In this document: one piece after another, positions 1 through 38,534 of the stretch
Layout of the letters: every line of letters begins with the position of its first letter
How positions within the stretch are numbered: position 1 is the first letter of the stretch
Assembly: GCF_011839805.1 (NCBI RefSeq)
Contig: NZ_VWPY01000041.1
Location: forward strand, 1-38,534
From: Kineococcus rubinsiae
GTDB taxonomy: Bacteria; Actinomycetota; Actinomycetes; Actinomycetales; Kineococcaceae
Direction of reading: 5' to 3'
DNA: 38,534 nt
Translations under genes and position numbers: made by a program
Notes under the pieces: model-generated
Seen by the model: only the letters and a program-made list of their open reading frames with translations
The model's database searches: none
Told to the model about the DNA's origin: nothing

Positions 1-895
1 GGTGCAGGCCGCGGCGCAGCACGGCCAGCAGCTCCTGCGACGTGCCCGGGGGCAGCTGCGCGGCGGCCCGCCGCGCCGGGCGGCGTCGCCCGGCGGGCGG
101 CGCCTCCCCCGTCAGCGCGCACCAGCACACCGCGGCCAGCCCGTACACGTCCCCGGCCGCCCCCGGCTCCTCCGCGAGCGCCGCGGGGTCGGCGAAGCCG
201 GGGGTGCCGAGGACGCTGCCGGGGCGGCGGCCCAGCGCCCGGGCCAGGCCGAGGTCGGCCAGCAGGGCCTCGCCGCGGGCGTCGAGCAGGACGTTGCCGG
301 GGCTGAGGTCGCCGTGCACGACCCCCGCGGCGTGCAGCTCCTCGAGGGCGGGCCCCAGCGAGGCGAGCAGGCCGACGACCTCGGCCGTCCCGAGGCGGCG
401 GCGGGCGCGCAGCAGGTCGGCGAGGCTGCCCCCGGCGGCCAGGTCCAGGACGAGCACGGGCCGTCCCCCGCCGTCGCGGGAGATGTCGTGGACGGCGACG
501 AGCCGCGGGTGGCGCACGCGCCGCAGGAGCGCGAGCTCGCGGAGCAGGTCGGTGCTCCCGCCGGGGGCCGCGTCGGCGTGCAGGACCTTCAGGGCCCGCC
601 GCTCGCCGTCGGGGCCGGTGCCGGCCCAGACGGTGCCGCTGGCGCCCGCGCCGAGCTCCTCGCCGACCTCGTAGCCGTCCACGACCGGCCGGCGCGGGCC
701 GAGCTCGTCGGCCATCAGCCGGGCCCGGGCGCCACCGGTGCGGTGCAGCACACCGCCGTCCGGGCCGTCGCCCCCGGCGGGGACGAGGGCCGGGACCCCG
801 CGGTGGCGGCCGCCCCCGGACGGCGGCGCGGCGCGGTCCGGCACCACCGCGGCGCTCACGTCGGCGTCGTCGTCGGACCAGCTGTCGAGGCTCAC
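1..895 (-). CDS. Serine/threonine protein kinase-like protein, C-terminus cut by window edge
   Basis: About 298 codons lie in the window and the frame runs off the left edge. After a 60-70 residue low-complexity N-terminus, a Hanks-type kinase fold is visible: glycine loop GAGASGTVW at residues 82-90, ALKVL with the presumed ATP lysine K103, catalytic loop HGDLSPGN at 194-201, metal-binding ADLGLAR with D214, and GTPGFADP at 230-237. The catalytic loop is odd: the Arg of HRD is Gly and the usual Lys two residues after Asp is Ser, so activity or regulation may be atypical. The GTG at 895 is chosen because G/C third-position codons continue up to it. ATG at 715 (residue 61) is a possible shorter start. 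It is divergent from the FAD oxidoreductase gene. Whether membrane or PASTA sensor domains follow cannot be seen. Confidence 0.85.
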   Translation of the reverse strand, partial: MSLDSWSDDDADVSAAVVPDRAAPPSGGGRHRGVPALVPAGGDGPDGGVLHRTGGARARLMADELGPRRPVVDGYEVGEELGAGASGTVWAGTGPDGERRALKVLHADAAPGGSTDLLRELALLRRVRHPRLVAVHDISRDGGGRPVLVLDLAAGGSLADLLRARRRLGTAEVVGLLASLGPALEELHAAGVVHGDLSPGNVLLDARGEALLADLGLARALGRRPGSVLGTPGFADPAALAEEPGAAGDVYGLAAVCWCALTGEAPPAGRRRPARRAAAQLPPGTSQELLAVLRRGLH

Positions 896-996
896 GGGAG
901 CAGACAACCGCACCTCGCGCGGGCGCCGCGGGCGTCGTCCACAGGCAAGATCACGACGCGGCCGCGTCCGGGCAGGCCCCCCGGCGTGGGCCTGGG

Positions 997-1002
997 TAGG
1001 CT
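997..1002 (+). promoter_or_regulatory. Candidate leaderless promoter -10 hexamer TAGGCT
   Basis: TAGGCT ends 7 nt before the GTG at 1010 and there is no Shine-Dalgarno sequence between them. This spacing fits transcription starting at the start codon, as is common in actinomycetes. No clear -35 is visible. Confidence 0.5.
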
Positions 1003-1009
1003 CGCCCGC

Positions 1010-2317
1010 GTGATCGACAGTGCCGCAGCGTCCCTGCCCACGTCCGCCGACGTCGTCGTGGTCGGAGCCGGAGTCGCCGGCCTGGCCTGCGCCAAGCACC
1101 TCGCGGCCGCGGGCATCGAGGTGGTCGTCGTCGAGGCCTCCGACGGCATCGGCGGCCGGGTGCGCAGCGACGTGGTGGGCAGCTTCCGCGTCGACCGCGG
1201 CTTCCAGCTCCTGAACCCCGCCTACCCCGAAGTCGCCAAGGTCCTCGACGTCGGCGCGCTGGACCTGCAGACCTTCGACGCCGGAGTGGCCGTGGCCCGC
1301 GGCGGTGTCGTCTCCGCCGTGCGCGACCCCCGCCGCCACCCCGCGGGCGTCCTCGGCGCCCTGCGCTTCCCGCTCGGCTCGCTCGCGGAGAAGACGGCGC
1401 TGGTCCGCTGGGCGCTGGGCTCGGCCTCGACGGCGGACCTGCGCCGCGAGGACTCGACGTGGGCGCAGGGCCTGGACGAGGCCGGCGTCGACGGCGAGCT
1501 GCGCCACAGCGTGATCGAGCCCTTCCTGGCCGGGGTCCTCGGCGAGGCGGCCGGCACCACGTCGCGGCGCTTCGTCGACCTGCTGCTGCGCACCTTCCTG
1601 CGGGGCACCCCCGGGCTGCCCGCGGGCGGCATGCAGGCCGTGCCGGACCAGCTGGCGGCCTCGCTGCCCGCGGGCAGCATCGTCACGGGCGTGGAGGTGG
1701 CCCACGTCGGGCACGGACCGCGCTCCCTCGTCGTCGAGACGCCGCAGGGCGGGCTCAGCACCACCGCGATCGTCGTCGCGACGGGGGGCGCGGCGGCCGC
1801 CCACCTCACGGGCCTGCCCGAGCCGGAGGCCCACGACCTCGGCACCTTCTGGTTCGCGGCGGCCTCCTCCCCCGCGCCCGCGGGACGCGAGAAGCTGCTG
1901 CACCTCGACGGCGACCGCACCGGGCCCGTGGTGAACACCGCGGTGGTCTCCGCCGTGGCCCCGAGCTACGTCCTGGCCGCCGCCGACCACCGGGCGCTCA
2001 TCTCGGCGCAGGTGCTGGGCGCCGACGTGGGCTCCGACGTCGAGACCGCCGTCCGGGCGCAGCTCGGGCGGGTCTACGGCGTGGACACCCGGGCGTGGAC
2101 CCTCGTGGCGGCGCACTCGATCCCGCAGGCGCTGCCCGCGGTCGCCCCGCCCTTCGACGGCGGACAGCCCGTCGACCTGGGCGAGGGCGTCTTCGTCGCG
2201 GGCGACCACCGCGAGAACGCGTCCCTGCAGGGTGCCCTGGTCTCCGGCCGCCGCGCCGCCGACGCGGTCCTCACGAACCTCGGCTACGGGCGCCGCCCGG
2301 CCGCGCTGACCGCGTGA
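1010..2317 (+). CDS. FAD-dependent oxidoreductase (flavin amine oxidase / phytoene desaturase-like)
   Basis: A 435-residue flavoprotein. The dinucleotide-binding motif VVVVGAGVAGLACAKHL lies near residues 15-31. It is followed by an acidic strand end (VVEASDGIGGR, E42, then the GGR that contacts FAD phosphates) and a C-terminal FAD motif GVFVAGDHRENASLQGAL that closes the flavin site. This architecture belongs to the NAD(P)-binding Rossmann / amino-oxidase superfamily, including protoporphyrinogen oxidase and carotenoid desaturases; the substrate cannot be told. There is no signal peptide, so it is probably cytosolic. The GTG at 1010 is preferred because a TAGGCT hexamer sits 7 nt upstream; the frame stays open to the left only because the opposite strand codes for the kinase. 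Its stop overlaps the next gene's GTG by 4 bp, so the two are likely co-translated. Confidence 0.85.
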   Translation: MIDSAAASLPTSADVVVVGAGVAGLACAKHLAAAGIEVVVVEASDGIGGRVRSDVVGSFRVDRGFQLLNPAYPEVAKVLDVGALDLQTFDAGVAVARGGVVSAVRDPRRHPAGVLGALRFPLGSLAEKTALVRWALGSASTADLRREDSTWAQGLDEAGVDGELRHSVIEPFLAGVLGEAAGTTSRRFVDLLLRTFLRGTPGLPAGGMQAVPDQLAASLPAGSIVTGVEVAHVGHGPRSLVVETPQGGLSTTAIVVATGGAAAAHLTGLPEPEAHDLGTFWFAAASSPAPAGREKLLHLDGDRTGPVVNTAVVSAVAPSYVLAAADHRALISAQVLGADVGSDVETAVRAQLGRVYGVDTRAWTLVAAHSIPQALPAVAPPFDGGQPVDLGEGVFVAGDHRENASLQGALVSGRRAADAVLTNLGYGRRPAALTA

Positions 2318-3057
2318 GCGCCCCGCAGCCGACCGTCCTCGCCACGTCGGGGGGCTGGCGGTGGGGTCCGCGCGGGCGCGACTGGGCCCCGCTGGCGCAC
2401 CACGCCGTCGCCCTGGCGCGGGTGCCCGAGGGCCGCCGGCCGCGCGTCTGCGTGCTCGGCACCGCGATGGGCGACCAGCTCTCCGCGACCGCCGACGTCT
2501 ACGCCGCAGGCCACCGCGCGGGCTTCGAGACGAGCGTCCTGGACCTGTTCCCCATGCCGTCGGTGGACGACGTCGCCGCCCACCTGCTGGCGCAGGACGT
2601 CGTCTGGGTCGACGGCGGCTCGGTGGTCAACCTGCTCGCCGTCTGGCGGGCGCACCAGCTCGAGGGGCCGCTGCGCGAGGCCTGGCAGGCGGGCGTCGTC
2701 CTCGCCGGCGTGAGCGCCGGCTCGATCTGCTGGTACCAGGGCGGGCCCACGGACTCCTACGGGCCGACGCTGCGCCCGGTCACCGACGCCCTGGGCTTCC
2801 TGCCCTACGGCAACGGCGTGCACTACGACAACGAGGCCCAGCGGCGCCCGCTGCTGCACGGCATGGTGGGCGACGGCACGCTGGGCGAGAGCCACTGCAC
2901 CGACGACGGCGTCGGCATGGTCTACCACGGCAGCGAGCTGGTCGAGGCGGTCGCCGAGACCCCCGGCAAGGGCGCCTACGTGGTGCGGCGCGACGACTCG
3001 GGCGACGGGGTCACGGAGACCAGGATCGAGCCCCGCCTGCTGCCCGGCAGCCGCTGA
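2314..3057 (+). CDS. Peptidase E-like protein (S51 family, class I glutamine amidotransferase-like fold)
   Basis: A 247-residue protein matching peptidase family S51 (dipeptidase E / cyanophycinase group). These cleave Asp-X dipeptides or related bonds using a Ser nucleophile in a glutaminase-like fold. Visible motifs are [13 protein letters not shown] near 97-108, the nucleophile elbow [10 protein letters not shown] at 131-140 with S134, and [10 protein letters not shown] holding the probable catalytic His. There is no export signal. The GTG at 2314 overlaps the stop of the FAD oxidoreductase gene by 4 bp (GTGA), implying one transcript. The functional link between the two is unknown; dipeptide turnover is only the family default. 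Confidence 0.85.
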
Positions 3058-3066
3058 CGCCCGACG

Positions 3067-3072
3067 TAGGGT
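3067..3072 (+). promoter_or_regulatory. Candidate leaderless promoter -10 hexamer TAGGGT for lipB
   Basis: TAGGGT lies 7 nt before GTG 3080. It decides the start choice: the in-frame GTG at 3071 would fall inside this hexamer. Confidence 0.5.
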
Positions 3073-3079
3073 GGCGCGC

Positions 3080-3748
3080 GTGACGACGAGCGTCGAGGTC
3101 CTGGTCCAGCGCGTCGACCTCGGCACCGGGCTCGTGGACTACCGCGAGGCCTGGGAGCTGCAGCGCCGCCTGCACGCCGAGGTGGCCGCGGGCGACCGGC
3201 CCGACACCGTGCTGCTGCTCGAGCACGCCCCCGTCTACACGGCCGGCAAGCGCACCAACTCCTGGGAGCGGCCCGTCGACGGCACGCCCGTGGTCGACGT
3301 CGACCGCGGCGGGCGCATCACCTGGCACGGCCCCGGTCAGCTCGTGGGCTACCCCCTGGTCCGGCTGCGCCGGGGTCTCGACGTGGTCGGCTACGTGCGC
3401 CGCCTCGAGCAGCTGCTGCTCGACGTGGCCGCGCGCTTCGACGTCACGGGCCACCGGGTGCCCGACCGCACGGGTGTCTGGGTGGCCTGCGACGAGCCGG
3501 CCGTGCCCGGGGGCCCGGCCGAGCGCAAGGTCGCGGCGATCGGCGTGCGCGTCGCCAGGGGCGTGACCATGCACGGCTTCGCCCTCAACTGCGACACGGA
3601 CCTGCAGGGCTTCGGCACGATCGTCCCGTGCGGGCTCACCGACGCGGGCGTCACCTCGCTGACCGCGGAGGCCGGCCGCCACGTCGGCGTCGTGGACGCG
3701 GCGGCCGTCGTCGAGGAGCTCCTGCCGGCCGCCGACCTGCCGGGCTGA
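3080..3748 (+). CDS. lipB: Lipoyl(octanoyl) transferase LipB
   Basis: A 222-residue enzyme that moves the octanoyl group from acyl carrier protein to lipoyl domains of E2 subunits or GcvH, the first step of de novo lipoylation in the cytosol. The family signature [17 protein letters not shown] is at residues 77-92. The catalytic lysine is K150 in [12 protein letters not shown] and the acyl-accepting cysteine is C184 in IVPCGLTD. Length is typical. GTG 3080 is preferred over GTG 3071 because of the -10 hexamer in front. In many actinobacteria lipB is directly followed by lipA. Here lipA lies 2.5 kb downstream, with two unrelated genes and a structured inverted repeat between. Confidence 0.95.
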
Positions 3749-3824
3749 CAGTTCCGCTGCCCGCAGGGGCTCAGGACGCCCCTCACAGAGCCTCCCGAGG
3801 CCTTCGCTGCAGCGGAACCGTCAG
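3745..3824. repeat. 80-bp nested inverted-repeat element at the lipB 3' end
   Basis: Outer arms CTGACAGTTCCGCTGC (3745-3760) and GCAGCGGAACCGTCAG (3809-3824) pair at 15 of 16 positions. Inside are two smaller hairpins: AGGGGC/GCCCCT (3765-3770 with 3778-3783, 7-nt loop) and GCCTC/GAGGC (3790-3794 with 3797-3801). The whole can fold as a three-way, cloverleaf-like structure. It sits between the convergent lipB and LLM oxidoreductase genes, with lipB's stop inside the left arm, so a bidirectional terminator is the plain reading. A REP- or MITE-like element is possible. Confidence 0.6.
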
Positions 3825-3832
3825 CCGCGCCG

Positions 3833-4756
3833 TCAGAGCTGGCGCGCGACCTCGGCGGCGATGAGCTCGACGTGGTCGAGGTCGGAGAGGTCCAGCACCT
3901 GCAGGTAGAAGCGCTCGACGCCGACCTCGCGGTAGGCCTGCATCTTCTCCACGACCTCGGCGGGCGTGCCCGTGAGCCCGTTCTCGCGCAGCTCCTCGAC
4001 CTCGCGGCCGATGGCTGCGGCCCGGCGCGCGATCTCGGCGTCGTCGCGCCCGACGCAGACGATGAGCGCGGTCGAGTTCGTCATGGTCGCCGGGTCGCGG
4101 TCGATCGCCCGGCACGCGTCGGCCACGCGGTCGAGGAGCACCTTCGTCTCCGCGACGCCCTGCCAGGCGCCGTTGTACTCGCTCGCGTAGCGGGCGGCGA
4201 GCGCCGGGGTCCGCTTCTTGCCGCCGCCGCCGATGATGATCGGCACGGGCGACTGGACGGGCTTGGGCAGCGCCGGCGACCCGGCCAGCTGGTAGTGGGT
4301 GCCGGTGAAGTCGAAGGTCTCCCCGACCGGGGTGGACCACAGGCCGGTGACGACCTGCAGCTGCTCCTCGAAGCGGTCGAAGCGCTCGCCCAGCGGCGGG
4401 AAGGGGATGCCGTAGGCGGCGTGCTCCTCGGCGTACCAGCCGGTGCCGAGGCCGAGCTCGACGCGGCCGCCGGACATCTCGTCGACCTGGGCGACCTGGA
4501 TGGCCAGGACCCCGGGGTGGCGGAACGTCGCCGACGTCACCAGGGTGCCGAGGCGGACGCGGGAGGTGTCGCGGGCGAGCGCCGCGAGCGTCGTCCAGGC
4601 GTCGGTGGGCCCGGGCAGGCCCGTGCCGCCCATCGTCAGGTAGTGGTCCGAGCGGAAGAACCCGTCGAAGCCGGCGTCCTCGGTCGCGACCGCGACGCGG
4701 CGCAGGTCCTCGTAGCGGGCGCCCTGCTGGGGCTCGGTGAAGATGCGCAGATCCAT
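3833..4756 (-). CDS. LLM-class (probably F420-dependent) oxidoreductase
   Basis: A 307-residue TIM-barrel flavin/F420 enzyme of the bacterial luciferase-like monooxygenase group. The start reads MDLRIFTEPQQGARYEDLRR. Family hallmarks are AEDAGFDGFFRSDHYL-type text near 24-40, LGTLVTSATFRHPGVLA, ELGLGTGWYAEEH (the conserved GxGW-Y-EH signature) and PIIIGGGGKKRTPALAARYA for cofactor phosphate contacts. F420 rather than FMN is inferred from the actinobacterial setting. The substrate is unknown. A GGAGG sequence lies about 9 nt before the ATG. It is divergent from the beta-lactamase-fold gene and convergent with lipB, and it is one of two genes that interrupt lipB-lipA. Confidence 0.85.
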   Translation of the reverse strand: MDLRIFTEPQQGARYEDLRRVAVATEDAGFDGFFRSDHYLTMGGTGLPGPTDAWTTLAALARDTSRVRLGTLVTSATFRHPGVLAIQVAQVDEMSGGRVELGLGTGWYAEEHAAYGIPFPPLGERFDRFEEQLQVVTGLWSTPVGETFDFTGTHYQLAGSPALPKPVQSPVPIIIGGGGKKRTPALAARYASEYNGAWQGVAETKVLLDRVADACRAIDRDPATMTNSTALIVCVGRDDAEIARRAAAIGREVEELRENGLTGTPAEVVEKMQAYREVGVERFYLQVLDLSDLDHVELIAAEVARQL

Positions 4757-4815
4757 GCCCGGATCCTCCCGGACGCCGCCGTCCGCCGCTCGGCCGGGTC
4801 TGGAAGGGTTGGCGC

Positions 4816-6207
4816 ATGGCTGAGCACTCCCCCACGACTCCCGCCGCCGCGGTGGCCCCCGCGACCGCCCGCGCGCTGGACGGCCTCCTGGCCTCGGCGC
4901 AGGTGTCCTCCCGGCTGCCCTCGGTGGTGGCCGGGATCGTGCGCGACGGCGAGCTCGTCTGGTCCGGCGCCCGCGGCCGCGTGGACGGCGCGCGGCCGCA
5001 GCCGGCGACGCAGTACCGCATCGGCAGCATCACGAAGACCTTCGTCGCGGCCGGGGTGCTGCGGGCGAACGAGGACGGGCTCGTGGGCCTGGACGACCGC
5101 ATCGACGACCACCTGCCGGAGCTGGGCGACTCGATCGGGCACCTGACCGTGGGCCAGCTGCTGGGCCAGGCGTCCGGCCTGCAGGCCGAGACCGACGGCC
5201 CGTGGTGGGAGCGGACCGCGGGCGGGGACTGGCCGCAGCTGGCCGCGAGCCTCGGGCCGGCGTCGCAGCGCCACCGCGCGGGGGTGCGTTTCCACTACTC
5301 CAACGTGGGCTACGGCGTCCTCGGCGAGCTGCTGGGGCGGCTGCGCTCCTCGACGTGGCACGAGGTCGTCGCGGAGCAGTTCCTCGTCCCGCTGGGGATG
5401 ACGCGGACGACGTTGCGCCCCGACGGCCCGCACGCGCCGGGCCTCGCGGTGCACCCGTGGGCGGACGTGGTGCTGCCCGAGCCCGAGCACGACGGCGGGG
5501 CCATGGCGCCCGCGGGGCAGATCTGGTCGACGGTGGGCGACCTGGCGCGCTGGGCGGGCGTCGTGGCGGGGCGCAGCGACGTCCTGCGGCCCGCGACGGT
5601 CGAGGCCATGCGCCAGCCGCAGGTCGTCGACGACACCCGCGGTGCGGCCTGGGCGGGCGGCTACGGCCTGGGCCTGCAGCTGTGGAACGACGCGGGGCGC
5701 CGGTACGCGGGGCACTCGGGGTCGATGCCGGGCTTCGTGGCCATGCTGCGCGTGGACGTCGAGACCTCCGACGCCGTCGTCGCGATGACCAACTCCACGA
5801 CGGGCTTCGGCGACCTGCCGACGCGGCTGCTGAAGGCCTACGCCGAGGCCGAGCCGAAGCCGCCGGCGGAGTGGGTGCCGCGCGAGGTCCCCGCGGACGT
5901 CCTGGAGCTCGTCGGCCCCTGGTACTGGGGCCCGACGCCGCTCGTCGTGCGCGCCACGGCGGTCGGCCTGGAGCTCTCGGGGCTCGGCGGGCGCGCCCGC
6001 GGCTCGCGCTTCGTGCCCACCGAGGGCGGCTGGCGCGGCCTGGACGAGTACTACGCCGGGGAGCCGCTGCGGGTGGTCCGCCGCGACGACGGGTCCGTGA
6101 GCCACCTGGACCTCGCGAGCTTCCGACTCACCCGCACGCCCTACAACCCCGACGGTGACGTTCCCGGGGGCGTGCACCCCGACGGGTGGGGAGCGCCCGG
6201 GCGGTGA
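4816..6207 (+). CDS. Serine hydrolase of the beta-lactamase / class C esterase family
   Basis: A 463-residue penicillin-binding-protein-like serine hydrolase. The catalytic SxxK is SITK at 71-74, the YxN motif is YSN at 161-163, and the third motif is HSG at 300-302 (HxG type in place of KTG), as in class C-like esterases and D-aminopeptidases. The C-terminal 110 residues look like the lipocalin-type extension seen in many family members. No signal peptide is seen, so the enzyme appears cytosolic, which argues against true beta-lactam resistance. Substrate unknown. The ATG at 4816 follows a weak AAGGGT hexamer (4804-4809) and may be leaderless. It ends 28 bp before the lipA start. Confidence 0.85.
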
Positions 6208-6223
6208 GGTCCGGGCAGGGACG

Positions 6224-6229
6224 TACGCT
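6224..6229 (+). promoter_or_regulatory. Candidate leaderless promoter -10 hexamer TACGCT for lipA
   Basis: TACGCT ends 6 nt before GTG 6236 with no ribosome-binding sequence between, so lipA can be transcribed independently of the inserted hydrolase gene upstream. Confidence 0.5.
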
Positions 6230-6235
6230 GGCGCC

Positions 6236-7237
6236 GTGACACTCGCACCCGAGGGACGGCGCATGCTGCGCATCGAGGCGCGCAACGCCGAGACGCCCAT
6301 CGAGCGGAAGCCGTCGTGGATCCGCACCAAGGCCCGCACGGGCCCCGACTACACCGAGCTCAAGGGCCTGGTGAAGTCCGGTGGCCTGCACACGGTGTGC
6401 GAGGAGGCGGGCTGCCCCAACATCTACGAGTGCTGGGAGGACCGCGAGGCCACGTTCCTCATCGGCGGCTCCGAGTGCACGCGCCGCTGCGACTTCTGCC
6501 AGATCGACACGGGCAAGCCGCAGCCGCTGGACCGCGATGAGCCCCGCCGGGTCGCCGAGAGCATCCGGACGATGGGTCTGCGCTACGCGACCATCACGGG
6601 CGTGGCGCGCGACGACCTCGCCGACGGCGGCGCGTGGCTGTACGCCGAGACGATCCGCCAGGTGCACGCGCTGAACGAGGGCACGGGCGTGGAGATCCTC
6701 GTCCCGGACTTCAACGGCAAGCCGGAGCTGCTGCAGCAGGTCTTCGACGCGGCACCGGAGGTCTTCGCGCACAACGTCGAGACCGTCCCGCGGATCTTCA
6801 AGTCGATCCGCCCGGCGTTCCGCTACGACCGCTCCCTCGACGTCATCACGCAGGGCCGCGACGCGGGGCTCGTGACGAAGTCGAACCTCATCCTCGGCAT
6901 GGGCGAGACCGACGAGGAGGTCGTGTCCGCGCTGCGCGACCTGCACGACGCCGGCTGCGACATCATCACGATCACTCAGTACCTGCGCCCGACCCCGCGC
7001 CACCACCCCGTGGCCCGCTGGGTGAAGCCCGAGGTGTTCGTCGAGCTGTCCCAGGAGGCCGAGCGCATCGGCTTCACGGGCGTCATGTCCGGGCCGCTGG
7101 TCCGCTCCTCCTACCGCGCGGGGCGCCTGTGGGCGCAGGCCACCAAGCGCCGCGGCGGCACGATACCGGAGCAGCTCGCGCACCTGGACCGCGACACCCC
7201 GGCCGCCCAGGAGGCGTCGAGCCTGCTGCGCCGCTGA
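6236..7237 (+). CDS. lipA: Lipoyl synthase LipA
   Basis: A 333-residue radical SAM enzyme that inserts two sulfurs into protein-bound octanoyl chains made by LipB. The auxiliary 4Fe-4S cluster cysteines are C55, C60 and C66 ([12 protein letters not shown]). The radical SAM cluster cysteines are C81, C85 and C88 (CTRRCDFC). The conserved C-terminal RSSY, whose Ser ligates the auxiliary cluster, is at 290-293. All key residues are present and length is typical. GTG 6236 is chosen for the TACGCT hexamer 6 nt upstream; the frame extends further left only inside the preceding gene. DUF4191 follows after a strong hairpin, as in other actinobacteria. Confidence 0.97.
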
Positions 7238-7245
7238 CGCGCCAC

Positions 7246-7274
7246 CCGTGCGGGCGCGCGACGCGCCCGCACGG
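7246..7274. terminator. Hairpin terminator-like element after lipA
   Basis: Arms CCGTGCGGGCGCG (7246-7258) and CGCGCCCGCACGG (7262-7274) form a perfect 13-bp stem with a 3-nt centre, 8 nt after the lipA stop. No U-tract follows, as usual in high-GC genomes. Confidence 0.6.
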
Positions 7275-7297
7275 CGGGGACCACGGCGTCGCGGCCG

Positions 7298-7303
7298 TAT
7301 CCT
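7298..7303 (+). promoter_or_regulatory. Candidate leaderless promoter -10 hexamer TATCCT
   Basis: TATCCT ends 7 nt before ATG 7311, immediately after the lipA hairpin, and gives the DUF4191 gene its own promoter. Confidence 0.5.
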
Positions 7304-7310
7304 GTGCGCC

Positions 7311-8051
7311 ATGGCACGACGCCCGAGCGACTCCTCCCCCGCGCCCACCGGTTCGACCAAGGCGCGCAAGCCGAAGAAGCAGGGACGCCTGCGTCAGCTG
7401 AAGGCCGTCTACGACATGACGGTCAAGGTCGACCCGGCGACCCGGTGGTGGCTGCTGCTCGCCGTCGGCGCGCCGCTGCTCATCGCGATCGTCATCGGCA
7501 TCGCCACGACGCACTGGATCTACTTCCCGCTGCTCGGCCTCATGGTCGGCGTCCTCGCGGGGATGTTCGTCCTGGCGCGGCGCGCCGAGCGCGCGGCCTA
7601 CCTCAACATCGAGGGGCAGAAGGGTGCGGCCGCCGCCGCGCTGAACTCGATCCGCCGCGGCTGGACGATCGAGCAGGAGCCCGTCGCGGTCGACCCGCGC
7701 TCGCAGGACATGGTCTTCCGCGCCGTGGGCCGCCCCGGCATCGTGCTCGTCGGCGACGGACCCGCCGGCCGGGTGAAGAAGCTGCTCGAGGGTGAGCGCC
7801 GCAAGGTCGCCCGCATCGCCCCCAACGTCCCGGTGCACCTCATGACCGTGGGCAAGGGCGGGGCCGAGGGCGAGGTGCCGCTCGCGAAGGTCGCCGGCAA
7901 GGTGCAGCGCCTCAAGCCCGTCCTGACCAAGGGCGAGGTCGCGGCCGTGCAGAAGCGCCTCAAGGCCCTCGGCGGCCTGCGTCCCCCCGTGCCGCAGGGC
8001 ATCGACCCGATGCGCGCCCGCCCGGACCGCAAGGCCATGCGCGGACGCTGA
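7311..8051 (+). CDS. DUF4191 family integral membrane protein
   Basis: A 246-residue protein whose position directly after lipA and content match the DUF4191 family (counterpart of M. tuberculosis Rv2219). A basic cytosolic N-terminus (SDSSPAPTGSTKARKPKKQG) precedes two membrane segments near 46-66 and 69-89. A soluble, Lys/Arg-rich domain of about 150 residues follows, including VGRPGIVLVGDGPAGRVKKL and NVPVHLMTVGKG. Function is unknown. Conservation next to lipA and glnA is the main clue, but no experimental role is known to me. Start chosen by the ATG and the TATCCT hexamer 7 nt upstream. Confidence 0.85.
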   Translation: MARRPSDSSPAPTGSTKARKPKKQGRLRQLKAVYDMTVKVDPATRWWLLLAVGAPLLIAIVIGIATTHWIYFPLLGLMVGVLAGMFVLARRAERAAYLNIEGQKGAAAAALNSIRRGWTIEQEPVAVDPRSQDMVFRAVGRPGIVLVGDGPAGRVKKLLEGERRKVARIAPNVPVHLMTVGKGGAEGEVPLAKVAGKVQRLKPVLTKGEVAAVQKRLKALGGLRPPVPQGIDPMRARPDRKAMRGR

Positions 8052-8064
8052 CGCACCCCGACGC

Positions 8065-8102
8065 ACGCAGGCCCCCGACCGCTGCCGGTCGGGGGCCTGC
8101 GT
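8065..8102. terminator. Bidirectional hairpin terminator between DUF4191 and RDD genes
   Basis: Perfect 16-bp stem: ACGCAGGCCCCCGACC (8065-8080) with GGTCGGGGGCCTGCGT (8087-8102), loop GCTGCC. It lies between two convergent genes, so it can serve both. Confidence 0.75.
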
Positions 8103-8130
8103 CGTGCGGTGGGTCGAGCGGGGTACGCGC

Positions 8131-8574
8131 TCAGCGCCGGACGACGACCGTCTGCGCGCCCTTGTCGTGCAGCCCGCGCCGGTCGGCGTCGCTGATGACG
8201 GCCGGGATGACCAGGCACAGCAGCAGGGTCCGGTAGACGCCGCGCAGCAGCCCCACGGGCCGCGGCGCGTCGAGGCGGCGGACGACGAGCCCCGCCGCGA
8301 AGTGCCCGAGGCTCGTCCCGAGCGTGGACACCAGGAGCACGTGCATGAGGGCGAAGACGGCCAGCGGCCCGAACTGCGGGCCGAGGAGGCCGTTGACGAA
8401 GACCCGCGCGATGAGCGAGGCGACGACCCAGTCCAGCAGCAGCCCGAGGAAGCGGCGGCCCCAGCCGGCGACGGAGCCCCGTCCGGCGGCGGGCAGCCCG
8501 AGGCGCACCCCCGGCACCGGTCCCGGATCCCCGTCCCGCGCAGCCCGTGCGCCCTTCGCTCCCGCGTCCGCCAC
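8131..8574 (-). CDS. RDD family membrane protein
   Basis: A 147-residue membrane protein of the RDD family, named for conserved Arg and Asp residues in its first and last helices: GWGRRFLGLLLDWVV (R40/R41, D48) and LVIPAVISDADRRGLHDKGA (D129, D131) are visible. Three hydrophobic segments are near 42-60, 70-96 and 113-128. Some RDD proteins are ion exchangers, but function here is unknown. The same position between DUF4191 and glnA is occupied by an RDD gene in mycobacteria (Rv2219A). The GTG start at 8574 is preceded, on the minus strand, by TAGGCT with a 6-nt gap. Confidence 0.85.
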   Translation of the reverse strand: MADAGAKGARAARDGDPGPVPGVRLGLPAAGRGSVAGWGRRFLGLLLDWVVASLIARVFVNGLLGPQFGPLAVFALMHVLLVSTLGTSLGHFAAGLVVRRLDAPRPVGLLRGVYRTLLLCLVIPAVISDADRRGLHDKGAQTVVVRR

Positions 8575-8580
8575 CCCTCG

Positions 8581-8586
8581 AGCCTA
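8581..8586 (-). promoter_or_regulatory. Candidate leaderless promoter -10 hexamer TAGGCT (minus strand)
   Basis: Reads TAGGCT on the minus strand and ends 6 nt before the GTG of the RDD gene. Confidence 0.5.
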
Positions 8587-8663
8587 GGCGGCGGCGGGGG
8601 CGGTCACGACGGCGGTCACGACGGCGGTGCGCGGGGCCGTGTCCCGGGCCGGGCGCGGTCTCG

Positions 8664-8701
8664 GTAACGTTGCCGAAACGTCGGCGACACGGGCGCGAAA
8701 C
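8664..8701 (+). promoter_or_regulatory. GlnR box upstream of glnA
   Basis: Four half-sites with exact 6-nt spacers: GTAAC (8664-8668), GAAAC (8675-8679), GACAC (8686-8690), GAAAC (8697-8701). This matches the actinobacterial GlnR consensus gTnAc-n6-GaAAc-n6-GtnAC-n6-GAAAc at nearly every fixed position. A -10-like TAACGT lies at 8712-8717, so the box sits at or just upstream of the -35 region, a usual position for GlnR control. It implies nitrogen-dependent control of glnA. Confidence 0.8.
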
Positions 8702-8711
8702 CTCACGCCCC

Positions 8712-8717
8712 TAACGT
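8712..8717 (+). promoter_or_regulatory. glnA promoter -10 element TAACGT
   Basis: A TANNNT hexamer 10 nt after the GlnR box. Transcription from here gives a leader of roughly 45-50 nt carrying the GGAGG ribosome-binding site at 8762-8766. Confidence 0.55.
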
Positions 8718-8770
8718 CGGCCCGTCCGCGGCGGCCCGACTTCCGGGCCGGTCCCGTCCCTGGAGGTTGG

Positions 8771-10195
8771 ATGTTCAGCAACTCCGAAGAGGTCCTGAAG
8801 TTCATCAAGGATGAAGACGTCAAGTTCGTCGACATCCGCTTCTGCGACCTGCCGGGTGTCATGCAGCACTTCAACGTGCCGGCGGCGTCCCTCGACGCCG
8901 ACGCGCTGACCGAGGGCCAGATGTTCGACGGCTCCTCGATCCGCGGTTTCCAGGCGATCCACGAGTCCGACATGAAGCTCATCGCGGACCCGACGTCGGC
9001 GTACCTCGACCCGTTCCGGGCCGAGAAGACGCTCATCATCAACCACTCCATCGTCGACCCGTTCACGGGCGAGCCCTACAGCCGCGACCCGCGCAACATC
9101 GCGGCCAAGGCCGAGGCGCACCTGAAGACCACCGGCATCGCCGACACGGTCTACTTCGGGGCCGAGGCGGAGTTCTACATCTTCGACGACGTGCGCTTCG
9201 AGACGAACGCGCGCGAGTCCTACTACCACATCGACTCCGTCGAGGCGGCGTGGAACACCGGGCGCGCCGAGGACGGCGGCAACCGCGGCTACAAGACGCG
9301 GTACAAGGGCGGGTACTTCCCCGTCCCGCCGGTCGACCACTTCGCGGACCTGCGCGACGAGATGGTCATCGAGCTCGAGAAGGCCGGCCTGTCGGTCGAG
9401 CGCTCGCACCACGAGGTCGGCACCGCCGGGCAGTCCGAGATCAACTACCGCTTCGACAGCCTGAAGAACGCGGCCGACCAGCTGCTGCTCTTCAAGTACG
9501 TCATCAAGAACGTCGCGTGGCGCAACGGCCGCACGGTGACCTTCATGCCCAAGCCGCTCTTCGGGGACAACGGTTCCGGCATGCACTGCCACCAGTCGCT
9601 CTGGAAGGACGGCGAGCCCCTCTTCTACGACGAGAAGGGCTACGGCGGCCTGTCCGACATGGCCCGCTGGTACATCGGCGGCCTGCTGCACCACGCGCCG
9701 TCGCTGCTCGCGTTCACGAACCCGACGGTGAACTCCTACCACCGCCTGGTCCCGGGCTTCGAGGCTCCCGTGAACCTCGTCTACTCGGCGCGCAACCGCT
9801 CCGCCTGCATCCGGATCCCGATCACGGGCAACAACCCCAAGGCCAAGCGCCTGGAGTTCCGCGTCCCGGACCCGTCGGCGAACCCGTACCTGGCGTTCTC
9901 GGCGCAGCTCATGGCGGGCCTGGACGGCATCAAGAACCGCATCGAGCCGGCCGACCCGGTCGACAAGGACCTCTACGAGCTCCCGCCCGAGGAGCACGCG
10001 AACATCAAGACGGTCCCGTACTCGCTGCCCGCCGTCCTCGACAAGCTCGAGGAGGACCACGACTACCTGCTCGACGGTGGCGTGTTCACCCCCGACCTCA
10101 TCGAGACCTGGATCGACTACAAGCGCACCAACGAGGTCGACCCGATCCGCCTGCGGCCCCACCCGCACGAGTTCGAGCTCTACTTCGACATCTGA
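8771..10195 (+). CDS. glnA: Type I glutamine synthetase GlnA
   Basis: A 474-residue glutamine synthetase, ATP + glutamate + ammonia to glutamine, the main ammonium-assimilating enzyme and a cytosolic dodecamer. Family markers are the N-terminal beta-grasp [26 protein letters not shown], the metal site [22 protein letters not shown], and [20 protein letters not shown]. The adenylylation tyrosine is Y402 in [15 protein letters not shown], so GlnE can probably modify it. The ATG at 8771 has GGAGG at 8762-8766. It is preceded by a clear GlnR box and followed by a strong terminator. In related genomes glnE and glnA2 come next; here about 7 kb of accessory genes lie between. Confidence 0.97.
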
Positions 10196-10246
10196 CCGGA
10201 GGGGTCCCGGCGCCGCGCAGGCGGCGCCCGGGTCCCCACCGTCGCC

Positions 10247-10298
10247 GACGGCCCCCGCACCGCCGCTGCTCTCCGCAGCGGCCGGTGCGGGGGCCGTC
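10247..10298 (+). terminator. Strong hairpin terminator after glnA
   Basis: Outer 16-bp stem GACGGCCCCCGCACCG (10247-10262) with CGGTGCGGGGGCCGTC (10283-10298). A stacked inner stem CCGCTGC/GCAGCGG (10263-10269 with 10275-10281) is separated by one bulged base. The total is 23 paired positions. Confidence 0.75.
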
Positions 10299-10342
10299 GT
10301 GCGTCCGGCACGGCTCCCGCACAGCCCGTTCAGAGCTACCGC

Positions 10343-10371
10343 TTGACGACGTGCTGCCACCCGCTTACGGT
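10343..10371 (+). promoter_or_regulatory. Sigma70-type promoter of the xylanase gene
   Basis: TTGACG (10343-10348), a 17-nt spacer, then TACGGT (10366-10371). The predicted transcription start is near 10378, giving a leader of about 80 nt with GAAGGAG just before the GTG start. It is one of the two best-matching -35/-10 pairs in the window. Confidence 0.7.
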
Positions 10372-10379
10372 TCGTTGCG

Positions 10380-10396
10380 ATCGGGAACTTCCCGAT
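10380..10396. promoter_or_regulatory. Candidate operator: 17-bp palindrome at the xylanase transcription start
   Basis: ATCGGGAACTTCCCGAT is a perfect 8+1+8 palindrome placed just downstream of the -10. A repressor bound here would block initiation. The LacI-family regulator encoded directly downstream of the xylanase gene is the obvious candidate. Confidence 0.6.
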
Positions 10397-10456
10397 AGTT
10401 TCGAGATCACGCGGCGACGACGCCGCGCTGGTGCCACCCGTGCGAAGGAGCATGAA

Positions 10457-11632
10457 GTGCGCTTCAACCGATCCCTGCTCGTCGGTGCCCTGTCGGTCAC
10501 CGCCGTCCTCGCCACCCCCGCGGCCGCGCTCGCCGCCGCCCCGCAGACCGGTCCGCAGGCCGGTCCCCCGTCGCTCTACCAGGGCTCCCCCGCCGACTCG
10601 CTGCGCCGCCTGGACCACCCGAGCGGTCTGCGCATCGGCACGGCCGTCAACACCGACGCCCTCGCCGCGGACGCCGCCTACACGAGCATCGCCGCGCAGC
10701 AGTTCGACACGGTGACCCCCGAGAACGTCATGAAGTGGGAGGTCGTCGAGCCCACCCGCGGCACCTACGACTGGGCCGCGGCGGACCGGCTGGTGGACTT
10801 CGCGCACGCCAACAAGCAGCTGGTGCGCGGGCACACGCTGGTCTGGCACAGCCAGCTGCCCGCGTGGCTGCAGGCCACCATCACGAGCACGACGGACGCG
10901 GCCGGCAACCGGGTGGACACCTCGAGCCTGCCGAAGAGCGAGCTGCGGGCCCTGCTGAAGAAGCACGTGCAGGACCAGGTCCGCCACTTCAAGGGCCGCA
11001 TCTGGCAGTGGGACGTCGTCAACGAGGCCCTCAACGAGGACGGCACCCCCCGCCAGGACGTCTGGTTCCAGGCGTGGGGCGGCACCGGCTACATCGCCGA
11101 CGCCTTCCGCTGGGCCCACGAGGCGGACCCGCAGGCCAAGCTGTTCTACAACGACTACAACATCGAGTACACCGGGCCGAAGAGCAACGCCGCCTACGCG
11201 CTCGCGAAGGACCTCAAGGCCCAGCGCGTGCCGATCGACGGCGTGGGCTTCCAGACCCACCTCGACACGCAGTACGGCTTCCCGGACCTGCAGGCCAACC
11301 TGCAGCGCTTCGCGGACCTGAAGCTCTTCGTCGCCGAGACGGAGATCGACATCCGCAGCACGCTGCCGCTGACGCCCGAGGTGCAGGCCCTCCAGAACAG
11401 CTACTGGGGGCAGACCCTGCAGGCGTGCCTCGCGGTCAAGCGGTGCATCTCCTACACCGTGTGGGGCTTCGGCGACGCCTACTCCTGGGTCCCCGGCGTC
11501 TTCGCCGGCCAGGGCGCGGCCAACCTCTACGACGAGCAGCTCGCCCCGAAGCCGCAGTACGGCGTCCTGCAGGACGTCCTGCGCACCACGCGGGCACCGC
11601 ACCGGGTCGGCTCCGGCGGCGGCTGGGCCTGA
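10457..11632 (+). CDS. Secreted endo-1,4-beta-xylanase, glycoside hydrolase family 10
   Basis: A 391-residue precursor that would hydrolyse beta-1,4-xylan outside the cell. A Sec signal peptide covers about residues 1-28 (VRFNRSLLVGALSVTAVLAT then PAAALAAAP). The mature protein is a single GH10 (beta/alpha)8 catalytic domain. Motifs are NVMKWEVVEPTRGTYDW, GHTLVWHSQLPAW, acid/base E190 in WDVVNEAL, and nucleophile E296 in AETEIDI. No carbohydrate-binding module follows. GTG 10457 is chosen for the signal peptide and the GAAGGAG sequence 6 nt upstream; ATG 10452 is out of frame. It has its own promoter, operator and palindromic terminator, and a LacI regulator next door. Confidence 0.95.
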   Translation: MRFNRSLLVGALSVTAVLATPAAALAAAPQTGPQAGPPSLYQGSPADSLRRLDHPSGLRIGTAVNTDALAADAAYTSIAAQQFDTVTPENVMKWEVVEPTRGTYDWAAADRLVDFAHANKQLVRGHTLVWHSQLPAWLQATITSTTDAAGNRVDTSSLPKSELRALLKKHVQDQVRHFKGRIWQWDVVNEALNEDGTPRQDVWFQAWGGTGYIADAFRWAHEADPQAKLFYNDYNIEYTGPKSNAAYALAKDLKAQRVPIDGVGFQTHLDTQYGFPDLQANLQRFADLKLFVAETEIDIRSTLPLTPEVQALQNSYWGQTLQACLAVKRCISYTVWGFGDAYSWVPGVFAGQGAANLYDEQLAPKPQYGVLQDVLRTTRAPHRVGSGGGWA

Positions 11633-11638
11633 GCACCG

Positions 11639-11676
11639 CCGCGCTGCGGGGCACCGACCGGTGCCCCGCAGCGCGG
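11639..11676. terminator. Palindromic terminator after the xylanase gene
   Basis: An 18-bp stem, with core arms GCGCTGCGGGGCACCG (11641-11656) and CGGTGCCCCGCAGCGC (11659-11674) plus two flanking C-G pairs. Only 2-4 nt remain unpaired in the centre. It starts 6 nt after the stop codon. Confidence 0.7.
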
Positions 11677-11694
11677 GCGGCACCCGCCGCCACG

Positions 11695-11716
11695 GCGACC
11701 GGTTAGAGTCGGTCGC
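11695..11716. promoter_or_regulatory. Candidate autoregulatory operator over the LacI-gene -10
   Basis: Inverted repeat GCGACCG (11695-11701) / CGGTCGC (11710-11716) brackets the hexamer TAGAGT (11704-11709), a likely -10. A dimer bound to the arms would cover the promoter of the regulator gene that follows. The arms do not resemble the palindrome in front of the xylanase gene. Confidence 0.5.
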
Positions 11717-11744
11717 CAGCGTCAGGGAGGGGGTGGTCGCGACC

Positions 11745-12800
11745 GTGGGCGAGCGCATGACCATCTCCCAGCTCGCCGCCGCCGCCGAGGTGTCCGTCCC
11801 CACGGTGTCGAAGGTCCTCAACGGACGCCCCGACGTGGCCCGCGAGACCCGCGCGCGCGTCGAGGCGGTCATCCAGCGCCACGGCTACCAGCGCCGCCGC
11901 TCCACCACCCCGCGCGGCCCCCGCCTCGTCGACCTGGTGTTCAACGAGCTCGGCAACCCGTGGGCGCTGGAGATCATCCGCGGGGTCGAGGGCGCCGCCC
12001 GCGAGCAGGGCGTCGAGGTCGTCCTCTCGGAGTGCCTCGGGGCCCGCACTCCCCGTCAGGAGTGGCTCGACAGCGTCCTGGAGCGCCGCCCCACCGGGGT
12101 GATCATGGTGTTCTCCGACCTCGACCACGACCAGCGCACCCAGCTGGAGGCCCGCAACATCCCCTTCGTCGTCGTCGACCCGGTCGGCGAGGAGCGCGGG
12201 GACGTCCCCTCCGTGGGCTCCGCCAACTACACCGGCGGCGGCCTCGCCACCCGGCACCTGCTCGACCTCGGGCACCGCCGCATCGCCGTCATCGGCGGAC
12301 CGCCCGAGACCCTCTGCAGCCGTGCGCGTCTCAGCGGCTACCGCGAGGCGCTCGAGCACGCCGGGGTGCGCCCCGACGAGTCCCTGGTCCGCAGCGGCAA
12401 CTTCTTCGTCGAGAGCGGCCACGACGAGGCGCTGAGCCTGCTCACCTCCGCGGACCCGCCCACGGCGATCTTCGCGGGCAACGACCTGCAGGCCCTCGGC
12501 GTGTACCGGGCGGCGCGCGAGCTGGGCCTGCGCATCCCCGACGACCTCTCCGTCGTGGGCTACGACGACCTGCCCGTGGCGCGCTGGGTCGGGCCGGAGC
12601 TGACCACCGTGCACCAGCCGCTGGCCCGGATGGCCGACACCGCCACGCGGCTGCTGCTCACCCTTGCCGCAGGCGAGACGCCCCCGGCGCTGCGCGTGGA
12701 CCTCGCGGTCGACCTCGTCGTCCGCGGCAGCACGGCCCCGCCCCGGGCGGCGCCCGCTCAGTCCTCGGTGCCGACGTCGCGGCGGGCCGCGGCCACGTAG
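11745..12800 (+). CDS. LacI-family transcriptional regulator
   Basis: About 351 residues. The N-terminal LacI helix-turn-helix is complete: MTISQLAAAAEVSVPTVSKV then LNGRPDVARETRARV. It is followed by a periplasmic-binding-protein-like ligand domain (VDLVFNELGNPWALEIIRGV; FVVVDPVGEERGDVPSVG; GHRRIAVIGGPPETLCSRAR; PTAIFAGNDLQALGVYRAA; SVVGYDDLPVARWVGPELTT). It most likely represses the neighbouring xylanase gene and releases on a xylo-oligosaccharide, but the ligand is inferred from context only. GTG 11745 is preferred, with an AGGGAGGGGG sequence about 11 nt upstream; GTG 11733 and ATG 11757 are alternatives. Its last 43 bp overlap the convergent coiled-coil gene. Confidence 0.9.
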   Translation: MGERMTISQLAAAAEVSVPTVSKVLNGRPDVARETRARVEAVIQRHGYQRRRSTTPRGPRLVDLVFNELGNPWALEIIRGVEGAAREQGVEVVLSECLGARTPRQEWLDSVLERRPTGVIMVFSDLDHDQRTQLEARNIPFVVVDPVGEERGDVPSVGSANYTGGGLATRHLLDLGHRRIAVIGGPPETLCSRARLSGYREALEHAGVRPDESLVRSGNFFVESGHDEALSLLTSADPPTAIFAGNDLQALGVYRAARELGLRIPDDLSVVGYDDLPVARWVGPELTTVHQPLARMADTATRLLLTLAAGETPPALRVDLAVDLVVRGSTAPPRAAPAQSSVPTSRRAAAT

Positions 12801-13390
12801 TCGTCCTGCGCCTGGTGCAGGTCGCGCAGCAGCAGCCGCCCGCGCGGCACGCCCCGCACGTCCTCGCGGAAGTAGGCCGGGTCGCCGCCGTAGATGAGGC
12901 TGATGACCAGCGTCTCGGCCTGCTGGGCCACCTCGGCCGCGCTCGTGCGCGCCTCCTCCGAGGCCAGCAGCAGCACGCGGGGCAGCGCGAGGTGGACCGG
13001 CTTCTCCAGCGACTCCAGGCGGTCGCGGTCGAAGCGGCCGAGGCCGCCGGCCCCCGAGCCCTCGTGCAGGGCGTGCCCGCGGATGGCGTCGTAGACCTGG
13101 ACCGAGACCGTCGCCACGAGCGGCAGGAGGCTGCCGATGAGCTCCTCGTGCGCGCCGCGCCGCTCCTCGCGCCAGGTGGAGACGAGGTCCCGCTCGTGCT
13201 CGACGCGGTCGGCGGCGACGTCCGCCGCGCGCTGGTCGTCGGCCATCGCGCGGGCGTGGTCCTGCTCCTTCACCACCTGCCCGAGCCGGCGGACCTCCGT
13301 GGCCCGGCTCCACCGCTGCTGCAGGCCCAGGGCCGTCCCGAGGACGGCCGCGGGCACCACGGCGAGCAGCAGCGCCTGCCACCACAGCAC
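12758..13390 (-). CDS. Hypothetical membrane-anchored protein with helical, Arg/Glu-rich body
   Basis: A 210-residue protein I do not recognise. One hydrophobic segment at residues 4-24 (WWQALLLAVVPAAVLGTALG) anchors it. A long charged helical region follows (about 28-80, VKEQDHARAMADDQRAADVA and onward), then an alpha-helical C-terminal domain with RLESLEKPVHLALPRVLLLA and QQAETLVISLIYGGD. The orientation is probably N-out, C-cytosolic. GTG start at 13390; a 26-codon frame ends 3 bp before it. The 3' end overlaps the convergent LacI gene by 43 bp. No functional inference is safe; coding status rests on consistent G/C-rich third positions and a sensible membrane-plus-helix layout. Confidence 0.7.
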   Translation of the reverse strand: MLWWQALLLAVVPAAVLGTALGLQQRWSRATEVRRLGQVVKEQDHARAMADDQRAADVAADRVEHERDLVSTWREERRGAHEELIGSLLPLVATVSVQVYDAIRGHALHEGSGAGGLGRFDRDRLESLEKPVHLALPRVLLLASEEARTSAAEVAQQAETLVISLIYGGDPAYFREDVRGVPRGRLLLRDLHQAQDDYVAAARRDVGTED

Positions 13391-13393
13391 GGC

Positions 13394-13474
13394 TCAGACC
13401 CCCCGCACGGCGGTGGGCCGGGCGTCCCCGTCGAGCCCGCTGCGCTGCGCTCGGGTCCGCTCACGGTGCGTCAT
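13394..13474 (-). CDS. Possible 26-codon leader ORF
   Basis: Reads MTHRERTRAQRSGLDGDARP followed by TAVRGV and stop, ending 3 bp before the start of the membrane protein gene. On the minus strand CAGGCT (13482-13487) ends 7 nt before the ATG, the same geometry as the leaderless starts elsewhere in this window. It could be a small basic protein, a leader peptide coupling translation, or chance. Confidence 0.3.
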   Translation of the reverse strand: MTHRERTRAQRSGLDGDARPTAVRGV

Positions 13475-13557
13475 ACCCCCCAGCCTGCCCGACATCGCGG
13501 CCCGCCGTGGTGCGACCCCCGGGGCGGGAGGGGCCGGCGGGCCGCGCGGGGCGCGTC

Positions 13558-14313
13558 CTAGAGCTGCACCCCGCGGGTCAGGGCCCCGTCGACGACGAGG
13601 TTCGTGCCGCTGACGAAGCTCGCGACGGGGCTGGACAGGAAGACCACGGGCGCGGCGATCTCCTCCGCCGTCGCCATCCGCCCGGTCGGGTTCAGGGCGA
13701 GCGCCGCGGCGAAGAACACGGGGTCGTCCTCCTCCACCGACTGCCAGACGCCCCCCTCGAAGTAGGTGTTGCCCGGCGAGACGGTGTTGGCGCGGATCCC
13801 CTCGGCGGCCAGCTGGTGGGCGAGGCCCTGCGTGTAGTGCACGATCGCGGCCTTCACCGTGCCGTAGGGGCCGGCGAAGGCGTCGACCTCGCGGCCCGAG
13901 ACGCTGCCGATGGTGACGATCGAGCCCGCGCCGCTGCGGCGCAGGTGCGGCAGGGCGGCGTCGACGAGCGACACCGTGCCCATGAGGTCGACCCCGAGCG
14001 AGAGCCGCCAGCTCTCCAGGTCGTTCGCGGCCGCGATGGCGCTGACGTTGGCCACGACGGCGTCGACGCCCCCGAGGGCGGCGGCGCTCTCGTCGACCCA
14101 CGCCGTCACCGCATCACGGTCGGAGACGTCGACGACGTGCCCGGTGAGCCGGCCGTCGGGGGCCGCGGCGACGGCCGCCTCGACGTCGGCGGCCGTGCGC
14201 GCGCACATCGCGACGTGCGCGCCCTCGGCCAGGAAGGCGGCGACGCACGCCGCGCCGATGCCCCGGGTGCCCCCGGTGACCAGGACGCGGGTGCCGTTCA
14301 GCTGCAGGTCCAC
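13558..14313 (-). CDS. SDR-family oxidoreductase
   Basis: A 251-residue classical short-chain dehydrogenase/reductase. The NAD(P) motif TGGTRGIG is at 13-20, the NAG-type motif appears as NVS at 89-91, and the catalytic residues are S137, Y150 and K154 (GSVSG, PYGTVKAA). The C-terminus ASFVSGTNLVVDGALTRG is typical of the family. Cofactor preference is unclear: the residue after the second strand (MCART) suggests NADP. The substrate is unknown. GTG 14313 lies 7 bp after the stop of the acetamidase/formamidase gene, so the two form an operon. A joint route, for example release of a carboxamide followed by redox of the product, is speculation. Confidence 0.9.
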   Translation of the reverse strand: MDLQLNGTRVLVTGGTRGIGAACVAAFLAEGAHVAMCARTAADVEAAVAAAPDGRLTGHVVDVSDRDAVTAWVDESAAALGGVDAVVANVSAIAAANDLESWRLSLGVDLMGTVSLVDAALPHLRRSGAGSIVTIGSVSGREVDAFAGPYGTVKAAIVHYTQGLAHQLAAEGIRANTVSPGNTYFEGGVWQSVEEDDPVFFAAALALNPTGRMATAEEIAAPVVFLSSPVASFVSGTNLVVDGALTRGVQL

Positions 14314-14320
14314 GGGGCTC

Positions 14321-15331
14321 CTAGAGGTCCGCGGCGAGTCGCCGCATCCGGTCGTGCACGCCGCCGTAGACCTCGGCGCGCGGCAGGAGCCGCTTGGGCA
14401 GCTTGGTCACGACGCTGTAGTTCACGTCGACCACGTTGGCGAGCGGCACCTCGCTGATCTGCGAGAGCAGCTGGTAGGCGTCGAGGGTGTCCAGGCCGTG
14501 CAGCTCGGCGAGCCAGCCCACGGCGTCGACCTGCCCGGCCCGCCAGGCGTCCTCGAGCGGCCGGGCGGACCCGACGACGCTGAGGTGGTCGTCGCTCTCC
14601 AGCCGCGGCCACGCCGGGCCCCCGCGGGACGCGTCGCCCTTGAGCAGGTCCACCAGGATCGTGGAGTGCATCGCGCCCTCGACGGCCGTGCCGCAGGACT
14701 CGCCCTCGCCCTGGCGGTAGTGCCCGTCGCCGACGGAGAACAGCGCGCCCTCGACGTTGACCCGCAGGTACACCGTCGTCCCGGCCCTCATCTCGGGCGT
14801 GTCCATGTTGCCGCCGAACGCGTCCGGGACGAGCGCGGCCCGCACCTCGCCCCCGGCCGGCGCCACGCCGACCGTGCCGAGCATGGGTTCCAGCGGCAGC
14901 GGGATCGTCAGGTCCCCCGACGCGGACTGGAACGCCACCGTGCGGGCGTCGCTGTCGACCTCGTAGATCCACGTGCGCTCCGGCAGCGGCGGCTGCAGCG
15001 TCGCGGTCCGGTCGGTGCCCGTGAGGCCGCCGAAGAACGGGATGAGCGAGGACGCGCCCCAGCTGCGCGCGGGCGTCAGGTCGGCCAGGTGCAGGACGAG
15101 GGTGTCGCCGGGTTCGGCACCCTCCACGTAGAACGGGCCGGTCTGGGGGTTCACGAACGGCATGTCCAGGGACGCGCTCGCGAGGTCGGCCGTGGAGCGC
15201 AGCCGGCCGCAGAACGCGTCGTCGCTCCAGAGCTTCAGGGCGGTGCCGGGACGGATGCGCCGGACCGGCGCCACGCCGCCGAACGTCCACGCGTACTCGT
15301 CCGGGGTGGGGGTGAACTCGATGACGTCCAC
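14321..15331 (-). CDS. Acetamidase/formamidase family protein
   Basis: A 336-residue protein of the FmdA/AmdA family, amidohydrolases that release ammonia from formamide, acetamide or related amides. Recognisable stretches are GPFYVEGAEPGDTLVLHLAD, a typical cupin-like turn; FGGNMDTPEMRAGTTVYLRV, the highly conserved core; LFSVGDGHYRQGEGESCGTA, with the metal or active-site GDGH; and VEGAMHSTI. The start is GTG 15331 with GGAGG about 7 nt upstream. It is followed by the SDR gene and diverges from the PEP-mutase-like gene. Located between two ammonium-assimilation loci, it could feed ammonia to glutamine synthetase, an inference from position only. Confidence 0.9.
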   Translation of the reverse strand: MDVIEFTPTPDEYAWTFGGVAPVRRIRPGTALKLWSDDAFCGRLRSTADLASASLDMPFVNPQTGPFYVEGAEPGDTLVLHLADLTPARSWGASSLIPFFGGLTGTDRTATLQPPLPERTWIYEVDSDARTVAFQSASGDLTIPLPLEPMLGTVGVAPAGGEVRAALVPDAFGGNMDTPEMRAGTTVYLRVNVEGALFSVGDGHYRQGEGESCGTAVEGAMHSTILVDLLKGDASRGGPAWPRLESDDHLSVVGSARPLEDAWRAGQVDAVGWLAELHGLDTLDAYQLLSQISEVPLANVVDVNYSVVTKLPKRLLPRAEVYGGVHDRMRRLAADL

Positions 15332-15425
15332 GGTCCTCCGAGGTTCGGGGGCGGGAGAGCGGCGCTGCTCCGGGGTCGCCTTCCTACCGCAGTCCCCCGG
15401 GCGCCGTCACGGTGCCCCGCCCCCG

Positions 15426-15449
15426 CCGGTGGGAGGACCGGTGGGAGGA
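15426..15449. repeat. Two tandem 12-bp repeats in the divergent promoter region
   Basis: CCGGTGGGAGGA occurs twice back to back (15426-15437, 15438-15449), followed by CCCGGTG. It lies about 12 nt upstream of the -10 hexamer of the next gene, so it covers its -35 region. It may be a direct-repeat binding site or replication slippage. Confidence 0.4.
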
Positions 15450-15460
15450 CCCGGTGCGGG

Positions 15461-15466
15461 TAGCGT
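15461..15466 (+). promoter_or_regulatory. Candidate leaderless promoter -10 hexamer TAGCGT
   Basis: TAGCGT ends 7 nt before ATG 15474, with no ribosome-binding site between. Confidence 0.5.
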
Positions 15467-15473
15467 CGCGCGC

Positions 15474-16253
15474 ATGACCTCCACCGCCGACAAGGCCGCG
15501 ACGCTGCGTCGCCTGCACGCCGATCCCGAGCTCCTCGTGCTCGTCAACGTCTGGGACGCCGTCAGCGCCGCCGTCGTCGCGGGCGAACCGCAGACCCGCG
15601 CCCTCGCCACCGCGGGGCACTCGATCGCCGCGACCTACGGCTACGGCGACGGCGAGCAGATCCCCCTCGACCTCGCCCTGCAGATGATCGGCCGCATCGT
15701 CGAGGCGGCCGGCGACCTGCCCGTCACCGCGGACCTCGACGGGGGTTTCGGGAACCCCGCGGAGACCGTCCGCCGGGCGATCGCCGTGGGCGTGGCCGGG
15801 GCGAACGTCGAGGACCAGCTGCGCCCGCTGACCGAGGCCGCCGCCAACGTCGAGGCGATCCTCGCCGCGGCCGACGCCGAGGGCGTCCCGTTCGCGCTGA
15901 ACGCCCGCACCGACGCCTTCGTCCGGGGCGGTGATCGCCCCCGCGACGTCGTGCTCGCCGACGCGGTCGAGCGCGGTCGCGCCTACCTCGCGGCCGGGGC
16001 CACCACGGTGTTCGTGCCCGGTCCGCTCGACGTGCCCGCCGTGCAGCAGCTCGTCGAGGCGTTCGGCCCGCAGAAGCTCAGCGTCATCGGCCTGCCGGGC
16101 GTGCCCTCGCAGGCCGAGCTCACCGAGCTCGGCGTCGCCCGCATCACCTACGGCCCGCTGACGCAGCGGGTCGCGCTGACGGCCCTGCAGGACGCGGCCC
16201 GCGGCATCTACGCCGGCGGCGGCATCCCCGAGGGCGTGCGCCCGCTGAACTGA
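15474..16253 (+). CDS. Isocitrate lyase / PEP mutase family enzyme
   Basis: A 259-residue TIM-barrel enzyme of the isocitrate lyase/phosphoenolpyruvate mutase superfamily, which makes or breaks C-C or P-C bonds next to an alpha-keto acid carboxylate using Mg2+. Metal-ligand motifs are visible: ADLDGGFG with D87 and D89, and NVEDQ with E113 and D114. The N-terminus LLVLVNVWDAVSAAVVAGEP and PGPLDVPAVQQLVEAFG are typical of the small, uncharacterised actinobacterial branch. The KKCGH catalytic loop of true isocitrate lyase is absent, so it is not AceA. Oxaloacetate hydrolase or a 2-methylisocitrate lyase-like activity cannot be separated. It is a single-gene unit with its own promoter and terminator. 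Confidence 0.88.
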   Translation: MTSTADKAATLRRLHADPELLVLVNVWDAVSAAVVAGEPQTRALATAGHSIAATYGYGDGEQIPLDLALQMIGRIVEAAGDLPVTADLDGGFGNPAETVRRAIAVGVAGANVEDQLRPLTEAAANVEAILAAADAEGVPFALNARTDAFVRGGDRPRDVVLADAVERGRAYLAAGATTVFVPGPLDVPAVQQLVEAFGPQKLSVIGLPGVPSQAELTELGVARITYGPLTQRVALTALQDAARGIYAGGGIPEGVRPLN

Positions 16254-16258
16254 CGCGA

Positions 16259-16293
16259 CGGCCGCGGGGCCGGGTCACCCGGCCCCGCGGCCG
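16259..16293. terminator. Hairpin terminator after the PEP-mutase family gene
   Basis: A 16-bp perfect stem with core arms GGCCGCGGGGCCGGG (16260-16274) and CCCGGCCCCGCGGCC (16278-16292) plus one flanking pair; loop TCA. It can also serve the convergent small gene. Confidence 0.75.
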
Positions 16294-16307
16294 GTTCGGC
16301 GCCCCGA

Positions 16308-16556
16308 TCAGACGCGACCCTCGTTGTGCGGCTCGATGCTCGCGGAGGGGTCGACGCCTCCGTCGGCGTCCGGGTGCACGCGGCCCTCGCCGGGTTGCGA
16401 GCCCGTGCCCGCCGTGGTGTTCCGCGACGAGCGCTCGGGGTCGTCCACGTCGGTGGCCGTGGGGGCCTGCCCGACGCGCCCCGCCGCCTCGCCGGGGCCG
16501 ACGTCCTCGAGCTCGATGTCCTCCGACGCCTGCCCGGTGCCTGCTTCCTCGCTCAC
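16308..16556 (-). CDS. Small acidic, intrinsically disordered protein
   Basis: 82 residues, no hydrophobic core, rich in Glu, Asp, Gly and Pro (starts MSEEAGTGQASEDIELEDVG, ends IEPHNEGRV). I do not recognise a family. The ribosome-binding site is strong (AGGGAGG on the minus strand, 5 nt before the GTG at 16556), which supports real translation. A TAGGTC hexamer (16610-16615, minus strand) could be its -10. Such short disordered proteins are often stress- or stationary-phase-related in actinomycetes, but nothing in the sequence shows this. Confidence 0.6.
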   Translation of the reverse strand: MSEEAGTGQASEDIELEDVGPGEAAGRVGQAPTATDVDDPERSSRNTTAGTGSQPGEGRVHPDADGGVDPSASIEPHNEGRV

Positions 16557-16631
16557 GAGTGCCTCCCTGCGCTGCTGCCCTCCCCCGGGCCGGCCCCGGG
16601 GCTGCCGGGGACCTACCCCCGCCCGGGCGCT

Positions 16632-16661
16632 CCACGCGTGGCGGTCCGACCGCGGTCGGAC
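16632..16661. promoter_or_regulatory. Two adjacent perfect palindromes
   Basis: CCACGCGTGG (16632-16641) and GTCCGACCGCGGTCGGAC (16644-16661) lie between the PLDc_N-like gene and the small disordered gene. The second is a perfect 18-bp palindrome. They could be a terminator for the upstream gene or an operator upstream of the TAGGTC hexamer of the downstream one. Confidence 0.4.
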
Positions 16662-16692
16662 AGGCGGCGGGGGCGAGGACCAGTGGCGGGGT

Positions 16693-17043
16693 TCAGTCGG
16701 CGGCGAGGCCCTGCCCGCGCGCGCGGGCCCGGCGCACGGCCTCGTCGTACTCGGCGTCGACGCGGGCCTGCTCGGCGCGGACCCGCTCGCCCACGGCCCG
16801 CGGCGACTCCCACGCCGGCGCCTGCTCCTCCTGCGGGAACCCGGTGCGCCGCACGGGCGACGCGGCCAGCGGCCGGCCCGCCACGAGCCACGCGACGCCC
16901 CCGACGAGCGGGAGCACCACGATGAGGACGATCCACCAGCCCTTGGCCAGGTTCCGCACCCGGCCCGGTTCGCTCTGCACGCAGTCGATGAGGCAGAACA
17001 CGAGCAGGGCGAGCTCGAGGACGGCAGGCAGGACGCGGATCAC
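16693..17043 (-). CDS. Small membrane protein with PLDc_N-like domain
   Basis: A 116-residue protein with two membrane helices (about 4-22, LPAVLELALLVFCLIDCVQ, and 37-57, WIVLIVVLPLVGGVAWLVAG). The short loop carries the RNLAKGWWIVLIVVLPLVG signature of the phospholipase D-nuclease N-terminal (PLDc_N) family. That family is a membrane module without catalytic residues and is usually found alone. A charged helical tail follows, VGERVRAEQARVDAEYDEAV. Function unknown. It starts 95 bp after the glnE stop on the same strand and could be read through from glnA2-glnE. Confidence 0.7.
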   Translation of the reverse strand: MIRVLPAVLELALLVFCLIDCVQSEPGRVRNLAKGWWIVLIVVLPLVGGVAWLVAGRPLAASPVRRTGFPQEEQAPAWESPRAVGERVRAEQARVDAEYDEAVRRARARGQGLAAD

Positions 17044-17138
17044 GACGGCTCCCGGTTCGCGGCGCGGAGTGGCGCTCGCGAGGCTGGTGGCCGCGCGGGT
17101 CCCCCGGCAGGCGATCCGTCACGTCCCACCCGTGAGGC

Positions 17139-20100
17139 TCAGCGGCCGTAGAACACCCGCTCGACGACGGCCCGGGCGCGGCGCGTGGTCCGCAGGTACA
17201 GCTCCTCGAACTCCGCGGAGCTGCCCGGTTCGAACCCGAACAACCGCGCCAGGCCGTCGAGGTCGCGGCGCTGCGTGGGCAGCGAGTCGCCGGGGCGCCC
17301 CCGCCACAGCGTGAGGGCGTTGCGGGCCCGCGACGTGAGGTCCCACGCCTGCACGAGCACCTCGTGGTCGTCCGCGTCCAGCAGCCCGGCCTGCACCGCA
17401 CCGGACAGCGCCCCCAGCGTCGACGTCGTGCGCAGCGCCGCGTGCTCGCCCGCGCCGCACAGCTGCAGCAGCTGCGCGGTCCACTCCACGTCCGAGGTCC
17501 CGCCGCGCCCGAGCTTGAGGTGCCGCAGCGGGTCCGCGCCCCGCGGCAGCCGTTCGCCCTCGACGCGCGCCTTGATGCGGCGCACCTCGCGCACGGCCGC
17601 CTCGTCGAGACCGCCCGCGGGCCAGCGCAGCGGGTCCACCAGGGCGAGGAACTCCTCGCCCAGGTCCGCGTCGCCTGCGACGGGCCGCGCCCGCAGCAGC
17701 GCCTGCGCCTCCCAGGGCTGCGACCAGCGGACGTAGTAGGCGCGGTAGGACGCGAGCGAGCGCACGAGGGGGCCGTTGCGGCCCTCGGGGCGCAGGTCGG
17801 CGTCGACCTCGAGCGCGGGTTCGGGGCCGGCCACCGCGAGCTGGCGCCGCAGCTCCGCCACGACCGCCGTGGCGGCCTGCTGGGCGTCGGTCTCGGCGGC
17901 GCCGGGGAGCGGGTCGTGGACGAAGAGGACGTCCGCGTCGCTGCCGTAGCCGGTCTCCGCCCCGCCCAGGCGCCCCATGCCGACGACGAGCAGCCGGGTC
18001 GGCAGCGGCGTCCCGGTGCGCTGCTGTACGGCGCGGGTGCTGACCCGCAGCGCGACCTCCAGGGCCGCCTGGTCGGCGTCGGCGAGCGCCCGGCCCACCC
18101 CGGCCAGGTCGCGCCGGCCGACGAGGTCGGCGACGACCGTGCGGAACAGCTCCCGCCGCCGCACGGCCCGCACGGCCGCGACCGCGGAGCCCGGGTCGGT
18201 GCGGCGCTCCGCCGCGGCGGCCGCGGCCTCGAGCACCTCGGACACGTCGTAGGCGGCGAGGCGGTCGTCGTCGGCGAAAACCGCGACGGCCTCGGGGCTG
18301 CGCAGCAGCAGCTCCGCGGGCAGCCGCGCCGCGGACAGCACGTGGGCGAGGCGCTCGGCGGCGGCGCCGGAGTCGCGCAGCATCGTGAGGTACCACTGCG
18401 TGCCGCCGAGCGCCTCCGACACCTGCCGGAAGGCGAGCAGCCCGGCGTCCGGGTCGGCGCCGTCGGCGAACCAGCCGAGCATGACGGGCAGCAGCGTGCG
18501 CTGGATGCTCGCGCGCCGGCTCACCCCGCTGGTCAGGGCCTCGAGGTGGCGCAGGGCGCCGGCCGGGTCGCGGTAGCCGAGGGCGGCGAGGCGCTCGCGG
18601 GCCGCGGCGGGGCTGAGCTGGCCGTCCAGGCGCGCGTCGGCGGCGGAGAGCCGGGCCACGGCCGACAGCAGCGGCCGGTAGAACAGCTTCTCGTGCAGGC
18701 GGCGCACGTCGCGGCGCGTGCCCCGCCACACCTCGTCGAGCTGGTGGACCGGGTCGGCGCGCAGCATGAGCGAGCGGCCGAGGCGCCGGCGGTCCACCTC
18801 GCCGGTCGGCAGCACGTGGGTGCGCCTCATGCGGAACACCTGGATGCGGTGCTCCAGGGAGCGCAGCAGCCGGTAGTCGCGGTCCAGCTCCCCCGCGTCG
18901 TGGCGCCCGACGTAGCCGAAGGCCGCGAGGTCGTCGAGCGCCTCGAGGGTGTTCGAGCTGCGCCGCAACCGGTCGTCGGTGCGGCCGTGCACCATCTGCA
19001 GCAGCTGGATGGAGAACTCCACGTCGCGCAGGCCGCCCCGGCCCAGTTTGAGCTGGCGGTCGGCCTCCTTGGACGGGATGTGCGCCTCGACGCGGCGGCG
19101 CATGGCCTGCACGTCCTCGACGAACCCGTCGCGCTCGCTGGCGCTCCAGACCATCGGGGCGACCGCGCGCACGTAGTCCCAGCCGAGCGCGAAGTCGCCG
19201 GCGACGGGCCGGACCTTGAGCAGGGCCTGGAACTCCCACGTCTTCGCCCACCGCCGGTAGTACTCGACGTGGCTGGCCAGGGTCCGCACGAGGGGACCGT
19301 TCTTGCCCTCGGGCCGCAGGCCCGCGTCGACCTCCCACAGGGAACCCTCGGCGGTCGGGGTGGAGCAGGTGCGCTGCAGCGCCACGGCGAGGCGCGCGCC
19401 GACGCGCAGCGCCTCCTCCTCGGCGTACCCCTCGGCGGGTTCGACGACGTAGACGACGTCGACGTCGGAGAGGTAGTTCAGCTCCCGGCCCCCGGTCTTG
19501 CCGAGGCCCATCACGACGATGCGGGCGGCCGCACCGGCGTCGGGCTCCTCCGAGCGGGCGATGGCCAGGGCCGCCTCCAGGGCACCCGTGGCGAGGTCGG
19601 CGAGCTCCCACGCCGTGGCGTGCAGGACGGCCGTCGGGTCGGGCGAGGCGAGGTCGCGGCCCGCGAGGCCCACGAGCCGCCGCCGGTAGGCGATGCGGAG
19701 CGCGTCGCCCGGTGGGCGGCCCCGGCGGCCCTGCCCGGCGACGGGCACGGCCGCGGCCGGGTCGGCGCCCACGGCCTGCAGGAGCTCGGCCCGCAGCTCC
19801 CCCGCGTCGGGCGCCGACGCCGAGGCCAGCACCGTCCAGTGCCGCGGGTAGCGCACGAAGTGGTCGCCCAGGGCGACGGAACCGCCGAGCACCGCAAGTA
19901 GCCGGGCGCGCGTCCCGACGGCCTCGCGGAGGTCCCCGTCGCGCAGCAGGTTGAACGCCGCCGCGACCCCCTCGGCCTCGTGCGGCGCCGACGCCCGGTC
20001 CAGGCCGCCCGCGAGCGCCTCGGTCCAGCGCACCAGCGCCAGCAGCGCCTGGTCGGGGTCGGCGGTGCGCCCGAGCGCCCGCACGAGCGACGTCGTGGCG

Positions 20101-20261
20101 TGCTCGGCCGGGACCGACCCGTCCTCGTCGACCTCGACGACGTCGGCCAGTGCCCGGTCGCGCAGCAGCTTCAGCGCCCGCTCGGGGTCGGCGAAGCCCG
20201 CGCGCACGAGCAGGGCGAGGGCCCCGGCCCGGCGCCCGGTGGGGGCGGCGGCACGCGTCAC
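17139..20261 (-). CDS. glnE: Bifunctional glutamine synthetase adenylyltransferase / deadenylase GlnE
   Basis: About 1040 residues, near normal length for actinobacteria. GlnE adenylylates a tyrosine of glutamine synthetase and removes AMP from it by phosphorolysis. Two nucleotidyltransferase domains are clear. The N-terminal (adenylyl-removing) one carries MGLGKTGGRELNYLSDVDV near 251-269. The C-terminal (adenylylating) one carries GMGRLGGAETGYGSDADV near 760-778. Each is followed by a helical domain with repeated LKLGRGGLRDVEF / LKLGRGGTSDVEW text. GTG 20261 is preferred over GTG 20285 because GGAGG (20270-20274) lies 8 nt before it. It lies 46 bp downstream of glnA2 on the same strand, so it is probably in its operon. 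Confidence 0.95.
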   Translation of the reverse strand: MTRAAAPTGRRAGALALLVRAGFADPERALKLLRDRALADVVEVDEDGSVPAEHATTSLVRALGRTADPDQALLALVRWTEALAGGLDRASAPHEAEGVAAAFNLLRDGDLREAVGTRARLLAVLGGSVALGDHFVRYPRHWTVLASASAPDAGELRAELLQAVGADPAAAVPVAGQGRRGRPPGDALRIAYRRRLVGLAGRDLASPDPTAVLHATAWELADLATGALEAALAIARSEEPDAGAAARIVVMGLGKTGGRELNYLSDVDVVYVVEPAEGYAEEEALRVGARLAVALQRTCSTPTAEGSLWEVDAGLRPEGKNGPLVRTLASHVEYYRRWAKTWEFQALLKVRPVAGDFALGWDYVRAVAPMVWSASERDGFVEDVQAMRRRVEAHIPSKEADRQLKLGRGGLRDVEFSIQLLQMVHGRTDDRLRRSSNTLEALDDLAAFGYVGRHDAGELDRDYRLLRSLEHRIQVFRMRRTHVLPTGEVDRRRLGRSLMLRADPVHQLDEVWRGTRRDVRRLHEKLFYRPLLSAVARLSAADARLDGQLSPAAARERLAALGYRDPAGALRHLEALTSGVSRRASIQRTLLPVMLGWFADGADPDAGLLAFRQVSEALGGTQWYLTMLRDSGAAAERLAHVLSAARLPAELLLRSPEAVAVFADDDRLAAYDVSEVLEAAAAAAERRTDPGSAVAAVRAVRRRELFRTVVADLVGRRDLAGVGRALADADQAALEVALRVSTRAVQQRTGTPLPTRLLVVGMGRLGGAETGYGSDADVLFVHDPLPGAAETDAQQAATAVVAELRRQLAVAGPEPALEVDADLRPEGRNGPLVRSLASYRAYYVRWSQPWEAQALLRARPVAGDADLGEEFLALVDPLRWPAGGLDEAAVREVRRIKARVEGERLPRGADPLRHLKLGRGGTSDVEWTAQLLQLCGAGEHAALRTTSTLGALSGAVQAGLLDADDHEVLVQAWDLTSRARNALTLWRGRPGDSLPTQRRDLDGLARLFGFEPGSSAEFEELYLRTTRRARAVVERVFYGR

Positions 20262-20307
20262 CTGCTCACCCTCCTGACCTGGCACCCACGGGCGGACCGG
20301 CTGCCGC

Positions 20308-21651
20308 TCAGAGCAGCGGCAGGTAGCGCTGCAGCTCGAACGGGGTCACCTGCGAGCGGTACTCCGCCCACTCCTGGCGCTTGTTGCGCAGGAAGAAGTC
20401 GAAGACGCCCTCGCCGAGGGCCTCGGCGACGAGCTCCGAGCGCTCCATGATCGCGATGGCGTGCTCGAGGCTCTGCGGCAGCGGCTCGATGCCCATCGAG
20501 CGGCGCTCCGCGTCGGTGAGCGACCAGACGTCGTCCTCAGCGCCGTCGGGGAGGTCGTAGCCCTCCTCGATGCCCTTCAGCCCCGCGGTGAGCAGGAGCG
20601 CGAAGGCCAGGTACGGGTTCGCGGAGGAGTCCAGCGCGCGGTACTCCACGCGCACCGACTGGCCCTTGCTGGGCTTGTACATCGGCACCCGCACGAGGGC
20701 GGAGCGGTTGTTGTGCCCCCAGCAGACGTAGCTCGGGGCCTCGCCCCCGGCCCACAGCCGCTTGTAGCTGTTGACGAACTGGTTGGTCACGGCCGTGATC
20801 TCCGCGGCGTGGCGCAGGATGCCCGCGATGAACTGCCGGCCGGTCCGCGACAGCTGGTACTCCGCACCCGGCTCGTAGAAGGCGTTGGCGTCGCCGTCGA
20901 AGAGCGACAGGTGGGTGTGCATGCCCGAACCCGGGTGCCCCTGCAGCGGCTTCGGCATGAAGCTCGCGAAGAGGCCCATCTCCCCCGCGACCTCCTTGAG
21001 GACCGTGCGGAACGTCATGATGTTGTCCGCGGTCGTCAGGGCGTCGGCGTAGCGCAGGTCGATCTCGTTCTGCCCCGGGCCGCCCTCGTGGTGGCTGAAC
21101 TCCACCGAGATGCCCATGCTCTCCAGCACCGAGATCGCGCTGCGGCGGAAGTCGTGGGTGGTGCCGCCGGGGAAGTTGTCGAAGTAGCCGACGTAGTCGA
21201 CCGGCTCCGGCAGCTCGTCGCGCTTGAGCGGCCCGTTGAACAGGTAGAACTCGATCTCGGGGTGCGTGTAGAAGGTGTAGCCGTGCTGCGCGGCCCGGTC
21301 GAGGGCCCGCTTGAGCACGAAGCGGGGGTCCGAGCGCGCGGGCTGCCCGTCGGGCGTGAGGATGTCGCAGAAGATGCGGGCCGTGCCCTGGTGCTCGGAG
21401 TCGCTGCGCCACGGCAGGACCTGGAAGGTCGACGGTTCCGGCTTCAGGAGCATGTCGGACTCCGACACGCGCGACAGGCCCTCGATGGCCGAGCCGTCGA
21501 AGCCGATGCCCTCACCGAAGGCGCCCTCGAGCTCGGCCGGGGCGATCGCCACCGACTTCAGCGTCCCGATGACGTCGGTGAACCACAGCCGGACGAAGCG
21601 GATGTCCCGCTCCTCCAGCGTTCGCAGCACGAACTCCTGCTGGCGGTCCAT
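20308..21651 (-). CDS. glnA2: Glutamine synthetase GlnA2-type
   Basis: A 447-residue type I-alpha-like glutamine synthetase, shorter than GlnA. Motifs are IRFVRLWFTDVIGTLKSVAI, GFDGSAIEGLSR, THPEIEFYLF (metal site), HHEGGPGQNEIDLRYADALT, GSGMHTHLSLF and [20 protein letters not shown]. Where GlnA has the adenylylation Tyr, this protein has W376 in EDDVWSLTDAERR, so it should not be a GlnE substrate. It is upstream of glnE on the same strand, the arrangement of M. tuberculosis glnA2-glnE. It may act in glutamine synthesis under special conditions; some actinobacterial paralogues are gamma-glutamylpolyamine synthetases. The ATG at 21651 follows GAAGGGTGG. Confidence 0.92.
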   Translation of the reverse strand: MDRQQEFVLRTLEERDIRFVRLWFTDVIGTLKSVAIAPAELEGAFGEGIGFDGSAIEGLSRVSESDMLLKPEPSTFQVLPWRSDSEHQGTARIFCDILTPDGQPARSDPRFVLKRALDRAAQHGYTFYTHPEIEFYLFNGPLKRDELPEPVDYVGYFDNFPGGTTHDFRRSAISVLESMGISVEFSHHEGGPGQNEIDLRYADALTTADNIMTFRTVLKEVAGEMGLFASFMPKPLQGHPGSGMHTHLSLFDGDANAFYEPGAEYQLSRTGRQFIAGILRHAAEITAVTNQFVNSYKRLWAGGEAPSYVCWGHNNRSALVRVPMYKPSKGQSVRVEYRALDSSANPYLAFALLLTAGLKGIEEGYDLPDGAEDDVWSLTDAERRSMGIEPLPQSLEHAIAIMERSELVAEALGEGVFDFFLRNKRQEWAEYRSQVTPFELQRYLPLL

Positions 21652-21884
21652 GGCCACCCTTCCCGTCGTCGGTCCCGGCGCGCACCACGGCTCGGCGCGC
21701 ACCGCCGTCATCCTCCCCCATCCCGCCCCCCGCGCGGGGCAGCGCCCCGCGGAGCCCTGGCAGCGCTCCCCGAGCGCGGTCGGCGAGCGGGGTGGCGGGC
21801 CCCGATGGCGACGGACGTGGAGGCAGGAGCACGGCTGCCTGGGCGACCGGCCCCCTGCCGCCACACCCGTCGCCACCCCGGGCG

Positions 21885-22832
21885 TCACCCTCCGACCGCG
21901 ACGACGGCGGGCCGCCCGCCCCGCGCCGCGAGGTTGCGGTGCGCGCTCTCGACCGACGCGAGCACACGCGCAGGCTCGGTGGCGATCTCCCGCGGGGTGA
22001 AGGCGAGGACCGCAACGCCGGCGGCGCCGAGCGCCGTGTCGGTGCGCAGCGTCGCGCGCCAGTCGTCCTCGGCGCAGTGGTGACGGCGCGAGTGCACCTG
22101 CACCGCGAGGGCGACGTCGTCGATCCAGGCGTCGGGCCGGGGCAGCCGGTCCCCGGAGGCGTCGAGCAGCAGGGGGTTCGCCCGGACTCCCGGCAGGCTG
22201 CGGCTGCCCCGCAGGAGGTCCAGCAGGGCCACCTCGGGCAGGGACCATGCCCCGCCACTGGCGGTCAGCACCGCCGCGCGGACGGACGCGCTCCCGCGCC
22301 GGGGCCCCAGCTCGACCTCCGACACGAGCTGCGCGGTGGTGACGAGCCGGCGCTGCAGCGCTTCGACGACGACGGCCCGGACGGCGTCGCCGCGCAGCAG
22401 GCGGGCGGCGTCGGCCACCGCCCGCGCCGGGCTGCTGATCAGGAGGGGGCCCCGCCGCCACGGCCGCGCGTCGGGACGGTGGGTCCGCCGCACGAGGACT
22501 CCGGGCGACGCCTTGGACTCCCGGCCCGGCGCGGCGGTCATCCGCACGACGGTGTCCCGACCGGCCGACTCGACGCCGTGCCACCGCGCCGCGGTCGTCG
22601 CGGCGAGGTACGCGCCCTCGCCGGCGAACAGCTGGGCCGCGACGAGGCGCTGGTGCGGCGTCAGCGCACCCGTCGTGGTCACCACCACGCCGCGGTGCAC
22701 GAGCTGCCAGCGTCTCTCGAGCGCCCACCGCAGCTGCCCGCGCGGCACCCCCGCGCCCAGGACCTGCGCGGTCGTCACGAGCCCGTCCTGCTGCTGCAGG
22801 ACGACGCGGAGGCTGTCCGGGAGGGGTTCCAC
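21885..22832 (-). CDS. AbiEi-like antitoxin-domain protein with degenerate nuclease-like C-terminus
   Basis: A 315-residue protein of a type common in actinomycetes. The N-terminal winged-helix domain ([20 protein letters not shown], then [20 protein letters not shown]) resembles the AbiEi / type IV antitoxin N-terminal domain. The middle resembles the AbiEi C-terminal region ([29 protein letters not shown]). The C-terminus looks like a DUF559/Vsr-type PD-(D/E)XK fold ([33 protein letters not shown]). The usual AVEYDG-type acidic residue is Gln here (AVQVHS), so cleavage is doubtful. No AbiEii toxin gene is adjacent. DNA binding is likely, the target unknown. It is divergent from nadE; GTG start at 22832. 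Confidence 0.65.
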
Positions 22833-23068
22833 GAGGACACCCTGGGCGCGGGCGCTCGTCGGGCCGAGGTCGCGCGACGCCTCGGTGGACGACCGCGCGC
22901 GGCTGCGCCCTGTGGACCCTGCGGCGACCCGGGTAAGGACGTCCGCCGAGGCAGGGCTCGGGTCGTCAGGACAGCCCCTTCCCTGCCGTCACCGCCGTCG
23001 TGTCGCGGTCCCGGGCCTCCTGGTGCGGCGGTGGGGACGGCCGGGCGGGCGGGCCTCGCGGGCCTCAC
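22833..23068. other. Intergenic region upstream of nadE
   Basis: About 236 bp between divergent genes. I see no coding frame with a plausible start, no clear operator palindrome and no riboswitch-like fold that I can support. The only signal is the nadE -10 hexamer at its right end. Confidence 0.4.
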
Positions 23069-23074
23069 TAGGCT
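23069..23074 (+). promoter_or_regulatory. Candidate leaderless promoter -10 hexamer TAGGCT for nadE
   Basis: TAGGCT ends 6 nt before ATG 23081 and no ribosome-binding site is present. Confidence 0.55.
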
Positions 23075-23080
23075 GCGGGC

Positions 23081-24889
23081 ATGCCTCAGCTCCGGGTGGC
23101 CATGGCTCAGATCAACACGACGGTCGGCGACCTCGACGCCAACGCGCAGGCGGTGCGGACGTGGACGCGGCGCGCGGCGGAGGACGGGGCGCACCTCGTC
23201 CTCTTCCCCGAGACCGCGCTCACCGGGTACCCGGTGGAGGACCTCGCGCTGCGCAAGTCCTTCGTCGACGCCTCGCAGGCGGCGCTGAGCGCGCTGGCGC
23301 GCGACCTCGCCGACGACGGGTTCGGGGACCTGCCCGTCGTGGTCGGCTACATCGACCGGGCGGAGGCGGACACGCGGCCCGGGGCCACCGAGGGGCGTCC
23401 GCACGGGCTGCCGCAGAACTGCGCGGCCGTCCTGCACGGCGGCCGGGTCGTGGCCCGCTACGCCAAGCACCACCTGCCGAACTACGGCGTCTTCGACGAG
23501 TACCGCATCTTCGTGCCGGGCGACGACCTCGTCGTGGTGCGGGTGCGGGGCGTCGACGTCGCGATCGCGATCTGCGAGGACCTCTGGCAGGACGGCGGGC
23601 CCGTGCAGCAGGCCGGGGACGCCGGCGCCGGGCTGCTCGCGGTCATCAACGCCTCCCCCTACGAGCGCAACAAGGACGACGTCCGGCTCGAGCTCGTGGC
23701 GCGCCGCGCCGCGGAGGCGGGCTGCCCCATCGCCTACGTCAACGCCGTGGGCGGCCAGGACGAGCTGATCTTCGACGGCGACTCCCTCGTCGTCGCCGAC
23801 GGCGAGGTCGTCGCGCGCGGGCCGCAGTTCCGGGAGGACCTCGTGGTCGTCGACCTGGAACTCGCGGCCGCGGACCCCTCGCCCGGCTGGGAGGGCTCGG
23901 TGCAGCGCATCGTCGTCAGCGCCGACCCCGTGCCGGCCTACGAGCGGCGCGCGTCCGCGGTGCACGAACCGCTGCCGGACGTCGCCGACGTGCACGCCGC
24001 GCTGGTCCTCGGGATCCGGGACTACGTGCGCAAGAACGGGTTCCGCTCCGTCATCATCGCGGTCTCGGGCGGCATCGACTCGGCGCTGGTCGCCTCGCTC
24101 GCGGTCGACGCGATCGGCGGCGAGAACGTCCAGGGCATCTCGCTGCCGTCCGGCTACTCCTCGCAGCACTCCCAGGACGACGCCGCGGACCTCGCCCGCC
24201 GCACGGGCCTGCGCTACCGCCAGTACCCGATCGCCCCGATGGTCGACGCGTTCCTCGCGACGGTCCCGCTCACGGGCGTGGCCGAGGAGAACCTGCAGGC
24301 GCGCGTGCGCGGCACGACACTCATGGGCCTCGCGAACCAGGAGGGCCACCTGACCCTGGCCACCAGCAACAAGAGCGAGCTGGCCGTGGGGTACTCGACG
24401 CTGTACGGGGACTCCGTCGGCGGGTACGCGCCGCTGAAGGACGTCCCGAAGACGCTGGTGTGGGCGCTGTCGCGCTGGCGCAACGCCGACGCGGAGTCGC
24501 GCGGCGAGGAGGCGCCGATCCCCGAGAACACCATCAGCAAGCCGCCGTCGGCGGAGCTGCGGCCCGACCAGACCGACCAGGACTCGCTGCCGCCCTACGA
24601 GGTGCTGGACGCGATCCTCGAGGACTACGTCGAGGGCGACCGCGGCCGCGCGGACCTGCTGAGCGAGGGCTTCGACGCGACCGTCGTCGACTCCGTCGTC
24701 ACGCTCGTCGACCGCGCGGAGTGGAAGCGCCGCCAGTTCGCGCCGGGCCCGAAGATCTCCTACAAGGCGTTCGGCCGCGACCGCCGCCTGCCCATCTCGA
24801 GCCGGTGGCGGGAGGCGGCCGCCTCGGCGACGCTCGCCCCGCCCGTCGACGTGAAGACCGACGAGGTCCCGACGGGCGGGACCGCGTGA
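23081..24889 (+). CDS. nadE: Glutamine-dependent NAD+ synthetase
   Basis: A 602-residue two-domain enzyme that performs the last step of NAD+ synthesis: deamido-NAD+ + ATP + glutamine to NAD+. The N-terminal nitrilase-type glutaminase has the full triad: E44 ([11 protein letters not shown]), K129 ([17 protein letters not shown]) and C165 (IAICEDLW). Ammonia is passed to the C-terminal ATP-pyrophosphatase domain with the P-loop SGGIDS at 329-334. [20 protein letters not shown] and [16 protein letters not shown] are conserved there. Shorter than M. tuberculosis NadE (about 680 residues) but complete in motifs. Its stop overlaps the panB GTG by 4 bp, pairing NAD and CoA precursor synthesis in one transcript. 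Confidence 0.95.
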
Positions 24890-25725
24890 GCGGTCCCTAC
24901 GGCGGGGCCGTGGCCGCGGAGCCGTCGCCGCGGCGGCGCACCCGGGTGCACCACCTCGCGGAGCTGAAGGCGCGCGGCGAGAAGTGGGCCATGCTCACGA
25001 GCTACGACGTGCTGAGCGCCAGCGTGTTCGACGACGCGGAGATCCCCGTCCTGCTGGTCGGGGACTCGGCCGGCAACACGGTCTTCGGCCACCCGACGAC
25101 CCTGCCCGTGACGGTCGACGACCTGATCCCCCTCGTGCGGGCCGTCGTGGTCGGCGCCCCGCACGCCCTCGTGGTGGCCGACCTGCCCTTCGGCTCGTAC
25201 GAGGCCTCCGACGAGCAGGCCGTCGCCGCGGGCGTGCGGTTCCTCAAGGAGGCCGGCGCGCACGCCGTGAAGCTGGAGGGCGGCGTGCGCAGCGCCGCCC
25301 GGGTGCGCGCCCTGGTCGCGGCGGGCATCCCCGTCATGGGTCACGTGGGCTTCACACCGCAGGCCGAGCACGCCCTCGGCGGCTACCGCGTGCAGGGCCG
25401 CGGGGACGCCGCGTCGGCGGTGCTCGCGGACGCGACCGCGGTCGCCGCGGCCGGGGCCTTCGCGGTGGTGCTGGAGATGGTGCCCGCGGCGGTCGCGCGC
25501 ACCGTCACGACCACCCTGGAGATCCCCACCGTGGGCATCGGCGCCGGCCCCGACTGCGACGCCCAGGTCCTCGTCTGGCAGGACTTCGCGGGCCTCACGG
25601 CGGGCCGCACCCCGCGCTTCGTGAAGCGCTACGCCGACCTGCGCACGACGCTCACCGACGCCGCCCGCAGCTACGCGGCCGACGTCCGCGGGGGCACCTT
25701 CCCCACCCAGGAGCACTCCTTCTGA
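24886..25725 (+). CDS. panB: 3-methyl-2-oxobutanoate hydroxymethyltransferase PanB
   Basis: A 279-residue TIM-barrel enzyme that adds a hydroxymethyl group from 5,10-methylene-THF to alpha-ketoisovalerate, giving ketopantoate, the first committed step to pantothenate and CoA. Motifs are [32 protein letters not shown] with the Mg2+ ligand D60, HAVKLEGGV with the substrate lysine, [22 protein letters not shown] with the catalytic Glu, and [20 protein letters not shown]. The N-terminal 20 residues are a basic extension. GTG 24886 overlaps the nadE stop by 4 bp. No panC or panD is nearby. Confidence 0.95.
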
Positions 25726-25749
25726 CGCACGCACCCGCGGGCTAGGGGA

Positions 25750-26988
25750 TCACCCGCCGAGGGCGAGGGGCTCCGGCTCGTCGTGCAGGTCGGTGGTCAC
25801 GGCCGTGGCCCGGACGTGGTCGAGGGCGCGCCAGACCGCCCCGACCGTGACGACGTCCACCCCGAGCTCCGAGGCGTGCACCTGCGGCACCGGCGGGTCG
25901 AAGTAGCGCGGCAGCCGCTGCAGCGCGGTGGCGAGCACCGGTTCCGCCGAAGCCGCCACGGCCCCGGCCACGACGACGCGCTCGGTGTCGAAGGCGCTCG
26001 CGAGGGTCGCGACGACGCGGGCCGTGACGTCGCCGACCGCGGCCAGGACGTCCAGCGCGAGCTCGTCGCCGGCCCTCGCCGCCGCGAAGACGTCCTCCGC
26101 CTCGGGGGCCGCGGGCCGGCGCAGGACCGAGGGCTGCGTGCTCCCGGCCAGGGCGCGGCGGGCCCCGTCCCGGGCGCGCGCGGCGATCCCGTCGGCGGAA
26201 CCCACGCCCTCGACCAGGTCGAGGAAGCGCATCTCCCCCGCCCCGCCGCGGGCGCCGCGCACCAGGGTGCCGTCCTCGACGACGCCCGCGCCGAAGCGCT
26301 CGCCGGCCAGCAGGGTGACGTAGCTGCGCACGCCGCGGCCGTGGCCCCGCCAGCCCTCGGCCAGCGCGGCCAGGTTCGCGTCGTTGTCCACGAGCACCGT
26401 CCAGCCGTGAGCGGCCGCGAACTGCCCACCGAGGTCGGGGTTCATCCGGGCCCAGAAGTCGTTGCCGCGCGCCGGGGTGAGGCCCGCGGCGTCGACGGGC
26501 GCCGGGACCCCCACGGCCACGGCGAGCAGGTGCGCCTCGGGCACCGCGGCGTCGTGCAGGGCCGCGCGGACCGTGGTCGCGATGCTCTCCAGTCGGCCGG
26601 CGGCGGTCGCGCGCCGCGAGGACGCGAGGACCTCCTCGTGCCCGAGCACCTCGCCGTGCAGGTCGGTGACCGTCGCGCTGATGCGGTGCTCGCCCGCGTC
26701 CACGCCGGCGACGACCCGTCCGCGACCGTCGAAGCCGTAGCGGCGCGCGGGGCGGCCCTTGCGGTAGTCGCCGTGCTCGCGCTGGTTCTCGACCTCGCGC
26801 ACCCAGCCCAGCTCGATGAGCTCCTCGCACACGTCGTGCGTCGTGGCGCGCGAGAGCCCCGTCACGGCCATGACGTCCGACCCCGTCACGGGCGCCGAGC
26901 CCCACACCACGTCCAGCACGGCCGCGGCGTTGGCCTCGCGCAGGCGCCGCAGCGCCGTCGGCGCCCCCGCTCCGTGGTCCTGAGTCAC
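25750..26988 (-). CDS. ROK-family transcriptional regulator
   Basis: A 412-residue repressor-type ROK protein. The winged helix-turn-helix is at about 10-75 (LRRLREANAAAVLDVVWGSA; GSDVMAVTGLSRATTHDVCE). The ROK sugar-kinase-like domain follows: VVAGVDAGEHRISATVTDLH, VAVGVPAPVDAAGL, VLVDNDANLAALAEGW, GERFGAGVVEDGTLVRGARGGAGEM. The CxCGxxGCxE zinc-binding loop that normally follows GGAGE is missing (text runs RFLDLVEGVGSADG), so kinase activity is unlikely and the protein is a sensor. It is divergent from the alpha-glucosidase and sugar ABC genes, its likely targets. AGGAGG lies 9 nt before GTG 26988. Convergent with panB, 24 bp apart. Confidence 0.9.
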   Translation of the reverse strand: MTQDHGAGAPTALRRLREANAAAVLDVVWGSAPVTGSDVMAVTGLSRATTHDVCEELIELGWVREVENQREHGDYRKGRPARRYGFDGRGRVVAGVDAGEHRISATVTDLHGEVLGHEEVLASSRRATAAGRLESIATTVRAALHDAAVPEAHLLAVAVGVPAPVDAAGLTPARGNDFWARMNPDLGGQFAAAHGWTVLVDNDANLAALAEGWRGHGRGVRSYVTLLAGERFGAGVVEDGTLVRGARGGAGEMRFLDLVEGVGSADGIAARARDGARRALAGSTQPSVLRRPAAPEAEDVFAAARAGDELALDVLAAVGDVTARVVATLASAFDTERVVVAGAVAASAEPVLATALQRLPRYFDPPVPQVHASELGVDVVTVGAVWRALDHVRATAVTTDLHDEPEPLALGG

Positions 26989-26993
26989 GTTCC

Positions 26994-27051
26994 TTGACCT
27001 CCTGCTCGATGCGGCTTACTTTAGCCACGCCTTAGATTTAGGCTCCGCATC
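26994..27051. promoter_or_regulatory. Divergent promoter/operator between ROK regulator and alpha-glucosidase genes
   Basis: Plus-strand promoter TTGACC (26994-26999), 17-nt spacer, TACTTT (27017-27022). It is followed by an A/T-rich island, rare in this genome, with two similar blocks CTTACTTTAGCC (27015-27026) and CTTAGATTTAGG (27031-27042). These sit within the inverted repeat GATGCGG (27008-27014) / CCGCATC (27045-27051). The layout fits repression of both directions by the ROK protein. ROK operators are usually A/T-rich, which agrees. Confidence 0.6.
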
Positions 27052-27071
27052 AATGAGGAGGGCAGCAGCCC

Positions 27072-28765
<1,694 letters not shown>

Positions 28766-28774
28766 CGGCCCCCG

Positions 28775-28800
28775 CCCCGGCGACACCGACGTCGCCGGGG
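28775..28800 (+). terminator. Intercistronic hairpin between alpha-glucosidase and binding-protein genes
   Basis: CCCCGGCGAC (28775-28784) pairs perfectly with GTCGCCGGGG (28791-28800), loop ACCGAC. It may attenuate transcription or protect the 5' end of the binding-protein mRNA. Confidence 0.5.
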
Positions 28801-28827
28801 CACCCCCACCCCCCGGGAGACGACGAC

Positions 28828-30111
28828 GTGCCCACTGCCCCAGCCCCCCTCAGCCGGCGGGCGCTGCTGCGCGCCACCGGCGCCGGCCTCGCGACGGCCG
28901 CCCTCGCCGGGTGCGGCGACCCCACCTCCGCGGCCGGGCGCAGCAGCGTCCGCTTCTTCCAGAACAAGCCCGAGGTGATCGAGTACTTCGCGGCGCTGGT
29001 CGCGGAGTTCGACGCCGCCCAGGACCGCGTGCAGGCGGTCCACGACTCCTCGCAGACGCCCCTGGTGCCGCAGTTCGTCCGCAACGCCCCGCCGGACCTG
29101 GCCGCCTGGAACTACAACCTGGAGGTCGGGGGCTACGTCTCGACGGGCGTCCTCACGGACCTCTCGGACCTGCCCGAGGCGCAGCGCGTCGACCCCAAGT
29201 ACCAGTCCCTGGTCGACCAGTTCGCCCGCAACGGCGGCGAGACGAACGTGCTGCCGTACTCGGTCACCTCGGCCGGCGTCATCTACAACGCCCGCCTGTT
29301 CGAGCAGAACGGCGTCGCGGTGCCCCAGACGTGGAGCGAGCTCGTCGCGGCCTGCCAGACCTTCCGCGCCGCCGGGGTGACGCCGCTCTACCTCACCGCG
29401 CAGGAGGTCTGGACGCTGCAGCAGGGCCTGTTCGACTACTGCACGGGCAGCGCCGTCGACGTGGCGGGGTTCTTCGCGGACCTGCGGGCCCAGGGCACCG
29501 ACGCCGGGCCCGACGCCGACGTCTCGTTCTCGAAGGTGTTCGCGGAGGCCGCGGAGAAGATGGTCGAGCTGGCCTCCTACGCCAACCCCGACTCCGCGAG
29601 CCGCGCCTACGCCGACGGCAACCTGGCCTTCGGGCGGGGTGAGGCGGCCATGTACCTGCAGGGCCCGTGGGCCCTGGGCGAGGTCTCCAAGGTGGACCCG
29701 GCGCTGCCGCTGGGCACCTTCCCGCTGCCGATGACCGAGGAGCCCGGGCAGGCCGCGGCCCGCGTGAACCTCGACCTGGCCCTCTGGATCCCCACGGCCT
29801 CGCAGGAGCAGGGCGCAGCGCGCACCTTCCTGCAGTGGCTCATGGGCCCCAAGGTCATCGCCCGCTACAACGACGACAACCTCGCGACGTCACCGCTGCG
29901 CGACGCCGCCCCGCTGCAGGACCCGCGCCTGGTGGGCCTGCAGCCCGCGCTCGACGCCGGCCGCATCTACCAGGGCGCCAGCACCTACGTCCCGCAGTCG
30001 ATCCCCGTGGGGAACTACCTGCAGGACGCCGTGCGCACCGGGGACGGCGGGCAGCTGCTGCGCCGCATCGACGAGGACTGGGCGCGGCTCGCCGCCCGCT
30101 CGGCCGCCTGA
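28828..30111 (+). CDS. Sugar ABC transporter substrate-binding lipoprotein
   Basis: A 427-residue extracytoplasmic binding protein of the CUT1 type (MalE-like, SBP family 1). The signal sequence contains SRRALLRATGAGLATAALAGC: twin arginines at 10-11 suggest possible Tat export, and the lipobox LAGC puts the lipid on C29. The mature protein has TNVLPYSVTSAGVIYNARLFEQNG, a classic SBP_1 stretch, then FGRGEAAMYLQGPWALGEVS and AARTFLQWLMGPKVIARYND. It likely binds alpha-glucosides (isomaltose, maltose or trehalose), inferred from the adjacent GH13 and ROK genes. GTG 28828 follows GGGAGA by 7 nt. Confidence 0.92.
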   Translation: MPTAPAPLSRRALLRATGAGLATAALAGCGDPTSAAGRSSVRFFQNKPEVIEYFAALVAEFDAAQDRVQAVHDSSQTPLVPQFVRNAPPDLAAWNYNLEVGGYVSTGVLTDLSDLPEAQRVDPKYQSLVDQFARNGGETNVLPYSVTSAGVIYNARLFEQNGVAVPQTWSELVAACQTFRAAGVTPLYLTAQEVWTLQQGLFDYCTGSAVDVAGFFADLRAQGTDAGPDADVSFSKVFAEAAEKMVELASYANPDSASRAYADGNLAFGRGEAAMYLQGPWALGEVSKVDPALPLGTFPLPMTEEPGQAAARVNLDLALWIPTASQEQGAARTFLQWLMGPKVIARYNDDNLATSPLRDAAPLQDPRLVGLQPALDAGRIYQGASTYVPQSIPVGNYLQDAVRTGDGGQLLRRIDEDWARLAARSAA

Positions 30112-30136
30112 CCCGCCCACGACCGAAGGAGATCTC

Positions 30137-31108
30137 GTGGCCACCACCGCAGCCCCGTCCTCGCGCGGGGAGTCCCCGCGCGGGAGGTCCTCCCGCGGGA
30201 GGTCCCCGCAGCCGGACGACCTGTCCGTGACCCGCAGCCGCGCGGCCCGCCGCCGCCCCGACGGCGTGTCCTACCTGTTCCTGCTGCCCGCCATCGTGCT
30301 GTTCACGGTGTTCATCACCCTGCCCGCGCTGGCCGGGGCGTTCATCTCCCTCACCGACTACGTCGGGTTCGGCGAGTGGCGCTTCCTCGGCCTGGCCAAC
30401 TACGCCGTGCTGTTCACCGACCCGAACGTGCTGCAGTCCTACGGCTTCACCATCGGGTTCTCCGTCGTCACCGTGGTGCTCGTCAACGTCGTGGCGCTCG
30501 TGCTGGCCCTGGGGCTCAACGCCCGCATCAAGCTCAAGACGGCCCTGCGCGGCGCGTTCTTCCTGCCGATGGTCGTGTCGGGCATCGTCATCGCCTTCGT
30601 CTTCAACTACCTGTTCTCCACCTCGCTGCCCGCGCTGGCCGCCACCCTGGGCCTCACCGGGCTGGAGCAGAGCCTGCTCGCGAACCCGGACCTGGCGTGG
30701 ATCGCGGTCGTCCTGGTGACGGCGTGGCAGGCGGTCCCGAGCGCGCTGATCATCTACCTGGCGGGGCTGCTCGCGGTGCCCGAGGACGTGTACGAGGCCG
30801 CGGCCCTGGACGGCGCGACCGCCTGGCGGCAGTTCTGGGGCATCACCCTGCCGCTGGTGTCGGGCTACGTCGTCATCAACACCGTGCTGGGGTTCAAGAA
30901 CTTCCTCAACGCCTACGACATCATCGTCGGCCTCACCGACGGCGGTCCCGGCACCGCCACGCGCAGCGTGGCGATGACGATCTTCACCGGCTTCACCAGC
31001 GGCGACTACGCCTACCAGATGGCCAACGCGGTGATCTTCTTCGTCCTCACCGTCGTCATCTCCGTCCTGCAGCTCCAGATCATCCGCCGCCGAGGAGTGT
31101 CGCTCTGA
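30137..31108 (+). CDS. Sugar ABC transporter permease (MalF-type)
   Basis: A 323-residue inner-membrane permease with six predicted helices (first YLFLLPAIVLFTVFITLPAL, near 46-65). The EAA loop that docks the ATPase is visible as EAAALDGATAWRQFWGITLP. The N-terminal 43 residues are a cytosolic, repetitive Ser/Arg/Gly/Pro stretch (SSRGESPRGRSSRGRSPQ) that is unusual for the family and encoded by strong palindromes. It starts at GTG 30137 with GAAGGAG about 6 nt upstream, 25 bp after the binding-protein gene. Its stop overlaps the next permease's ATG (TGATG). Confidence 0.92.
   Translation: MATTAAPSSRGESPRGRSSRGRSPQPDDLSVTRSRAARRRPDGVSYLFLLPAIVLFTVFITLPALAGAFISLTDYVGFGEWRFLGLANYAVLFTDPNVLQSYGFTIGFSVVTVVLVNVVALVLALGLNARIKLKTALRGAFFLPMVVSGIVIAFVFNYLFSTSLPALAATLGLTGLEQSLLANPDLAWIAVVLVTAWQAVPSALIIYLAGLLAVPEDVYEAAALDGATAWRQFWGITLPLVSGYVVINTVLGFKNFLNAYDIIVGLTDGGPGTATRSVAMTIFTGFTSGDYAYQMANAVIFFVLTVVISVLQLQIIRRRGVSL
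30165..30196. repeat. Consecutive palindromes inside the 5' coding region of the first permease gene
   Basis: GCGGGGAGTCCCCGC (30165-30179) and GCGGGAGGTCCTCCCGC (30180-30196) are each perfect around one central base. A third, related GCGGGAGGTCCCCGC copy overlaps the end at 30195-30209. They start 28 nt after the start codon, so they could slow translation or block decay from the 3' side. Confidence 0.55.
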
Positions 31109-32004
31109 TGGTCACCGTCGACCCCGCACGTGTCGCCTCCCGCGGCGTCCGTCCCCAGCGCCCCCTCCAGGTCGTCGGCCGCCGCCGGCGGGGCCGCGGC
31201 TGGGGCCTGACCGCGCTGCTGCTGCTCGCGGCCCTGACCGTCCTCGTGCCGCTCTACTTCGCCGTCGTCATGGCGTTCAAGACGCCCGAGCAGGCCGTCG
31301 CCGGCACGGGGTTCGCCCTGCCGTCGCCGCTGAACTGGGGGAGCTTCGCCGACGCGTGGACCCTCACGGGCTTCGCCCGCGCCTTCCTGGTCTCGGTGGC
31401 CGTCAGCGCCGTGAGCGTCGCGGGCGTGCTGCTGCTGGCCTCCTGCGCCTCGTACGCGATCGTGCGCAACTGGGAGCACCGGCTGTTCCGCTGGTCCTAC
31501 GTCTACCTGCTGGCCGCGATGTTCATCCCCTTCCCGGTCGTGGCCCTGCCGCAGGTCAAGCTCACCGCGGTGCTCGGGCTGGCCAACCCGGGCGGGGTGG
31601 CGCTGCTGCACATCATGTTCCAGCTCTCGTTCAGCGTGCTGCTGTACTCCGCGTTCCTGCGCTCGATCCCGGCCGAGCTCGAGGAGGCCGCCCGCATGGA
31701 CGGCGCGAGCACGTGGCAGGTGTTCTGGCGGCTGATCTTCCCCCTGCTGGCGCCCATGAACGCCACGGTCGGGATCTTCGCCTTCCTCGCCAGCTGGAAC
31801 GACTACATGATGCCGTCGCTCATCACGGCCGACCAGACGCTGCAGACCATCCCGGTCGTGCAGAAGATCTTCCAGCTGGCCTTCTCCACCGACTACAACG
31901 TGGCCTTCGCGTCCTACCTGATGGCGATGGCGCCCACGATCGTCGTCTACGTGTTCGCCCAGCGCTGGGTGCTGTCCGGGGTCACGCGCGGCGCCATCAA
32001 GTGA
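31108..32004 (+). CDS. Sugar ABC transporter permease (MalG-type)
   Basis: A 298-residue partner permease. Six helices are predicted (first GLTALLLLAALTVLVPLYFA). The EAA motif is ELEEAARMDGASTWQVFWRL, and the C-terminus QRWVLSGVTRGAIK is typical for MalG-like subunits. The ATG at 31108 overlaps the previous stop by one base, so translation is coupled. No ATP-binding subunit gene follows. In actinomycetes such CUT1 systems commonly share a multi-purpose ATPase (MsiK) encoded elsewhere, which I infer here. Confidence 0.93.
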   Translation: MVTVDPARVASRGVRPQRPLQVVGRRRRGRGWGLTALLLLAALTVLVPLYFAVVMAFKTPEQAVAGTGFALPSPLNWGSFADAWTLTGFARAFLVSVAVSAVSVAGVLLLASCASYAIVRNWEHRLFRWSYVYLLAAMFIPFPVVALPQVKLTAVLGLANPGGVALLHIMFQLSFSVLLYSAFLRSIPAELEEAARMDGASTWQVFWRLIFPLLAPMNATVGIFAFLASWNDYMMPSLITADQTLQTIPVVQKIFQLAFSTDYNVAFASYLMAMAPTIVVYVFAQRWVLSGVTRGAIK

Positions 32005-32047
32005 CGCGCGGCTGACGGGTCCGGCCGCCGGTCAGGGCGGCGGCGGA

Positions 32048-32088
32048 CCAGGGGGAACCCCGCACGATCGCTGCGCGATTCCCCCTGG
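32048..32088. terminator. Hairpin terminator after the sugar transport operon
   Basis: CCAGGGGGAA (32048-32057) pairs with TTCCCCCTGG (32079-32088). The 21-nt loop holds a smaller CGCA/TGCG stem. A second weaker GCCGCC/GGCGGC hairpin lies just upstream, near 32030-32045. Confidence 0.6.
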
Positions 32089-32120
32089 CGCCGAGGGGCG
32101 GGGGCGCGGACCCTGCCCTC

Positions 32121-32408
32121 ATGACGTCCGTCGTCGCCCACCCCCTGAAGGGTCTCCGCTCGTCCCTCGCCTCCCGGCACGCGGGAGCCACCTCGGCACC
32201 GCCGCCGCTCGCGGCCGGTGCTCCCCCGGCCGCTGCTCCCCCGGCTTCCACCGGGCTGCGGGGGTGGCGGTCCGCCCTGGCGGTCGCCGCCGCCGTCCTG
32301 CTGCTCCTGCTCCTCGCGGCCGTCCTGCTCGTGGCGACGCCGCTGCCCCTGGACGGCCCGGTGCCGTCGCCGGTCCCGCAGGCACCGGCCACGCCACCGC
32401 TCGGCTGA
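32121..32408 (+). CDS. Small hypothetical single-pass membrane protein
   Basis: 95 residues: a basic, Ala/Pro-rich N-terminus, one membrane helix near 51-74 (ALAVAAAVLLLLLLAAVLLV) and a short Pro-rich outer tail. I do not recognise a family. It lies alone between the sugar operon terminator and the convergent HAD gene, with no strong ribosome-binding site before ATG 32121. Composition alone makes it a possible real gene, but chance cannot be excluded in such GC-rich DNA. Confidence 0.4.
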   Translation: MTSVVAHPLKGLRSSLASRHAGATSAPPPLAAGAPPAAAPPASTGLRGWRSALAVAAAVLLLLLLAAVLLVATPLPLDGPVPSPVPQAPATPPLG

Positions 32409-32440
32409 GCGTCCGCGGCGGGAGCGGTCCGCGGCGGGCC

Positions 32441-33256
32441 TCAGCGCAGGGCGAGCAGCAGCTGCTCGGCGATGACCTCGCCAGCGGCGGCCCCGGCCGC
32501 GTCCACCAGGACGACGCCGGGGTCGTCCCAGCCGCTGCGCAGCAGCTCCCCGTGCCCCGGGCGCCAGGCGCGCTCGGCCGCGAGGAGCAGGTCGACGTCG
32601 AGCAGCGAGTCACCGGCGCCGACGAACCCGCGGGCGCCGCGGCGCCGCACCACCTCGGCCACGGCGGCCGACTTCGTCAGGGCCCGGGGCACGGCGTAGA
32701 GCTTGCGGCCCTGTAGCGAGACGCCGTAGCCCCAGCCGTCGAGCAGCGCGGTGAGCTCGCCGAGGCGCGGCCCCTCCAGCGGGGGCCGCTGGCCCTCGCG
32801 CAGGACGACGTAGGCGAACAGCCCCTCGACGCTGCGGACCGCGGGGTCCCCGGAGCCTGGCACCAGGGCCTGCAGCTCCGCGGCGAGCCGCGCGAGGACG
32901 TCGTGGACGGCGGGTAGCGCCTGCGCCGCGGCCAGGTTGCCGCGCACCTGCGCCGTCCAGGCCGCGTCCGCGACGCCGTCGACGAGCAGGACCCCGCCGT
33001 TGGCGCACACCGCGAGGCGCGGCGGTGCCGCGGGCCAGCGGATGCGCGCGTACTGCGCCGGCGTCCGCGTCGTGACGGGCAGGAAGTCGCCCGTGGCGAC
33101 GAGGTCGGCGAGCAGGGCCCACGCCCGCGGGGTGACCCAGGAGATGGTGCGCCCCTCGTACTCCTCCACGGCCACGAGGTCCGCGACGTCGCGGGCCGAG
33201 GACCGCTCGGAGAAGACGAGGGTCTGGTCGAGGTCGCTGGCGGCGAGCAGGCTCAC
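32441..33256 (-). CDS. HAD-superfamily hydrolase of the Ter-linked biosynthetic cluster
   Basis: A 271-residue haloacid dehalogenase-fold phosphatase. Motif I is SDLDQTLVF with nucleophile D8 and acid D10. Motif II is the threonine-rich FLPVTTRTPAQY, a lysine lies in ALTKSAAVAEVV, and motif IV is FVGAGDSLLDVDLLLAA with the Mg2+ aspartates. The cap region between motifs II and III is of the Cof/sucrose-phosphatase kind. The start GTG 33256 is interlocked with the stop of the preceding gene (GTGTGA), so it is the last gene of a translationally coupled operon. In the predicted pathway it would remove phosphate from a nucleotide-like intermediate; that role is inferred from genomic context, not shown. 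Confidence 0.85.
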   Translation of the reverse strand: MSLLAASDLDQTLVFSERSSARDVADLVAVEEYEGRTISWVTPRAWALLADLVATGDFLPVTTRTPAQYARIRWPAAPPRLAVCANGGVLLVDGVADAAWTAQVRGNLAAAQALPAVHDVLARLAAELQALVPGSGDPAVRSVEGLFAYVVLREGQRPPLEGPRLGELTALLDGWGYGVSLQGRKLYAVPRALTKSAAVAEVVRRRGARGFVGAGDSLLDVDLLLAAERAWRPGHGELLRSGWDDPGVVLVDAAGAAAGEVIAEQLLLALR

Positions 33257-34449
33257 ACGGCCCGCCCGTCGGCGCCCGTGGCCCCGCGCGTGAACCGGGG
33301 GTGGATGAGGCCGACGGCGCTGTAGGCCAGCCCGGGCACCTCCTCGACGGGGACACCGCGCTGGTCGGCGAGCAGCCGCACGTGGGAGAGGTCGCCGGGG
33401 TGGCCGAGCTCGGCGTCCGGGCGCACGAGGACCCGCCACGGCACGCGGCGCAGCAGCACCCGGGTCGTCTCCCCCACCCCGGGCTTCACGAGGTTCACGT
33501 CCCCGATCTCGTAGCGCTGCGAGATGTCCTCCACGGCGGCCCACCCCGAGAACGTCGCGGTGCGCTCGCCCGCCTGCACCGCGTCAGCCGCGGCGGGCAC
33601 CTCGGCGGTCACGTCGTCGAACAGCATCGAGACGGCGTCGCGGAACTCCCCCGACACGTCGGCGGGCGCGAGGTCGGCGTAGAACTTCGCGCCGTGGAAC
33701 TGCCCGGGCCGCAGCAGCCGGTCGTTGAGGACCGTGCGGCTGACGAGGCCGGACACCGTGGAGTTCAGGCACGCCGAGGGGATGAGGTAGTCCTCCCGGG
33801 TCCCGTACGTCCGCACGCAGGACCCCGGGTCGGCGAGGACGGCGAGGTCGTCGGAGAACCCCGGCACCCCGGAGTCGAGCAGGGCCTGCGTGAGCTCGCG
33901 GACGATCGCGCCCTTGCCCGTCCAGCCGTCGACGAACACCACCGAGGCCGGGTCGTGGTGGGCGGCGAGCCAGCGCAGCGCGACGACGTCGAGGCCCCGC
34001 CCGCGCACGATCGACACGGCGCGGTGCGGCCAGTCCAGGCCCGAGCGCGCGGCCCAGCGGCGCAGCAGGACCCCGACGGGGGTGCCGGCCCGCGCCAGGG
34101 AGGCGAGGACGACCTCCTCGCCCCGCTCACGGCGCAGCAGCTCGGCGACGACCCCGACGCCGAGGGCCACCCGCCGCGCCGAGCGCTGCAGCGCCTCGCC
34201 GAACAGGGCCTGGTACTCCGCGCTGGGCTGGTACTCCACGGGCAGGGACTCGGCGTAGTGCGCGCCGCCGGACTGCACGGCCTCCTCGCGCTCCTCGGCC
34301 GGGGCCTCCAGCGCGACGCCCGAGAGGTCGGTGAGCAGCCAGCTGACCTCGTCCGCCGCGTACGAGCCGAACGCGGGCCCGACCAGGGGCTCCGGCAGCC
34401 CGGCGGCCGAGCCGGTCCGAGGGGTGGAGGCGGGCGGTACGGCGGTCAC
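33253..34449 (-). CDS. StiP family protein (PRTase_1-like; annotated elsewhere as cysteine protease)
   Basis: A 398-residue protein that I place in the StiP family (Pfam PF11202, also described as a phosphoribosyltransferase-like domain). Visible blocks are FGSYAADEVSWLLTDLSGVA, HYAESLPVEYQPSAEYQALF, VVLASLARAGTPVGVLLRRW and VVFVDGWTGKGAIVREL (170-186), followed by YLIPSACLNSTVSGLVSRTV with one Cys. The VFVDGWTGKGAI stretch looks like a PRPP-binding loop, favouring a transferase role over a protease role. It overlaps the upstream PRTase gene by 4 bp and the HAD gene downstream. The GTG at 34449 is fixed by this overlap. Confidence 0.82.
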   Translation of the reverse strand: MTAVPPASTPRTGSAAGLPEPLVGPAFGSYAADEVSWLLTDLSGVALEAPAEEREEAVQSGGAHYAESLPVEYQPSAEYQALFGEALQRSARRVALGVGVVAELLRRERGEEVVLASLARAGTPVGVLLRRWAARSGLDWPHRAVSIVRGRGLDVVALRWLAAHHDPASVVFVDGWTGKGAIVRELTQALLDSGVPGFSDDLAVLADPGSCVRTYGTREDYLIPSACLNSTVSGLVSRTVLNDRLLRPGQFHGAKFYADLAPADVSGEFRDAVSMLFDDVTAEVPAAADAVQAGERTATFSGWAAVEDISQRYEIGDVNLVKPGVGETTRVLLRRVPWRVLVRPDAELGHPGDLSHVRLLADQRGVPVEEVPGLAYSAVGLIHPRFTRGATGADGRAV

Positions 34450-35873
34450 GGGGAGGCCTCCGGGGTGGTGGGCGGGTCGTCGGGCAGCGTCACCAGCAGC
34501 AGCCGGTGCGCGAGGGGGCGCAGCGCGGCCAGCACCCCGTCGGGGGCCGCGAGCGCCGCCGGGTCGCAGGACGCGTCCACGACCAGCACGCAGACCGCCC
34601 AGGGCCCGCCGGGGCGGGAGACGTTGTGCGCGTAGCGCGGGCCGGGGCCGTCGACGGGCGCGTCGGCGCTGCGGAAGGCGACCGAGGAGCGCACGGCGTA
34701 GCCGGGGTCGTCGACGGCGAGCACGGGCGAGCGGGTGGTCGAGCTCGAGCGGACCTCGCGGCCGGGGCCGGCGAGCCCGACCGCGAGCAGCTGCGGGACG
34801 TGCAGCAGCTCCTCCGAGCCCAGGACGAGCACGGGCCCGGGGCCCGGGCCGACGGCCGCGCCGACCTCGGCGACCAGCCCGGGCAGCGCGGCCACGAGGG
34901 CCTCGCGGGCCGCGGGTGACGTCCCGTGCCGGGCGGTCAGCGGCACCCCGGCGGGCCAGCGCGGCCGCACGTGCTCGACGTCGGCGGGCACCGCGCGGGG
35001 CCGCGGCACGGGCGCGGGCGGTGCGGCCGCGACGAGCGCGCTGCCGGCGGCGAGGACGCCGTCGGGCAGCACGACGGAGCCCTCGACGAGACTCACGACG
35101 TCGATGCGGGTGCCGAGCCGGGCCGCGAGGCCGGCCAGCCGGGCGCGGTCGGCGGGTCCGCGGGCGTCCAGCAGGCCGGCGACGACGTAGTGCCGGCGCG
35201 GGGTGCGGGCGTGCAGGACCTCCAGCGTGTTCGCCACCGTACGACCGGTCGAGAGCTCGTCGTCGACGAGCACCAGCGGCGCAGCGGGGTCCGCGAGCGC
35301 CCGCAGCACCGCGGCGTCGGTGGGCAGCAGCTGGTGGCCGGTGGCGTGGGAGTGCTCCTCCTCGAAGCCCGCGTAGCCCGCAGCGGCCGGGACCGCGCGC
35401 CGCGTGGAGTGCAGGCACGGGCCGCCGAGCGCGTCGGCGACGCCCTGGCCGAGGCCCGTCGCCGTCTCGGCGTAGCCGATGACCAGCGCGTCCGGCCGCG
35501 CGGGCGGGCGGACGCTGGCCGCGAGGACGTCCGCGGCGGCGGCGCCGTCGCCCGCGAGCGCCGCCCGCCACCGGGCGGTCGTCGGCCCGGGGGCGTCCGG
35601 CACACCCAGCGCCTGGGCGACGCGCCCGCCGAGGCGCAGCGCCGCGGCCCGCACGAGCTGCGGGTCGGTGGGCACGTGCTTGCCGAGGACCCGGGAGACG
35701 AGCAGGTGGGCGCGGCGCGGGTTGCGGCGCAGCGCGAGCCCGAGCAGGTCGTGGACGTCGAGGCCGTCGGCCCCGGGGGCGCCGGTGAGCTCCAGGCCGA
35801 GGCGCTCGCTCACCCAGCCCCCGGACCACACCGGCTCGGCGGGACCGGCCGGGGGGCGGGAGTCCAGGCTCAC
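34446..35873 (-). CDS. Phosphoribosyltransferase with C-terminal TRSP domain (PRTase_2/TRSP)
   Basis: A 475-residue protein of the Ter-linked phosphoribosyltransferase group. The N-terminal half holds NPRRAHLLVSRVLGKHVPTD (51-70), ALVIGYAETATGLGQGVADA, the FEEEHSHATGHQL motif, and a canonical PRPP loop APLVLVDDELSTGRTVANTL (198-217). The C-terminal half (from about 310) contains RHGTSP and VLVLGSEELLHVPQLLAVGL and ends in a compact domain with SVAFRSADAPVDGPGPRYAH, the TRSP-type region. It would transfer a phosphoribosyl group to an unknown acceptor. It overlaps neighbours by 4 bp on both sides; GTG 35873. Confidence 0.88.
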   Translation of the reverse strand: MSLDSRPPAGPAEPVWSGGWVSERLGLELTGAPGADGLDVHDLLGLALRRNPRRAHLLVSRVLGKHVPTDPQLVRAAALRLGGRVAQALGVPDAPGPTTARWRAALAGDGAAAADVLAASVRPPARPDALVIGYAETATGLGQGVADALGGPCLHSTRRAVPAAAGYAGFEEEHSHATGHQLLPTDAAVLRALADPAAPLVLVDDELSTGRTVANTLEVLHARTPRRHYVVAGLLDARGPADRARLAGLAARLGTRIDVVSLVEGSVVLPDGVLAAGSALVAAAPPAPVPRPRAVPADVEHVRPRWPAGVPLTARHGTSPAAREALVAALPGLVAEVGAAVGPGPGPVLVLGSEELLHVPQLLAVGLAGPGREVRSSSTTRSPVLAVDDPGYAVRSSVAFRSADAPVDGPGPRYAHNVSRPGGPWAVCVLVVDASCDPAALAAPDGVLAALRPLAHRLLLVTLPDDPPTTPEASP

Positions 35874-37075
35874 CCGCCCGCCGCCTTGATGGCGACGGTC
35901 GCCTCGTCGAGGGCCTTGAGGACCTGGACGTAGGTGACGCCCTCGCACGCGACGCCGAACGCGTCCGCGCGCGCGAGCACGCGCTCGGCCCACGCCCGGT
36001 GCGGCCCGGCCTCGTTCATCTTGTTGCGGTAGGAGGAGCGCATGGCGCCGCCGGAGACCTGGCCCACGACGTCGGAGGCGTCGGTCCAGTCCTCGTGGGT
36101 GACGACCGACATGGCGTGCACGACGGCCACGTGCGAGGGGTGGATGACGGTCTTGCCCTGCAGGCCGTTGACGGTGTCCAGGACGATCTCGCGCACGAGC
36201 CCGTCGAGGTCGTCGTCGATGAGCTGCTCGCGCAACTCCTCGGCCCCGGACTCGGCGAAGGGGCCCGGCGACAGGACGCTGCGGAACACCCGCTCGCCCG
36301 TGCCGAAGTGCTCCCAGACGGGCGCGGTGATCGGGTGGCCCGTCCCGTCCGCCCGGCCCAGGACGTTGACGACGTCACCGAGGACGTCGGCGACGACGCG
36401 GACGTCCCACACGGTGCTGCCGCGCGGGCGGCGCAGGCCGTAGGCCGCCGACAGGTCGGTGGCACCCGTGCGCACGGCCAGGACGAGGTCGCGGTTGGCG
36501 TCGAGGACCTCGCGGATGCGGAACAGCGCCTCGTGCCGGGTGTCCAGGTGGGCGACGTCGCGGCTCTCCAGCACCGGCATGGCCCACAGCCGCCGCCCCG
36601 CCAGGTCCGAGGCCCGACGCACCGCGGCCAGCCAGTCGGCGGGGTCGGGCTGCCCCGCGCCGCCGAACTTCGGCAGCACGAACCCGAGCAGGCAGTCCAG
36701 GCCCACGCCCGCACGCTCGACGACGCTGAGCAGCTGCTCGGGCGTGCGGGTCCGCACGAACAGCATGAGCGGCGGGTCCTCGCGCCAGCCGGGCGTGCGG
36801 GCCAGCCCGGTCAGCTCGCGCACGAGGATCTCCTCGGCCTCGGCGACGCGATCGTCGGGGACGGAGTCCTCCAGGCACGCCACCGCGCTGACCGAGCCGC
36901 GCCGGGCCAGGCGCAGCAGGTCACCCGCGAGCCGCTGGCGGGTAGCGGGGCAGTAGATGGTGGCGCCGAGCGCGACGGCGAGCTGGTCGCGGCCCGCCGT
37001 AAGGTCGACGGGTCGCGGCGGCACGCAGAAGAGGCGCTCGAGCTGCTCAGGGCTCAGCGTGGAGAAGTGACGCAC
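35870..37075 (-). CDS. HpcH/HpaI aldolase / citrate lyase-like TIM-barrel enzyme of the Ter cluster
   Basis: A 401-residue CitE-like enzyme of the HpcH/HpaI superfamily, which cleaves or joins C-C bonds of 2-oxo acid or CoA substrates with Mg2+. Recognisable text includes ATIYCPATRQRLAGDLLRLA, SVSAVACLEDSVPDDRVAEA (metal-binding acidic residues), LLGFVLPKFGGAGQPD, LWAMPVLESRDVAHLDTRHE and GLQGKTVIHPSHVAVVHAMS, where PKF and KTVIHPSH are family hallmarks. It is larger than typical CitE. GTG 37075 lies 31 bp after the terD stop, and its own stop overlaps the PRTase gene by 4 bp. The substrate is unknown. Confidence 0.9.
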   Translation of the reverse strand: MRHFSTLSPEQLERLFCVPPRPVDLTAGRDQLAVALGATIYCPATRQRLAGDLLRLARRGSVSAVACLEDSVPDDRVAEAEEILVRELTGLARTPGWREDPPLMLFVRTRTPEQLLSVVERAGVGLDCLLGFVLPKFGGAGQPDPADWLAAVRRASDLAGRRLWAMPVLESRDVAHLDTRHEALFRIREVLDANRDLVLAVRTGATDLSAAYGLRRPRGSTVWDVRVVADVLGDVVNVLGRADGTGHPITAPVWEHFGTGERVFRSVLSPGPFAESGAEELREQLIDDDLDGLVREIVLDTVNGLQGKTVIHPSHVAVVHAMSVVTHEDWTDASDVVGQVSGGAMRSSYRNKMNEAGPHRAWAERVLARADAFGVACEGVTYVQVLKALDEATVAIKAAGG

Positions 37076-37106
37076 CGGGGGGCGCCTGCCGCGGTCTTCG
37101 CGCGGC

Positions 37107-37688
37107 TCAGAGGAAGGGGACGACGGCGGGGACGAGGTCCTTGACGGTCCGCCCCGTCGCGATCGCGCCGATGGCCGTCATGGCCCACCCGGACCCGTCG
37201 CGCGCGACCTTGGCCATGACCTGCGCGTTGTGCTTCCCGGACCCGCTGAGCTCGTAGCGGGCGATCTCCGTCGGCTGCGGGCCGGCGGCGTCCAGCAGGC
37301 GGCAGAACGCGTTCTCGATCTGCGTGAAGTCCTGCCCCGTGAAGCTGTTGACCGTGAAGACGAGGCTGGTCACCGCGGCGGGCACGGCCGTGAGGTCGAC
37401 GATGATCGACTCGTCGTCGCCCTCGCCCGCGCCGGTGCGGTTGTCCCCCGTGTGCGTGACCGAGCCGTCGCGGCTGCGCAGCTGCTGGAACCAGACCTGG
37501 TCGACGAGCGCCCCGCGGGCGTCGAAGAGCAGGCACGACGCGTCGAGGTCGACGTCGATCGACTTCCTGCGCCCGAAGAGGCCCTTGGCGCTGGCGTCCC
37601 AGCCCAGGCCCATGACGACGCGCGTGAGCTGACCCCCGCCGGACTTCTCCAGCGACAACCGCTGTCCCTTGGCCAGGCTGACCGACAT
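37107..37688 (-). CDS. terD: TerD family protein
   Basis: A 193-residue cytosolic TerD/CABP-type protein linked to tellurite resistance, phage inhibition and general stress. It starts MSVSLAKGQRLSLEKSGGGQ, then VVMGLGWDAS. The Ca2+-binding loop DGSVTHTGDNRTGAGEGDDE is complete at about 74-93. It ends with NAFCRLLDAAG, YELSGSGKHNAQVMAKVARD and the usual GWAMTAIGAIATGRTVKDLV. The ATG at 37688 has a near-ideal AGGAGG on the minus strand 5 nt upstream. It is the first gene after the TerA-like protein and precedes the enzymatic genes, so it is part of one polycistronic unit. Confidence 0.95.
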   Translation of the reverse strand: MSVSLAKGQRLSLEKSGGGQLTRVVMGLGWDASAKGLFGRRKSIDVDLDASCLLFDARGALVDQVWFQQLRSRDGSVTHTGDNRTGAGEGDDESIIVDLTAVPAAVTSLVFTVNSFTGQDFTQIENAFCRLLDAAGPQPTEIARYELSGSGKHNAQVMAKVARDGSGWAMTAIGAIATGRTVKDLVPAVVPFL

Positions 37689-37775
37689 GCCTACCTCCTC
37701 GTCGTGCGCGCAGGTGCGCGCGGCTGTGCGTGCCCTCGCAGGGAGGACGTCTGGTCGGGGCGCTCCGTTCCGCGC

Positions 37776-38534
37776 TCAGGCGGTGCGGGGCGTCGTCCCG
37801 CCCGGGCCCCACTCGAGGTCGTCGAAGCCGTAGGCGGCGGCGACCTCGGCCTGGGGGCCGGGGAAGAACTCGTTCTCGCGGCGGACCACGAGGTCGCCGG
37901 CGACGTGGTGCACCGAGGCGAGCGCGCAGGTGCGCGCCCCCGCCGGGGCACCGGCCGCCCACATCTGCAGCCGGCTGCCGTCGCGGCGCCGCACCGTCAG
38001 GTGCGGGGCCAGCGCCGCGAAGTCGGGCGCCTGCTCGTTCGTGGAGTACAGGTAGAGCACGAGGCGCCGCAGGACGTCCACGTGGCGGCCGTCGACGAGG
38101 AGCTCCTCCCCCGCCTCCTCGCTGCGCGGGCCGAGCCGCAGCACCTGCCGCGCGCCGTACCCCGGGGCCATGAGCAGGTCACCGAGGGACTGCACCGCCC
38201 CCGAGTGACGGTCCTGCGTCTCCCACAGGCACCCGAGGTGAACATCGGTGGAGCGTTGCAGCCCGCGCGCGGTCACCTGCCGCTCCCACTGCAGGAGGAT
38301 CCGCAGCGTGCCGCCCTCGCGCTGGGCGGCGGTGACGGTCGTGACGGGCGTCTCGTCGTCGAGCACGAGGCGCTCCTCGGACACCCGCGCCCGTCCCACC
38401 TCCGCGAGCGAGGGCGGTGGGGCGACGGGCGCCGTGCGGGCCGGGGCCGGCCGCACCGGTGCGGGCCGGACCGGTGGGGCCGGCGAGGTGGCGGGGGGTG
38501 TGGCCGGCGCGGGCGACGCCGGACGGACCACCGG
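37776..38534 (-). CDS. TerA-like tellurium-resistance family protein, 5' end beyond window
   Basis: About 252 residues are visible and the frame is open to the right edge; a GTG at 38531 is probably internal. A Pro/Ala/Arg-rich linker (about 40 residues, repeated APVRPAP-type text) leads into a TerA-type beta-sandwich domain: GGTLRILLQWERQ, STDVHLGCLWETQDRHSGAV, QSLGDLLMAPGYGARQ, RRLVLYLYSTNEQAPDFAAL and CALASVHHVAGDLVVRRENE, then EVAAAYGFDDLEWGPG. In longer homologues a TerD-like domain precedes the linker; here it would lie outside the window. It is upstream of terD with 87 bp between, on the same strand. Confidence 0.85.
   Translation of the reverse strand, partial: PVVRPASPAPATPPATSPAPPVRPAPVRPAPARTAPVAPPPSLAEVGRARVSEERLVLDDETPVTTVTAAQREGGTLRILLQWERQVTARGLQRSTDVHLGCLWETQDRHSGAVQSLGDLLMAPGYGARQVLRLGPRSEEAGEELLVDGRHVDVLRRLVLYLYSTNEQAPDFAALAPHLTVRRRDGSRLQMWAAGAPAGARTCALASVHHVAGDLVVRRENEFFPGPQAEVAAAYGFDDLEWGPGGTTPRTA

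Follow-up and report, generated by a model that had tools for sequence, protein, structure and literature searches.

An often-fused PRTase_2-StiP pair forms the core of a Ter biosynthetic module in Kineococcus rubinsiae

INTRODUCTION

What do the enzymes encoded beside Ter stress proteins make, and which of them form the core of the pathway? The Ter biosynthetic module was reportedly described by Anantharaman, Iyer and Aravind in 2012; we know of no identified product of Ter clusters, and in the literature searched we recognised no paper that solves the product of the module. Here, we analyse a stretch of 38,534 nucleotides from Kineococcus rubinsiae (the window), which is an entire contig, and in which six genes had been predicted to form a Ter-linked operon making a nucleoside-like metabolite.

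RESULTS

Gene order and overlapping junctions

The original prediction placed six genes on one strand and interlocked the last four. An open reading frame check of the minus strand from 32441 to 38534 found six open frames, all at the predicted positions, and the sequence confirmed the interlocking at three junctions:

32441..33256, minus strand: HAD phosphatase, a relative of trehalose-6-phosphate phosphatases (four motifs and PDB relatives)
33253..33256, minus strand: GTGA overlap of StiP and HAD, in the context GTGTGA (sequence)
33253..34449, minus strand: StiP, with a predicted PRTase-fold domain and a C-terminal PELOTA (L7Ae-like) domain (PF11202, PF15608, AlphaFold model)
33904..33939, minus strand: PRPP-type loop of StiP, VFVDGWTGKGAI (loop conservation among StiP rows)
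34446..34449, minus strand: GTGA overlap of PRTase_2 and StiP, a junction fused in-frame in most Streptomyces loci (sequence)
34446..35873, minus strand: PRTase_2 (APRT-like) with a TRSP domain (Pfam)
35870..35873, minus strand: GTGA overlap of lyase and PRTase_2 (sequence; the G before TGA is also present in 8 of 8 relatives)
35870..37075, minus strand: C-C bond lyase, a distant CitE/RipC relative (PF15617)
37107..37688, minus strand: TerD-family protein (PF02342, 8e-45)
37776..38534, minus strand: TerA-like (TerD-fold) protein, its frame readable as far as 38531 and open at the contig edge (hhalign to TerD)

The three GTGA overlaps, in which GTG is the putative start, link lyase, PRTase_2, StiP and HAD, while gaps of 31 bases (TerD-lyase) and 87 bases (TerA-TerD) separate the other genes without overlap. 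The six-gene order is identical in all eight relatives read, and the lyase-PRTase_2-StiP-HAD run is found in 74 of the 82 loci of wider scans. One scan retained the 80 best matches among at least 584 relatives, so that this count and the fusion count below lean to Streptomyces. Six of the other eight loci have StiP within about 1.1 kb of the contig start; the last two are L130, with a different order, and L131, a phage. Some loci are redundant: judging by record length, L131 and L134 come from one phage; L130 and L131 recur as L135 and L136, and L031-L045 may duplicate other genomes of the set. The gene run is conserved far beyond chance. A pattern scan of 31900-38534 for sigma-70-type promoters and terminators found none, which says little at such G+C content. 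None of the six proteins had a PADLOC match at E<=0.01, and only TerD matched PHROGs.

By its content, the cluster is a Ter biosynthetic module, an already known kind, as had been proposed. Like the module of 2012, it has a PF15617 lyase, PRTase_2-TRSP, StiP-PELOTA and HAD beside TerD, TerC and TelA (for the last two, see below); a difference is that no ATP-grasp was found here.

Upstream Ter genes and the ATP-grasp

The predicted TerA-like and TerD identities held. The TerA-like protein has no Pfam match above cut-off; it aligns to TerD in a profile comparison (hhalign, 95.4%, E 1.8e-8) and shares 65% identity over 211 residues with its counterpart in the relative L015. Further ter genes had been named as something to look for past the right edge, and another contig of the same genome, C3, encodes TerC, TerD, AIM24 and TelA in the order of relatives. 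Synteny suggests that the left end of C3 is the upstream half of the operon and adjoins the window, in which case the Ter stress operon would be larger and continue across two contigs, with the six genes as its downstream half. Its full order would be TelA, two or three small related proteins, AIM24, TerD, TerC, TerA-like and TerD, followed by the enzymes.

The ATP-grasp suggested to lie in the same direction did not appear: there was none among the scanned upstream proteins of L015, and the upstream stretch of this genome (L142) had no match to the Pseudomonas Ter ATP-grasp. The single PF15632 match in this genome, barely above cut-off, lies on another contig in a frame of 1540 codons and spans 60 of the model's 131 positions; the model is unspecific, with matches in 13 of the 14 control genomes too. 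The relatives G010 and G011 each carry one more partial match to PF15632 (2-3e-9), in frames 431 and 440 codons long that lie off the StiP contig. Among 74 loci of at least 18 kb, ATP-grasp was found in 2, a count that rests on one Pseudomonas query and could miss diverged ATP-grasps; it is present in L133. For the Ter biosynthetic module, ATP-grasp is accessory, and the lyase is common yet non-universal.

The C-C bond lyase

For the lyase, an HpcH/HpaI (CitE)-like identity had been predicted, of which the distant kinship stood and the family did not. Pfam gave no match to PF03328 at E<=1 and instead placed the protein in PF15617 (C-C_Bond_Lyase, 1.2e-106); its profile matches the distant CitE/RipC structures 3qll (1.6e-8), 1sgj and 6aq4 in the PDB. 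Residues E69, D70, R108, K136, E170 and D207 are invariant in nine sequences.

PRTase_2 and StiP occur as a pair

The products of 33253-34449 and 34446-35873 fall into the families foreseen for them, StiP (PF11202, 3.1e-99; PELOTA_1, PF15608, 1.9e-32) and PRTase_2-TRSP (2.8e-61 and 1.3e-26). Both are above cut-off in the same 19 of 396 genomes of the phylum, in every case on a single contig and separated by 591-934 bases; the hypergeometric value of 8e-33 is overstated, the genomes being related. Sixteen of the 19 also have a strong lyase match. The StiP match of genome G264 was excluded from the counts; its translation and the pyrimidine genes next to it identify it as PyrR.

A single open frame encodes the pair in 85 of 107 loci, in a set rich in Streptomyces for the reason given above. 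On a StiP tree with long branches for phage and Bacillota rows, used only for counting, the fusion state changes seven times, or three times without five single splits (L058, L113, L071, L067 and L101), which stand alone among fused Streptomyces and may be assembly errors. All 74 loci of at least 18 kb contain both PRTase_2 and StiP, whereas the lyase was not found in 4 and HAD not in 3. PRTase_2 and StiP are thus the irreducible core, and the lyase lies outside it. StiP matches also occur on 2,566 plasmid records of the searched collection. The window PRTase_2 had no tblastn match in phages, yet Acinetobacter phage vB_AbaM_ME3 has a PRTase_2 by Pfam. That StiP and PRTase_2 are duplicates of one gene was rejected, their profiles having no detectable similarity; direct PDB sequence searches with either protein gave nothing at E<=1.

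One canonical and one single-acid PRPP loop

Two ribosylation-type steps had been suggested for the pair. For PRTase_2 this is plausible; the protein has a predicted PRTase fold closest to adenine PRTases, and its PRPP loop, VDDExxTGxT, with two adjacent acids and TGxT, is invariant in alignments A5 and A8. It is less clear for StiP, whose loop, VDGW-TGKG, keeps the first acid only and whose chemistry is unproven. Because the second acid of canonical PRTases is absent, we file StiP as a PRTase fold and not as a canonical type I PRTase, and going by the loop it could be catalytically dead. Among 114 near-full StiP rows, the loop reads DGWTGKG in 111, DAWTGKG in 2 and DGWSGKG in 1; D159, W161, G163-K164-G165, R104-A-G106, R134, D139 and H47-Y48 are invariant. 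Twelve partial rows lie outside this set (L046-L048 and L138-L140 are the same three genomes twice), and six partial rows, from three genomes, have DGWTSGG. Three genomes of a single actinobacterial lineage have also lost the loop Lys and Arg134, and neither lyase nor HAD was found beside their StiP.

The AlphaFold model of StiP (pLDDT 84.1, pTM 0.88) predicts a PRTase fold with an L7Ae-like tail. Its structural matches in the PDB are PyrR/HGPRT and CriT of Bcs3, with CriT best and tied with PyrR, although searching PDB sequences with the StiP profile did not bring up CriT at E<=10. The Foldseek matches are modest, three at E<=0.001, with PLP-enzyme rows from 3.7e-3 on at lower probability. 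The conserved segment 34-57 is modelled below pLDDT 50, so the active site is not resolved in the model. That search lists 22 PDB rows at this threshold; proteins of the L7Ae, eL8, S12, Snu13 or RNase P p38 type account for 16 of them, none with an E-value below 0.06.

Product names in Pfam and NCBI instead call StiP a cysteine protease, a phrase that one paper also uses, and a Cys within the SxCLN motif is indeed common to the actinobacterial and Bacillota rows. However, no Cys column is invariant in the 114 rows; the best reach 108/114 and 109/114 and are missing in Proteobacteria and phage. The predicted fold is that of a PRTase, and we reject the protease identity, which we regard as very improbable, on the cysteine counts.

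A PyrR-like role deserves more weight, although we consider it unlikely. Here, PRTase_2 would be the only real enzyme of the two, and StiP, produced in constant proportion to it, would sense PRPP or a nucleotide, bind RNA and regulate PRTase_2 output or the operon mRNA through its PELOTA domain. The invariants of the 114 rows exceed what a mere regulator fold would seem to need, and CriT likewise lacks the adjacent acid pair, yet is active (PMC10299916).

The tail and the single-acid loop also allow for RNA as a substrate, a speculative reading to which we assign a low probability. Rit1 transfers phosphoribose to a ribose hydroxyl on eukaryotic initiator tRNA. Similarly, StiP may be an RNA-directed ribosyltransferase whose L7Ae-like tail would hold a structured RNA, whose open, one-acid PRPP site would transfer phosphoribose to a ribose hydroxyl, as CriT does on a capsule polymer, and whose product HAD would dephosphorylate. 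On this reading, what has been called the Ter "metabolite" would be an RNA modification in bacteria or, alternatively, a ribosyl-disaccharide nucleotide made with PRTase_2, in either case marking or protecting RNA under stress. One member of the HAD family has been assayed as a phosphatase of disaccharide phosphates.

The HAD phosphatase and its crystallised relatives

The window HAD has no Pfam match above cut-off, but its predicted identity is supported by four motifs and PDB relatives. An alignment of 12 sequences (A7) keeps motifs I (DLDxT), II (T), III (K, nearly) and IV (GDSxxD); D8, D10, T62, D216 and D220 are invariant, and K195 nearly so. The protein matches 6cj0/6d3v (phmmer 9.5e-17, profile 8.9e-93), an extrachromosomal trehalose-6-phosphate phosphatase of P. 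aeruginosa that belongs to the same HAD family. In the literature searched, we recognised no paper linking this phosphatase to ter genes.

These relatives raise the question of whether the module converts sugar phosphates into a disaccharide, ribosylated or otherwise, its HAD being a phosphatase of trehalose-6-phosphate type and its product sugar-like rather than nucleoside-like. The family includes 6d3v/6cj0, named "Trehalose phosphatase," and the HAD of a Ter module on a Pseudomonas plasmid is ~92% identical to it (230/251 by hand count). A hand count puts cysteines at positions 85 and 231 of the crystallised chain, the same two that are named for the extrachromosomal TPP of P. aeruginosa, an enzyme tested among TPPs in PMC6838324. 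This only assayed relative of the HAD is described as a trehalose-6-phosphate phosphatase. In contrast, the window HAD is just 28% identical to the close Pseudomonas relative of 6cj0/6d3v, PRTase_2 is closest to adenine PRTases, and no trehalose-6-phosphate synthase was noticed, without a dedicated search, among the operon genes identified. On balance, a disaccharide product appears improbable.

DISCUSSION

Comparison with known systems places the pair in varied surroundings. In the jumbo phage vB_AbaM_ME3, treated in Iyer et al. 2021 (PMC7824862), PRTase_2, HAD and StiP are adjacent and accompanied by TerD and TerC-type genes, as in the Kineococcus cluster, but the order is PRTase_2-HAD-StiP and no lyase was found. 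The same paper interprets a Ter module that includes PRTases and a HAD as synthesising a signal. A Pseudomonas kurunegalensis plasmid cluster (L133) shares lyase, PRTase_2, StiP, HAD, TerD and TerC with the Kineococcus cluster and differs in having ATP-grasp, trypsin-like, PRTase_2, HAD, StiP, lyase and a second HAD in that order. A mechanistic parallel is CriT-CrpP of Bcs3, the Haemophilus influenzae type b capsule polymerase (PDB 8A0C), in which PRPP transfer and a HAD phosphatase form a working pair (PMC10299916). CriT is a PRTase-fold O-phosphoribosyl transferase that works with a HAD and, like StiP, lacks the adjacent acid pair; it acts on a capsule polymer, and no RNA-binding domain is described for it in the sections of the paper covered.

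The explanation that we prefer, with slightly better than even confidence, is that the enzymes make a small phosphoribosylated metabolite for the membrane-linked Ter apparatus through a PRTase_2-StiP unit, with HAD as the dephosphorylating enzyme. We infer the following order of steps. PRTase_2 and StiP would act as one unit, in which PRTase_2, with its complete PRPP loop, would form the first phosphoribosyl bond, probably to the nitrogen of a base-like ring. StiP, whose one-acid loop recalls CriT, would then modify the same scaffold or a hydroxyl group, and HAD would strip the 5-phosphate that PRPP leaves behind, the role that CrpP has beside CriT. As an add-on, like the ATP-grasp of proteobacterial versions, the lyase may supply or trim a carbon unit. 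Several points stand against this explanation: HAD and lyase are non-universal, the StiP loop lacks an acid and its active site is unresolved in the model. In addition, the assayed HAD relative is described as a trehalose-6-phosphate phosphatase, the Foldseek matches are modest and the StiP and PRTase_2 profiles show no detectable relationship.

Ter clusters are widespread, and to what was known of them this analysis adds the co-occurrence and fusion of PRTase_2 and StiP, the lack of support for the protease name of StiP and a HAD family with a solved member. With the protein pair as an often-fused core, direct PRPP assays can take the place of a vague "nucleoside-like metabolite," and with a crystallised relative of the partner HAD, the product can be hunted more directly.

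Organization of the Ter-linked operon

Contig C55 (38,534 bases of a 4.88-Mb genome) is fully covered by the window, and the six minus-strand genes of the original prediction are indeed present in its right-hand 6.1 kb. The TerA-like first gene, cut by the contig edge, encodes a TerD-fold protein (hhalign against TerD, 95.4%), and the second is TerD. By Pfam, the enzyme set comprises a PF15617 lyase, PRTase_2-TRSP and StiP-PELOTA_1, together with a HAD for which no Pfam match above cut-off was found. The interlocking overlaps are likewise there, as 4-base GTGA at the lyase/PRTase_2, PRTase_2/StiP and StiP/HAD junctions. Among eight relatives read, the base preceding the upstream stop is G in 8/8 at the lyase junction, in 8/8 at the PRTase_2 junction (L018, a sister-genus locus, is fused, so its StiP stop is shown there) and in 6/8 at the StiP junction, the remaining 2/8 having TGATG. 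The operon's other flank (25750-32004) holds an apparent sugar-uptake locus with a ROK regulator, an alpha-amylase and an ABC transporter permease.

The match to a published Ter-linked module holds: a passage of PMC8115787 cites the module as the predicted source of a nucleoside-like metabolite, and one of PMC7824862 describes a Ter module carried by phage ME3. Because the module is already published, the operon is counted as a further example, not a new kind. Anantharaman et al. (2012) may already report both the PRTase_2-StiP fusion and a module lacking ATP-grasp.

The probable upstream half and the suspected ATP-grasp partner

The genome's TerC (DUF475) gene lies on contig C3 (bases 331-1287, minus strand), where homologues run in the order TerC, TerD, AIM24, two small related proteins and TelA. 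This is the order of L015, a relative's locus with the upstream half of the operon, except that L015 has three small proteins rather than two. As the gene order follows L015 synteny, the left end of C3 probably abuts the right end of C55, which would place the operon's upstream half on C3; the assembly break seems to lie within the Pro/Ala-rich start (Pro/Ala-coding repeat) of the TerA-like gene. The small proteins between TelA and AIM24 have a common C-terminal region of ~140 residues (L142, i.e., C3 1-14000, at 3094-4973; L015:4424-7042), and Pfam gave a single weak match, Rv2743c at 5e-4, in just one of those from L015.

The ATP-grasp partner suspected beyond the right edge did not appear: none was present among the L015 upstream proteins scanned, and C3 1-14000 had no match to a Pseudomonas Ter ATP-grasp query. 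In a search of 12 family genomes, PF15632, an unspecific model with matches in 13/14 control genomes, had one match in the window's genome (2.9e-6, 60/131 positions), on another contig in a 1540-codon frame whose length suggests carbamoyl-phosphate synthetase large subunit. Genomes G010 and G011 each had one further partial match, in both cases outside the contig that carries StiP. With the Pseudomonas query, ATP-grasp was found in 2/74 loci of ≥18 kb: L130 and L133, a Pseudomonas kurunegalensis plasmid. L130 (IMGVR_UViG_2660238583_000003, 65 kb) is a viral-classed contig carrying the proteobacterial module with ATP-grasp, and may be a plasmid rather than a virus. Adjoining its enzymes, a TerD domain is fused to a trypsin-like protease (6877-8013, Pfam); the same arrangement occurs at L133:8884-10023, in a gene annotated trypsin-like.

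Distribution and co-occurrence of StiP and PRTase_2

StiP was found in 12/12 searched genomes of the window's family and in 0/47 from the order's other families. Among the 80 top-scoring relatives, out of 584 or more, the nearest named record is Kineococcus vitellinus, whose StiP is 84% identical to that of the window; this suggests that the genome belongs to Kineococcus or to a close neighbour. Across the phylum, StiP and PRTase_2 each exceed the cut-off in 19/396 genomes, the identical set, and share a contig in all 19 with 591-934 bases between matches; the p value of 8e-33 is not literal, as the genomes are related. Below the cut-off, StiP adds one genome, G264, whose match is PyrR, and PRTase_2 adds 70 (89 in all at E≤0.001), taken for ordinary PRTases. 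A strong lyase (1e-106 or better) accompanies the pair in 16 of the 19; in the other three, TerD and PRTase_2 occur with a StiP that has diverged.

Presence and absence were counted in 100 loci, 74 of them ≥18 kb. StiP and PRTase_2 are both in all 74, the lyase was not found in four (phage L131, Bradyrhizobium elkanii plasmid L132, L138 and L139), and HAD was not found in three (L138, L139 and L144). In L138, L139 and L140, from a distant actinobacterial family, TerD genes and PRTase_2 are accompanied by a divergent StiP with the loop DGWTSGG and without Arg134; neither lyase nor HAD was found there. Annotated Bacillota plasmids of Alkaliphilus, Lactococcus and Brevibacillus carry lyase, PRTase_2 and StiP, followed by HAD in Alkaliphilus and by a hypothetical protein, where the HAD match falls, in Lactococcus; no HAD was found after StiP in Brevibacillus.

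PRTase_2 and StiP form a single stop-free open frame, with a linker of varying length, in 85/107 loci having both, and are separate in 22; a looser criterion gives 87 fused loci, two of them frame mismatches. The sample is Streptomyces-rich because the scan retained the 80 top-scoring relatives out of 584 or more. Fusions also occur in L018, from the window's family, and in two loci of another family (L043 and L045). The StiP tree requires at least seven changes between fused and separate, five forced by well-supported branches, or three changes when five single Streptomyces splits are left out. PRTase_2 and StiP very probably act together, given that they are two proteins in one lineage and a single chain in others.

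Proposed pathway

By hand count, the Ter-module HAD of the Pseudomonas plasmid (L133:11211-11966) is ~92% identical to a solved "trehalose phosphatase" (PDB 6d3v, 6cj0). The Cys85 and Cys231 of that structure, also placed by hand count, correspond to those of the extrachromosomal TPP of P. aeruginosa described in PMC6838324.

The boldest reading, StiP-linked PRPP-dependent ribosylation of RNA, strikes us as improbable; Rit1 is a precedent for such a reaction, given for eukaryotes only in PMC7694415. In the best reading, PRPP would be the donor common to both transfer steps, PRTase_2 would make one phosphoribosyl bond, StiP would perform the second step on the same scaffold, and HAD would take off a phosphate. 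Alternatively, StiP might sense the scaffold instead of modifying it. CriT/CrpP of the Hib capsule polymerase Bcs3 (PMC10299916) provide a precedent for a transfer from PRPP after which a HAD removes the phosphate. The lyase would decorate the scaffold, as would ATP-grasp in other lineages.
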